DNA from: a virus
Direction: 5' to 3' (one strand)
Virus record (IMG/VR): IMGVR_UViG_3300032285_002684
Span: 1 to 48,178 of that record
Length of the DNA: 48,178 nt
Part shown: piece by piece, positions 1 to 48,178 of the stretch
How the letters are laid out: each line of letters begins with the position of its first letter
Position numbering within the stretch: the stretch's first letter is position 1
Notes under the pieces: model-generated
The model's database searches: none
The model's input: only the letters and a program-made list of their open reading frames with translations
Told to the model about the DNA's origin: nothing
Translations under genes and position numbers: made by a program

Positions 1-123
1 AGCAAGCCGCTGACCCTCATCGGTCAACGTGTCGTAGTCAGCAGGCAGCGGGTAAAGCGGATTCTCAGGCGGTTGCGGTATTCGCTTGATCTGCATTCTT
101 CAGCTTTCCGGCTGCGTACAGCT
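1..123. repeat. Terminal direct repeat, left copy
   Basis: Bases 1-123 are identical to 48056-48178. The repeat holds the end of the gene at 65-484 and the first codons of the large terminase, so it falls inside coding sequence. The simplest reading is an assembly overlap showing that the genome is circular or circularly permuted. A true short terminal repeat is possible, but its position inside the terminase start makes that less likely. Confidence 0.95.
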
Positions 124-484
124 GGACGGTGATGATGCGCGTGATGGCCACCGCAACGAGGCGGGGATCACGGGCAACCATCGAGTGAGACAGGTACTGC
201 TTCAGGAGCGGATAGTACTCGGGAAACAGCTTTCCGTTGTCGTCACGAAGCGTCGTCTTCAAGATCATCCCCAGAATCTCCGGGCTCGCCACCGAGATCA
301 CCGGGTCCTGGATCGCCAGATCGTACAACACCTGGCCCGCTGCTCGAGCCATCTGCATGTCGTCCATCGCTTCGATCTGCTGGATCGCCTGCACCATGAT
401 CGGGTCTTCCGGCGTGGGGGGAATCTGTGGCTGCCGGGAGGTAGGTGCTTGCGAACTCTGGACGGTCTTGGTCGACGATGCCAT
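65..484 (-). CDS. Putative small terminase subunit or terminase-proximal protein
   Basis: The protein has 139 residues, with a Ser/Thr/Pro-rich start (about residues 1-30) and then a mainly helical acidic body. On the closed circle its end overlaps the start of the large terminase by 32 bases, which is the usual place for the small, DNA-recognising packaging subunit. The start is well set: AGGAG lies seven bases before the ATG at 482-484. No clear helix-turn-helix is visible, so the function rests on position. It overlaps the previous gene by 242 bases in another frame, and this gene has the better ribosome binding site. Confidence 0.6.
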   Translation of the reverse strand: MASSTKTVQSSQAPTSRQPQIPPTPEDPIMVQAIQQIEAMDDMQMARAAGQVLYDLAIQDPVISVASPEILGMILKTTLRDDNGKLFPEYYPLLKQYLSHSMVARDPRLVAVAITRIITVQLYAAGKLKNADQANTATA

Positions 485-809
485 GTACGTTCTCCTGAAT
501 CTTGGACACCAGCTTGGAAGTCTCGAAGGAGACCTTCACCTTGCGTCCGTCATGCGTCTCAATCGCTTCAGCGGATTGCTTCTGAATCAGACCAGAAGCC
601 TGTGCGACCTCCCTGATTACGTGACGGAGCCGGGAGTGGGCTCGAAGTGAGATGTTAGGGTCTGTATCGCGGAAATGTCGGACCAGTGTCTCCATTTCCT
701 CATGAATGTCAAAGCCCGACGCTCTGAGCGCGCCCCCCACGGATTCGCTCGCAAAGAACGAGGTCAGCGGGTCCGTCGGTTTCTTGGGGTCTGGCAGTGC
801 GGGGGGCAT
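243..809 (-). CDS. Hypothetical protein upstream of terminase (C-terminus overlaps next gene)
   Basis: The 188-residue frame starts at ATG 807-809, coupled to the previous stop by TAATG. Residues 1 to about 108 look like real helical protein, with a stretch of the kind seen in small DNA-packaging proteins (DPNISLRAHSRL). Residues after about 109 become Gly/Asp/Pro-rich and are read out of frame with the well-supported gene at 65-484. The tail may therefore be a by-product of the overlap, or the protein may end differently through a frameshift or sequencing error. Function is unknown. Confidence 0.5.
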   Translation of the reverse strand: MPPALPDPKKPTDPLTSFFASESVGGALRASGFDIHEEMETLVRHFRDTDPNISLRAHSRLRHVIREVAQASGLIQKQSAEAIETHDGRKVKVSFETSKLVSKIQENVHGIVDQDRPEFASTYLPAATDSPHAGRPDHGAGDPADRSDGRHADGSSSGPGVVRSGDPGPGDLGGEPGDSGDDLEDDAS

Positions 810-2272
810 TAGCCTTCAATGTACTTGATGATGCTGGCAATCTTGTCAGCAGGGAAGCCATTTCGCTGAAGCTTTTGCACAAAGTCAGACATGATCTTGC
901 GGTTTGCTGTATCCGGTTCACCGGCCCTGATTTGCTTCATTCTATCAAGCTCTTCTTGGGTAATTCCTGTACCAACAGGGGGTTGGGCTTCACCAAAACG
1001 AGCAAAGTCGTTTGGTCGGCTTGTGCCCGACGGAGTGTAGCGCTTGGGTGCAAAGTTCAGCTTGCGAGTTGCCGACTTTTCAAGGTTACCTACCAGTTCG
1101 GAAAGCACCTGCAGGCCAACTGCTCGCTTGTCATAGTCCTGCCGACCCTTCAGTCGCACACTGCTACCACCCCGGCTGCTTGGGCTTTCAAGTTCTGCCT
1201 TGCGGCGAGCGGCTTCAATGGCCATAGCCTCGGGTGACATGCCGCGCTTGGTCTTGATGCCCTCGGGGCGGATGGACTTGCCGCCGCTGATGCGGGAAAG
1301 CAGGGCGTCACCATAGCCGGAGGTCATGATGCCCTCGACAATGCGGTTCAGCGCCGAGTCTGCAACCTCGCGGGATACCGCTTCATCCTTCACGGCCTGG
1401 TCCATCTCGACCTTGAGGGCCTTGAAAGTACTGGCCGCCTTCTTCGTGGGCATCTTACCCAGGGTGTCGATGAGTCGACGGCCCCGACGGAGGATGTCGG
1501 ACACCGTGGGTGAGCCGATGTTCTCAATGCGGGAAGGGACCCCGCCGCCGTAACCACTTCCCCCCACGTCTTCGAGGTACTGGGCTCGGTTGAGGGCAAT
1601 GCGCTCCTTCTCCGATGGCGGCTTGGTGCCCTGTGTGGTCACGGCTCCCGATGCACGGATCTGAGAACCCGTTGCAATGTTGGCCAGCTTCTTGGGGACT
1701 GGAAGTCCGCGATCGGTAAACTCCTTTGCCTTCACGGGGCCGGCTTCGCCCAGCTTCTCGCGGATCAACGTGCGGATCTCAGCGGGGACCCGAGCAGCGG
1801 GGGCTTCCTTGGCGGCCATGTAGGCGGCCATGCGAGCTGCACGGGCATCGGCCGGTGTGGCTTCGGCCTGGTAGTCGGCGGAGGAGCGCTTGACAAAGTG
1901 ACCCGAGGGCGCATTGGGGTTGACCTCGTACACCTTTTTCTCTCGCTGCAACGCGGCGGCCTGAGCGGGTGACGCCATAACACCCTCGGTGGGCGGGAGT
2001 TGCTTTAGCATGGCCTGCACCTTGGTCAGGCCTTCAAGCTTCTGCTTCGCTTGCTGAAGTCGCGCGACAGCAGCACTATTGCCGGATGCTTGGGTCTTTG
2101 CAATCACCTGATCAACAAGGCCCATTGCGTCAGCCAGCGGCATGGCCTTCCCCCCACGAAGTGAAACGTGCATCTCGCCCTTCTTCACCGAGAGACGGGG
2201 GTTCTCAATGAAGTGAGCAAGGGTAGGTCCGGACTTCTTGGTGCCCATAGGGCGAGGAGGAGTGGGGGGCAT
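809..2272 (-). CDS. Hypothetical protein, 487 residues, packaging arm
   Basis: I do not recognise the family. The protein is basic, rich in Ala, Lys and Arg, largely helical, and begins with a Pro-rich segment (MPPTPPRPMG). It has no signal peptide or membrane helix. A Gly-rich stretch (GGSGYGGGVP, near residue 240) separates two helical halves. The start is coupled to the previous stop by TAATG at 2270-2274, and the stop is coupled to the next start the same way. Its place between an HTH-like gene and the terminase genes suggests a late virion or packaging-associated protein. Confidence 0.6.
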   Translation of the reverse strand: MPPTPPRPMGTKKSGPTLAHFIENPRLSVKKGEMHVSLRGGKAMPLADAMGLVDQVIAKTQASGNSAAVARLQQAKQKLEGLTKVQAMLKQLPPTEGVMASPAQAAALQREKKVYEVNPNAPSGHFVKRSSADYQAEATPADARAARMAAYMAAKEAPAARVPAEIRTLIREKLGEAGPVKAKEFTDRGLPVPKKLANIATGSQIRASGAVTTQGTKPPSEKERIALNRAQYLEDVGGSGYGGGVPSRIENIGSPTVSDILRRGRRLIDTLGKMPTKKAASTFKALKVEMDQAVKDEAVSREVADSALNRIVEGIMTSGYGDALLSRISGGKSIRPEGIKTKRGMSPEAMAIEAARRKAELESPSSRGGSSVRLKGRQDYDKRAVGLQVLSELVGNLEKSATRKLNFAPKRYTPSGTSRPNDFARFGEAQPPVGTGITQEELDRMKQIRAGEPDTANRKIMSDFVQKLQRNGFPADKIASIIKYIEG

Positions 2273-2706
2273 TAGTTCTTGATCCGAGCTTGGGTGTCTT
2301 TGAGGCGCGAGACGACCTCGCCAGCTGCAGATCTTAAGGTGCCAGGTTGCACTATGCCAAACATCTTGCGACCACGTTCCATGAGCTCAGTGGTCTCGGG
2401 GATCGAGTCAATGATCTCCTGGGAGGAGACAGATGTGCGTGTGTTGGGCCGGTGCTGGGAGCCGGGCAGGGAGAAGTCGGGTGCACCAGGGCGAGTGATG
2501 GTGCGCATCGCCAACATGAATGCGATGAGGTCAACGAGGATGCGATCGCCGGGTGCGTGGATGACCGGCACGTTCAGCTTGCGGAAGAGCTGGCGTAGTC
2601 CGCGCTTCGTGAGGCCGAGAGTGGCAAGCTCGCGGAGGATGTAGTCCTCACCGACAAGGCGCATCCCCCCACCGAAGGAGATGTACATCAGGTTGGGGCT
2701 AGACAT
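2272..2706 (-). CDS. Putative helix-turn-helix DNA-binding protein
   Basis: The protein has 144 residues. Residues about 19-70 (LTKRGLRQLFRKLNVPVIH, then a hydrophobic helix) resemble a winged or excisionase-like helix-turn-helix. The C-terminal half is a polar linker and a basic helix. It lies between the low-complexity gene at 2707-3753 and the 487-residue gene, in the operon that leads into the terminase. It could be a packaging-associated DNA-binding protein or a late regulator. The fold assignment comes from reading the sequence only. Confidence 0.55.
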   Translation of the reverse strand: MSSPNLMYISFGGGMRLVGEDYILRELATLGLTKRGLRQLFRKLNVPVIHAPGDRILVDLIAFMLAMRTITRPGAPDFSLPGSQHRPNTRTSVSSQEIIDSIPETTELMERGRKMFGIVQPGTLRSAAGEVVSRLKDTQARIKN

Positions 2707-3753
2707 TTACGACCTTGGGGGCTGTGCACGACGCAGCGTATTCTTCCACCAATCACTAACCGCTGGCGTCAACCCAGAGATGTCGGGAAGCATGTCAGAG
2801 ATTCGGTACTGGTTGTCGTCGAGCATGCCGTTAGGGTAGAGGTCGGCGGTGGTGGGGCCCATGTAACGGGGAGCTGCGGGAGCGGGGGCAGGAGCTTCGG
2901 CTTCTGCGGCCGGCATCGGCATGGTGGGTGCGCGGCGGAGCTGCTCGCCATAACGACGGGCTCGCTCGTTGGCAATGACGGCACTGGGCAAGATGCGCGG
3001 CGCGCCCTTAGCCTGATCCAGAGCTGGAGTTGCAGGCATGCGGGCAGGAGCTGCAGGAGTTGCTTCTCCCTCGGTGAGCTGTCGGTACTGGTCGGGAGTG
3101 ATCTCGTTGTTGTACAGGGCCTGCAGGTAGTCGTCCATCGGAGCCGCCTGTGGTGCGGGAGCTGCAGGGGCAGGTGCGGCAGCGGGAGCAGAGGTCTTGG
3201 TCTTGCCACGGCCACGGTAGGCTGCTTCCTGCTTGGCGGCTGAGGCGGCCCAGAAGGCTCGGGTCTTTTCGTTGTGGGCGCGGTCAGCTTCAAACTTCTC
3301 AGCGCGACGAATCTCCGAGATCTTGTCCTTGATCATCTCCTGCATATGGCGCTTGGTGTAGTTGTCCGTCATGCGGTCAACCTTAGAGGAAAGGTCGATC
3401 AGACCGGCGATGGTGTTCGCGTTGCCGATTTCGCCAACTGAAACAGTCTGGGGAGTAATGGTTTTTTGCGGGTTTTGTGGCGGTTGCGTTTGACCCGGTG
3501 TCGTCGGTGGTGTAGTGTTGGCGCCGCTAGCGGGAAGTGCGCTAGCCCCACTTGCAGCTCCGACTCCACTGCCCAAGCCCGAAGTCGTAGAGCCACCCCC
3601 CACATTTCCTGGAACAGTTGGTGCTTGCCAATTTGCGTTTGGATCGAGAAGGCCGCCGTACGGGTTGCTTTGTGCAACTGGTGGGAGCGGGTTGAAGAGC
3701 GGCGCGCTCTGCCTGCGGAATGCTGGATCGAAATTTGGATTGAAGATTGACAT
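2707..3753 (-). CDS. Low-complexity Pro/Ala-rich protein, probably virion-associated
   Basis: The protein has 348 residues. The first about 100 are Asn/Pro/Gly/Thr-rich and disordered in appearance. A charged helix follows (about residues 125-175), then long Pro-Ala runs with short helical islands. It resembles disordered virion or scaffold-like phage proteins but has no recognisable domain. AAGGAG lies just before ATG 3751-3753. It is the first gene of the leftward operon and starts 38 bases from the divergent helicase gene. Confidence 0.55.
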   Translation of the reverse strand: MSIFNPNFDPAFRRQSAPLFNPLPPVAQSNPYGGLLDPNANWQAPTVPGNVGGGSTTSGLGSGVGAASGASALPASGANTTPPTTPGQTQPPQNPQKTITPQTVSVGEIGNANTIAGLIDLSSKVDRMTDNYTKRHMQEMIKDKISEIRRAEKFEADRAHNEKTRAFWAASAAKQEAAYRGRGKTKTSAPAAAPAPAAPAPQAAPMDDYLQALYNNEITPDQYRQLTEGEATPAAPARMPATPALDQAKGAPRILPSAVIANERARRYGEQLRRAPTMPMPAAEAEAPAPAPAAPRYMGPTTADLYPNGMLDDNQYRISDMLPDISGLTPAVSDWWKNTLRRAQPPRS

Positions 3754-3791
3754 ACTGGCTCCTTAGGGGCTGAACAACAGGAGGATACGCG
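3754..3791. promoter_or_regulatory. Divergent junction with two ribosome binding sites
   Basis: Only 38 bases separate the divergent starts at 3753 and 3792. They hold an AAGGAG site for the leftward gene and a GGAGG site (near 3779-3784) for the rightward helicase gene. No sigma-70-like promoter fits between them, so any divergent promoters must overlap the coding regions or be unusual. Confidence 0.5.
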
Positions 3792-5189
3792 ATGAAAGTC
3801 TTGACGCAACGGAACCCGCTGAACAGTGCAGAGCCCATGATGATTGCGAGGGCCATTTTGCGAGCGAGGTGGACGACACCGCAGGGAAGGTTGGGGTTGT
3901 GGGAGTGGCGAGGTGAGCCGTGGGAGTGGTACGCAGGTACGTGGGTAAGAAGGGATGAGCGGTGGTTGGAGGAGGCGCTGTGGTTGGCCATGGAAGATGC
4001 ACATGTGCAGACGCCGACGGCTGCGGGCATCGTGACGAGGCGGTTGGGACCGACGACGCAGACCGTGATGAACGTGCAGGCCGCGTTGAGGGCCCTCATT
4101 CGGCTGAAGCAGAGCTATGCGCCCGCGTGGTTGGGCACGGTGACGGATGCTCCAGCTATGGAGAGGTGTGTGGCGTTTGAGGATGTGGTTGTGGATGTGC
4201 TGACGGGCAGGACTATTGCGAGGGATGAGCTTTTCTTTGAGCCGGTGGTCGTGAATTGCGCGTGGGACCCGTCGGCGGTGTGTCCGACGTGGATGGGGTG
4301 CTTGGAACAGTGGAGTGGTGGGGATGAAAAGTGGGTGAAACTGCTGCAGAGGGCCATGGGGGCGATGTTGATGCCGACACGGAGGTGGCAGCGGTGGCTG
4401 CTTATGCAGGGACGGGTCCGTGGCGGTAAGGGAACCATTATGCGGGTCGTGAAGAACCTCGTGGGGGATGGTTTTAGGGGTCTAAGCATGGCCCAGATCG
4501 CCAGTCAGTTCGGGTTGTGGGGTGCGGAGGCCGCAAGGGTGCTGAGCGTAAGTGAATTTGGGGCGTTGAACTCCAGGGAAAGTGAATTGGCGGTGGCAAA
4601 CATGAAAAATATCGTGGGTGGAGACCCCATTACGATTGACCGTAAGTACATGGAGCCTATTAGGGATGTGGTGATCCCGGGTTTCTTGGTGGTTCAGAGC
4701 AATGAGATCCCCAAGTTGCCCAATAGGGGGCAGGGTTTGGCGAGCAAGATGCTGGTTCTGCCGTTTGCCAATAGCTTTTTGGGCCGGGAGGACCTGCAGT
4801 TGGGGGATAAGTTGGCGGGTGAGACGGCGGGTATTGCGGCGTGGGCGCTACAGGGGGCTAGGGAGTTGTTGGAGGAGACGGATGCGGGTCAGTTGTGGCC
4901 TGTTCCGGCCTTGGCCGAGGAGGTCATGGGTCGATTCCAGTCTTTGAATAATCCAGTGCAGGACTTTTTGGAGGCGCACTTCACGCAGCAGGACGCGGCG
5001 TTCGTTAGTACGACCACGGTGTGGGCCCTTTGGAAGCAGTGGAAGGTGAAGGTGGGTTATAGGGAGGACCTGAGTCAGGCGCAGTTGGTACATAGGCTGG
5101 TAGAGGAGAGCGCGTGGAAGCTTACCAGGGCTCGGTTGGGCGAAGAGAGGATTCGCGGAGTCAAGGGACTGGTTGTAAGGTCCGAATAG
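3792..5189 (+). CDS. D5-type SF3 replicative helicase (possible primase-helicase)
   Basis: The 465-residue protein has the helicase half of phage D5/P4-like DNA primase-helicases. Walker A is GRVRGGKGT (residues 207-215), the Walker B region is VLSVSEFG (E255) and the sensor-1 asparagine is in VVQSNE (N304). The N-terminal 150 residues are Trp-rich and resemble the D5_N region. No complete primase active site is visible, so priming may come from the host. It should unwind the template for the polymerase at 13892. GGAGG precedes ATG 3792. Codon use is odd: many AGG, GGG, TTG and GTG codons, whereas the next plus-strand genes use C-ending codons. Confidence 0.85.
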   Translation: MKVLTQRNPLNSAEPMMIARAILRARWTTPQGRLGLWEWRGEPWEWYAGTWVRRDERWLEEALWLAMEDAHVQTPTAAGIVTRRLGPTTQTVMNVQAALRALIRLKQSYAPAWLGTVTDAPAMERCVAFEDVVVDVLTGRTIARDELFFEPVVVNCAWDPSAVCPTWMGCLEQWSGGDEKWVKLLQRAMGAMLMPTRRWQRWLLMQGRVRGGKGTIMRVVKNLVGDGFRGLSMAQIASQFGLWGAEAARVLSVSEFGALNSRESELAVANMKNIVGGDPITIDRKYMEPIRDVVIPGFLVVQSNEIPKLPNRGQGLASKMLVLPFANSFLGREDLQLGDKLAGETAGIAAWALQGARELLEETDAGQLWPVPALAEEVMGRFQSLNNPVQDFLEAHFTQQDAAFVSTTTVWALWKQWKVKVGYREDLSQAQLVHRLVEESAWKLTRARLGEERIRGVKGLVVRSE

Positions 5190-5286
5190 GGTGTTATTGG
5201 GGGGAGACAAACTGGTGTTATTGGACTAGGGGGACAGGGGGTCACCCTTGTTTTTTGGGGAATATCGAGGGTGGGGGGTCTTGGGC

Positions 5287-5462
5287 GACCACGTCCCGAC
5301 CACGTCTGACCAGGAGAGGTGGTCTAGGTTAAGTGCTTGTTTCTCCTTACTTTATATCTTTCTGACCAGGAAGACCAGGAGAATAGGAAAGTAGAGAGCT
5401 GGAAGCCCTATGGGGAGTACGGTTTTTTGGAGACATGGTCGGGGTGGTCGGTATGGTCATGT
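5287..5462. other. Iteron-like GACCA/TGGTC cluster, candidate replication origin
   Basis: GACCA occurs at 5287, 5298, 5308, 5364 and 5373. Its complement TGGTC occurs at 5320, 5436, 5445 and 5454. Spacings of 9 to 12 bases fit one side of the helix. CGACCACGTC is duplicated 11 bases apart (5286-5295 and 5297-5306), GACCAGGA occurs three times, and TGGTC heads three 9-base tandem units. The two groups flank an AT-rich patch. Iterons next to a melting region and a helicase gene are typical of origins, but the repeats could also be operators or decayed helicase coding sequence. Confidence 0.45.
5329..5358 (+). promoter_or_regulatory. Weak candidate promoter in the AT-rich patch
   Basis: TTAAGT (5329-5334) and TATATC (5353-5358) are 18 bases apart and match the sigma-70 boxes in 3 and 4 of 6 positions. 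This is the most promoter-like pair upstream of the gene at 5721, but the match is poor and hairpins lie between it and the gene. The same AT-rich patch could instead be a DNA-unwinding element. Confidence 0.2.
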
Positions 5463-5550
5463 GGAATAGATGAGGAAATTTTGGGACGGGTTCCCCCTTT
5501 CCTTCCAATAAAGCCGTCCCAACTGGGGGCCAAGGGGGGTATCGCCCCGG

Positions 5551-5593
5551 TAGCGCCGGGCTTCGCCCTCGGCGCTAGCGCCCAGTGGGGCGC
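5551..5593 (+). other. Tandem GC-rich hairpins
   Basis: Two hairpins abut. The first (5551-5577) pairs TAGCGCCG with CGGCGCTA and has a short inner GGC/GCC stem over TTC. The second (5578-5593) pairs GCGCCC with GGGCGC over an AGTG loop. Neither is followed by a T-run, so they are better described as structured RNA or DNA elements than as classic intrinsic terminators. Confidence 0.6.
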
Positions 5594-5631
5594 ACGGACA
5601 GTGAACTGCTTTCTGGTTCTTGGTCTGGCCC

Positions 5632-5658
5632 CCCTGCCCCCCTATGGAGGGGGCAGGG
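5632..5658 (+). terminator. 10-bp perfect hairpin, terminator-like without T-run
   Basis: CCCTGCCCCC (5632-5641) pairs perfectly with GGGGGCAGGG (5649-5658) around the loop CTATGGA. No T-run follows. The centre CCTATGGAGG is shared, apart from one base, with the hairpins at 6015-6030 and 6073-6095. It may act as a weak or factor-dependent terminator, an mRNA-stabilising 5' structure, or an attenuator ahead of the gene at 5721. Confidence 0.5.
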
Positions 5659-5720
5659 TGTCCTACATCTCTTTGATGTAACCCTGCTTCCACATCTTCC
5701 TTGCATAAGGATTCACTACC

Positions 5721-6008
5721 ATGTCTGATAACAAGACCGTCATCGTTCCGGCCCGCGTCGTTGTCACCTCGACTGAGCAGTGGGGCCTCAAGGCCGTCCT
5801 CGAGGTGCAGGTGCCGGGCACCAATCTGTGGCTTCCCGCGAAGGCTGTGGCTTTCGAGCAGAAGGGCGGCTCGCTCCTCTCCTACATCGAAGTCGCTGGC
5901 CAGTCCCTCAAGCGTTTCGCCGCCTCCATCGGCGTCTCCCCCTCTTCCTCGCCCGTGCGCGTGGATACCCCGGCCCCCGCTTCCACGGCCACAGAGGAGT
6001 TGATCTGA
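5721..6008 (+). CDS. Hypothetical small protein, 95 residues
   Basis: I do not recognise the family. Residues 1-65 alternate hydrophobic and polar residues, suggesting a small beta-rich fold (VIVPARVVVTSTEQWGLKAV). The C-terminal 25 residues are Ser/Pro/Thr-rich with an acidic end. AAGGA lies nine bases before the ATG. It is the first gene after the intergenic repeat region and is followed by two hairpins, so it may be its own short transcript. A compact beta fold with an acidic tail recalls phage ssDNA-binding proteins, but there is no firm evidence for that. Confidence 0.6.
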   Translation: MSDNKTVIVPARVVVTSTEQWGLKAVLEVQVPGTNLWLPAKAVAFEQKGGSLLSYIEVAGQSLKRFAASIGVSPSSSPVRVDTPAPASTATEELI

Positions 6009-6014
6009 CCCTCG

Positions 6015-6030
6015 GGGCCTACGGAGGCCC
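6015..6030 (+). terminator. Short hairpin after the 95-residue gene
   Basis: GGGCCT pairs with AGGCCC over an ACGG loop, followed by the weak T-run TCTTT. It begins seven bases after the stop of the gene at 5721-6008. It is a plausible weak intrinsic terminator and contains the CCTACGGAGG core found in two other hairpins nearby. Confidence 0.5.
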
Positions 6031-6072
6031 TCTTTCCGGTCCTTCCCAAACTCTTATCACTGAGACGGGGTC

Positions 6073-6095
6073 GGCCCCCCCTACGGAGGGGGGCC
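6073..6095 (+). terminator. 8-bp perfect hairpin between small genes
   Basis: GGCCCCCC (6073-6080) pairs with GGGGGGCC (6088-6095) around the loop CTACGGA. No T-run follows. The loop differs by one base from the loop of the hairpin at 5632-5658, which suggests a repeated structural element rather than chance. Confidence 0.5.
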
Positions 6096-6156
6096 TCCCC
6101 CTGGAACTGGTGTTCAGTTCCACTACTCCACACACAACTCGCACAGGAGACACATC

Positions 6157-6567
6157 ATGAACAACGACCTGCACAACGAAATCCAGTCCGCACTCGCCAA
6201 CATCACGGACCCGGAGTTGCTCTCCCTGGCCAACATCCCCACCCGGTGGACACGGGCACAGGACACGCTGCTTTACAGCCAGTACCTCGTCAAGGTGCCC
6301 AACACCCCTAACGAGCCACTCATCGCCATCAATGGCGTCTGCGTCTTCACTGGCCAGCCGTGGGGTACCGATGCTTACCCAGAAGACCTGCTCTTCACCG
6401 GGCTCTACCTGTGGGCCGGTGGCACTCCAGCCCAGGCAGCCCTGCGCTTCATGTCCGCCTCGGAGCGTGAGTTCCTCATCTCAGGCATCAGCCCCCATGG
6501 CTGGGCCTGCATGGAAGATCACGAGGAGCCCGGTGACCGCGAGCCGTTCTTCCCTCCCGCCCTCTAA
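6157..6567 (+). CDS. Hypothetical protein, 136 residues
   Basis: The family is not recognised. The protein is acidic, with helical ends and a central segment rich in Gly, Pro and Trp (GVCVFTGQPWGTDAYPEDLL). It has no membrane helix or signal peptide. The start has a good AGGAGA site ten bases upstream. It lies in the run of small, separately leadered plus-strand genes between the candidate origin and the AAA/VWA genes, where early host-takeover or accessory replication proteins are expected. Nothing more specific can be said. Confidence 0.65.
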   Translation: MNNDLHNEIQSALANITDPELLSLANIPTRWTRAQDTLLYSQYLVKVPNTPNEPLIAINGVCVFTGQPWGTDAYPEDLLFTGLYLWAGGTPAQAALRFMSASEREFLISGISPHGWACMEDHEEPGDREPFFPPAL

Positions 6568-6582
6568 CCCAAGGACCCAGCC

Positions 6583-6720
6583 ATGACACTCCCCGAAGTG
6601 TTCTTCCTCGTGGCCGTTGCCTCAGCCTTCTGGCTCATGGCCTTCACCCTGGCCTCCATCGCCAAGCCCTCCTCCCGCAAAGAGATGGGCATCCACCTCC
6701 CCGAGGACGACTCCGACTAA
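6583..6720 (+). CDS. Small single-pass membrane protein, 45 residues
   Basis: Read directly from the sequence. ATG 6583 has AAGGA nine bases upstream, and the frame runs to TAA at 6718-6720. Residues 4-27 form a hydrophobic helix (EVFFLVAVASAFWLMAFTLA), followed by a short basic stretch and an acidic tail, so the C-terminus is probably cytoplasmic. It follows the 136-residue gene by 15 bases and is followed by a strong hairpin. It could be an early inner-membrane protein such as a superinfection or host-modifying factor, or a holin-like protein placed away from the lysis genes. Confidence 0.6.
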   Translation: MTLPEVFFLVAVASAFWLMAFTLASIAKPSSRKEMGIHLPEDDSD

Positions 6721-6733
6721 CTCCTTGTGCACA

Positions 6734-6768
6734 CCCCGCCGGGCAGCCGGGAGGCCCGCCCGGCGGGG
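6734..6768 (+). terminator. 10-bp GC-rich hairpin, terminator-like
   Basis: CCCCGCCGGG (6734-6743) pairs perfectly with CCCGGCGGGG (6759-6768) over a 15-base loop. It starts 13 bases after the stop of the 45-residue membrane protein. The following CGTATTAGATCTTT contains only a delayed T-rich stretch. Confidence 0.6.
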
Positions 6769-6872
6769 CGTATTAGATCTTTCGCATTGCTCACCTAACC
6801 GTGTGCAGTGCCTTTCAGGCATCCATGTTGGTTGCCTTTCACTCCCATCCTCCTACATAGGAATCACTCGCC

Positions 6873-7397
6873 ATGAAACTCGCTGACGCTCAGAAGACTC
6901 TCCTCGTCGTTCCCGGTAACTACCCCGCCATGCTGACCCTCGCCACTTGCCAGCCCGGCAAGAAGGATCCCTCGGCCACCAACATCAATGTCACGCTCGA
7001 GGTCATCCTCGACTCGGGCCGCACCGTCCGGATGTGGGACCTGCTCCCCGACATCGAGAAGAACCCCAAGGTCTTCTTCCGCTACGAGCAGTACATCAAC
7101 GCCCTCGCCCTGACCCTCGCACCCGACTTCGACCTGACCCCGCGCACCTTCGCTGCTGAACTCAACAAGGCCAGCAACGAGGGCATCTGCTTCCAGGTCG
7201 CCGTCACCATCGAGGAATCCGTTGGCTATGCCCCTCGCAACGCCATCAAGTCCCTCAAGCCTGCTGACATGGACCTCATCCAGCACGTGGCCCGTGCTCA
7301 GCGCCACGACTCCGACACCGACGCTGCCGCTCAGCCCTCGAAGCTCAGCATCAACGATCAGCAGTCCCCAGCCTCTGAAGACCGCCAGCTCATCTGA
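6873..7397 (+). CDS. Putative OB-fold ssDNA-binding-like protein (DUF669-like)
   Basis: The protein has 174 residues. The middle part resembles the beta-rich core of phage DUF669/gp2.5-like ssDNA-binding proteins (INVTLEVILDSGRTVRMWDL, then a hydrophobic helix and a second beta segment). The C-terminus is polar and acidic, as ssDNA-binding protein tails often are. A second protein of exactly the same length, also DUF669-like, is encoded at 21124-21648, but the two are not obviously alike in sequence. The ribosome binding site is a modest AGGA. The assignment is tentative. Confidence 0.6.
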   Translation: MKLADAQKTLLVVPGNYPAMLTLATCQPGKKDPSATNINVTLEVILDSGRTVRMWDLLPDIEKNPKVFFRYEQYINALALTLAPDFDLTPRTFAAELNKASNEGICFQVAVTIEESVGYAPRNAIKSLKPADMDLIQHVARAQRHDSDTDAAAQPSKLSINDQQSPASEDRQLI

Positions 7398-7403
7398 CCC
7401 GCA

Positions 7404-7433
7404 ATGGGGGTGGGTACCTGTGCCCACCCCCAT
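7404..7433 (+). terminator. 11-bp perfect hairpin after the 174-residue gene
   Basis: ATGGGGGTGGG (7404-7414) pairs perfectly with CCCACCCCCAT (7423-7433) over TACCTGTG. It lies seven bases after the stop at 7397 and just before the AAGGAG of the next gene. No T-run follows, so it may stabilise the upstream mRNA end or act as an attenuator. Confidence 0.6.
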
Positions 7434-7453
7434 CACCACAAGGAGAACTCGCC

Positions 7454-7996
7454 ATGTCCTTCTATCGAATCAACGACATCCGCCAGTCCGACATTGTCGG
7501 TAACACCCTCTCGCTCGGTAACATCCCCATCCGTCTCGAGTCCGGCCGTATGGAACTCGTCGACCCCAACAACGCCGTGCCCGCCGTCGACCCCGACGGT
7601 TGCGACACGCCCAACTTCTCGATCCGCACCTGCGACTCGACCCACGCCGAGCGCCTCCGCTCCCTCAACTCCAGCACCCGTCGCTCCGCCAACACACTGC
7701 TCATCCAGCGTCTTGGCCACCGCACGGCCCTGGCCTTCATCCAGCAGGACGACACCCTCTCCCGCTCCATGGCTGCGTTCTTCGGTCGCTTCAACGCAGG
7801 CGACATCGACGCATCCAATCTCCCCCCACGTGTCCGGGACCGCAACGCCAATCCGTTCCTCCCTACCTCCGGTGACCCTGACTTCCGTCGCCGCTCTGGC
7901 TCCTATCGCCGCTATCGCCGCTGTGACTCGCATCCGCAGTTGCTCGACTCGTCGTGGGTCGGGCCTGCTTCTCGCCACTCTTCGGAGATCATCTAA
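7454..7996 (+). CDS. Hypothetical protein, 180 residues
   Basis: The family is not recognised. Residues 1-60 look beta-rich with Asp/Asn/Pro-rich turns. Residues 65-110 form a helical region, and the C-terminal 50 residues are strongly Arg-rich (FRRRSGSYRRYRR), suggesting contact with nucleic acid or membrane. AAGGAG lies nine bases before the ATG. The stop overlaps the next start as TAATG (7994-7998). It is the first gene of a coupled set that leads to the AAA ATPase and VWA genes, so it may be a partner of that system. Confidence 0.6.
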   Translation: MSFYRINDIRQSDIVGNTLSLGNIPIRLESGRMELVDPNNAVPAVDPDGCDTPNFSIRTCDSTHAERLRSLNSSTRRSANTLLIQRLGHRTALAFIQQDDTLSRSMAAFFGRFNAGDIDASNLPPRVRDRNANPFLPTSGDPDFRRRSGSYRRYRRCDSHPQLLDSSWVGPASRHSSEII

Positions 7997-8559
7997 TGTC
8001 CAACCCCCTGGTCCATTCCATCACCATCAGCACCGCAGCGGGGGACGGCACTGTCATCGCCGTCTCCCGTACCCGCACACGAGGCAACGCCGTCATCGCA
8101 GATCGCGTCGAAGCCTGTGACTACGACTGCTTCGCCTCCACGCCCTTCGGTTCCAAGGCCGGTGCCCAGCACGAGATCCTCACCCAGCAATCACCCGACC
8201 ACTCCACTCCCGAACGCGTCTGGGTCGAACTCTTCGACCTCCTGTGCATGAAACTCATGATGTCGGCTGCCATGCGTGGCACCACCATCCTCAAGGATCA
8301 GGACGACCTCGGCCCCATCTCCCTCCCTGACCAGCCCGACCGTGTCGGACTCGTCGTCTGCCTGCCCAAGAACACCCAAGAATCCGACGTCTCCATCAAC
8401 GGCAAGTACATGCCCGACGTCCTGAAGTCCATGGGCTTCAACCCCAAGGCCCACGACATCCTGCAACCCAAGCCCCCCACCTGGGACCCGCACTACAAGG
8501 ACTCGCCCTACCCGGACGACTACAACGATCTGCCCTCTGACCCCAAGTACCCCTTCTGA
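7996..8559 (+). CDS. Hypothetical protein, 187 residues
   Basis: I chose ATG 7996, which overlaps the previous stop as TAATG. The open frame extends 14 codons further upstream, but that part lies inside the previous gene. The first 50 residues are Thr/Val-rich and beta-like. A central helix (residues 75-95) contains several Met and Cys residues, and the last 40 residues are Pro/Asp/Tyr-rich and extended. No domain is recognised. It sits two genes upstream of the MoxR-like ATPase. Confidence 0.65.
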   Translation: MSNPLVHSITISTAAGDGTVIAVSRTRTRGNAVIADRVEACDYDCFASTPFGSKAGAQHEILTQQSPDHSTPERVWVELFDLLCMKLMMSAAMRGTTILKDQDDLGPISLPDQPDRVGLVVCLPKNTQESDVSINGKYMPDVLKSMGFNPKAHDILQPKPPTWDPHYKDSPYPDDYNDLPSDPKYPF

Positions 8560-8569
8560 AAGGAACCCC

Positions 8570-8767
8570 ATGTCTGACCCCATCATGTCTCGCCTTCTCG
8601 AACTCGAGAAGAAGCACAACGCCATCATCGACACGACTGCCAAGCTCTTTGAGAACCAGTCCGACATGATCATGGCCGTTGACAAGAAGTACGAACTCGT
8701 CCGCACACTGCTCACTGAAGTCCTCGAACTCATGAAGAACCACGCCACCAAGGAGACCACCAAGTGA
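8570..8767 (+). CDS. Small coiled-coil protein, 65 residues
   Basis: Almost the whole protein is one amphipathic, charged helix with heptad-like hydrophobic spacing (LLELEKKHNAIIDTTAKLFE), typical of a dimerising coiled coil. AAAGGAA precedes the ATG by six bases. Its TGA overlaps the GTG start of the AAA ATPase as GTGA (8764-8767), so the two are translationally coupled. It may be an adaptor or assembly helper for the ATPase. No family is recognised. Confidence 0.7.
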   Translation: MSDPIMSRLLELEKKHNAIIDTTAKLFENQSDMIMAVDKKYELVRTLLTEVLELMKNHATKETTK

Positions 8768-9783
8768 ACATCTCACCCACCGCACGCGCCGCAATCCTCG
8801 CCCGCATCAACGCTGTCAAGGCAGCAACTCCCATCACCACACGGAAGGACACCATGCCCCCCACTATCGAGCCCGAGACCTACAAGCCCGCCTTCGATGA
8901 CGGCCTCTTCGCCACCAGCCCCGACGGCATCCCCGTCACCGGCACCACGCCTGCCACCCCCACCGAACGCATCGACCTCGAGCTCGACGACAATCTCAAG
9001 TCGTTCCTCATGTCCATCGGCACCTCGTCCGGCATCGAGAACCTCCGACTCATCGGTCCCGCTGGTTGCGGCAAGACCTCCATCGGTCAGTGGCTCGCCC
9101 AGGAAACCAACAAGCGCCTCCTCATCATGGACTGCTCCGTGATCCGTGAGCCACGCGATTGGTTCGGCTTCCGCACCGTGCACAACGGCAGCATCCGTTG
9201 GCAGGACACCGAGTTCGTGCGCGCCGTCACTTCCGGCAACTGCGTCGTCGTCCTCGACGAACTCAACCGCGCACCTGCCTCCGTGCTCAACGGTCTCATG
9301 CCCCTGCTCGACCACCGTCGTGCATCGTGGATCGAGGAACGCGGCGCTGCCGTACGCGTAGGACCCAACACCACGTTCGTCGCCACCACCAACATGGGTG
9401 CCAAGTATCTCGGTGCGTCGCCAGTTGACCTGGCCCTCCGCGATCGCTTCTCGCGTGTCGTCGAAGTCACCTATCTGCCCACCCCCAAGGAGGCCATGCT
9501 GCTCCAGCGTCGTACCACTCTTGACATCGACTCGTGCGTTGCTCTCGCTCACATCGCTTCCAACACTCGCGGCAAGAACTCCACGCACGAGCCCATCTCC
9601 ACCCGCGAACTGCTCGCCGCCGCTTCCGACATCGCCAAGTACGGTCAGCAGTCCCTCCGCTACACCATCCTGTCCAAGATCGAGGACCACTCGAAGCGCG
9701 CAGCGATGGCCACTCTCCTCGCCGGCAAGTTCCCCGGCCTCGTCTCGGACACCGTCACCACTACCAACACGGAGCCCTTCTAA
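8764..9783 (+). CDS. MoxR/CobS-like AAA+ ATPase
   Basis: The 339-residue protein has a full AAA+ core: Walker A GPAGCGKTS (98-106), Walker B VVLDELNR (D165, E166), sensor-1 TTN (208-210) and an arginine-finger region LRDRFSR (225-231). It is closest in style to CobS and MoxR ATPases, which work with VWA-domain partners to remodel or metallate a target. The partner follows directly, coupled by TAATG. Start: GTG 8764 with AAGGAG eight bases upstream; an ATG at 8854 would lose only a disordered N-terminus. CobS-like genes in phages are often listed as cobalamin genes, but nothing here proves a cobalt-chelatase role. Confidence 0.85.
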   Translation: MNISPTARAAILARINAVKAATPITTRKDTMPPTIEPETYKPAFDDGLFATSPDGIPVTGTTPATPTERIDLELDDNLKSFLMSIGTSSGIENLRLIGPAGCGKTSIGQWLAQETNKRLLIMDCSVIREPRDWFGFRTVHNGSIRWQDTEFVRAVTSGNCVVVLDELNRAPASVLNGLMPLLDHRRASWIEERGAAVRVGPNTTFVATTNMGAKYLGASPVDLALRDRFSRVVEVTYLPTPKEAMLLQRRTTLDIDSCVALAHIASNTRGKNSTHEPISTRELLAAASDIAKYGQQSLRYTILSKIEDHSKRAAMATLLAGKFPGLVSDTVTTTNTEPF

Positions 9784-11897
9784 TGTTTCAACGCATCCTC
9801 GACAACTTCGACATCGACACCAGCGGTTGGTTCGACACCGACGAGGGGGTTGCCAAGCGCAACCTCCTCACTCGCACCAGTGAGATCACCAACAAGATCT
9901 GGTCTCTCTGGGCCTGCCGCCCCATCCGTGTCCACTACGTGCCCCTCGAGACCATCGAGCGTCTCTCCATCACATCCGCCATCCACGCATTCGCCGGCCA
10001 CATGGACCGTTACGTGGCCGACTGGAGGCGTATGCCCAGTGCGAGCGAGAAGATTGACATGGTTGCCAACTTCATCAATGCCTATCGACACGGTGACATC
10101 TGGGACAACCCCAACGCACCCTATGACCCCAACACAGATCAGGGACCCGGCATCTATATCCCGGGCAGTCTCATCTCTGACCGCATGCTTGACCACGTCC
10201 CAGACATCTACACCTTGGCCGATGCCATCACCGGCTACGGCCTCGAGTCCATGGAGCGTGACAACGCATGCCTCAACATCGGTTACGACGGTCTCATGTT
10301 CGTGGCCGAAGCACTCAAGTCCACCAACTTGCCGCCCAACAGCAACAATATCACTGACCCACGCTCCGTCCACGCAGACTGCATGCTCGACATCTGGTAT
10401 GCAGCCTGTGTCCGTGACATCCGCAACAAGATCCTTACCCAATGGCCGGGCTGGCACTCCATCTTCGAAGCCCAAGACTCCGTGCTCCTTCCCCCCACGG
10501 AAGATGTTGCCTCGGCTGTCAAGACCAAGAGCAAGTATCGTTCGGAACTGCGTCGCTTCTGCATGGCCCTCGCATGGAACCTCAACGCAGCCCCCGACCA
10601 GCGCATCCCGTTCCCAAAGCAGTTCAAGTCTGCCTATGACCTGGCCGTCCAAGCGTGGCCCGGCATCCTTTCCAAGTGTCGCACCAACGAGGACCACATC
10701 TTCGCCATCAGCCAACTCGTCCACGACCTCACTTGCATCCTGTCCCCCCGCGAGGAGAAGCCCAAGCGCAGTACCACTCCTCGTCGTGGCAGCAGCGGAC
10801 TCGGTATCGACGGTACTCCTGACAAGGACGAGTCCTTCCACCGCAAGCAGCACGCAAGCGGCGACTCCGTCATCGAGCCGTCCAAGGAAGATGCTGAATG
10901 GGAACCCACCGACTCGCGCTGTGTGGGCATCCCCCCACCATCCATCTTCTACGACATGATGACCGAGGAGCAGATGGCCCCCGTTCTCGCACGCAATCCC
11001 AAGTTGCGTGAGTACGCAGTCAGGTCCAAGCACCTCCAGGACAAGGTCCGTGCTCCCATCGCCGAAGCCATCAGTGCTGCTGCGTGGCACGTGCCTGCCC
11101 CACCACCCACCGACCATGCCCAACTCCAAGGCGTTCTCGACGAGGGCAGCCTGCTCAACCTTGCAGCCTTCAACGATCCGCGTATCTTCTCCGTCCCCCC
11201 CGAAGCAGGCCATGGACAGATCGCCATCGCCGTCGTGCTTGACTCCTCCTCCTCCATGTCCCTCAACGTCTACCCCACGGAGATCGACCCCGCTACCAAC
11301 ACGTACGAGCCCAGTCACAACGTGATGCAAGAAGCACTTGCATTCCTCGCCGGTCTCAAGGACGGACTGGCCCGTGCATCCAACGTCTCGCTGTCCTCCT
11401 TTGCTTACTTCAGTGGTTCTATCCACGACGACAGTGACTACATCCTGCACACCAAGTCCGATCCATCTGCAGACAGCACTCTCTCCGTGTGCAACATGCG
11501 TCGCCTCGACACTGACTCCGCACTGCTCTACTCGTACCCCACAGGTGGCACCCCATCCGCAACCGCGATCAAGTCTGCGTCCGATTACCTCTTTGCTCAT
11601 CACCCCGACGCAACCAAGATCATCATCCATCTCACTGACGGTGCACCTTGCGGTCGCGTCGAGGATCCTTACCACAACCAGGAACCCTTTGATGATGGCA
11701 TCTCCAGCGTCCGCCACATCGTTAACAACATCCCCATTCCCGTGTTCACCGTCGGCTTCGGCTTCGGCATTGATGCACAGACTCTCCGTCAGCAGTACAA
11801 TCACGACAAGTGGTTCAAGGTTGAGTCCCCGCTGGATGCCGTGCCCGTTGCATGCCAGCTCATCACAGGAATTGGTCAGTGTCTTGCCAACCAGTAG
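9783..11897 (+). CDS. VWA-domain protein (CobT-like partner of the AAA ATPase)
   Basis: The protein has 704 residues from ATG 9783, which overlaps the ATPase stop as TAATG. The first 480 residues are a helical, partly charged region of unknown fold, with a disordered linker near residues 325-370. The C-terminal third is a von Willebrand A domain with a complete metal-ion-dependent adhesion site: DSSSS at 487-491, TGGT at 587-590 and LTDG with D619. CobT/BchD-type subunits and MoxR-associated VWA proteins share this plan. The target is unknown. Confidence 0.8.
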   Translation: MFQRILDNFDIDTSGWFDTDEGVAKRNLLTRTSEITNKIWSLWACRPIRVHYVPLETIERLSITSAIHAFAGHMDRYVADWRRMPSASEKIDMVANFINAYRHGDIWDNPNAPYDPNTDQGPGIYIPGSLISDRMLDHVPDIYTLADAITGYGLESMERDNACLNIGYDGLMFVAEALKSTNLPPNSNNITDPRSVHADCMLDIWYAACVRDIRNKILTQWPGWHSIFEAQDSVLLPPTEDVASAVKTKSKYRSELRRFCMALAWNLNAAPDQRIPFPKQFKSAYDLAVQAWPGILSKCRTNEDHIFAISQLVHDLTCILSPREEKPKRSTTPRRGSSGLGIDGTPDKDESFHRKQHASGDSVIEPSKEDAEWEPTDSRCVGIPPPSIFYDMMTEEQMAPVLARNPKLREYAVRSKHLQDKVRAPIAEAISAAAWHVPAPPPTDHAQLQGVLDEGSLLNLAAFNDPRIFSVPPEAGHGQIAIAVVLDSSSSMSLNVYPTEIDPATNTYEPSHNVMQEALAFLAGLKDGLARASNVSLSSFAYFSGSIHDDSDYILHTKSDPSADSTLSVCNMRRLDTDSALLYSYPTGGTPSATAIKSASDYLFAHHPDATKIIIHLTDGAPCGRVEDPYHNQEPFDDGISSVRHIVNNIPIPVFTVGFGFGIDAQTLRQQYNHDKWFKVESPLDAVPVACQLITGIGQCLANQ

Positions 11898-11910
11898 AAG
11901 GATCCGCACT

Positions 11911-12192
11911 ATGCCATCTGAAGCCAATGGAACTAACCTGCGTACTCTGTGGCACGCTTTCAAGCAGCGACCCATACCCGCCATCACACTTGTGGATCTG
12001 CGCCATGAGGACACAGGAGCCCGCTACCCAACCCTTTGCATCATCGAGTCTCACCCCGACGGTGACAAGCTCTTCCCCTACGCCTTCATGATCGACCGCG
12101 ATCAGCACGAGCTCTGTCGCAAGCTCATCGTGCCCGATCAATACGAAGCCATCTGGGATTGGTGCATCCCCCCACAGAAGGAGCCCGCATGA
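11911..12192 (+). CDS. Hypothetical protein, 93 residues
   Basis: ATG 11911 is preceded by AAGGA and follows the VWA stop by 13 bases, so I prefer it over longer upstream frames. The protein is compact and mixed alpha/beta, with no membrane helix (PIPAITLVDLRHEDTGARYP near the start and a Trp-rich end). Its TGA overlaps the start of the uracil-DNA glycosylase as ATGA. Family unknown. Confidence 0.65.
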   Translation: MPSEANGTNLRTLWHAFKQRPIPAITLVDLRHEDTGARYPTLCIIESHPDGDKLFPYAFMIDRDQHELCRKLIVPDQYEAIWDWCIPPQKEPA

Positions 12193-12914
12193 ACCTACCA
12201 CTGCTACCCTCCGCCCCATCCTGCACTGCCTGCGAACTGCACAAGCACGCAAAAAACCCTGGAGTCCCCGGGGTTTTTCTTTCTGAGTCGTTGCTACCTT
12301 CACCCCTTACACCCATGGTCGCAGTGCTCGGCATGAACCCAGGCTTCCAAGAGGACCGCTTCAACGAGCCATTCGTTGGGCCATCAGGCAAGATGCTCAA
12401 GGAGATCTACCTCCCATCCATCCTGCCTCACGCCTCAGTCATCCTTCTCAACGCAGCACGCTGCTACACACCAGCCGCTGCACCACCCAAGCCCCGTCAC
12501 TTCCGCACTTGTTTCCCTGCCTTCTCTGCTCAGGATCTCAATGCCGTTGGCCAACTCATTGCCCCCCACGTTCCCAAGATCCTGCTCTGCGTCGGTGCCC
12601 ACGCCATCTCCACTGTCACCAAGTTCACACAGCCCAAGCCCTGGTCGCTAACCTCTGCATTCAACCGACAAGGTACACCGACCGGACTATGGGGAGACTG
12701 GCAACTGTTCACCACGTTCCACCCAGCCGCCGTGCTCCGCTCTCGTAACCTCCTCCACCCCGTTGCCGACCACATGACCCTCGTGCACTCAGCACTCATC
12801 GGCCAGATGCCCGTAGCATCCAGCCCCCGCATCGTCACCCCCTTCTCGCCCAACGACCCAACGGAAGCCAACCACTGGAACGATGAGTTCCGCAAGAACC
12901 CCAAGATGAACTGA
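12189..12914 (+). CDS. Uracil-DNA glycosylase, family 4-like, Fe-S
   Basis: The 241-residue enzyme should remove uracil from DNA during repair. Four cysteines fit the family 4 cluster pattern C-X2-C...C-X15-C (C12, C15, C92, C108). The uracil-pocket motif reads GMNPGFQEDRFNEPFVG (48-64): GMNPG is as in SMUG1, while the ED and PFVG parts are family 4-like. The HPAAVL motif is at 178-183. I chose ATG 12189 (ATGA overlap), because the CxxC pair lies near this N-terminus. A strong intrinsic terminator lies inside the gene at 12252-12278. Confidence 0.8.
   Translation: MNLPLLPSAPSCTACELHKHAKNPGVPGVFLSESLLPSPLTPMVAVLGMNPGFQEDRFNEPFVGPSGKMLKEIYLPSILPHASVILLNAARCYTPAAAPPKPRHFRTCFPAFSAQDLNAVGQLIAPHVPKILLCVGAHAISTVTKFTQPKPWSLTSAFNRQGTPTGLWGDWQLFTTFHPAAVLRSRNLLHPVADHMTLVHSALIGQMPVASSPRIVTPFSPNDPTEANHWNDEFRKNPKMN
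12252..12278 (+). terminator. Intragenic intrinsic terminator or attenuator
   Basis: AAAAACCCTGG (12252-12262) pairs with CCGGGGTTTTT (12268-12278) over a five-base loop, allowing one T-G pair, and runs on into CTTTCT. This is a canonical rho-independent shape with U-tract. It lies 63 bases into the uracil-DNA glycosylase gene, upstream of the polymerase. It is nearly symmetrical, so it could also act on the other strand. Confidence 0.7.
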
Positions 12915-12917
12915 TCC

Positions 12918-13094
12918 ATGGACACGTTGATCGAAACGCTACAGTCTTCGTCATGCCCAACGTGCAAGTCAGCACTCATGGAGATCATGAAGCTGCGTCA
13001 TGCCATGCGAAAACTATTTGAGCTAGAGAAGATCCATGCACAACCAGATACACGAGTTCCAGCAACTCATCCCAGTCAACACCCCACTCGGTGA
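12918..13094 (+). CDS. Small CxxC protein, 58 residues
   Basis: Read directly from the sequence. ATG 12918 follows the glycosylase stop by three bases. The frame gives an N-terminal CPTC pair (residues 13-16), a charged helix (residues 20-40) and a polar tail. It overlaps the next gene by 59 bases. No clear Shine-Dalgarno site is present, so translation would depend on coupling. The single CxxC could help bind a metal in a dimer. Confidence 0.4.
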   Translation: MDTLIETLQSSSCPTCKSALMEIMKLRHAMRKLFELEKIHAQPDTRVPATHPSQHPTR

Positions 13095-13254
13095 GGGGTA
13101 CCTCCTGTACATATGCAACCCAGGTATGTACACCAACTCCTGCTACGCCGTGGTCCTTGACGACGGACGCATCCGCCACTTCATGGATCACCAGATCACC
13201 GTCATCCGCAACGACACACTCCAGATCCATCCAAAGGAATCAGATGAAAGCTGA
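13036..13254 (+). CDS. Small phage protein, 72 residues, beta-rich
   Basis: The protein looks like a small beta barrel: a Gly-rich start (LGEGYLLYICNPGMYTN), a central strand pair around VVLDDGRIRHF, and a final strand ITVIRNDTLQI. Similar short proteins are common in environmental phage replication regions, with no known function. A weak AGAAG precedes the ATG. It overlaps the next gene by 11 bases and belongs to the chain of tiny coupled genes before the polymerase. Confidence 0.6.
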   Translation: MHNQIHEFQQLIPVNTPLGEGYLLYICNPGMYTNSCYAVVLDDGRIRHFMDHQITVIRNDTLQIHPKESDES

Positions 13255-13480
13255 CAACAACATCGACGAGATACGTGACACGCTGCGTGTCCTCCGCAAT
13301 CGCCACGCCAACGAGGACGCATCACTCAAGGCATACAACACAATCGAGTACTGCCTCGAGCAGATTTTCAACTACTGCCACAAGCAGATTGAAGACGGCT
13401 ACATGCGCAACCGCGATCTCAACAAGCGCAACACCCAACTCCTCTCCAAGATCCAAGAACTCGAGGCCCGCGAACAATGA
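13244..13480 (+). CDS. Coiled-coil protein, 78 residues
   Basis: I chose ATG 13244, which has AAAGGA six bases upstream and overlaps the previous stop. The open frame continues upstream, but only through the previous gene. The whole protein is charged helix with heptad-like spacing (DTLRVLRNRHANEDASLKAY, later LSKIQELEAREQ), so it probably forms a coiled coil. Its TGA overlaps the next start as ATGA (13477-13480). Family unknown. Confidence 0.65.
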   Translation: MKADNNIDEIRDTLRVLRNRHANEDASLKAYNTIEYCLEQIFNYCHKQIEDGYMRNRDLNKRNTQLLSKIQELEAREQ

Positions 13481-13725
13481 CCTCCCCCCAATTCAAGTTG
13501 AATAGATTGGCTATGCATCAAGAGTGGTTTGACAACAACCAAAAGCTCCTGTTCTTGGAAGCGCGTGGCGTAATGCGCGAGTTGCTTGCGATGTGCAGAG
13601 AACGAACTGCAGAGCGCGACGAGGCACGGCGCATGGTGTGCCGTTCGCAGTTCACCATGACCGAACTTCAACATGACTACGCCAAAGACAAAGGCTGGGA
13701 CTGTTTCAAGGAATCAAACAAATGA
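13477..13725 (+). CDS. Hypothetical helical protein, 82 residues
   Basis: The protein is mainly charged helix, with three Met-rich positions and two cysteines (LLAMCRERTAERDEARRM). The start and stop both overlap neighbouring genes as ATGA, so it is firmly part of the coupled chain at 13244-15889. The function is not recognised. A helical bundle or coiled coil is likely, possibly a replication accessory factor given that the chain ends in the polymerase. Confidence 0.65.
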   Translation: MTSPQFKLNRLAMHQEWFDNNQKLLFLEARGVMRELLAMCRERTAERDEARRMVCRSQFTMTELQHDYAKDKGWDCFKESNK

Positions 13726-13895
13726 AGAAGAAGAAAGACATGATCAAGGATGCAGCCGAACTCCTTGAGGATATGGACGACGCATTCCTTGACTACACCC
13801 TTGAAGAGTTTGGCAACTGGGAAGAAGCGTTCGATCTCATCGACCGAGCCCGCACCTTCCTCACCGACTACCTCAACGAAAAGGCTGCCCCATGA
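13722..13895 (+). CDS. Small acidic protein upstream of DNA polymerase, 57 residues
   Basis: Read directly from the sequence. ATG 13722 overlaps the previous TGA, and its own TGA (13893-13895) overlaps the polymerase ATG, both as ATGA. The protein begins with a Lys cluster (MKKKKDM) and then is strongly acidic and helical, with Trp and aromatic residues (EEFGNWEEAFDLIDRARTFL). Double coupling makes it very likely to be a real gene. It may be a polymerase-associated or DNA-mimic type protein, but that is only inferred from charge and position. Confidence 0.75.
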   Translation: MKKKKDMIKDAAELLEDMDDAFLDYTLEEFGNWEEAFDLIDRARTFLTDYLNEKAAP

Positions 13896-15889
13896 AACTG
13901 ATCTCCCTTGACATCGAGACGTACGGCTCATGCGTCGCCAACGCCAAGGGTCAATCCCTCCCCTCGCAGTCCGTGTTCCATCCTCAGCGCGCCATGCAAA
14001 CCGACGGCGTCTCGAAGGACAACATGGTCCTCACCTGCACCATCACCACCGAGGTCCACTCGTGCCCGTGCACCAAGAGCTACACGCCCATCACACTCGA
14101 CAAGGCCAAGCCCTGCTGCACCTTCACGCTACACATGGATGTAGAAAAGGATCGCGTACTCCTGCATCGTTGGCTTACCTGGGCCGACACGATCCTCGGC
14201 ATGAACCTGCCCTTCGACCTGCAGTTCCTTCGCGCATGCGATCACCGCTTTCAGTTCGCTCTGCCCCCACACAGTAAAACTTTGTATGACCTCTCGATCC
14301 TTAACTATCTGCACTCGGAACTCAGGCCAGAGCGATCCCTCAAGTCTCTCGGTCCTGTCCTCGGTACTCATGCGTACAAGCGTACCATCAAGGACGGCAA
14401 GTTTAGGTCCCCCCACGATCCGCAGTTCCTTGACTACGCAGCGCAGGACACGCACAACACCCTGCTTGCCTCATCCGAGTTGGCCCGTCGCATCCTGATC
14501 GACTGGCCCGACACGGACAAGCTCTCGCCCTACTGCATCCAGCATTACTCCGACTGTCTGTGGACCATCATCACCATGTCCGAGGCCGGCATCCCCATGT
14601 CCCGCGAGGACCTTGGCGACATGCGTGAGACCATGCTCATCGCCTCCGACCTAGCCATGAAGTCCGCTGAGTACCACGGTGTCCAGCTAGAGGGCACCGG
14701 TTCTGCCAAGAGCAAGACCACCTTCCTCGACGAGTGCGTCCAGAAGCTGGCGTCTCGCAACATCGACGTCCTCTCCCATCCCCTTGCCCAGTTCACGGAG
14801 AAGACACGCGCGTTCTCATTCTGTGACGCCAACCGCAATCTGATCCGTGGCTTCCTCCTCGACACTGACACCAAGGAGATCGCCGTACTCACAGCTGCAG
14901 CCGCTCATCAGCGCGCACAGAAGATGCTCTCCACTTACATCTGGCCCCTGCTCGAGGGCAAGCGCAACAAGCCCGAGGACAAGTCGTCCACCGTGCTCCC
15001 GCTCCCATACCCCGGCGAGGCTGACGGGCTCGCCTTCCCAGTCTGGTATCCCGTGCCATCCGCCTCCAAGGACAACTCCGGCTCTGAGGGTGGCACCATC
15101 CAAGGCCGCATCACCTGCAAGAGTCCCTCGGCCCAGACCTTCCCGCCTGAGATCAAAGCCTGCATCAAGTCCCGCTTCCATGGTGGCACGATCCTGTCTC
15201 TCGACCTCTCGCAGATCGAGCTTCGCGTAGCTGCCCTGTGCTCCGGCGACAAGTCCCTTCTTGCCGCCTTCAACGATGGACTCGACTTGCACACTGACCG
15301 AGCCGTCCAGTTGTTTGGCGCGGACTCTATCACCCGGCCTAGCTTTAAGAAGTTGGAGCGTCAAGTGGGCAAGACCATGAACTTCGCCGACTTGTTCCTC
15401 GCCTCCCCCTTCCGAATGCGCATGTCAGTGCACGAGATGACCGGCCAGCTCATGCCCATGTCCTTCTTCGAACAGGTAGCCGAGACCCGGCCCGACGCCC
15501 GCCCCGGCCTCCATGCTTGGCAGCAGTACCTCCTCCAACGCGTCGACACCTACGGCCACCTCGCCCTCCCCTTCACCGGCCAGTCCCGCACCTTCGTGGG
15601 GGGAAGCGCCGAGCACCTCAACGAGATCGTCAACTTCCCCATCCAGACCCAGGCCGGCAACACCCTCCTCGCCATCCAGCGGGCCATTGCCCCCCTCCTG
15701 TCCCCCCACGTCAAGATGTTCCTCCAGATCTATGACGCGGTTTACCTCGACGTCCACCCCTCCGTGGACCTTGACACCCTCAAGTCCAAGATCAAGTCTC
15801 ACATTGAGGAAGTCCGTGACACCGGGTACTGGGCCAAGCTCCAGTCCCACTATGGCAACACAGTTCCCTTGGAGTACGACTTCAGCTAG
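13892..15889 (+). CDS. Family A DNA polymerase with 3'-5' exonuclease
   Basis: The 665-residue replicative polymerase has proofreading motifs Exo I LDIET (D7, E9), Exo II NLPFD (N105, D109) and Exo III YAAQD (Y182, D186). In the polymerase domain, motif A is LDLSQIELR (D438, E443) and motif B is RQVGKTMNFADLF (R490, K494, F498, F502). F498 matches E. coli Pol I F762, and F502 replaces the usual O-helix tyrosine (Y766). Motif C is unusual: QIYDAVYLDV, with YDA (614-616) instead of HDE; the catalytic aspartate D615 is kept. There is no 5'-3' exonuclease domain. It is coupled to the gene before by ATGA. Confidence 0.95.
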   Translation: MKLISLDIETYGSCVANAKGQSLPSQSVFHPQRAMQTDGVSKDNMVLTCTITTEVHSCPCTKSYTPITLDKAKPCCTFTLHMDVEKDRVLLHRWLTWADTILGMNLPFDLQFLRACDHRFQFALPPHSKTLYDLSILNYLHSELRPERSLKSLGPVLGTHAYKRTIKDGKFRSPHDPQFLDYAAQDTHNTLLASSELARRILIDWPDTDKLSPYCIQHYSDCLWTIITMSEAGIPMSREDLGDMRETMLIASDLAMKSAEYHGVQLEGTGSAKSKTTFLDECVQKLASRNIDVLSHPLAQFTEKTRAFSFCDANRNLIRGFLLDTDTKEIAVLTAAAAHQRAQKMLSTYIWPLLEGKRNKPEDKSSTVLPLPYPGEADGLAFPVWYPVPSASKDNSGSEGGTIQGRITCKSPSAQTFPPEIKACIKSRFHGGTILSLDLSQIELRVAALCSGDKSLLAAFNDGLDLHTDRAVQLFGADSITRPSFKKLERQVGKTMNFADLFLASPFRMRMSVHEMTGQLMPMSFFEQVAETRPDARPGLHAWQQYLLQRVDTYGHLALPFTGQSRTFVGGSAEHLNEIVNFPIQTQAGNTLLAIQRAIAPLLSPHVKMFLQIYDAVYLDVHPSVDLDTLKSKIKSHIEEVRDTGYWAKLQSHYGNTVPLEYDFS

Positions 15890-15898
15890 GCTACGGGG

Positions 15899-16456
15899 GT
15901 GAACAACGAACTCACGATCCTCGTGGACTCCAGGGAGAAGAAGCCGCTGCCCTTTCCGGAGCACCTTCCGTCGCTTCGGTCGGACCTGCCTGCTCTCTCC
16001 CGGAGTTCACGAACCCACCGCCTCAAGACCGAGAAGGTCACGCTCGTCACCGGGGACTACGCACTCAAGGGGTACGAAGCCGCCTGTCTCATCGAGCGGA
16101 AGGGTTCACTAGCCGAGGTGGCAGGGAACTGCTTGACCGCCGACGGTCGCCGCAAATTCACAGCGGCAATGGACCGACTCAAAGAAGCCTGCTTCTACCC
16201 CTACCTCCTGCTCGAGGGGAACCTGCTCGACACCATGAACCCCACCAAGGATCTGCCTGATCCCTGGAATGCGATTGACGCACTGCATCGCATCTTGCTG
16301 GAACGAAACATCGGACTCATCCTCCTACCCAACACCTCCATGAGTGCACGCCGTGCCGTGGCCGAGTGGGCAGTACGCCTCTTGGTCAACGCAGCCCTGT
16401 GCCCTATACTCCCTGCTATCACCCCCACTGAGGAACCACCATGTCCGACCACGTGA
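15899..16456 (+). CDS. ERCC4-type (XPF/MUS81-like) nuclease
   Basis: The 185-residue protein has the active-site pattern of ERCC4 nucleases: VDSREK (D10, R12, E13, K14), GDYAL (D53) and IERKGS (E66, R67, K68). These enzymes cut branched or flapped DNA, fitting a role in recombination or processing of replication intermediates. There is no helix-hairpin-helix tail, so it is a minimal catalytic domain plus a helical end. The start is GTG 15899, nine bases after the polymerase stop, with only a weak site upstream. The end overlaps the next gene by 16 bases. Confidence 0.8.
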   Translation: MNNELTILVDSREKKPLPFPEHLPSLRSDLPALSRSSRTHRLKTEKVTLVTGDYALKGYEAACLIERKGSLAEVAGNCLTADGRRKFTAAMDRLKEACFYPYLLLEGNLLDTMNPTKDLPDPWNAIDALHRILLERNIGLILLPNTSMSARRAVAEWAVRLLVNAALCPILPAITPTEEPPCPTT

Positions 16457-16947
16457 TGCTCAACACCATCGTCCGTAACACCTACCTGGGTAGCAAGACT
16501 GCCAATGCAACTACCCCCAGCTCGGCTACCTCCAAGGTTGCTACGACCACTCGACCGGCCACTGACACCGGAAGCAACGTGGGTTCAATCGTGTTTGGTT
16601 CGACGTGCAACTACATGAAGATCCACCCGTGGGCTGCATCGGGTACCCCCACGGTGCGAGTCATCGGTTGGGCCTACTGCATCGACACGCGCCTTTGGAT
16701 CCCCCACCTGATTGCCGAAGTCACCATGGCCTCGCTGCGTTCGGCTACGACCACCATCAATGGCACCGCCCTGAAGGCTGCTGCAACCCTAACCAAGGGT
16801 GCGGGTGACGCCAAGCTGTTTGCCCCATCGGCTGACAACGCAGATGCTTACTTCGTTGTGGATTCCCAGGGCTTTGAACTGGTTGAACTGCACTTCTATG
16901 CCGGCTCGACTGGCATCGCGGTGAACGCCCACGTTGGGGAGATGTGA
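16441..16947 (+). CDS. Putative structural protein, 168 residues
   Basis: After a Thr/Ser/Ala-rich, disordered-looking start (residues 15-45), the protein reads as a compact beta fold rich in Thr, Ala and Val with few charges, like phage decoration or fibre-associated proteins. GAGGA lies six bases before the ATG. Its TGA overlaps the start of the SGNH hydrolase gene. It is unexpected in a replication arm and is probably a partner or chaperone of the hydrolase, or a separately expressed virion protein. No family is recognised. Confidence 0.6.
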   Translation: MSDHVMLNTIVRNTYLGSKTANATTPSSATSKVATTTRPATDTGSNVGSIVFGSTCNYMKIHPWAASGTPTVRVIGWAYCIDTRLWIPHLIAEVTMASLRSATTTINGTALKAAATLTKGAGDAKLFAPSADNADAYFVVDSQGFELVELHFYAGSTGIAVNAHVGEM

Positions 16948-18428
16948 TGAACCGAACACGCGCGTCTTCACTCGACGCCTTCGGCACGCGTAACCAGCGC
17001 AACCGCATTCTGGCCACGATGTCTGGCATCAATAGTGTGGATGGTGTCTCTGGTTCTTCCTTGGCTGGCACGTTTATGCGTGATGCAATCGCTGGTTCCA
17101 ACAGCGTTGACATCATCACCATTGGCGACTCCAACGCTGGGTTCTCATATGGTGGCTTCGGCGGCGGCGGTGGTGGATGGACTCGCGGTCTTCTTCGTGC
17201 GTTGAATACCGCCGGAGCTCAGACCTTTGCGTCCCCTCTCATGCCCATCATGAGCAGCACTACCACCATTACCACGGGTGTGGTCTTGGAAGACAACGGC
17301 ACCACAACTTCCACCATTGCCGGCTACTTCAGCAACGTGACAGGCCCATCCGGCACCCTGCTCCGTGGCAGCGTAAGTGGTCCCGCTGGTTTGACCAATC
17401 AGGTTGTGCCCAACACAACCTTCCTACCCTACGGTCTGACCCAGTTCAACTACGCATGGGTTGCTGGCAGCACAACCAACAACACCTTTAGCCAGCTCAA
17501 CGGAACCTATCCGGGTGGTGCGTCCCCCCAGAATACTCTTCCGTCTTGGACCACTTGGGGCACAGCCAATCTTAAGTACCGTGTGGTTTATTCAACCAAC
17601 ACCACGGGCGGTGGTCAGCTCATCCCCACGATCTACAAGGTCACGTTCCCCGGTTCCAGCTATGTGGCACTGGCCAGCACAACTCAGACCACCGGCACTG
17701 GTGCTACGTTGAAGCAGGTGGACACTACGTTCACGATGCCCAATGATTCGCCGGGTACCCCAGCCAATCAGTCGGCACTTGTCTTTGGTTGGAACTACAT
17801 CAACAATGCGTCGGGTCCTGTCGCCGCCATCTATGATTGTGTGTACAAGGTGGCCAAGGGCGTTGCTGTAAACAACATGCACTATGGCAGCGGTCAGACC
17901 ACGACCACCATTGCCAACGTGATTACGGGTGCCAACGGTTCGGATCGCAACTTCCTTGAGACCTACTTTGGTCAGATCGTGAAGCGACAAACGGATGCCG
18001 GAGGTACCGGCCGGGTCATCATCTGGATCAACGGCGGCATCAACGGTGGTGGTGACACAGGTACAACCTGGCAAACCAACATGGGTAACATGATTACCAC
18101 CCTTCAGAATGCTTGGAACAATGCTGGGTACACATCAGACAAGCTTGCATTTGTGTGCAGCGTAAGCCACCCCCTTGATACCGACTACGGTGGAACCACG
18201 GAAGCCAATCTTGCTGGCAGTCGAATCGCTGCCGACGCGTGGGCTAGCTCATCCCCCAACACCACAGTCATCAACCTGTCCCGCATCTTCACTGCCGCCC
18301 AAATGACCTCACTGGGTTACTATGCCGGTGCTGGATCTTCTGGGTCCAACAGCGAAGCACACATGTCGCAGGCTGGGTATTATGCCTTCAGTCAGCAAAT
18401 CGTCAGTCGTCTACTGAGTTCCGTCTAA
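16947..18428 (+). CDS. SGNH/GDSL-family hydrolase, probable virion-surface or tail enzyme
   Basis: The 493-residue protein has a block I motif ITIGDSN (G60, D61, S62, N63), a Gly/Asn-rich block III-like stretch (IIWINGGINGGGD) and a C-terminal histidine block SEAHMSQAGYYAF (H472). SGNH enzymes remove acetyl or acyl groups, for example from surface polysaccharides. The residue three before the histidine is Ser rather than Asp, so the catalytic set is not canonical. A beta-rich Thr/Gly-rich insertion fills residues 80-290. I chose ATG 16947 with GGGGAG upstream; GTG 16944 is an alternative. Confidence 0.7.
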   Translation: MNRTRASSLDAFGTRNQRNRILATMSGINSVDGVSGSSLAGTFMRDAIAGSNSVDIITIGDSNAGFSYGGFGGGGGGWTRGLLRALNTAGAQTFASPLMPIMSSTTTITTGVVLEDNGTTTSTIAGYFSNVTGPSGTLLRGSVSGPAGLTNQVVPNTTFLPYGLTQFNYAWVAGSTTNNTFSQLNGTYPGGASPQNTLPSWTTWGTANLKYRVVYSTNTTGGGQLIPTIYKVTFPGSSYVALASTTQTTGTGATLKQVDTTFTMPNDSPGTPANQSALVFGWNYINNASGPVAAIYDCVYKVAKGVAVNNMHYGSGQTTTTIANVITGANGSDRNFLETYFGQIVKRQTDAGGTGRVIIWINGGINGGGDTGTTWQTNMGNMITTLQNAWNNAGYTSDKLAFVCSVSHPLDTDYGGTTEANLAGSRIAADAWASSSPNTTVINLSRIFTAAQMTSLGYYAGAGSSGSNSEAHMSQAGYYAFSQQIVSRLLSSV

Positions 18429-18438
18429 GGAGAACAAC

Positions 18439-19734
18439 ATGCCACCTGAGTTCCGGTCGACCCCAGTGGGGTCGCGTGATCTGCTTGCCCAGCACGGTCT
18501 GGTTGAGCGTCGTCCCCCCATCCGTTCGTCCGACTTCCGTTCGCTCGGATCCCCATTCCACTACTACCTCACTCGCAAGCTGGGCCTGGTCCCAGCGCTG
18601 CGCTACAGCGTGGCCCTCTCGCAGGGCACCTGGTTCCACGCGGCCCTTGAGATCCTCCTGCAGCCCGGCATGACTGGGGACCAAGCACACACCCAGTACA
18701 AGGCCAAGCTTGAGATCCGCATGGACGAGCTCCGCAATGTGTGCACCACCCTTGCCATGGGTGACGCACGCATCCGTGAGATCCTTGCCACCGAGGAACA
18801 GGACGCCACGTGCGCCTGGGTCTGGGCCCTCACGACCAAGGACATGCCCATCAACGGGGCCATCTCCAACGGCCGCACCCTGCACGAGTTCCTCTCGGAC
18901 CCCAACTTCACGCCCATCTGTCAGGAGTGCATCCTCCGCACCAACCTGGAAGTGGACGACAAGCGGGTCGCCCCCATCGACTGTGTCATGCAGCCCGATC
19001 TCCTGCTCCACCACCACACCCAGAACTCCCTGTGGATCGTGGACTACAAGACCACAGGCATCAGCCCCCGCATGCGTGCCGCGTCGTGCCCCATCGAACC
19101 ACAGACCCAGCACTACATGCACATCTTGGACCACATGATCAAGACGGGTCAGCTCCAAGCCAAGTACGACCTGCCATCGGACGTCACCGTGGGGGGCATG
19201 CTCCACGCCATCATCCGCAAGCCAACCATCTCCTTCGGCCAAGGCGACCGGGACTACATCCTTGACACTACCCCCTTCAAGAGTGGACCCCGCAAGGGTG
19301 AGCCTCGCAACGAGAAGATCTATACCGGTGAGCCTCGGCTGGAGAACTACCTCGAGCGTTGCCGACAGTGGTACCGGGGCGAGAAGGATTACATCCACCT
19401 GTCAGGTGACCGGATCGCCGACCCCGTCATCGACCTGTCCTTCACCAGTGGTACAGCCCTGATGGACCCCCACTGGACAGCCCAGTACCGGGCCCGGTTG
19501 GCTGCGGTGAATAAGTGGAGAATCGCCGCAATTGAACCACATGAGTATCCGTGGCCCACAGAAGTTCACGGATCTGGTACACTGGACACATACGCCCCCT
19601 TCGTCCTGCGACCTGTCACGGAATGGCCGGACATCGTACTGCAGGAGGGGTTCCTCGTTTCGGACCGGGACACACCACAGGAGACAACCAATGACAACGG
19701 ATCCGTATCCGCCCAGCAAACTGCAGCGCAGTGA
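18439..19734 (+). CDS. PD-(D/E)XK nuclease, RecB/Cas4-like
   Basis: The 431-residue protein carries the RecB-type nuclease motifs: GTWFH (G63, H67) with E71, PD in CVMQPDLLL (D187), DYK in IVDYKTT (D202, K204) and the QxxxY motif QTQHY (222-226). It should degrade or trim DNA in phage recombination, working with the Sak4-like ATPase and SSB-like protein downstream. It lacks the C-terminal Cys cluster of typical Cas4. AAGGAG precedes the ATG. The C-terminal 40 residues are polar and overlap the next gene by 44 bases. Confidence 0.85.
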   Translation: MPPEFRSTPVGSRDLLAQHGLVERRPPIRSSDFRSLGSPFHYYLTRKLGLVPALRYSVALSQGTWFHAALEILLQPGMTGDQAHTQYKAKLEIRMDELRNVCTTLAMGDARIREILATEEQDATCAWVWALTTKDMPINGAISNGRTLHEFLSDPNFTPICQECILRTNLEVDDKRVAPIDCVMQPDLLLHHHTQNSLWIVDYKTTGISPRMRAASCPIEPQTQHYMHILDHMIKTGQLQAKYDLPSDVTVGGMLHAIIRKPTISFGQGDRDYILDTTPFKSGPRKGEPRNEKIYTGEPRLENYLERCRQWYRGEKDYIHLSGDRIADPVIDLSFTSGTALMDPHWTAQYRARLAAVNKWRIAAIEPHEYPWPTEVHGSGTLDTYAPFVLRPVTEWPDIVLQEGFLVSDRDTPQETTNDNGSVSAQQTAAQ

Positions 19735-20110
19735 GTTTGGTACTTTGCTCACCTCTGTGCTGCAGCAAATCATCAAGCCCACACTCGCTGAGTTGATTCG
19801 CACTGACCCTGAGATCACCAACAAGTCCACGTTGCATACTGCATTCAAGAAGTCCACGCAGAGCACCGTGTCTTTCTCCACGTTCAACACGTGGCTTGAA
19901 GCACTTGGCATTTCCTTCCGCAAGGTTGTGCAGATCGAAGGTATCACTACCAGTCCAGTCCCCGCCCCGGGCGGGGGGGCCGGCCCCCGCCCGGATGCAG
20001 GGGAACAGGAAGTTAGGTTTGACAACGAAGAGCAGTTGGATTTCCGCCCGTCGCGGGGATTCGGTGACGCCTTCGGTGAGATCGCACGTCAATCACAAGG
20101 ATTCCAATGA
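19691..20110 (+). CDS. Hypothetical protein, 139 residues, possible DNA-binding
   Basis: I chose ATG 19691, which has AGGAG nine bases upstream; the longer open frame reads back through the nuclease gene. Residues 15-90 are helical, with a pattern that could form a helix-turn-helix (TLHTAFKKSTQSTVSFSTFN). A Pro/Gly linker near residue 100 corresponds to a GC-rich palindromic tract at about 19964-19990, and the C-terminus is acidic. Its end overlaps the Sak4-like gene as ATGA. Function unknown; its position suggests recombination or replication. Confidence 0.6.
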   Translation: MTTDPYPPSKLQRSEFGTLLTSVLQQIIKPTLAELIRTDPEITNKSTLHTAFKKSTQSTVSFSTFNTWLEALGISFRKVVQIEGITTSPVPAPGGGAGPRPDAGEQEVRFDNEEQLDFRPSRGFGDAFGEIARQSQGFQ

Positions 20111-21012
20111 GCATTCATCAGACAACAGCAGCAGGCACTGGCCCCGTTCGGGCCTACAAGGGGCTAGGATTTCAGGGTGGACCTGGTCTCTATTCGCTCC
20201 GTAATCTTTTCGGCATGGTCGTGGGTGAGCAGAACTCTGGCAAGTCTTACTTGTTCCAGTCCTGCCCCGACGCCTTCGTCATCAACCTCGATCTTTCAAG
20301 CACCGTGTCCCCCCACGCCAAGTGTGCAGTGTGGCCCGGCATTGGTATTGATGGTCGTCCAATGGACGTCGACGGAAAGCCGCTTATCATTACCTGGGAC
20401 CACGTCGAAGCCAAGATCAAGCAGCTATGTGATATGGCTAAGAACGGAGACGAGCGTCCCTCAATGGTCGTCATTGACACCATGATCCCGATGATCCGTC
20501 TGCTCAAGCCGTGGGTTGCACGGCAGATGGGCAAGGAACTCTTTGAGCAGGCACATGGCCCTGCTGCGTGGGAGCGTCTGTATGACACGGTGATTGATGT
20601 GGCTCACCGTCTGCGCTCACACGGTTACGGCGTTTGGCTGCTCGCCCACCTGTCCCGTGACTGGGTGGAGATCGGCGAAGGATCCAAGGTAGAGGAGCAC
20701 TACCTGTCCCTGCCTCCCGGCCTGCGGGAGCGACTGTCCAAGGTGGTAGAAATCATTGCACCCATGCGCTCAGAAGTGCGCGAAGTCTCCACCGTGGAAC
20801 CAACAGTTGTTACCGTGGCCGGGAAGCAGGTTACGCAGAATCGCACTGTCACCAAGCAGACGATCACGCGTACCATCTCGTTCCGTGACCCGCGCTACCT
20901 GCGACTCATCCGTACTCGCACTCTCAAGCCGATGCAGGACATCGACGTGACCAGTGCAGTTGACCCTTGGGGCTTGTTCGAAGAAGCCTACAAGACCGCC
21001 AACACTCCCTGA
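20107..21012 (+). CDS. Sak4-like RecA-family ATPase (phage recombinase)
   Basis: The 301-residue protein has Walker A GEQNSGKS (40-47) and Walker B SMVVIDTM (D124) in a RecA-like core of the size of Sak4 (AAA_24) phage proteins, which help ssDNA annealing and strand exchange. It is coupled by ATGA to the gene before and followed by a terminator and an SSB-like gene, a common pairing because Sak4 proteins depend on an SSB. A distinctive C-terminal segment has paired Thr/Val strands near residues 225-260. Confidence 0.8.
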   Translation: MSIHQTTAAGTGPVRAYKGLGFQGGPGLYSLRNLFGMVVGEQNSGKSYLFQSCPDAFVINLDLSSTVSPHAKCAVWPGIGIDGRPMDVDGKPLIITWDHVEAKIKQLCDMAKNGDERPSMVVIDTMIPMIRLLKPWVARQMGKELFEQAHGPAAWERLYDTVIDVAHRLRSHGYGVWLLAHLSRDWVEIGEGSKVEEHYLSLPPGLRERLSKVVEIIAPMRSEVREVSTVEPTVVTVAGKQVTQNRTVTKQTITRTISFRDPRYLRLIRTRTLKPMQDIDVTSAVDPWGLFEEAYKTANTP

Positions 21013-21026
21013 CCCCCGGAAGGGCT

Positions 21027-21057
21027 GAGGGTGGGCCCTCGACGGTGTCCCACCCTC
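21027..21057 (+). terminator. Terminator-like hairpin after the Sak4-like gene
   Basis: GAGGGTGGG (21027-21035) pairs with CCCACCCTC (21049-21057) over 13 bases. A short GATTTTCG stretch follows about 10 bases later. It lies 15 bases after the Sak4-like stop and likely ends or attenuates that transcript before the SSB-like gene. Confidence 0.6.
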
Positions 21058-21123
21058 GCCTCCCGATTTTCGTTCCGTGTTCTACTCTCCATTTTCATCT
21101 CCTTTCACGAAAGGTTTACTGTC

Positions 21124-21648
21124 ATGACTATCAAGTCCACCATGTTCGCTGCGTACAACAACTCCTTCGCCTCGGTCGAGGCCAACACCGAGGGCTCCGG
21201 CGCAGGCTGGCGTCCCGATGCCGGTGACCATGCCGTGCTCGTCACGGGCATGACCATTGAGGAAGGAGAGTTCAAGCAGAAGGACGGCCAGTTGTTCCCG
21301 TCCATCGACATCACGTTTCAGTACCAGATGGTCGAAGATCCGGGCAGCCCCGAGCCTCGCAGCTTTACGGGTGCCCGCTTCCAGATGCCCGCTGACCCGA
21401 CTCAGCTGACCGACGAGGGTGCCAAGACCCGCGCTCGCATCGAGCTCGAGCGCATCAAGGGCCACCTGACCACCCTGATTGGCCGTCGTCCTGAGAATCT
21501 GCAGATGGCTATGCAGACCGTGCAGGAGCGCATCAACAACGGCAACGTGATTCCGGTCAAGCTCCGTGCGCGTTACGACGAGAGCAAGGCCAAGCCCGGC
21601 ACCAAGTACTTCAAGGAGTTCTTGGTCGCCCCGCTGTCGCTGTCTTGA
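21124..21648 (+). CDS. Putative ssDNA-binding protein (DUF669/gp2.5-like)
   Basis: The protein has 174 residues from ATG 21124 (AAAGG upstream; the longer frame reads through the terminator). It has the layout of DUF669-type phage SSB proteins: an N-terminal beta core with a Gly-rich turn (HAVLVTGMTIEEGEFKQKDG), strands ending in ITFQYQM, and a helical part with a Leu/Lys pattern (RIELERIKGHLTTLIG). It has its own leader, as expected for a protein needed in large amounts, and probably works with the polymerase and the Sak4-like protein. Confidence 0.7.
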   Translation: MTIKSTMFAAYNNSFASVEANTEGSGAGWRPDAGDHAVLVTGMTIEEGEFKQKDGQLFPSIDITFQYQMVEDPGSPEPRSFTGARFQMPADPTQLTDEGAKTRARIELERIKGHLTTLIGRRPENLQMAMQTVQERINNGNVIPVKLRARYDESKAKPGTKYFKEFLVAPLSLS

Positions 21649-21658
21649 TTCCAACGCC

Positions 21659-22270
21659 ATGACTTGCCTTGTGGGAAGCAGTCACTACGATGGCGAGCAA
21701 TCGTCCCCCCACGATCGCCCCCTGGATTACCCGACCGGTGTCCAGGGGGCTTCCTTTTGCAAGTGGGTCCATGCTGGAAACGGCATGGCCCATATTCAGC
21801 TAGTCCGCCCTGACGCCCGAAACCCCAGGGCCCTGAGGTTCTGGACCACGATCAAGGGTTCCGGCACCCCCTACCCCCCAGTCCCCACCTCCCCCCGGCG
21901 TAGCCTCCACCGGTCCCGGTGTGCCTTAGACCTGTGGGAGACCCCCCATCCGCTGGGGGGACGCTCCCAGTGGCTCTTGGCGTCCTGGGCTGCCCAGGAG
22001 CCCGCCCCTGCCCTAGATAGGGTCAAGGAGTGGCTGGAGCGCTCGGAGCCCGTACGGGGCAACGTGGTGCGTCTGGCGGACAGCCTAGACTTCACGGCCT
22101 TTCTGGAAGGCGGGCGCTGGCGAGTCGCCTCCTTCCAGATCCCAACCCAGATCCGGGATGCCATGGACGGCATCCTTGGGTCTGCGGTCCGGCTATCCCC
22201 CAAGTCCTGCCAGTGGTCGGCACGTGCCACCACGGACGCCAAAAAATTCCAGTTCTGGTACCGTATATGA
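21659..22270 (+). CDS. Hypothetical protein, 203 residues
   Basis: I chose ATG 21659, ten bases after the previous stop, although no Shine-Dalgarno site is visible. The protein is rich in Trp, Arg and Pro. A Pro/Arg-rich middle (residues 70-105) separates an N-terminal and a C-terminal part. The C-terminal end reads like a small alpha/beta domain (RWRVASFQIPTQIRD). The DNA has many C-runs and different codon use from the SSB-like gene. The stop is coupled to the next gene by ATGA. Family not recognised. Confidence 0.5.
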   Translation: MTCLVGSSHYDGEQSSPHDRPLDYPTGVQGASFCKWVHAGNGMAHIQLVRPDARNPRALRFWTTIKGSGTPYPPVPTSPRRSLHRSRCALDLWETPHPLGGRSQWLLASWAAQEPAPALDRVKEWLERSEPVRGNVVRLADSLDFTAFLEGGRWRVASFQIPTQIRDAMDGILGSAVRLSPKSCQWSARATTDAKKFQFWYRI

Positions 22271-22647
22271 ACGAAATACTGCTAGGCTCTGACCCTGAGA
22301 TGAAACCCCAGTACCGGCACCGAGTCAATGGCGGACCTCGGACCCCACGCTCCGACATGGGGTCCAAGAAGTCTGAGCTGCAGGCTCACGCCGACATGCT
22401 CGAGCGCATGGTCACCCGGTTCTCGGAGCGCATCCGTGTGCTCGAGGGCCTGCACACCATGCGTGTGGAAGAGGCGGGCCTCATCATCTCGTCCGTGTTC
22501 ATGCTGTACCAGCGATGGCGCGATGAGCATCCCGACGAACCAGATCGTGGCGAGTCCTTCATGGTGTGGATGGAACGACTGACCGCCGAAGAGGTTGTCG
22601 CCTACGCCATGGGTAAGTGGGACTCACTGCCCGGGGACGTTGAATGA
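22267..22647 (+). CDS. Hypothetical helical protein, 126 residues
   Basis: ATG 22267 overlaps the previous stop as ATGA. The protein is charged and helical, with a coiled-coil-like stretch (ELQAHADMLERMVTRFSERI) and an acidic C-terminus. It is the last gene of the plus arm and ends inside the converging 1330-residue gene, sharing 24 bases on opposite strands. Function unknown. Confidence 0.6.
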   Translation: MNEILLGSDPEMKPQYRHRVNGGPRTPRSDMGSKKSELQAHADMLERMVTRFSERIRVLEGLHTMRVEEAGLIISSVFMLYQRWRDEHPDEPDRGESFMVWMERLTAEEVVAYAMGKWDSLPGDVE

Positions 22648-25600
22648 CGGATTGAACTGGCGGATTGACTGACGCTGACGCGCCGTGTCCGAATCCTCCA
22701 GACCACCCGGGGGCAAGCCGAACTGCTGTGACATTCCAGACAGCGACTGCTGATACTGCTCACGCATGTCAGCCGGCATCGTGTCAAGCATGCGCTCCGC
22801 AAGAGGGGCTGAGCGCAACTGCACCGCACGATCCCATTCACTGCTCTTTACAGTCATAGGCACACCATATCGCTTCTTGTATTCCGCCTCAATGACGCCG
22901 GCACCCGACATGTTGTTGCCCAGCACCGCGTCCTTGTACTTCCGGCGCATGTCCACCATCTCCGCCCGGTTGGCCAGCAGGAACTTGGTGGCCTCCTGTG
23001 GTGACTGGAACTTCTTGAAGTCTGCACCGATGCCACGCATCACCAGGTTCAGCGGCGAGTCAAACGACTGCAGCGTGCCATCATCACGGTACACTGGCAC
23101 CTGACCATCGGGAGTCTTGTTGTTCCAGTCAGCGTACTGCGACTGCAACAGACCGAAGGGCCCACCACCTGGGACGGCGGGCAGTGCACCCAACGCCTTC
23201 TGCAGGGTCACGCCACCTGGCACCAGTCGGAACGCCGCCTGTCGGATCTGCTCCTGATCACCTTGGAGCAGTCCCCCCACGAGTTGTACCGGGATGTCGA
23301 TCACTGGGGGGACGGGGATTCCCTTGGTGAAGAACTGATTGGGCAACTGGGAGATGGCGGCACCGGACAAACCGGGAGAGAGGTCGAGGCCCAGAAGGTT
23401 CTTGCCCACCTCGTAGCCCACGGCGCTCAGACCCAGGATGCGCATTGCATCACCGGCCAGCGCGGGGATCTCGCCGAACACTGGACCACCAATCTTCTGC
23501 AGACCGAACTCACGCACGCCACCACCCACCTGCTGCGACAACATGAAGTTGCCGATGGTGCGGCTGGGGTACTGGAGGAACATGCGGAGGAAGGGATTGC
23601 CCAGCGCCTCACCCTTCTGGAACATGCGCATCTGAGTAGCAGGGCTATAGGAGAAGTTCACCATCGACTGCAGTTCCTGGATGTGGTCCAGGACGCGGCT
23701 CGTTGGCAAGTTCATCCCCGCACTCTTTTGCATCTTGTTGTACCAGCTGTACCCAGCCTCGGCGACCACAATGCGGTTGAGGGCTTCAGCGGTCTGGAAC
23801 AACTTGAGCGGGGCATCAATAGTCAGGAACTTCAACAGACCGGGCCTGCCCTCCGGCGGCTTTGAGTACACAGCAGACTCGAAGGTGGACATCACACCGG
23901 GCGTAATGCCGATGAGGTCACGGCCATACGACTCCTTGCCAGCAAGACGGATGTGCTTCTGCCACAACTCCATCTGTGTCTGGGGGTCAATACGCAGTGG
24001 GTGCTTGGCACGCTCCGCCAGGTAACCACCCATCTGCTTGAGGGCGGTGCCGTATGCCTTGATGATCTCAGGCGAACCCATCCACGTGGCTGCCCACTGG
24101 AAAGGCTGCAGCATGTTCCACGCGGCAGACGCCACGTTGAAACCCAAGTGGGTGGCGTAGAGGTAACCCGTCAGGCCACCGGCAGCATGGGCAGCGTCCA
24201 GTTCGTATGCCGACATGTTGCCGTAGTCGCGCATCTGCTTGACCATGGCCTTACCCAAGTATCCGCCGTTGTTCTCGATCCATTTCATGGGGGCCGAGTT
24301 GGCGGTGGAAAGTGCCAGGTTGCGGGCCTGCTGACTCATCTGCAACCCAAACATCTGGGTGGGCTTGGTGCCACCAAACATTGAGGGGAGGATGCCCTTC
24401 TCAAAGTACTCGCGGGTAGCAGGAGACTCGCGATTCATAACCACGTCAATTGCATCCGCCATACTCAAACGAGTGGGCACTGTTTCATTCAGAAGGGCAA
24501 CGTCGGGACGCAGACTTGTGCGGCCAATGATCTTCAAGTCATTCTGGATGCGTGTGCGGTCCTGCTTTAACCGCTCGATCGCAGACACTTGCTTTGCAGT
24601 GGGGTTGGTCTGGGCCTCAAGGCGCTTGAGCTTGAGATGTACCTGCCGCAGATCACTTCGCAACTCTGGGGCAAGCGGGTGCGTCTCCAGAGTTTCAGGG
24701 GCGGTGTACGCACTGCCCGTCAGCTTTTCGGGATCAACACCCATCTGCTGGAATCGGCGCTTGGTCGTGTCACTCAGTTCCCCAAGTGCACCCAGACGAC
24801 TACCTGCAAGCTGCTGAGCGGGGGGACGTCGCACCGCACCAAGCACGGTTTCACGGAGTGCAGGCGTGATTTCAAGGGCGTGCAGGCCAATGGCCGAGTG
24901 CATGTCGCCCACGTAGTTACGCATCGACAGTTCGTGATTGAACGTGTGTGTTGCCACACGACCGGTAGACACATTCTGCAACTGGTTATTTGTGCGAGCC
25001 ATCACCTGGGCCAAGGGTGCATCCTCATACCCAGGGACAACAACCTTGGCCTCCCGGTTGCCAATAAGACGCTCAATTGTTTTCAAGTCTCGAGGGTCGA
25101 TTGGCATCTTGTTGCCGCTACGGGGAAGAGCCACACCCGGGATCTTCAACACATCCCTTGCCCCACGTCCACGGATCATGGCATCCGTGTCAGTAGGACC
25201 AATTTGCATAAGCTCGCCATTTTCTTTGCCGTAGAGGTTGAACGTGTTGCGTGGCATGTACGCGGCTTCCATCTGTGGAGTCAGCGTCTTACGAATCAAC
25301 TCATAAGCATCATCCAGTTTGACACCCGGAGTACCACGACGCATTGCTTCCTTAGCCCACCCCGGCAGGATTTGATCAATCGTCTCCATACCTACAAGCG
25401 AGTCAAGAGTCCATTCTTCAAGCGTGGGGTTTTCCTTGTTCCCACGTTGCCACCGCATCCAGATGCGGGAGATCTTTTCAGGGTCAAGCTCAAAGGTGGC
25501 TGGCAGTTCGTTGTTGGGGCCCAGCTTGCCAAACAAGTACTTCTTCATCTCACGCCGGTACTCATCTCCGGCGTTCATGTAGTTGACAAACTCTTCTTCA

Positions 25601-26616
25601 ATGCCGTTCCTGCGGGCCCACTTGATTGCAAACTCCTTGTCCAAGCCTTCCACGTTGAAGATGTTCTGCACATCTTCCTCAATGGTGCGGTACTTGGGCA
25701 ACTCAGCCTTGGGTCCGTGCACGCTACGAATCAAGTTGTGTGCTTCGCGCAACGTGTCCCGGTCATCAATGGTGATAGGAGCGCTCAGCAGTTCGTGCTC
25801 AACGCCTGCAGCGTCAGTGATCTTGGCTCCGATTGCTGGCTGACTTTTGATCTGCTGATACTCAGCTTCCGTAAGCGGGCGGGCAATCTCGCGTCCCCCC
25901 ACTTTCATCTTGGCAACCCGGGTGAAGCCAACCTTGGGGAAGTTTGTAGTGCCCCCCTCGAGGCTGCCCGAGGCCCACATGTGGGACAGAACGTTCAGCT
26001 CTTCAAGGAACGCGCGGGTCTCGGGATTAGATGGGCGGGTGGGGTCAAAGTCAGTGACTCCGTGCTTTGCCTTCAGTACTTCAATGAGCTTGCCGCGAGC
26101 TGAGCCCACGACATCCGCCTGTTTCTGCTGGAGCTTGAGCAGGCGGGACGTAACGGACTGCACGATCTCGCTGGGTGCAGTGGTCTCCTGCATGCCCACG
26201 AGGGAGGCAAGGGGGGTAAGGCGGAAGAGCTCAGCCACCTTGCCGAATGCCTTCCCAGCAAAACTGCTCTTGTCCATCTCACCCAGACCCTGAATGAGTT
26301 TGCCACCCGTCTTAATGAACTGGCCACGGCCAATGGGGCTGGTGAGGAACAACAACCACACCAGCGGGTTCATTGCCAGGTCAATGGTGGTATCCATGAC
26401 GGGGTTGCCGCCATGTGCCTTCTTCAGACGCTGGGCATAGGAGTCACGCTCGGTAGGGCTCAGGGATTCCTGCGACATGATGGTGCGGATCGCACGACCC
26501 AAGTCGCCTTCCCCGTCGTAGATTTGTGTCAGAATTGTGGCCGGTGCATCGTAGATGCGGACCGGTTCAAACTCGGGGAATCCGTTGTCGTCAAGTTGTT
26601 GCTGCTGTGGTGTCAT
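22624..26616 (-). CDS. Very large internal virion / polyvalent-type protein, 1330 residues
   Basis: The longest gene, last in the late arm, is where short-tailed phages keep proteins ejected with the DNA. The N-terminal half is charged and helical. The C-terminal half has several long hydrophobic or amphipathic segments (for example near residues 845-885 and 1080-1120), which could insert into membranes. Its C-terminal style (FNVASAAWNMLQPFQWA and later FLQYPSRTIGNFM) recalls LPD38-type polyvalent proteins. No lysozyme or peptidase motif was found. ATG 26614-26616 lacks a Shine-Dalgarno site and lies eight bases after a terminator stem, which is odd. Confidence 0.7.
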   Translation of the reverse strand: MTPQQQQLDDNGFPEFEPVRIYDAPATILTQIYDGEGDLGRAIRTIMSQESLSPTERDSYAQRLKKAHGGNPVMDTTIDLAMNPLVWLLFLTSPIGRGQFIKTGGKLIQGLGEMDKSSFAGKAFGKVAELFRLTPLASLVGMQETTAPSEIVQSVTSRLLKLQQKQADVVGSARGKLIEVLKAKHGVTDFDPTRPSNPETRAFLEELNVLSHMWASGSLEGGTTNFPKVGFTRVAKMKVGGREIARPLTEAEYQQIKSQPAIGAKITDAAGVEHELLSAPITIDDRDTLREAHNLIRSVHGPKAELPKYRTIEEDVQNIFNVEGLDKEFAIKWARRNGIEEEFVNYMNAGDEYRREMKKYLFGKLGPNNELPATFELDPEKISRIWMRWQRGNKENPTLEEWTLDSLVGMETIDQILPGWAKEAMRRGTPGVKLDDAYELIRKTLTPQMEAAYMPRNTFNLYGKENGELMQIGPTDTDAMIRGRGARDVLKIPGVALPRSGNKMPIDPRDLKTIERLIGNREAKVVVPGYEDAPLAQVMARTNNQLQNVSTGRVATHTFNHELSMRNYVGDMHSAIGLHALEITPALRETVLGAVRRPPAQQLAGSRLGALGELSDTTKRRFQQMGVDPEKLTGSAYTAPETLETHPLAPELRSDLRQVHLKLKRLEAQTNPTAKQVSAIERLKQDRTRIQNDLKIIGRTSLRPDVALLNETVPTRLSMADAIDVVMNRESPATREYFEKGILPSMFGGTKPTQMFGLQMSQQARNLALSTANSAPMKWIENNGGYLGKAMVKQMRDYGNMSAYELDAAHAAGGLTGYLYATHLGFNVASAAWNMLQPFQWAATWMGSPEIIKAYGTALKQMGGYLAERAKHPLRIDPQTQMELWQKHIRLAGKESYGRDLIGITPGVMSTFESAVYSKPPEGRPGLLKFLTIDAPLKLFQTAEALNRIVVAEAGYSWYNKMQKSAGMNLPTSRVLDHIQELQSMVNFSYSPATQMRMFQKGEALGNPFLRMFLQYPSRTIGNFMLSQQVGGGVREFGLQKIGGPVFGEIPALAGDAMRILGLSAVGYEVGKNLLGLDLSPGLSGAAISQLPNQFFTKGIPVPPVIDIPVQLVGGLLQGDQEQIRQAAFRLVPGGVTLQKALGALPAVPGGGPFGLLQSQYADWNNKTPDGQVPVYRDDGTLQSFDSPLNLVMRGIGADFKKFQSPQEATKFLLANRAEMVDMRRKYKDAVLGNNMSGAGVIEAEYKKRYGVPMTVKSSEWDRAVQLRSAPLAERMLDTMPADMREQYQQSLSGMSQQFGLPPGGLEDSDTARQRQSIRQFNPSFNVPGQ

Positions 26617-26623
26617 ATGAAAA

Positions 26624-26655
26624 GGCCCCGGAGAGCTTGCGCATCATCCGGGGCC
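26624..26655 (-). terminator. Intrinsic terminator on the minus strand
   Basis: GGCCCCGGA (26624-26632) pairs with TCCGGGGCC (26647-26655). Read on the minus strand, the nine-pair stem is followed by CTTTTC. It follows the 160-residue gene and a 15-codon frame, and sits directly upstream of the 1330-residue gene. Confidence 0.7.
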
Positions 26656-26674
26656 CGTTCCGGGGGATCTTACC

Positions 26675-26722
26675 TTAGCGGCCGCAACCGCAACCGCCCT
26701 TCTTGGGGCCTTTCTTCTTCAT
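26675..26722 (-). CDS. Possible microprotein, 15 residues, Lys/Gly/Cys-rich
   Basis: Read directly from the sequence. ATG 26720-26722 follows the previous stop as TAA-GCC-ATG, the spacing used at several other junctions in this operon. The product MKKKGPKKGGCGCGR ends in TAA at 26675-26677, 20 bases before the terminator stem. Its basic head and CxC tail could bind nucleic acid or a metal. With only 15 codons it could be chance, but the coupling and terminator placement support it. Confidence 0.4.
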   Translation of the reverse strand: MKKKGPKKGGCGCGR

Positions 26723-26725
26723 GGC

Positions 26726-27208
26726 TTAGGCCTGACGACTGCGGTAACGAACCTGGATCGTCACGCGAGCACCAGTCGTGGTACCCGTCGAGTCGACCAC
26801 CAGCCAGCTACCGGCCGGGACGACATTGTCAATCGAGGTGTTAGTCGGGTTGATCCACTTCAGCTGGGTGCAACCGGTGCAAGCAGAGGCCACGCCAGCG
26901 GTGTACTTGTACACAGTGGTTCCCACGCCATCAAGGATGACATGATCACCAGCGGCCACGTTGGCGGTATCCACGGTAACCACACCAATCACGTTACCAG
27001 AGGTGCCGGTGCAGCTGTTCGAGATCTCAAAGCTCAGAGCGCCACTGCTACCACCCACAGCATGGATACCCACCACAATCTGGTCAATCACAAGAGTGCG
27101 ATCTGCGTACAGAATGGCACTGGGGTCATTGATCAGAGCGCCAGTGAAGACAAAGGAAGCAATAGCGAAGTCGTCTGGGTAGTGCTGGGTAACAAGGGGG
27201 TTAGGCAT
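26726..27208 (-). CDS. Putative virion decoration or head-fibre-like protein, 160 residues
   Basis: The sequence is almost entirely beta-like: rich in Thr, Val, Gly and Ala, with few charges. It starts with a polar PLVTQHYPDDF segment and contains a CTGCTQLKW pair of cysteines. This composition is typical of surface decoration or fibre-associated proteins in short-tailed phages. It lies in the internal virion protein region and is followed by the microprotein and terminator. Start ATG 27206-27208, with GGGAT upstream and the previous gene's stop close by. Family not recognised. Confidence 0.6.
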   Translation of the reverse strand: MPNPLVTQHYPDDFAIASFVFTGALINDPSAILYADRTLVIDQIVVGIHAVGGSSGALSFEISNSCTGTSGNVIGVVTVDTANVAAGDHVILDGVGTTVYKYTAGVASACTGCTQLKWINPTNTSIDNVVPAGSWLVVDSTGTTTGARVTIQVRYRSRQA

Positions 27209-27214
27209 TTTGGT

Positions 27215-27646
27215 TTATCCCATCAAATCGGACAGTGGGTCGGGTTGTGCGTAGCGTCCACTGTCCATAGACGCAGCTAGTTCTTTCATCAGATCCTGCC
27301 TGGGCCGTCCGCCCAGTACCACAGAACCCTTGGGCACACGTCGCCCAGCCATGACAGAAGTGTAGAGGTCGGGTGCTTGTCGTGCAAGTCGCATCTGGTT
27401 CTCGGCAAGTGCCTTTTCCATACGCGACTGCTCAAGCAACCGGGCAACCTTTTCTGCCTTTGACTTGGCCACTGCATTGTTCACCAGCTGATCAATCTGC
27501 GTGGTGTCCGGATCCTTGCGCAGCGCCATTCGGGCACCCGCAATACCGGCAAGAGATGCAAGGGCAATGTTTCCTGCCGTGGGAGTCACAGCAGGTGCCA
27601 CTGCACTCTTGATACTGCTCAGCATGCTGGAGATCTTGGGGGGCAT
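27215..27646 (-). CDS. Hypothetical virion-arm protein, 143 residues
   Basis: I chose ATG 27644-27646 (MPPKISS), four bases after the previous stop; a longer frame begins with TTG and overlaps the previous gene. Residues 10-45 are Ala/Gly-rich and hydrophobic, compatible with a membrane-active helix. Residues 50-90 are a charged helix and the rest is polar. It lies between two proteins of the internal virion region, so it is probably a minor ejected or structural protein. Confidence 0.6.
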   Translation of the reverse strand: MPPKISSMLSSIKSAVAPAVTPTAGNIALASLAGIAGARMALRKDPDTTQIDQLVNNAVAKSKAEKVARLLEQSRMEKALAENQMRLARQAPDLYTSVMAGRRVPKGSVVLGGRPRQDLMKELAASMDSGRYAQPDPLSDLMG

Positions 27647-27650
27647 TGGA

Positions 27651-28382
27651 TTAGGGGTAGTTGATGCGGTTCGAACCAAAGTCCATCATGGCTGGGTTGT
27701 TGGGGAAGATACCTTCCATGGCAAACGCCTGTGCCAGACTCATGGGCTGGTTGTAAGAAATCTTGGCCAGCTGGTCTTCGTAGCCACGAGTCAGCGACTG
27801 CAGATCCTCACGCATACCAGCCATGGGCAACTGACTCATGCCGGCTTGAATGGCCCGCTGCGACTGCTGCTCTCCCAGCATCTTGTAGAAGTCGCTCTTG
27901 GTGTCGCCAAACGACTGCGATGCCTGGCCTTCGAGTCCCCCCAGCAACGCCATCAAATCTTGGGGGGACCCACCCTCGCCCGCCATTTCCATCTCTCCGC
28001 CCCCGCCATGCAGCGCACCAAGAATTTCAGGCAGAACAATAAATGGTGCGGCACCCGCAAGCGAGGCCAAACCCATCTTGCCCCAACCCTTCATCTTTGT
28101 GCCAACACCGGGCTTCAAAGCAGAATAGGCCTGACCGGTTGTAGTGGTGCCTTTAAGGGCGCGCTCACCAAACCTACGCAAGATGGCATTACGAGCTTTT
28201 TCTTCGCCCCTCTTGCTTGAAATGCTTTTGAACAACTTAGCAAGCTTTTCTGCATCAACTCCCTTAGTGGGTAGTGGATTCTTTGCACTTCCCTTGACTG
28301 CACCAATGCCCTCGGAAAGGATCATGGGAAGCAGCCACTCAGCGGCAGTAGATACAATGGCGGGAATTGCTGGGAGGGGCAT
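27651..28382 (-). CDS. Putative internal virion protein, 243 residues
   Basis: I chose ATG 28380-28382 (MPLPAIPAIV), which follows the previous stop as TAG-CC-ATG; an upstream GTG would overlap the previous gene. The N-terminus has a hydrophobic helix (residues 3-25), the middle is basic and helical, and residues 105-135 contain a hydrophobic Ala/Gly stretch (GLASLAGAAPFIVLPEILGA) that could cross a membrane. The C-terminus is Met/Gln-rich. This layout fits a small ejection protein. Confidence 0.65.
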   Translation of the reverse strand: MPLPAIPAIVSTAAEWLLPMILSEGIGAVKGSAKNPLPTKGVDAEKLAKLFKSISSKRGEEKARNAILRRFGERALKGTTTTGQAYSALKPGVGTKMKGWGKMGLASLAGAAPFIVLPEILGALHGGGGEMEMAGEGGSPQDLMALLGGLEGQASQSFGDTKSDFYKMLGEQQSQRAIQAGMSQLPMAGMREDLQSLTRGYEDQLAKISYNQPMSLAQAFAMEGIFPNNPAMMDFGSNRINYP

Positions 28383-28384
28383 GG

Positions 28385-28753
28385 CTAAAGCACCATTGGT
28401 TCGTGGGGCAGAGTGCAGCCACGCCACGCACGGGCATATCGCTCTGCTACTTCAGGCAGTGTAACAGTGCCAATGTGGACAGTCGATACCCGCTCAATTG
28501 GATCGTACTTTGAGACAAGCATGGACCACGGACGCTTCATGGCCCGGAGGTGGCGGATCTCCCAGAGCCAGGACCGCACAAGCTTCCCCCGCAGGTAAGG
28601 TCCCCCCACGACGAGTGGGAGGGGGGTAAGGTTGAGGATGGGCAAGTCGTGTCGGGTCTCGAGGTCAAAGGACCGGCCAAGGGCTAGGCGGGCAAAGCCG
28701 TCAGTAGCGTGGTCTCGGCACAGGTCAGCACTGAGAAGTCGCCAGTTGAACAT
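28385..28753 (-). CDS. Hypothetical protein, 122 residues
   Basis: The protein is compact and basic with many Arg, Trp and Leu residues (LVRSWLWEIRHLRAMKRPW) and two beta-like segments near the C-terminus. The Trp/Arg pattern resembles small phage GNAT- or structural-type proteins, but no motif is firm. The start ATG 28751-28753 lies nine bases after the stop of the 562-residue gene, without a clear Shine-Dalgarno site. It sits among internal virion protein genes. Function unknown. Confidence 0.6.
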   Translation of the reverse strand: MFNWRLLSADLCRDHATDGFARLALGRSFDLETRHDLPILNLTPLPLVVGGPYLRGKLVRSWLWEIRHLRAMKRPWSMLVSKYDPIERVSTVHIGTVTLPEVAERYARAWRGCTLPHEPMVL

Positions 28754-28762
28754 GGCGGTAGC

Positions 28763-30451
28763 TTAGCGTCCTGGCTTAGCTGCTTCTTCAGCCTTGCGGA
28801 TGAGATCCAACATTGCTGCGTTCTTGGTACGAGATGCTCCGGCAATTCCCAGCTTGTCCAAACTCTTGGCCTTGCGACCCAGAGCCAATTCTCGCTCAGA
28901 CTGGGCAGCAGTCTGGCTTACAAAGTCCTTGAGAGCAGCTGTGGTTTCATCAATCTTACCGGCTACGCCAGGAGTCAGCATGCCACGGATGTCACTCAGG
29001 GGGGCCAGTTCGTAAGTGTTTCCAACCTTCGCGCCGTTGATGACGCCAAGGGCCTTGCTCAAAGACTTGGCCGTATGCACCTGGCCATCAGTCACACTAC
29101 CCAAGGCAAACCGCAGGTTGGACGCATCATTTGCAACACTCATTAGGGCCGAGGTTGCAATCGACTCAGGGCTAACGCCGTAACCCAGCTTTCCAAGTTC
29201 GGTACCGTACTTCTCACGCATCCCCTGCATTTCACCAAGGGTCACGTCCAACACGTCGGCCAGCTGACCTTCATAGCCGGGCTTGCCGTAGATAGCCATT
29301 GAAGCTTCCTTCAGCGAGTTGCGGACCATGTTGCCGTACTTGGTTGCATCAGTGTTGTTCGGCAGACTCTTGACCATCTGCAAACTGGACACCAGATCGT
29401 TGATGGCGGGAGTAACAGCCGTCTGATCAAACGCCAGGTTGCCATTAGCCAAGGTCTGGACCAACGCATTGCTGATTGTCTTGTTGGTGAAACCGTGTGC
29501 TCGACCAGAAGTTAGGGTGCTGGGATCAATCACCTCCCCAACAGCACCCTCTTTGAAGGTAGATGCAAAAGCCCCGCCCTTTGCAAAGTAATCTGCAATG
29601 TCCTTGTTGGAAGCAGCGGCCGCAGCAATCACATCTTCTGACAACAAGCCACGCTCAATTCCAAGCCTGGTACGCGCGTACGCATCCTTGTTTCCAGTAA
29701 TTATCTCACCCAAACTCTCAGCACCTGCACCCAAGGCACCGTAAAGCCCCGTGAGCAAGCTGCCGCCACGACCCAGTCCAGAGGTAGGGGAAGCAAGCAG
29801 GGAGTCAAAGTAGTTGGGGAGTGTTGCCTTGGCTGCCGCGCTGTAGGTCTTCACCACGTCGTTTTGAGCTTCCAGTCGCTGCTGCATCTCGGAGGCTTGC
29901 TTGGCAATAGCCGACTGCGTGTCTTTGCTCATCCCCTCAGTCCGGCTCTTCACCTTCATGAGCTTGACTTGACCATCAGTGATCTGGTTTTCAATGTCGT
30001 CAATCTGCTGAAGCAAAGGGCCACGGGCTTCTTCGTCAACTTGAGCAGCCTGGAACTCCAGCTCCTTCTTCTTCAATTCCAGCTGAGTCATGGACTGAAG
30101 CTGGTACTTCAACATGTCCTGGCCAAGCTGCTGCTGCTTGTCCATGCGGGCCATTTCCATCTGGTCCTTGGTCTGGAGCAGTTGCATCTCACGGGCCTGC
30201 TGGCGATCTTCGCGCTCGTTCTGGAGACCAGCCATGTAGTTGGCCTGCTCACGGGCAGCACGAAAGTTCTCGTTGTTCACGTTGCGCATCATGTTGATGT
30301 CAACGCCTGAGTCACCGCCCGAAGCGTATTGAACCCCACCGCCTCCGCCGCCACCACCCCGCATTGCTTCCTGCATGGCAGCCAGCTGCTGGGCGTAGTT
30401 GGCGTTCGCCGCACCAAAATCCATCAGTCCGCCGTAGGGTCCGTCTGCCAT
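28763..30451 (-). CDS. Putative internal virion protein with long coiled coil, 562 residues
   Basis: A Gly-rich run (eight glycines near residue 35) leads into a long Gln/Met/Glu/Lys-rich coiled coil (about residues 55-200, for example REMQLLQTKDQMEMARMDKQ). The rest is helical and Ala/Ser-rich, with no catalytic motif. Proteins of this build occur in the ejection machinery of short-tailed phages. The start follows the previous stop as TAA-CCC-ATG. Its neighbours on both sides are similar Gln/Ala-rich proteins. Confidence 0.65.
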   Translation of the reverse strand: MADGPYGGLMDFGAANANYAQQLAAMQEAMRGGGGGGGGVQYASGGDSGVDINMMRNVNNENFRAAREQANYMAGLQNEREDRQQAREMQLLQTKDQMEMARMDKQQQLGQDMLKYQLQSMTQLELKKKELEFQAAQVDEEARGPLLQQIDDIENQITDGQVKLMKVKSRTEGMSKDTQSAIAKQASEMQQRLEAQNDVVKTYSAAAKATLPNYFDSLLASPTSGLGRGGSLLTGLYGALGAGAESLGEIITGNKDAYARTRLGIERGLLSEDVIAAAAASNKDIADYFAKGGAFASTFKEGAVGEVIDPSTLTSGRAHGFTNKTISNALVQTLANGNLAFDQTAVTPAINDLVSSLQMVKSLPNNTDATKYGNMVRNSLKEASMAIYGKPGYEGQLADVLDVTLGEMQGMREKYGTELGKLGYGVSPESIATSALMSVANDASNLRFALGSVTDGQVHTAKSLSKALGVINGAKVGNTYELAPLSDIRGMLTPGVAGKIDETTAALKDFVSQTAAQSERELALGRKAKSLDKLGIAGASRTKNAAMLDLIRKAEEAAKPGR

Positions 30452-30454
30452 GGG

Positions 30455-31837
30455 TTATGCCTTATTCTGTCCGGGGGGTGTGTTCATGTAGCCAAACCGA
30501 GTATGCACATCTCCGCTCATTTGATCCTGGGACCCACCTGTTGGGGCCATACCCTTTTCATAACCCATGCGACCAGCGCCGCCAAGGGCACCAAGAACCT
30601 GCTGGCCGGGCATGCCGTTGGCCTGGATGAAGCGGGCGGTCTCCTGCGAGATGCCGGGGACGTTCATGCCGTTCATGATCATGCGCTCAATATCAAAGTT
30701 GGAGCCGTAGTTGGAGTAACCACCACCGGTCAGGGCGGAGCGGGCTGCCTGCACTTCACGGTACGCACGGTCATTCATGCCGCTAGCTGGGTTAGAGACA
30801 ACACCCTGACCAGCCAAGCCAGCCTGCTGACCAAGAGCAGTAAGCGTCCCCCCAAGAAGTCCACCGATGATTGGGTTGGCCTGCAGGAAGTTGACCCCAA
30901 ACTGTCCAATGTTCTGAGCGTACTGGGCCACCAACTGGTTGCGCTGCTGATCATCGGCTGCGTTGGCCATGGCAATCTGCGATCCAAGCTTGATGGCTTC
31001 CTGCTTTGCACCCGCCGACTGAAGACCCATCTGGGCAACCGTCGTGCTGAGGTTGGCCTGCGTACCGGCCATGCCCTGAATTGCTCCGGCCTTGGCCTGC
31101 AGAATGCCGGCCCTAGCCTGTGCACCCTGGAACTGAAGGTTGGACACGTTGGCGCCAACGCCACGCTCCATCTCAGACTTGCTTTCACGCTGAGCTTCGG
31201 CCATCTGGTCAGGAGAAATGCCCTGAGCCATGAGGGCACCCATCTGCTGCTGCTGTTGCAGGTCGTAGTTCTGGCGCATACCAGCGGCCATCTCGGAAGC
31301 GATCTTGTCGCGGCCCTGGTCAATCTGACCCATTGCCTGGTTGTAAGCGCCCTCGACCCGGCCCATCTGGTCCTGATACTTGACCTCAGCAGCCTTGGCC
31401 TGCTTGTCAAACGCAGCCTTGTCCGCAGTAGCCTGATCGGTCAACTGCTTCTGGAACCCGTAAGCCTTGTCAAAAGCGGGGCTGGGTGTAGCCAGTTGCT
31501 TCTGGGCAGCCTGCATGTTGGCCATGCTCTCGTCAAAGAACTTGGCATTGCGGTCCTGTGTCTGCTTGGCAACCTGTTCACCCTTCATTGTGTCATACAG
31601 GGTGCCCTGCTGGTACATCTGCAGAGATGGAGCAGAACCCACCTTGTAGTTGGTGTTCTGCATGATGTTCTGCAGATCTTGGACAGTGTTGCCCGACGAC
31701 GGAATGTTGGCCCCACCAAAGAACTGGTTCATGTCCATGCCAGCCGGGGGCTTCATTCCACTCTTGGTTGAAAAGGAGGAGATGGGCGTGAAGCCTCCAA
31801 AGGCACCAGGACTAGCAGGCTTGTTGGTGGGGGGCAT
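30455..31837 (-). CDS. Putative internal virion protein, 460 residues, Gln/Ala/Met-rich
   Basis: The first 45 residues are Pro/Gly/Ser-rich and disordered-looking. Residues 80-250 are a Gln/Ala/Met-rich helical region (including a QQQQQ run near residue 200) with coiled-coil spacing. A Gly-rich hydrophobic segment (NPIIGGLLGGTLTALGQQAG) follows, and the end is Gly/Met-rich. It probably forms part of the ejected internal core. Its start is coupled to the nozzle stop by TAATG, and its stop to the next start by TAA-CCC-ATG. Confidence 0.65.
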   Translation of the reverse strand: MPPTNKPASPGAFGGFTPISSFSTKSGMKPPAGMDMNQFFGGANIPSSGNTVQDLQNIMQNTNYKVGSAPSLQMYQQGTLYDTMKGEQVAKQTQDRNAKFFDESMANMQAAQKQLATPSPAFDKAYGFQKQLTDQATADKAAFDKQAKAAEVKYQDQMGRVEGAYNQAMGQIDQGRDKIASEMAAGMRQNYDLQQQQQMGALMAQGISPDQMAEAQRESKSEMERGVGANVSNLQFQGAQARAGILQAKAGAIQGMAGTQANLSTTVAQMGLQSAGAKQEAIKLGSQIAMANAADDQQRNQLVAQYAQNIGQFGVNFLQANPIIGGLLGGTLTALGQQAGLAGQGVVSNPASGMNDRAYREVQAARSALTGGGYSNYGSNFDIERMIMNGMNVPGISQETARFIQANGMPGQQVLGALGGAGRMGYEKGMAPTGGSQDQMSGDVHTRFGYMNTPPGQNKA

Positions 31838-34449
31838 TAGACTCGTCTCCTCTGTGTATCAAGTATCCGTCCAGTCAGCGAGAATGCAAGCAGCTTGATT
31901 TCCACGCCACAGACGGGGAACACAAACGACGGGCTCAACGAGGCCCCCATGACACCATGCTGTCCAAACGGGGCTCGCGGCATTTCGTTACCCACATAGC
32001 TGACCGTACTGATTTGCGTACCGCTCTGGTTTACAGGAACAGCCGTGTAGATGGGAGTATTGGATGTGCCCTCATAGATCTGAGCACACCAAGACTGGGT
32101 GGTCGTTGGGGTCGTAGTACCAGCTAGGAGCTCAACATAGGCAGCCGCGTTGGTTACCTGCTTCTGACGGAAGAAGTCCTTGAACTCCGGTTGCTCTGGC
32201 TGCATCTGGAACCCGATGTTGCCACCGACCCAACGCACCAGAATGGGGGCCACGCTCCAGTTGGAGTTTGCATACGTCGCCGAACTACCGGCGGTAGCCA
32301 TATCCGCTACCGTGGTCCTGGTCATAGTGCCGTCCAACTTGTAGCCCGCACAGTCAAACTCATTGGCGGTGGGGGTAAGTGGCGGCGGAGACCCGGTAGT
32401 GAACTGCACATTCCGGGCGGTCCCCCCACAAAGGTTGGTACCGCTCAGGGAGCGCTCGTAGTCCACCATGTACACGCCGTAGGTACCAGAGGCGTCATGG
32501 CGCTTGACGAATAGGGACCGGCGGACGTTCTTGCTGCTCACGATCCAGTTGCCGCTGCGCATGTGCTTGAAGGGCAAGTCCTTGAGCATGGTGATTCGGT
32601 TGGTGCCAAACCACATGCAAGCCGCCTCACCGTCCGGGCCCGTAACCGAAGGCTTCAGGATCGTGAGGCACTGGCCGGTGGCGTCAAAGGACATCTTCAA
32701 ATCAGACTTGGACGAGGCCCAGTCCACGTTGAGGAGGGAGTCCAGACTGGTCACGTCTTCCAGCTGGCCGTCTGCGGAGATGGCCTTCAACCCGGCACCG
32801 GAGACCAGGTAGGTCATGGTGCCGATGGCCTCAAGGGTATCCTTACCTGCAACGCCGTAGCCTATGTGCATCTCTTCCACCTTGATGAAAGAGTCGGCGC
32901 GGCTAATCCGGTACATGCGATCCGTCGAGAAGCCCAGCATGGACATGCCCACGCGACGCATGGCAACCACTTCGTTACCCGGAGTCTGGGGCACCCACCT
33001 ACTGAACTGGCTAAAGTTCTCCGGCTGGGTATCCAGGGTTGTGCTCCACCGCAGATCACCCACACCCGGCGGCGGGTTGGGAGGCGTGACGCCGGTGACC
33101 GAGTCGGTCAGGGCAGCCGCCGTATTATCCAAAACTCTACTCACAAACAGGGTGGAGCCCAAGAACTGAGCCACACCGCCTTGTGGGGGGACATTGTCAG
33201 ACCGGGTGCGACCAGCAAACGTGTCTTGGTATACCAGCTGGGTATCGCTCACGCGGATGTTCACACCATCTGGACTAACCGTAGCCGTGCTGGCAGGGGC
33301 AGTGATGATGCTGTCCAAGTGCAGAGGGCCGCTTCCGTACAGCGTGCCGCCCGTACCTTGATTCACAGTGCGGTAGATCAGTGCCTTGTCGTAGACGCCT
33401 GCGGTGCTGCCTACGCCACGAACCCATGCACCGCCCGTGTAGTAAGAGGGGAACCATACCCGCACCGAAATAGGCAGGGTCTGGTCGGCAGTACCGTTCT
33501 TGGGTACATCCAGGTAAACGATTTCGGAGATCTGACTCTTGCGGCCAGTCGTGGAGTCAAGGAACTGCACGGCAAATCCGTAGCTACCCGACTTGTACAA
33601 CGTCTTGCCGGTGTTGCCAGTCTTGTCCACCATCACGGCCAAGCGGCCAGTGGTAGACGCAGTAGCCACACCAGGGTTGAGGACAGCAGTGGCTGCAGCT
33701 GATCCGGAACCAAATGTAATGCCGGGGACAGAAGTGTAACCAGCACCCTGGTCTGTGATCACAATACTGGTAACAACTCCAGCGGAGATGACTGCGTAGC
33801 CCCGTGCAGTACGGCCTGGGGGGACAGTTGCAGGTGCGGCAAAAGTTACGGTGGGGGCTGAGGTGTAGCCACTTCCACCGCTTGTTACAGTTGCGCTGGC
33901 AACACCACATGGAGCTGCAATCACTGCAGAGGATCCGGTGTCAAGCTGGGTTTCCACCGTAGGCACAAGGCCGGGACCAGCGGGGAGTTTGGTCAGCGTA
34001 GGAGTTCCGGAAGCGACGTACACCACCTGCGCGGGGTAGCCCCGGATAAAGATGTACACGTAGCGACCGTAGGACTGGATGTCCACTTCAAGACCAGTGG
34101 CGGCCACAGTATGCACACTTGTGATTGAAGTGACGCTAGATCCGTTGGAACTCAGGTTGAAGTCAAAGTAGGTGGTTCCCGACTGCTCGCGCACAACAAC
34201 GTAGCCCACGTAGTAGGTGGTTGCGTTGTAGATGACGGTGATGGGGAAGAAGTTGACCAGCGTACCGGACGCGGTGAACGTGGAGATGTTCTTGAAGGCG
34301 GGGTGCGTGCGCAGGCAGCCGGGCGTGTTACCGTCAATGCCCGTCAGTTCCCACGCGATCTCGCGCGGAGTGGAGGGGCGAGACTGAGCTTTCGACATGG
34401 TCGTTGGCCCAGTGAAGTTCCATGTCCATTGAGTGTCGTTGTCAGCCAC
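31837..34449 (-). CDS. Tail nozzle / tail tubular protein B-like, 870 residues
   Basis: The protein is long and beta-rich. Its middle resembles T7 gp12-type nozzle proteins (residues 440-560, with MLGFSTDRMYRIS and ISADGQLEDVTSL). Residues 185-246 hold two copies of a GSGYTSAPTVTF-type repeat, a surface module often inserted in virion proteins. It would sit at the tip of the short tail below the adaptor at 37257-38216. The start is GTG 34447-34449 with GGAG upstream, overlapping the previous stop. An internal ATG at 34398 is the alternative. Confidence 0.7.
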   Translation of the reverse strand: MADNDTQWTWNFTGPTTMSKAQSRPSTPREIAWELTGIDGNTPGCLRTHPAFKNISTFTASGTLVNFFPITVIYNATTYYVGYVVVREQSGTTYFDFNLSSNGSSVTSITSVHTVAATGLEVDIQSYGRYVYIFIRGYPAQVVYVASGTPTLTKLPAGPGLVPTVETQLDTGSSAVIAAPCGVASATVTSGGSGYTSAPTVTFAAPATVPPGRTARGYAVISAGVVTSIVITDQGAGYTSVPGITFGSGSAAATAVLNPGVATASTTGRLAVMVDKTGNTGKTLYKSGSYGFAVQFLDSTTGRKSQISEIVYLDVPKNGTADQTLPISVRVWFPSYYTGGAWVRGVGSTAGVYDKALIYRTVNQGTGGTLYGSGPLHLDSIITAPASTATVSPDGVNIRVSDTQLVYQDTFAGRTRSDNVPPQGGVAQFLGSTLFVSRVLDNTAAALTDSVTGVTPPNPPPGVGDLRWSTTLDTQPENFSQFSRWVPQTPGNEVVAMRRVGMSMLGFSTDRMYRISRADSFIKVEEMHIGYGVAGKDTLEAIGTMTYLVSGAGLKAISADGQLEDVTSLDSLLNVDWASSKSDLKMSFDATGQCLTILKPSVTGPDGEAACMWFGTNRITMLKDLPFKHMRSGNWIVSSKNVRRSLFVKRHDASGTYGVYMVDYERSLSGTNLCGGTARNVQFTTGSPPPLTPTANEFDCAGYKLDGTMTRTTVADMATAGSSATYANSNWSVAPILVRWVGGNIGFQMQPEQPEFKDFFRQKQVTNAAAYVELLAGTTTPTTTQSWCAQIYEGTSNTPIYTAVPVNQSGTQISTVSYVGNEMPRAPFGQHGVMGASLSPSFVFPVCGVEIKLLAFSLTGRILDTQRRRV

Positions 34450-34732
34450 GCTTGCTCTCCAGCTTATCCAGCCGAGAGCGCAGATCGTTCAGGTCCCGGT
34501 CGTGGATGCGGTCAGTACCCGTCAAGTTGATGGTCGTCTTGACCAAGTCGCTCACCACCGAGTGCAGTTCGTCGGTGCTCTTCTGCTGCTGCATGAGGAT
34601 CTGGTCCTTGCGGCCAATCTCGATGGGGATGGTGAATAGGCCGTAGATTACGGAGATGGCTGTAATGCCCTGGAAAGCCACAGCAATGTACTGAAACAGA
34701 TTAGGCTTTACTTGAACAGGCGGGGCATCCAC
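34442..34732 (-). CDS. Small membrane protein with C-terminal coiled coil, 96 residues
   Basis: Residues 14-39 form one hydrophobic helix, followed by a charged heptad-like helix to the end (DRIHDRDLNDLRSRLDKLES). GTG 34730-34732 has a strong AGAGGAG upstream, so I accept the GTG. Such single-pass proteins near a spanin are often holins, antiholins or accessory lysis proteins; an inner-membrane spanin component is also possible. It overlaps both neighbours slightly. Confidence 0.6.
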   Translation of the reverse strand: MDAPPVQVKPNLFQYIAVAFQGITAISVIYGLFTIPIEIGRKDQILMQQQKSTDELHSVVSDLVKTTINLTGTDRIHDRDLNDLRSRLDKLESKRG

Positions 34733-35072
34733 AACGAATCTCCTCTGGATTATTCACGGACTTGGACTCTTCGAGGATAACCGAAGCCTTCAGAAGAACC
34801 AAGTAGTTAATGGCGTCCACGATGGTGTCCTGTAGGGACTCGTTGACCTGGAACTTGCCCTTGGTCATGTAGGTTGACAGCCGGCTCACCTTGTCCAGGA
34901 ACCGAATGAAGATGCCCTGCTGCACATTGCCCACCCCCAGAAGGGGGCCCAACTGGAAATTGCGGAAAGGCTGGTCATCGCCGCTTGTGTAATCAGCTTG
35001 CTTTTTACGCATCAAAGACTGGGCATGTACACAGATGTCCTCGTGGATCTTCAGCACGTCATTGGTGTCCAT
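34701..35072 (-). CDS. Nucleotide modification-associated (Nmad1/DUF1599-like) protein, 123 residues
   Basis: I chose ATG 35070-35072, with AAGGAGA six bases upstream; the longer frame reads back through the spanin gene. The sequence follows a helical pattern found in many phages: an N-terminal Lys/Asp/Tyr stretch (KKQADYTSGDDQPFRNF), then FIRFLDKVSRL, then VNESLQDTIVDAINYLVLL. These proteins resemble the all-alpha, MazG-like NTP pyrophosphohydrolase group and are linked to nucleotide metabolism or base modification. The C-terminus adds a CGCPAC motif. Confidence 0.6.
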   Translation of the reverse strand: MDTNDVLKIHEDICVHAQSLMRKKQADYTSGDDQPFRNFQLGPLLGVGNVQQGIFIRFLDKVSRLSTYMTKGKFQVNESLQDTIVDAINYLVLLKASVILEESKSVNNPEEIRCGCPACSSKA

Positions 35073-35592
35073 CAGTCTTCTCCTTGGCTTTGAGCCATGC
35101 GGCATTGAACTCTGGGTCAGCAGCCCGGCGGGCAGCCAGCCATTCTCGGGCAGTCTCAGGTCGTGACTCGTCGAGTGCGGCCACAGCAATCTGCGCCTCT
35201 TCCACCTTGCGGCGGGGAATCCAGCCGACGGCAATACGGATAGCGGTCACGGCCCCGGTCGAGTAGAGGATCCATACTAGGAATCCCCCCACGAGAGCGA
35301 TAAGACCCCACTGGATCAGGGAGGCCCACCAAGGGGTCACGTCCCGGACGCCGGGGAGGGTTGCATGTATTTCCGCCACGCCCTGACGAATCTGCAGGGC
35401 CTCGTTCTTGATGTCGGTGGCGGTACGAATCGACTCTACTTCTTTAGAAGTGTGGCGGATTTGCTCCGCTAACTTCTCGATGTTTTCCGCGCTCGCCGAA
35501 ATGGTGTTGGCCTCCTCAGCGATGTGCTGGGAGGCCGAACACCCTAGAACCAGAGTGACCGAAAGGATCAGCCAAGCTTGGCGGAAATCCAC
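35059..35592 (-). CDS. Putative unimolecular spanin-like lipoprotein, 177 residues
   Basis: The N-terminus is a lipoprotein signal with lipobox VLGC (C18). A periplasmic-looking helical segment follows (residues 25-75), then a transmembrane helix (about residues 88-112) and a 60-residue charged tail. A lipidated outer-membrane anchor plus a C-terminal inner-membrane anchor is the plan of unimolecular spanins, which fuse the two membranes in the last step of lysis and imply a Gram-negative host. The cytoplasmic tail is longer than in T1 gp11. The start is GTG 35590-35592, overlapping the small membrane gene by 25 bases. Confidence 0.55.
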   Translation of the reverse strand: MDFRQAWLILSVTLVLGCSASQHIAEEANTISASAENIEKLAEQIRHTSKEVESIRTATDIKNEALQIRQGVAEIHATLPGVRDVTPWWASLIQWGLIALVGGFLVWILYSTGAVTAIRIAVGWIPRRKVEEAQIAVAALDESRPETAREWLAARRAADPEFNAAWLKAKEKTDGHQ

Positions 35593-35687
35593 GACGTGAT
35601 CTTGCCAAGGGGCAGGATGTTGCCACCGATGTAACCAAAGGCAAAGAGCATGACACCAAACCAGATGCTACCGATGAATGCGTCCAT
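35568..35687 (-). CDS. Tiny membrane protein, 39 residues, holin candidate
   Basis: Read directly from the sequence. ATG 35685-35687 has a strong AGGAGA six bases upstream, and the frame ends at TGA 35568-35570. Residues 4-27 are one hydrophobic Gly/Phe-rich helix (FIGSIWFGVMLFAFGYIGG), followed by a short basic amphipathic tail. It overlaps the start of the spanin-like gene, so the two are probably co-translated. It could be a small holin or pinholin-like protein. Confidence 0.6.
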   Translation of the reverse strand: MDAFIGSIWFGVMLFAFGYIGGNILPLGKITSWISAKLG

Positions 35688-35731
35688 TTGTTTCTCCTAA
35701 CCCCCCGACGTGGGGGGACCCGCAAAGTATA

Positions 35732-36079
35732 TCACCACTTCCCAAGGGGGCACTTCTCTTCGGGGATTTTCACCTTGAGTTTGGTAAAGCACCCGCACTT
35801 TTTGCAGGTAGTCCCAGTCCACTGGTCGCACATCGAGCACACCACGAGCCTTGCCTTTGATACCTCCGTCTCGGGATAGGTCATGGCTTTGACGGCCTTG
35901 ACAGCACCGGCTGCATAGTGGGCTACTCCCTTGTGCACCACGGGAATGAGTTGTCCCCCCACGGTTTTGTGGGGGCACTGCCCACAGACCCCGAAGCTTG
36001 GGCGGCCACCGTAATGGTTAGACGCACAGCAGCCGCCATTGGTCACACCACACTCGCTCCAGTGGTCGCAGTCAATCAT
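35732..36079 (-). CDS. Cys-rich, zinc ribbon-like protein, 115 residues
   Basis: I chose ATG 36077-36079, which overlaps the previous TGA as ATGA; a longer frame begins with TTG inside the previous gene. It has two Cys clusters: an N-terminal one (CDHWSEC, GGCC, GVCGQCPH) and a C-terminal one (CSMCDQW, CKKCGC, CPLGKW) in the style of small phage zinc-ribbon proteins ending in CPxGKW. It probably binds two metal ions. It lies directly after the Cys-rich protein at 36076-36765. Role unknown. Confidence 0.65.
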   Translation of the reverse strand: MIDCDHWSECGVTNGGCCASNHYGGRPSFGVCGQCPHKTVGGQLIPVVHKGVAHYAAGAVKAVKAMTYPETEVSKARLVVCSMCDQWTGTTCKKCGCFTKLKVKIPEEKCPLGKW

Positions 36080-36765
36080 GCAACAACTAAAGTCCAATTC
36101 ACTGGGGAAGCAGTCGTACCGCAACTAGTTGGTAAGACGGGGTCTGACAACGGGGTAAATGTGTATGTTCCTGTTGGGGAACAAAAGTTTGCTGTGCGGG
36201 TGTTGGAGAGTGCTATACCACTACTTATAGCGCACGACAACAAGCAATCATTGATACCTGTGATGTCACAGGGGTTAATAGACCTGTCAAGCGGAATAAG
36301 GACTGAGCTGCATGCACCTGTACCGGAGTATCCATAAAGACGTACGGAAGCATTCCAAGTGCTACTTGCACAGTTACCGCTACCAATAGCAACCTGGGCG
36401 TAGATGGTTGTCGATTTTGAACTGGAGCAGAATATGTCTCCAGGATCAAGCAGGTTAAACGTCCCAAGAAGCACGGGGTTTGATGCGTAGAAGATATTCT
36501 CTGAACCCGGGGCCGACACGTCACAGCACTTGTACGCTGTAACTCCACTCATTGCAGGTATGGTGAGGTACGCAGAACCACTGGTAAGAGGACCGCCAGT
36601 ACACTCGCAACAATTTGTGTAGAAGCTAACTGCACTTGCTGTGAAGGTCACGGTGGATGGTTGGCACGTACACACACACCCGGCACAACAGCAAGCGGAG
36701 TTGGATGCCAGGCTAGTTCCTACTCGAAGGAGGGAAGATGTTCCTGCCTTGATGTAGAGGGGCAT
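36076..36765 (-). CDS. Cys-rich, probably virion-associated protein, 229 residues
   Basis: The protein has 19 cysteines, including a dense cluster near residues 25-34 (ACCCAGCVCTC) and NCCEC at 51-55. The rest is Ser/Thr/Gly-rich and beta-like, as in fibre or decoration proteins. Such a pattern could form disulfides on the virion exterior or bind metal. The start follows the previous stop as TAA-GCC-ATG, and the stop overlaps the next gene as ATGA. Its position next to the adaptor and a short tail-like gene supports a tail or capsid surface location. Family not recognised. Confidence 0.6.
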   Translation of the reverse strand: MPLYIKAGTSSLLRVGTSLASNSACCCAGCVCTCQPSTVTFTASAVSFYTNCCECTGGPLTSGSAYLTIPAMSGVTAYKCCDVSAPGSENIFYASNPVLLGTFNLLDPGDIFCSSSKSTTIYAQVAIGSGNCASSTWNASVRLYGYSGTGACSSVLIPLDRSINPCDITGINDCLLSCAISSGIALSNTRTANFCSPTGTYTFTPLSDPVLPTSCGTTASPVNWTLVVA

Positions 36766-36768
36766 GGC

Positions 36769-37260
36769 TTAGCTGCAGGTTGCGGTGGCGATGTCGATGT
36801 TGCTTCCGGCTGCAGTGGAAGTAATCAGGCCGCCGGTGAAGTTCAACGTAGTCGTGGTGAAACGCAGGTACCCCGTGACCAGGGAAACGCCGGTGATGAC
36901 GGTGACGGAGGTTGTGGCCCCGGTGTCAAGGATGGTATTGATGTTCTCCACCTGGTTCAGGACCTCGGTGAAGGACTGGTTGGACACCATCTGATACTGG
37001 CTGAACGTCAGGTCCTGGCTGTTCTGAAAACCGAACTGAGCAAAGTTGATTGTGGGGTCCAGTTGGATGGCCGTGTTGGGCGCACCAAAGGACATGGTGT
37101 TGCTCAGGTCGAGGAGGGTCCCCCCACCGGTACTGTGCTGCGGGCTCTGGACGTCGTCCTCGAGAAGTACGGCGCGGCGATTGGGGACTTGTGACCAGCC
37201 AATGGAGCGGCTGTCCCGGGGTTCGAATGTACTCTGGGGGGCCTGATACCACAGGTTCAC
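36769..37260 (-). CDS. Putative tail or virion structural protein, 163 residues
   Basis: I chose GTG 37258-37260, which overlaps the adaptor stop as GTGA; longer frames need TTG or other GTG starts inside the adaptor gene. The N-terminal third is polar with Arg and Trp residues, the middle is Gln/Asn/Phe-rich, and the last 60 residues are a Thr/Ile/Gly-rich beta-like segment, as in trimeric fibre or decoration proteins. It lies between the adaptor and the Cys-rich protein, so it is probably part of the tail or neck. Confidence 0.6.
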   Translation of the reverse strand: MNLWYQAPQSTFEPRDSRSIGWSQVPNRRAVLLEDDVQSPQHSTGGGTLLDLSNTMSFGAPNTAIQLDPTINFAQFGFQNSQDLTFSQYQMVSNQSFTEVLNQVENINTILDTGATTSVTVITGVSLVTGYLRFTTTTLNFTGGLITSTAAGSNIDIATATCS

Positions 37261-38216
37261 GGACGCCACCTGGGGTTGTCGCGGGTGTCCTTCGACCAAC
37301 CCTTGCCGGTGCGGAGGTTCATGTTTGCCAGGTTGTCACCAATCGTCTTGATGGCCGAGCGGTACTGCTGGGTCAGGAGTTGGTTCTGGGCCTGCGAGAT
37401 CTTGCGCCACGCACCTAGCTTGAGGGAGGCGGAAAGTGCAATGGCTTCAACCATGCCCTGCGACTGGGGCGGGCACACCTCGTAAGCATAAGTGGATGTG
37501 CCGCTAGTAGGACCTACGGTGAAGGGGCGGACCAAAGTTGCAATCCGAGTAGCCGGGTCGTAAGACGCAATGACCCGCTCTTCAGTAATTCCAATGCCAG
37601 AGCCACTTGCACCACTAAGCAGACGGATGAACTGGCCGGCGTAGGCATTGGGTCGGTAGTCAACAAGACCCAGGTCTGGGGTAGCGTTGAACGTGAACTT
37701 GGTCTTGTCCACGTTGTCCAAAGTACCCATATTTGTTGAGCTGCAGTAATGGGGCAACATGTCGCCGTTCGTGGTGTAACGAATGGTCCACGTCAGATTG
37801 GTGTTGCCGCCAGTATCCAGGTTCTGCGGGAAGGGTCGGAAGCAGATCATGTTGCCCTCGATCATCCACACAGGGCCAGTGCGGCTCTGGGGGTGGGAGG
37901 GTCGCAGATCATCAGTAACAAGACCGTTGCTCAACTGACGACCGTCAAGGCCGGTGTACTGCACAATCTCGTGGATCTCGCCAACGCAAGCAGGCAGGGT
38001 GTAGCACTCCTGGTTCTCAATGAACGTCAGGTTGTAGTCCAACATGACGGGGTTGTCAGCGCTCAACGAGCAGCGACTCCACACGTCAACCAGGGACGGC
38101 ATGACCACGTGCTTGATCAGGAACTGATCAGTGTACTTGGCGTCAAAGTCCGGATCATCGAGGTAGCCTCGGATACGGGCAAGGACCGTCTTGATAAAGG
38201 ATCGTGAGTCGTCCAT
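37257..38216 (-). CDS. Tail tubular protein A-like adaptor (gatekeeper), 319 residues
   Basis: The protein has the build of short-tailed phage adaptor or gatekeeper proteins that connect portal to nozzle. A helical N-terminus (SFIKTVLARIRGYLDDPDF) is followed by a polar beta region with segments such as YNLTFIENQECYTLPA, and a helical C-terminus ends in a basic tail (GKGWSKDTRDNPRWRP). The gene order (after capsid genes, before nozzle) agrees. Its ATG follows the previous stop as TAACCATG. Confidence 0.65.
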   Translation of the reverse strand: MDDSRSFIKTVLARIRGYLDDPDFDAKYTDQFLIKHVVMPSLVDVWSRCSLSADNPVMLDYNLTFIENQECYTLPACVGEIHEIVQYTGLDGRQLSNGLVTDDLRPSHPQSRTGPVWMIEGNMICFRPFPQNLDTGGNTNLTWTIRYTTNGDMLPHYCSSTNMGTLDNVDKTKFTFNATPDLGLVDYRPNAYAGQFIRLLSGASGSGIGITEERVIASYDPATRIATLVRPFTVGPTSGTSTYAYEVCPPQSQGMVEAIALSASLKLGAWRKISQAQNQLLTQQYRSAIKTIGDNLANMNLRTGKGWSKDTRDNPRWRP

Positions 38217-38218
38217 GG

Positions 38219-38773
38219 TTAGCCGCTCGTGATGATACGGCCACGAGTCAGATTAGCCAACTCTTCCTTTGCCATGGCCAGATTCTGGCCGCCTTCCTTG
38301 GTACCCATAAAGGAAGTCTGGCCAATTGACATGGCGCGGGATTCTGCTTCAAGACCCAGATGCTTCAAGTGTTGGGCAGCGTTTTGACGTTCTGCTGCTG
38401 CTTCATCCCGAGCTTCCTGTCGAGACTCAGCGGCACGACGCATCTTTCGACGAATGCTATCTGCGCTCTTGTCACACAGTACAACTCGCATATCCATGAA
38501 CTCACGGCTAGGACGCTGATCGTGGGGGTACGCTTCCAGCTCCTGAGCCACTCGGCCGCGGATCAGCCAGTCGCACAGCACAATGTTGTCGGATTCCAGG
38601 TGGTGGTACTCAAAGAGCGTGGGGCGCTTGTAGTGGCGCTTGGCCCACAGGACGAACTCGCTATCAGGCATAACACGATGGCGAGTAGCATCAATAACCA
38701 GGCCCTCACGATGGGCCTCTTCCACTGGGTCATAGATGATTTCAATGTCAAGCGGTGCGGTCTCTTCGCTCAT
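38219..38773 (-). CDS. Hypothetical protein, 184 residues
   Basis: I chose ATG 38771-38773, coupled to the previous stop by TAATG; the longer frame reads back through the small basic protein gene. Residues 1-110 look like a mixed alpha/beta domain, and residues 110-165 form a basic then acidic helix (ADSIRRKMRRAAESRQEARD). The C-terminal end is polar. Its position just before the adaptor gene suggests a head completion or neck-related protein, without sequence proof. Confidence 0.6.
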   Translation of the reverse strand: MSEETAPLDIEIIYDPVEEAHREGLVIDATRHRVMPDSEFVLWAKRHYKRPTLFEYHHLESDNIVLCDWLIRGRVAQELEAYPHDQRPSREFMDMRVVLCDKSADSIRRKMRRAAESRQEARDEAAAERQNAAQHLKHLGLEAESRAMSIGQTSFMGTKEGGQNLAMAKEELANLTRGRIITSG

Positions 38774-38949
38774 TACTTGCTCCTGCTGCGTGCCATCTTC
38801 TTGAAGGTCACAGCAAGATTGTAGCGCTTTGAGCCGGGCGGACAGGACGAGCCACCAAACTTTCCGCCGGTGCACACGCCCTCGGTGCCGCGCTTCTTGA
38901 TGCCGGCAGCCACCTTCTGAATCCAGTTTCCACTCTTCTTCTTAGCCAT
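38773..38949 (-). CDS. Small basic protein with Cys pair, 58 residues
   Basis: I chose ATG 38947-38949 (MAKKKSGNW), which overlaps the previous stop as ATGGCTAA; five extra residues upstream are unlikely. The protein is Lys/Arg-rich with a central CTGGKFGGSSCPPGSKRYNL segment followed by a basic helix. Closely similar small proteins are common in environmental short-tailed phages. The charge suggests DNA binding or packing in the virion, and the Cys pair may form a disulfide or bind a metal. Confidence 0.65.
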   Translation of the reverse strand: MAKKKSGNWIQKVAAGIKKRGTEGVCTGGKFGGSSCPPGSKRYNLAVTFKKMARSRSK

Positions 38950-39331
38950 GGGCAAGTCCTCCAAGGGATCGTAAAGGGTTTCTGCGCACGGGCTTTACCT
39001 TGGGGCCCGATGCGCCCTGCATTCCAACACGAGACTTCTCGGCCTTCTTGGCCGCCAACTGGGAGCTACTCATCTCGCCACGAGTGACGGGAGTCTTGCT
39101 ACTCACACGCTTGGAGGGGCGGCAATACTCGTTGCTGCCCCCCGCACCGCATGCCTTGCCGCTCTTGGTGTCCACCCACTTCTCGGCGGTCCAGCGCTTC
39201 AGGTTAGCTCCGGCCTGGGTCTTGCGGACCTGGCCCTTGGCCTTGCGGCACTTAGCGGTGGCCTGTGCTGCACGCGCAGACCACTTGCCATAGGACGCCA
39301 TCACCTTGTTGTAACAGGCGTCCTTTGCCAC
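38942..39331 (-). CDS. Basic protein, DUF5872-like, 129 residues
   Basis: The protein is Lys/Arg-rich. An N-terminal helix (residues 1-35) leads to a segment typical of DUF5872-like phage and environmental proteins (LKRWTAEKWVDTKSGKACG) followed by CRPSKRVSSKTP, and then a basic disordered tail. The start is GTG 39329-39331, which abuts the previous TAA. It is the second of a run of small basic proteins, perhaps DNA-condensing or virion-internal proteins. Confidence 0.6.
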   Translation of the reverse strand: MAKDACYNKVMASYGKWSARAAQATAKCRKAKGQVRKTQAGANLKRWTAEKWVDTKSGKACGAGGSNEYCRPSKRVSSKTPVTRGEMSSSQLAAKKAEKSRVGMQGASGPKVKPVRRNPLRSLGGLAHG

Positions 39332-39586
39332 TTAGCACTTCCAGGCGCGCAGGCTCTTGTTGATGCGGGAGTTAGGATCACGCGCGGTCTCGGCACTCGT
39401 CAGCTTCTTCTTCATGCCGCGCATGCGGGCACAGAAAGAGTTGCGGCGAGAGCCGCCCTCAGGCTGGGGACGCTTTAGATGCCCACCCGTGGCCTTGTTG
39501 TAGGCACGGCGACCAAGTTCACTAAGTCCCCCCATGGGGTTCTTGTGCTTTGCCTTGAACTGAAACTTGGGCTTTGCGCTTGCCAC
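39332..39586 (-). CDS. Basic protein, DUF6321-like, 84 residues
   Basis: Residues 45-84 match the pattern of DUF6321-like proteins: SFCARMRGMKKKLTS, then a basic linker and a final SLRAWKC. The start is GTG 39584-39586, three bases after the previous stop. The high Lys/Arg content and position among late genes suggest nucleic-acid or capsid-interior binding. The N-terminal 40 residues are polar and basic without further features. Confidence 0.65.
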   Translation of the reverse strand: MASAKPKFQFKAKHKNPMGGLSELGRRAYNKATGGHLKRPQPEGGSRRNSFCARMRGMKKKLTSAETARDPNSRINKSLRAWKC

Positions 39587-39589
39587 GTC

Positions 39590-39817
39590 TTAGTCCATGG
39601 GCTGGCCGAGGCGACTGTACGGCATAGGAGACTGACCACGAGGGGCGCCACCAGCCTTGATCAGCATTCCCACAAGGGCCTTCAGCTGCTCAGGAGACAT
39701 AGCGCGCTTGATCTTGCTACCCATGCCAACGCTCTGTCTCATAGCCATGGGCTTCTTGGGGCTGGGCTTCTGGATACCGGCGGAGGCGTACGGATTGGGC
39801 TTGGGCATATTGGCCAT
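39590..39817 (-). CDS. Small basic protein, 75 residues
   Basis: The protein is Pro/Lys/Met-rich, with a disordered-looking start (residues 1-35) and one helix (SPEQLKALVGMLIKAG). The start ATG follows the previous stop as TAAACCATG. It belongs to the run of small basic late proteins at 38773-39817. Family not recognised. Confidence 0.55.
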   Translation of the reverse strand: MANMPKPNPYASAGIQKPSPKKPMAMRQSVGMGSKIKRAMSPEQLKALVGMLIKAGGAPRGQSPMPYSRLGQPMD

Positions 39818-39820
39818 GGT

Positions 39821-40273
39821 TTAACTCAGGGTAAGGAGGTAACGAGTGTGCTGCACGATATCCAGCATCTCATCGCGGAGGTTCAAGAGCGAGGTTTCCT
39901 TCTCGCCCACAACGGAGGGGATGTCCTTGCGAAGCACGTTCTCAACGGCCATCAGCACGGACTTTACATCATTCATGATCGACAGAGTGGTGACGCTGTT
40001 GAGGATCTCACGACCCTTGACACCAATGAAGCTTTCAATGAAGCCGTCAATGTGTTCAGCCAGCTCCTCGTAAGCCTTACCCAAAGCCTTGTGCTCAGCA
40101 AAGGAGGTGGTCTTCCAATGGAGAATTGCCAGGGACTGCTGGCACTCCATGAGCTTGGCAAGGAACGACTTGCTACCGCTAGAACTCTTGGCTGAGCCCT
40201 TAGGCATCAGCTTGTTCAGGGGATTGTCCTGCACCGAGTCGTACTCACCACTTGTTTCGTTCATGTCTGCCAT
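39821..40273 (-). CDS. Ferritin/Dps-like four-helix protein (DUF5856-like), 150 residues
   Basis: After a 35-residue disordered-looking start, the protein follows a Dps-like pattern: helix one with QSLAILHWKTTSFAEHK (H52, H61), helix two with AYEELAEHIDGFIES (E70, H74, D76), then two more helices. Similar proteins in phages are labelled DUF5856 and are related to ferritin-like or Dps proteins that bind metal and protect DNA. Whether it stores iron here is unknown. The start is coupled to the previous stop as TAACCATG. Confidence 0.65.
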   Translation of the reverse strand: MADMNETSGEYDSVQDNPLNKLMPKGSAKSSSGSKSFLAKLMECQQSLAILHWKTTSFAEHKALGKAYEELAEHIDGFIESFIGVKGREILNSVTTLSIMNDVKSVLMAVENVLRKDIPSVVGEKETSLLNLRDEMLDIVQHTRYLLTLS

Positions 40274-40275
40274 GG

Positions 40276-40590
40276 TTAGTCCAGTTTACGTCGCCATCCC
40301 ATCTGGTAAAGAGCCCGCGCAATTGATGTTGCAGTCTGGTCCACTGCAGTCTCTTCCAGCTCTGGGCGTGCGGCATGCAAGACCTCGTGAATGACCGTGT
40401 CTAAAAGGTTGGGTTCGCTGAGAGATCTGCGGATTTCGATGAGGGGATGCCGGCCCGGCTTGTGGGGTTCCCAGCATCGGCCCCAGTCCTTGCCCATGGC
40501 GGCTGCTTCGTTGAGGCGGATTCGCCACCGGCGGCCGTTGATCTTGACCTTGTAGATCAGGCGTCCATTCGGATCAACTGAGCTTCCCAT
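40276..40590 (-). CDS. SprT-like zinc metallopeptidase-like protein, 104 residues
   Basis: The sequence has the zinc-binding motif HEVLH (H68, E69, H72) in a helix, preceded by a small beta region (GRLIYKVKINGRRWRIRL) and followed by a helix with paired Glu residues (E79, E80). This is the plan of small SprT-like or putative metallopeptidase domains in phages. GAGG precedes ATG 40588-40590, and the start overlaps the phosphoesterase gene by 34 bases. A protease role in capsid maturation is possible but unproven. Confidence 0.65.
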   Translation of the reverse strand: MGSSVDPNGRLIYKVKINGRRWRIRLNEAAAMGKDWGRCWEPHKPGRHPLIEIRRSLSEPNLLDTVIHEVLHAARPELEETAVDQTATSIARALYQMGWRRKLD

Positions 40591-41324
40591 TGGCGGCCTC
40601 GATTCCGATGTGAGGGGTCGCGGACCAAGTCAATTACGGCAATGCTCGCCCCCCACATTGAGGTATCGCGGCGGCTCATCCAGCCGGGGTTGAGGGGTCC
40701 ACAGGTTCCCGCGTTCATGTACCAGTATGGGAGGGGAATGGAGCGGGTGCGGAGGCACTGCGTGGGGGGAACTGGGCGGTGGGTGTGGCCGCGGACGAAC
40801 AGGCGGTGGGCGTCGCCCCCGGTTAGGTTCATGAACTGGAGGCACTCAAGTTCGTCGGAGTTCTGGCCTACGTCGAAGCCGTGGGTCAGGACGACGGGGC
40901 CGATTTCGAGGCAGCCGCGCTTGTCCTTGCGGTATGGGGTCCAGTGCCAGTTCTTGGCCTCGGACGCAAAGGGCTCCGTGCGCATGAAGTCGGCTACGTC
41001 GCGCAGGGCCTTGGGAATGCGGCGCGGGTCCTGGGAGCGGAGGTTGTCATCGTGGTTTCCCATGATGGCGTGGAAGTGGGTCTTGCTTGGGAGCACTTCG
41101 CGGATGGAAGCGAGGAAGGCTGCCGCGTGTCGGTACTCGTCGAGCAGGGTGTGATCGTGTTCGTCTGGGTGAACGGAGGCTGCAGAGGCCTCAAAGATGT
41201 CGCCCAGGTGCACAAAGTGAGAAACCCCATCCAGAGCGGACAGGGTTTCGAGCAGCCAGTGATGGACGTTCGGGGGAGTAAAGGGAGCGTGGGTACAGCT
41301 AATTGCTGCGATGCGGGTCGGCAT
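40557..41324 (-). CDS. Calcineurin-like metallophosphoesterase, 255 residues
   Basis: The motifs appear in order: ISCTH (C10, H12), HLGDIFE (G41, D42), MGNHDD (N90, H91, D92), LTHG (H148) and RGHTHRP (H180, H182). Motif I normally reads DxH; here the Asp is Cys, which may alter metal binding. These enzymes hydrolyse phosphodiesters or phosphomonoesters, and in phages they may act on nucleic acids or nucleotides. AGGAG precedes the ATG. It lies directly after the capsid gene and its hairpin. Confidence 0.8.
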   Translation of the reverse strand: MPTRIAAISCTHAPFTPPNVHHWLLETLSALDGVSHFVHLGDIFEASAASVHPDEHDHTLLDEYRHAAAFLASIREVLPSKTHFHAIMGNHDDNLRSQDPRRIPKALRDVADFMRTEPFASEAKNWHWTPYRKDKRGCLEIGPVVLTHGFDVGQNSDELECLQFMNLTGGDAHRLFVRGHTHRPVPPTQCLRTRSIPLPYWYMNAGTCGPLNPGWMSRRDTSMWGASIAVIDLVRDPSHRNRGRQWEAQLIRMDA

Positions 41325-41357
41325 GACGTCTCCTGTGCGGTGAGCGGCGTGTCCCTA

Positions 41358-41381
41358 GGGGGTGGACCGAAGTCCACCCCC
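41358..41381 (-). terminator. Stable UUCG-loop hairpin after the capsid gene
   Basis: On the minus strand a ten-pair perfect stem (41358-41367 with 41372-41381) closes a C-UUCG-G tetraloop, one of the most stable RNA loops. It lies between the capsid stop at 41423 and the phosphoesterase start at 41324. No T-run follows, so it may protect the abundant capsid mRNA or reduce read-through. Confidence 0.65.
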
Positions 41382-41422
41382 CGTGAGACGCCAAGGGCAC
41401 CGCAGCCCTTAACAGGAGCCTA

Positions 41423-43057
41423 TTACGTGGCCGAGAAGACGCGGTCGGTCGTAACGCCACTGAGCTTCATGCCTGCAGCCTGATCAGGCACGAGCTGCAT
41501 ACGCAGCATGCCCGGCATCTGCATGGCTTCCGTCATCAGACCACCACTCAGGATGGGGAACTTGGTGGTAGCCGTGCCGGTGAGAGCCGGGACCACAAAG
41601 TTGAACGGAACGAAGCTGTCGGCTTCGCTGAACTTCTGCACGCCCTTTGGATCCGGCGGCACGTAGCGCTTCCAGTTGGAACCGCCCTTCTTGATGCCGT
41701 ACACAACGCCGTCCTCGATATAGGTCGAGGTGTAGCCGTTGTAGGTGCGGCCTTCGAAGGTGAACTTGAAGCCTTCGTCCGAACCCTGCGAGTTGAGGTT
41801 GGACAGCTTGCCCTGACGCTCCAGGGTGTACTGACCAATCTTCTGGGCCTCGTAGCTCAGCCACACGCCATCGCTGGCGATGAGGCAGTCGATCGTCTGG
41901 CCGTACTTGTTCTTCGCAGCGTGGAAGCGACGGACGTACTGACGGAGCTTGTGCTCAGTCAGGGTGCCGACGCTGCTGACCGCGAAGGACTTGAACTCAG
42001 GGTGCACGGTGACGTCGATCTGGTTGCCCGTATCGCGCTCGTTACCCAGCAGGTAGTTGTCGTCGCTACCACCGCCGAACTTCAGCCAGCTGTTGATACC
42101 GGCGATGCCCGTGAAGGACTGAGAGCCAGTAGCAGCATTGGCCGACGAACCGCTGTTTGCGTACACGATGTAGTCACCAGCAGCGGCCGCCTTGTTCGCG
42201 GTCACCGAACCACCAGGTGCGCCAGAGCCAGTAGCCGTGGTCGTGAAGTTGTAGGTGGTACTCGCGAGGGTCACATAGCCACGCAGCTCATCCACAGCGC
42301 TCACAAACACCTGCAGACGAGCCGTACCACCACCAGTACCCGTGCCGTTGGCGCGGTTCAGGGTGTTGCCGCCCGAGCTGCTGCCGTCCAGGATGTCCAG
42401 ACGCTGACCGACGTAGAAACGGTCGATAGCGTAGTTATCCGGCTGGAAGGTGCAAGTCCAAGGACCAGCGCCACCAGCGGTACCGGTCACGGTCACGCCA
42501 GCGCTGCTGATCTTGGCCAGGCGATAGCCATCGTTCTGGCTCATGTACCAGTAGTTGCACAGGGTGTGCGACAGGTTCTGAGCAAAACCCTTCAGCTTGG
42601 GAGCGATGATGTCGCCGATGAAAGCCGGAGTGGCTTCCGCCTGCATCTCGCCCATGGTGACCGCCAGGTTGGTCAGCATGGAGCGCATGCCGATACCAAG
42701 ACGGTAGCTGTTGATGGCCGGACCCTGCAGAGCATCGGGCCAGGTCTTGGTCGCGCTCTGGAGGTACAGCTTCTGGTTGATCACGGTGGTGTCGTCGCCG
42801 TACAGGGCAAAGTCACCCTTGCCGTACTGCGCACCCTGCTCAATCACGCCGGTCAGACCGCCGCGATACAGCTTCAGAATCTTCAGGTCACGACCAATCG
42901 CCGAAGCGGGGCCCACGCCCTGCGAGGTCACGACGGTGTCGCGCCAAGCGGGATCGAGGGTCGGCAGCAGCGTGTCGACGTTCTTGTTGATCAGCTCTTC
43001 GAGCTGCTGACTGTGCCGACTAAAAAGACTGTCAGTCGGTGCAAATTGACTAGGCAT
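41423..43057 (-). CDS. Major capsid protein, 544 residues
   Basis: The size, the position after portal and scaffold genes, a helical N-terminus, and a long beta-rich body with Gly/Ser/Thr-rich insertions (for example near residues 235-250 and 285-310) fit an HK97-fold major capsid protein. The insertion would make it longer than the T7 capsid protein. It builds the icosahedral shell around the scaffold. AAGGAA precedes the ATG by eight bases. The assignment rests on gene order and composition rather than a diagnostic motif. Confidence 0.8.
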   Translation of the reverse strand: MPSQFAPTDSLFSRHSQQLEELINKNVDTLLPTLDPAWRDTVVTSQGVGPASAIGRDLKILKLYRGGLTGVIEQGAQYGKGDFALYGDDTTVINQKLYLQSATKTWPDALQGPAINSYRLGIGMRSMLTNLAVTMGEMQAEATPAFIGDIIAPKLKGFAQNLSHTLCNYWYMSQNDGYRLAKISSAGVTVTGTAGGAGPWTCTFQPDNYAIDRFYVGQRLDILDGSSSGGNTLNRANGTGTGGGTARLQVFVSAVDELRGYVTLASTTYNFTTTATGSGAPGGSVTANKAAAAGDYIVYANSGSSANAATGSQSFTGIAGINSWLKFGGGSDDNYLLGNERDTGNQIDVTVHPEFKSFAVSSVGTLTEHKLRQYVRRFHAAKNKYGQTIDCLIASDGVWLSYEAQKIGQYTLERQGKLSNLNSQGSDEGFKFTFEGRTYNGYTSTYIEDGVVYGIKKGGSNWKRYVPPDPKGVQKFSEADSFVPFNFVVPALTGTATTKFPILSGGLMTEAMQMPGMLRMQLVPDQAAGMKLSGVTTDRVFSAT

Positions 43058-43090
43058 GTTTCAGTTTCCTTGTAAACGGGGTTGAAGAAA

Positions 43091-44026
43091 TCAGACGCGA
43101 CCGTCAGTTCCCGTATCGAGCCCAGCGGCCAGACGGCTCAGTGCGTCCGTGTTGTACGCATTCAAAGCAGTCTCAACGTCGCCGGCACTCATACCCGGCT
43201 TCCACGTTGGAGCCGAGACGGGCTTACGGTTAGCAAACGCACTCGCACTGCTGTCTGTTTCCGGGGCCCGTCCCAAACGGTTAGGGTCGCCGATTACCGA
43301 GCGGTACTTCGCAAGGACTTGGTCAGTCGCCCTTGCTGCCTCTTCGGTGACCCACGCTTCTTCGAAAGTCCCTGCAGCCGCACGTCGCGCCTTGAGATTG
43401 TCCATCGCCTGCTGGCGGATGTCACGCTCAAAAGCACTACGAGCATTTGCAACGGCTTCCTTTCCGTTGATCTCCTCGAGCTTGCTCAACATCGTACGGG
43501 CGTCCTTGTTCAAATCAAGGCCCACGACGATCTGCGAATTCATGCGGCCGTTCAGCTGCTCAGCACGCATGCGATCCAGCTGCTCACGGGCAGACTGCGC
43601 TTCGCGCTGTGCCTGCATGATGGCGTTGGCCACCTGCTCCGCGCTGCCGTCATCATCATCACCTTCCGGGGTCGTATCCACATTGTCGTTCACGTTCGTT
43701 GCTCCTTGCTGTGACTGCATCCAGTCATTAACGTAGTTGTCCACTTCTTCACCTTGGTATCCCATATCAACCAGCAGCTGACGGGCAGCCTGCTCCTTGA
43801 CAGAAGGATCCACATCCGGACGCATCACCTTGGAGGTGGCGTCGCGGAACGAAACAAGCTTGCTGTAGTCCTGACGCAGATACTCCAGGTTCTCTCGGGC
43901 ATCCACCAACTCCTTGATGGAAACGTCTTGTCCCCCCACGCGAATGGTGGAGTCGAGGTCAAGAGTGGGCTTGGCGGTTTCAGTAACGGGCGCGGTATCT
44001 GCGGTGTTTGGGGTCTCATCAGCCAT
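43091..44026 (-). CDS. Capsid scaffolding protein, 311 residues
   Basis: The protein is acidic and highly charged. Its disordered N-terminus (Thr/Pro/Ala/Glu-rich) leads into helices, a Gln/Asn/Asp-rich segment with an acidic run (EGDDDDGS) and a coiled-coil helix (REAQSAREQLDRMRAEQLN). The position between portal and capsid genes is where short-tailed phages encode the scaffold that shapes the prohead and then leaves. Its start overlaps the portal end by eight bases. No protease motif is seen. Confidence 0.8.
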   Translation of the reverse strand: MADETPNTADTAPVTETAKPTLDLDSTIRVGGQDVSIKELVDARENLEYLRQDYSKLVSFRDATSKVMRPDVDPSVKEQAARQLLVDMGYQGEEVDNYVNDWMQSQQGATNVNDNVDTTPEGDDDDGSAEQVANAIMQAQREAQSAREQLDRMRAEQLNGRMNSQIVVGLDLNKDARTMLSKLEEINGKEAVANARSAFERDIRQQAMDNLKARRAAAGTFEEAWVTEEAARATDQVLAKYRSVIGDPNRLGRAPETDSSASAFANRKPVSAPTWKPGMSAGDVETALNAYNTDALSRLAAGLDTGTDGRV

Positions 44027-46016
44027 TCGGCATCATTCCTTGCATGGGCATTTGTGGAGGTGCCTGTTGCGGCTGCATGCCCATAGCGGCAGCTTCATCA
44101 GGTGTCGGGATCTGCTGCGGCAGGGTCTGGCCCATGAACTGCAGCATCGTGTCTCGGAACTTGCGGAACTCATCCTGTACCTCAGGGCTGGCAACCGCAA
44201 GGATGGGGCTGGTCATAAAACCGCTGAGAACACGCATCTGAATGTCCGGTCGGGTCATGTGCTGGGTAAGCACGATCTGACCGGGGTCCTGGCCGTTGCC
44301 GTAGAGGAGGAGAATGTTCTGCACGACTGACTCGTACGCACCCTTCTCCTCGTCCATCCACATGGCGAAGTCCAGACCCTCCTTGAGGGCAAAGACCTTG
44401 AGGCCAATCGGGTCTGTAAGGCCAGCACGCAGGAGGTTCATTGCTTCCTCCTTGCGGGCCACGTCGCTGCGTGGGTTGACCTGCTTCACGCCAAAGCTCA
44501 GGTAACCAACCTGCGGCAGCGGGTTCTGGTCAAAGGACACCTCGGACTTGTCGATGTCAAGCACTGCACCCGCGAGGTCTAGGGTGACGTAGTTGACGGG
44601 CACGGTGCGGGGGAACTTCACGATTTCCGCCACAGCCTGAGCCGTCATCGAGCGGTACATGTTGCCGAAGGCGCGCTGAATACCAATCGAAGGATTGGTC
44701 ATGGCCTTGGTGATCTGCTCGTCAAGGAACTGCAGGCCAGGGGCACTGTCGACGCGACCCTTTTCCTGGAGGAGATCCTGGACGGGGCTGATCTGCTGCA
44801 TCACGTCGCGGGCAAACTGGGCCACCTTGCCGGGCGCATCGCCCGCGTTCCACGGCTGGATGGGGAACGGCTTAAAGTTCTCGTTCAGCGGGTCTGGGGT
44901 GTAGGTCATCACGCGGAGACCACGGCCCACGTCCTTGAGGAGGGTGCGCTCATTCATGGAGCCCTGCGGCAACACAAGCACGCCGTAGCGATCGGTATCG
45001 CGGATGTTGTTGAAGAGGCTCTTCATCATGTGCTCGGCCTGTCGGCAGATGCCAAACAGCAGGTCGAACAAACCAGCGCCATAGAAGGTGCCGGTATCCA
45101 TGAAGCGGGCCCAGCCAAGGGGGCAGTACATCGCCGCGTCGTCGTACGACTCGTCGACGAGGATTTCGTTACCGCTGGATACAACGTAGCGGACGCAGGT
45201 GTCACGGGGTCCGTTGATCCACAGCTCGCGGATACGGGCCACTTCGTTCACCACGTCGGTACCTTCCGAGGCGCCAGTCGTGATGCCACTGTTGTTGAAG
45301 GGGTTGCGCATGTACGAGCCGGGCTCGTCAAGGCCAAGGTCAGTGGTCACGTCGCCGTGGTCAACCTTCCACCATTCCATCTGATCCTTCTTCTTTGAGG
45401 AGATCTTGCCGAACTTCGAGGCAAGCAGGTCGATGGGGACCACGCGCTGGCGAATGATGCCGCTCTGCTTGGTATGGTCCTGGTGAAGGGCGGGGAATGG
45501 GAACACCTCACGGGGGTGCACCACTTCAAGATCGGCAGTAAGGCCGACGGTGGGGACATCGGTGAGGTGCCCCATGATTCCGCAGCAACCGAGGGTTGCA
45601 AAGATGTGAGCAAAGTCGGAGGTGACCTGCGACAGCTGGTGATCGGAGATCAGTGAGTCAGCAATGATCTGTGCGCTGGAACGCTCGCGGATCATGCGGA
45701 GGCTGGTGCCCTGGCGCATGATCTTGGGGCGAAGGTCCATGGTGGCAATGCGAGCCACAGTCCGGTCAATGATGGAGAGGAGGTCCTGCGACTGGAACTC
45801 CATGTTGCCTTCGCGGTCCAGATAGTGGGGAGAAAGGCGACCGGTAAGCGGGTCAAAGACGTCGAAGCGGCGAGCGCCGTTCAAGTAGTGCCACGCAAGC
45901 AGCCAGATGGAGCGGCGATAGTTGTAGCGCACGCGCTCACGGTCCACGTGCATGCGCATGAACTTTGCAATATCGGCGGGCTTACTTGGGAGACTTAGCG
46001 GGCTTCGCGTGTTCAC
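44019..46016 (-). CDS. Portal protein, 665 residues
   Basis: The protein has the length and layout of short-tailed phage portals: a basic N-terminus with Trp/Tyr-rich helix (NYRRSIWLLAWHYLNGARRF), a long mixed alpha/beta middle, and a C-terminal Met/Gln/Pro-rich tail. It forms the ring through which DNA enters. The start is set at GTG 46014-46016, with AGAGGA upstream; the open frame reads further back through the small gene at 45982-46239. It lies one small gene after the terminase. Confidence 0.85.
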   Translation of the reverse strand: MNTRSPLSLPSKPADIAKFMRMHVDRERVRYNYRRSIWLLAWHYLNGARRFDVFDPLTGRLSPHYLDREGNMEFQSQDLLSIIDRTVARIATMDLRPKIMRQGTSLRMIRERSSAQIIADSLISDHQLSQVTSDFAHIFATLGCCGIMGHLTDVPTVGLTADLEVVHPREVFPFPALHQDHTKQSGIIRQRVVPIDLLASKFGKISSKKKDQMEWWKVDHGDVTTDLGLDEPGSYMRNPFNNSGITTGASEGTDVVNEVARIRELWINGPRDTCVRYVVSSGNEILVDESYDDAAMYCPLGWARFMDTGTFYGAGLFDLLFGICRQAEHMMKSLFNNIRDTDRYGVLVLPQGSMNERTLLKDVGRGLRVMTYTPDPLNENFKPFPIQPWNAGDAPGKVAQFARDVMQQISPVQDLLQEKGRVDSAPGLQFLDEQITKAMTNPSIGIQRAFGNMYRSMTAQAVAEIVKFPRTVPVNYVTLDLAGAVLDIDKSEVSFDQNPLPQVGYLSFGVKQVNPRSDVARKEEAMNLLRAGLTDPIGLKVFALKEGLDFAMWMDEEKGAYESVVQNILLLYGNGQDPGQIVLTQHMTRPDIQMRVLSGFMTSPILAVASPEVQDEFRKFRDTMLQFMGQTLPQQIPTPDEAAAMGMQPQQAPPQMPMQGMMPNG

Positions 46017-46239
46017 TGGGTGTCCTCTGGGCTGCGCCCTGCGGCTTCCAAGTTGGGGGGATGTCGTCGTCAACCATCGTGAAGTCACCCGTGAACTTGG
46101 GATCCGGGGTTTCCGATGCAATAGGGCGCGTCACGGGAAAGTCACCGTTGGCCCGTCCGTAGTACACACGAGCCATCGCTTCATACAGGAAGTATGGGAT
46201 GGTGACGTACTGGGAATCAGACTCTGGTCTCGCCGTCAT
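45982..46239 (-). CDS. Small protein between terminase and portal, 85 residues
   Basis: The protein starts with a polar segment and a short aromatic helix (YVTIPYFLYEAMARVYYGR) and ends in a Pro/Lys-rich disordered tail. ATG 46237-46239 lies inside the end of the terminase gene (23-base overlap), and its own end overlaps the portal start by 35 bases. Such small genes between terminase and portal are common in podovirus-like genomes; function unknown. Confidence 0.6.
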   Translation of the reverse strand: MTARPESDSQYVTIPYFLYEAMARVYYGRANGDFPVTRPIASETPDPKFTGDFTMVDDDIPPTWKPQGAAQRTPSEHAKPAKSPK

Positions 46240-48151
46240 TTGTGTGTTCCTCAGGCCTTAGGATATCAAGCACATCTTCACGTGGAAGGTTGTTCCAGTC
46301 AACCATAGAAAGGAGGGCAGTCCCATTGTCATGGCGCTCTCCCGCCTTCAACCGCTCGAGGGGGGACCTCACCGCCTCGATGCCCAGGCCGCGCTTGGGT
46401 AGGCGGAACTTCAAGATCATGGAGGACATGGCTACCGCATCGAGGTGATCGTCGTGCGCAAGACCGCCATCGCGGGCCTCGGGGTTGAACTGCTCCAACT
46501 GGTCAAACAGCTCCCGCCACGGCTTGTCCATGCGCTTCCACATCGGGAGCTTTAGGAGTCCGTGCTCGAAGCGGAACAGGAGGCCGGAGATCTTGGCTTC
46601 CTTCTGAACCATGCCCACCTTGAGGGGCATGATCTTGGGCATGTGGGAAGTGCCGGTGATCTCGGTAGCCCGCTGGCGTACCAGGGTTTCAAGTTGCTGG
46701 TACAGGTTCACCGACTCGCGGACCACTTCGGGGTGGATAGACGGGACCTTCCACTTGTCGGCCAAGCGGAAGACGTTCCGGATCAGCTGGTCCTCGGGAA
46801 CCTGGCCTGCCCACATATCTAGAACAAAAAGGCAGTTGTCACTGTTAACCGCCATGACAACTGCTACCTTATAATCCGAGTCAGGACCATGAGTATACGA
46901 CGTATCGACAGCCATGAAGGTGAGGGAATTCAAGAGGAAGTCCTTGATGGGCATCACCTTGATTCCGGTTTTCTCCCCCCACGCGATCTTAGTATCGGAG
47001 GTCACCGGGTCAGTGTCGAAGGACGGATCCGGGTCCTCAATCCACCACCCGTGGTTCTCACGGATGAGGGGCGGGAAGAAGTTCTCACCGCTCTCACCGG
47101 GTCGACCGCGATACTCAGCCAGATAGACAGCATTACCGATTCGTTCTTTGATTTCCTCAAGGGAAATGCGGTTCGCAAGATCTGGTCGCGCAAGTTTGTC
47201 TGCACGGTTGAGGGGCCACATCTCGGGCCAACAGGAGTGGAGCTTTCCGTTTTTTTCGTACTCCGAGTCAAGAAGCATGCGTGACCAGAACTCAAAGCGC
47301 GGATCCCGGGCGCGTGGGCCACTAGGCGTCTGCTCGGTCTGCATGGCATGCCACGCATAGTGGCGCCGGCTGACGAAGGTAGCCAGCCACCGCACCGAGG
47401 TGTCAGGTCGAGTGAGCATGGGCAGCACGATCTTGAACAGCAGATTCTCCACGTAGTCGCGGAGTACCGCCATCGAAGTAGATGCCTTGGGATCGTACTC
47501 GGGGTCGTCAAGGATGTAGCAACGTGGTCGACCGCCGCGCTGCTTGCTGGATGCGGAGATGGCGCGGAGCCACGACCCGTTCTTGAGGTACATCATTTCA
47601 AGACCGAAGCTGGCTTCGCCACGACGGGGTACAATGCGACCGTCGGGGAACTCAGGCGAAAAGTCGTCGAAGATGCGCGAGTTGTCCGTGAACTGACTCT
47701 TGATGATCTGGCTCGTCTGCTGCGCGTTGTCGTGCGAGCTCGTAGCGTAGATAAAGGAGAAGGCCGGTCGGGTGAGCATCTGCAGCAGGATCGACTTGCG
47801 GATGCAGTTGCTCTTCGCGTAACCACGAGGGGCCACGGCAATGCTTGATCGAGATGTCGCCCATTCCTTGTAGATTGAAACATGGCCCTTCGGAGTCGGC
47901 ACCGGGGTGTCGTCGAAGAACAAAGGATTGAAATCCGTATCGGGGTCCGGCCATAGATACCAAGCCTCGAAGAAACGGAGTGAGGAAATGAAATCAATGG
48001 CTCGCTGCTTCAGATCAGTCGAAGGCAGAAGCCACTGCCGCGTTGCATTGATACGAGCAAGCCGCTGACCCTCATCGGTCAACGTGTCGTAGTCAGCAGG
48101 CAGCGGGTAAAGCGGATTCTCAGGCGGTTGCGGTATTCGCTTGATCTGCAT
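46217..48151 (-). CDS. Large terminase subunit (TerL)
   Basis: The 644-residue motor that packages DNA into the prohead has an ATPase half with a deviant Walker A APRGYAKS (107-114) and Walker B CYILDDPE (211-218, two Asp). The C-terminal RNase H-like nuclease half has MAVDTSY (D416) and AHDDHLDA (HDD at 566-568, D571). The deviant RGxxKS loop resembles T7-like terminases. The gene reaches the contig end; on the circle its ATG equals position 96 and overlaps the upstream gene by 32 bases. Confidence 0.95.
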   Translation of the reverse strand: MQIKRIPQPPENPLYPLPADYDTLTDEGQRLARINATRQWLLPSTDLKQRAIDFISSLRFFEAWYLWPDPDTDFNPLFFDDTPVPTPKGHVSIYKEWATSRSSIAVAPRGYAKSNCIRKSILLQMLTRPAFSFIYATSSHDNAQQTSQIIKSQFTDNSRIFDDFSPEFPDGRIVPRRGEASFGLEMMYLKNGSWLRAISASSKQRGGRPRCYILDDPEYDPKASTSMAVLRDYVENLLFKIVLPMLTRPDTSVRWLATFVSRRHYAWHAMQTEQTPSGPRARDPRFEFWSRMLLDSEYEKNGKLHSCWPEMWPLNRADKLARPDLANRISLEEIKERIGNAVYLAEYRGRPGESGENFFPPLIRENHGWWIEDPDPSFDTDPVTSDTKIAWGEKTGIKVMPIKDFLLNSLTFMAVDTSYTHGPDSDYKVAVVMAVNSDNCLFVLDMWAGQVPEDQLIRNVFRLADKWKVPSIHPEVVRESVNLYQQLETLVRQRATEITGTSHMPKIMPLKVGMVQKEAKISGLLFRFEHGLLKLPMWKRMDKPWRELFDQLEQFNPEARDGGLAHDDHLDAVAMSSMILKFRLPKRGLGIEAVRSPLERLKAGERHDNGTALLSMVDWNNLPREDVLDILRPEEHTNDGETRV

Positions 48152-48178
48152 TCTTCAGCTTTCCGGCTGCGTACAGCT
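48056..48178. repeat. Terminal direct repeat, right copy
   Basis: This is the second copy of the 123-base repeat at 1-123. When the ends are joined here, the large terminase (start at 48151, equal to 96) lies directly downstream of the gene at 65-484, which overlaps it by 32 bases. That restores a normal packaging-gene order. Confidence 0.95.

Follow-up and report, generated by a model that had tools for sequence, protein, structure and literature searches.

The alpha protein of phage P4 is a D5-related helicase to which a primase is fused; it binds the origin through a C-terminal winged helix, and P4 replication involves iterons together with a second required region. The origin used by SV40 T-antigen carries pentamer sites in opposed orientation. 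Among staphylococcal elements, the short iterons recognised by the SaPI Rep proteins and by SCCmec Cch2 lie immediately 3' of the respective gene, and recognition is through the C-terminal domain of the protein; SaPI5 Rep belongs to the D5 helicases, and Cch2 is a D5-type helicase without a fused primase whose activity requires AAGTG, present there as three repeats (PMC7581432). In SaPI origins, opposed repeats load two hexamers head to head, mirroring SV40 (PMC9894130). The locus described here is of this known kind, a helicase gene followed on its 3' side by a candidate iteron origin; it is a new member, with GACCA pentamers in a phage family and a GC skew of reversed sign. It lies in the IMG/VR virus record IMGVR_UViG_3300032285_002684, analysed over its whole length of 48,178 nucleotides (the window).

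The first and last 123 bases of the window were identical, indicating that the contig is circular and represents a complete phage genome. A large terminase (46217-48151, minus strand), a family-A DNA polymerase (polA, 13892-15889, plus strand), a Sak4-like protein and an exonuclease are encoded in it. A gene of the uracil-DNA glycosylase superfamily was also found at 12159-12914 (PF03167, 8e-16). The window showed no DNA similarity to named phages, and Rfam and tRNA searches gave no match. The plus-strand gene at 3792-5189 encodes a D5-type helicase of 465 aa, with matches to DUF5906 at residues 207-310 (3.7e-9), to Pox_D5 at residues 386-438 (7.5e-6) and to PHROG primase/helicase families. 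The best PDB sequence match of the helicase profile was the DNA primase 7ola (4.3e-11), which we take to be SaPI5 Rep. No primase was recognised either in the 465-aa helicase, where DUF5906 and Pox_D5 were the only domains, or among the ORFs scanned, and no bacterial relatives of the helicase were found. A gap of approximately 530 bp separates the helicase stop (5189) from the next likely gene (5721), which belongs to a plus-strand series. The repeat array is located inside this gap, 97 bp after the helicase gene, and the first-pass annotation had thus correctly placed it beside a D5-type helicase gene.

The array consists of nine GACCA/TGGTC pentamers at 5287-5458. The nine copies within about 175 bp that had been claimed were all present, when compared with an expectation of 0.6 per 176 bp from the 167 such pentamers in the genome. 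In 60 Markov-1 simulated genomes matched to the dinucleotide content of the window, the best GACCA cluster usually held 3-4 sites and rarely more than 5, with a single case of 7. The maximum for any pentamer in 30 simulated genomes was 5-8, and the observed nine lies beyond these maxima; runs of CCCCC also scored 9, only when overlapping copies were counted. The second-densest GACCA cluster in the window had 4 sites and fell within the ORF at 44019-46121, and no second iteron region resembling crr was seen. Successive pentamers are separated by steps of 11, 10, 12, 44, 9, 63, 9 and 9 bp, in agreement with a spacing of mostly 9-12 bases as proposed earlier, the exceptions being the steps of 44 and 63 bp. 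Neighbouring pentamers within blocks are accordingly about one helical turn apart.

The earlier description of two opposed groups flanking an AT-rich patch was correct as to the opposite orientation and the presence of the patch, while the grouping had to be revised to three blocks (>>><, >> and <<<, with GACCA as > and TGGTC as <). Block 1 (5287-5324) comprises GACCA at 5287, 5298 and 5308 and TGGTC at 5320; three of its four aligned units are exact in 17/17 loci, and the third unit shows a 1-base shift in the alignment, or reads GTCCA in L005 and L006. Spacer 1 (5325-5363), the candidate melting region, is the most AT-rich patch (69% AT versus 41% for the genome; 47-69% in relatives where measured), and it separates blocks 1 and 2. 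Block 2 (5364-5377) contains GACCA at 5364 and 5373, exact in 17/17 loci. The orientation flips across spacer 2 (5378-5435), which is 58 bp long with 52% AT and spans 58-61 bp in relatives. Block 3 (5436-5458) carries TGGTC at 5436, 5445 and 5454, retained in 17/17, 16/17 and 11/17 loci of the alignment, respectively; relatives have 2 or 3 copies, and the count of 16 at the second site is due to one contig that ends. A hairpin in the RNA or DNA was considered as the principal element and rejected, as the signal was weak (z of -2.0 and -2.7) and the long stem corresponded to the pairing of the inverted iterons.

The conservation of the array was investigated in 16 distinct IMG/VR loci collected by their helicases (62-92% identical), giving 17 loci together with the window. 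The array was located 3' of the helicase gene in all 16 relatives, with conserved repeat spacing, although the L029 contig stops inside the array. The usual order was >>><>><<<, with forward sites at offsets of 0, 10-11, 20-22, 74-79 and 83-88 from the first site, and reverse sites at 31-34, 146-153, 155-162 and 164-171. Two terminal reverse sites instead of three were present in L002, L003, L004 and L026, and L004-L006 had an additional block downstream. The mean pairwise identity over the 17 loci was 0.94 for the pentamers versus 0.61 for the spacers, and 0.92 versus 0.44 among the four divergent members. The distance from the helicase stop varied from an overlap with the stop up to 106 bp, and reached 571-699 bp in L023 and L003, where an insertion of several hundred bases (4235-4805 and 9408-10106, respectively) lies between the helicase and an intact array. 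The L003 insertion contains an open frame that is possibly protein-coding. The helicase frame did not run through the repeats in any relative: it ended ahead of them, or, in five cases, at a TGA overlapping the first repeat, as in the L024 group where the stop sits within the first TGACCA. Such rigid internal spacing in free surroundings is the imprint expected of a multi-subunit DNA-protein complex.

The sequences on both sides of the array were more variable. A G-rich leader (5190-5286, plus strand; GC skew +0.59) begins right after the helicase stop with two copies of GGTGTTATTGG at 5190-5200 and 5214-5224, 24 bp apart. The leader sequence is not kept in distant relatives and is absent from the L024 group; variants of GGTGTTATTGG are present again in some relatives. 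Just past the array, the element AAATTTTGGGACGGGTTCCCCCTTTC (5476-5501) occupies the same place in closer relatives, is altered in L002-L006, and may be part of the origin. With its position in the 530-bp gap ahead of a plus-strand gene series, the array would also suit an operator, through which a repressor or activator of the phage (the helicase being one possibility) controls the rightward early genes from 5721, and multiple, helically phased operators are possible. In relatives, however, the array is kept while the stretch between it and the next gene has mostly diverged, and helicase-adjacent arrays recur in unrelated phages. No sigma-70-like promoter was detected at 3500-6300 either, which is a weak argument as the sigma-70 model may not be that of the host. 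We thus regard an operator as an improbable explanation of the array, and the operator and origin roles could coexist.

The DNA-binding part of the candidate initiator was sought in its C-terminal region. As the full-length helicase model was poor (pLDDT 45), the C-terminal domain was used alone. The AlphaFold2 model of the C-terminal 98 residues had a mean pLDDT of 80 and the element order H-E-H-H-E-E, and predicted a winged-helix-like domain at residues 386-465 (4947-5186, plus strand) as the proposed iteron binder. Its best PDB structure matches were RFX DNA-binding domains (E 2.5e-3 and 1.1e-2; TMt 0.68-0.74), followed by a weaker match to a portion of a D5-type PrimPol from a virus (E 0.075). 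The sequence-profile search with this domain gave no match and the E-values were modest (best 0.0025), so that the winged helix is taken as a fold-level hint. Direct recognition of GACCA by the helicase of the window appears likely.

In its anatomy, the locus resembles the SaPI and SCCmec origins that have been studied experimentally. Cch2 resembles the window protein in being a stand-alone D5-type helicase with no fused primase and with short iterons directly downstream, and its C-terminal DNA binder may have a counterpart in the predicted winged helix. The two differ in that Cch2 has three AAGTG repeats in a putative origin on a chromosomal cassette, whereas the window has nine GACCA sites in three opposed blocks on a phage. 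In SaPI5 and SaPIbov1, as in the window, the iteron origin (a candidate one in our case) comes right after the helicase gene and has opposed repeats; unlike the window helicase, in which no primase was recognised, SaPI5 Rep has a fused one, and the motif and spacing also differ. P4 alpha and its origin likewise combine a D5-related helicase, a C-terminal winged helix (predicted in the window) and iterons, but the fused primase and the second region were not found in the window. The SV40 origin has opposed pentamers as well, with double-hexamer assembly being a feature of SV40; the DNA-binding domain of T-antigen is N-terminal, and it is a functional analogue only.

Taken together, conservation, position, the modelled domain and precedent supported the reading of the array as a replication origin of the phage, with helicase-recognised iterons of the self-loading-helicase type, to which we assign a probability of roughly 85%. 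The candidate origin proposed in the first-pass annotation, namely iterons plus a melting region beside a helicase, was thus strengthened by the conserved array and the SaPI/SCCmec-like layout, and the outcomes named there as refuting it did not occur. Counting against this reading are that sign, the lack of a recognised primase in the ORFs scanned, the modest AT content of spacer 1 (47-69%), and the 10 of 17 D5/VapE phages without a strong array in a simple test. In the mechanism we envisage, the C-terminal winged helix would bind each GACCA, and the opposed pentamer groups would position two hexamers head to head. Their ATP-driven assembly would melt one of the AT-richer spacers, and the hexamers would travel in both directions as 3'-to-5' helicases, leaving priming and extension to the family-A polymerase of the phage or to enzymes of the host. 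The chances of two hexamers and a bidirectional start are about even, and priming in SCCmec, where a family-A polymerase acts together with a small partner, is a possible parallel for the window. The uncultured phage family would thereby gain a delimited candidate origin of 170-220 bp and a candidate initiator. Centromeres, too, can consist of short repeats that are phased and fall into two groups, and the array would fit this type if it served the partition of a phage living as a plasmid. No ParA, ParM or ParB-like family was present among the ORFs scanned and the neighbouring gene is a helicase, making a centromere exceedingly improbable.

By the usual rule, the minimum of the cumulative GC skew marks the origin and the maximum the terminus. 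The change from G-rich to C-rich claimed for this point was indeed present, and the suggested check for an extreme of the cumulative skew, computed on the window, located a maximum at 5490, the reverse of the sign expected for an origin. Over the kilobase to the left of the array, the plus-strand skew is about +0.4; it turns negative abruptly on the right, fading with distance rightward, and the opposite extreme lies approximately half a genome away. The same switch was found no more than 0.9 kb from the array start in all seven relatives with both flanks assembled (7/7); the G007 contig ends 0.5 kb beyond the array, and only its G-rich left side is visible. Gene direction does not explain the skew, because the helicase and polA share a strand with opposite bias, both at third codon positions (G269:C74 versus G174:C370) and at four-fold sites (G117:C38 versus G55:C214). 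The G bias of the helicase is kept in relatives, with a GC3 skew of +0.41 to +0.59. Genes to the right of the helicase on the same strand (5721-21012) favour C-ending codons, and the helicase favours G-ending ones.

As the inflection at the array is a maximum instead of the minimum of a classic bidirectional origin, the skew was not counted as evidence for an origin. Its sign would instead be produced if forks converged or the DNA was cut here, as at a terminus or packaging site, with the plus strand single-stranded on the left and the minus strand on the right. The abrupt switch fading rightward, the opposed third-position biases of the same-strand helicase and polA genes, and the distant opposite extreme all fit such a site. 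Against it, about 5 kb separate the array from the terminase gene, and in three contigs that circularise (the window, G005 and G011) the array is interior and therefore not a fixed end; moreover, helicase-adjacent arrays are origins wherever studied. A terminus or packaging site is thus very unlikely. If the array is the origin, it sits at a conserved, abrupt asymmetry switch of reversed sign, and its replication would imprint mutations in a pattern that mirrors the usual one, for example because forks stop here or the leading-strand template is left single; we consider this reading rather doubtful. The reversed sign cautions against relying on skew alone to place the origins of phages. The idea that skew generally marks origins of this type was rejected, since four other iteron or D5 phages (Troy, R9Y2, G018 and G020) had no comparable switch.

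Viral contigs were then scanned for phased GACCA triplets. The scan gave many more GACCA arrays, several of which, in independent contigs, lay immediately 3' of genes for replication helicases belonging to other families: VapE-like genes (L049, L050, L082 and L154), DUF5906 genes (L076, L084 and L122), and Toprim_3/AAA_25 (L060), Prim-Pol/AAA_25 (L045) and DUF927 (L088) genes. PF19263 was present in 11 of the 41 contigs that had dense GACCA arrays and in 3 of 50 that lacked them, which is supportive, but the sample is small and non-random. The scrambled control motif CACGAC also yielded dense two-strand arrays (17/120 versus 27/115 for GACCA), and in 7 of 17 named D5/VapE phages the helicase gene was closely followed by an array built from a different motif, such as GTGTAAC in LfeSau, TGCAAC in Bob and GGACAA in Troy. 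In the remaining 10 of these 17 database phages, the simple test did not find a strong array behind the helicase. On these grounds, the idea that GACCA serves phages universally as an iteron was rejected, and the layout is therefore shared while the motif is not. GACCA is the version of the phage family of the window, and its use by unrelated phages may reflect the chance recurrence of so short a motif. These results suggest that the SaPI/SCCmec layout, a helicase gene followed by opposed short iterons, is common among D5/VapE phages, and origins might therefore be findable behind the helicase gene. In three other contigs (L044, L142 and L150), intergenic GACCA arrays were seen without a nearby helicase and possibly have another function; in L142, the array is followed by terminase and portal genes.
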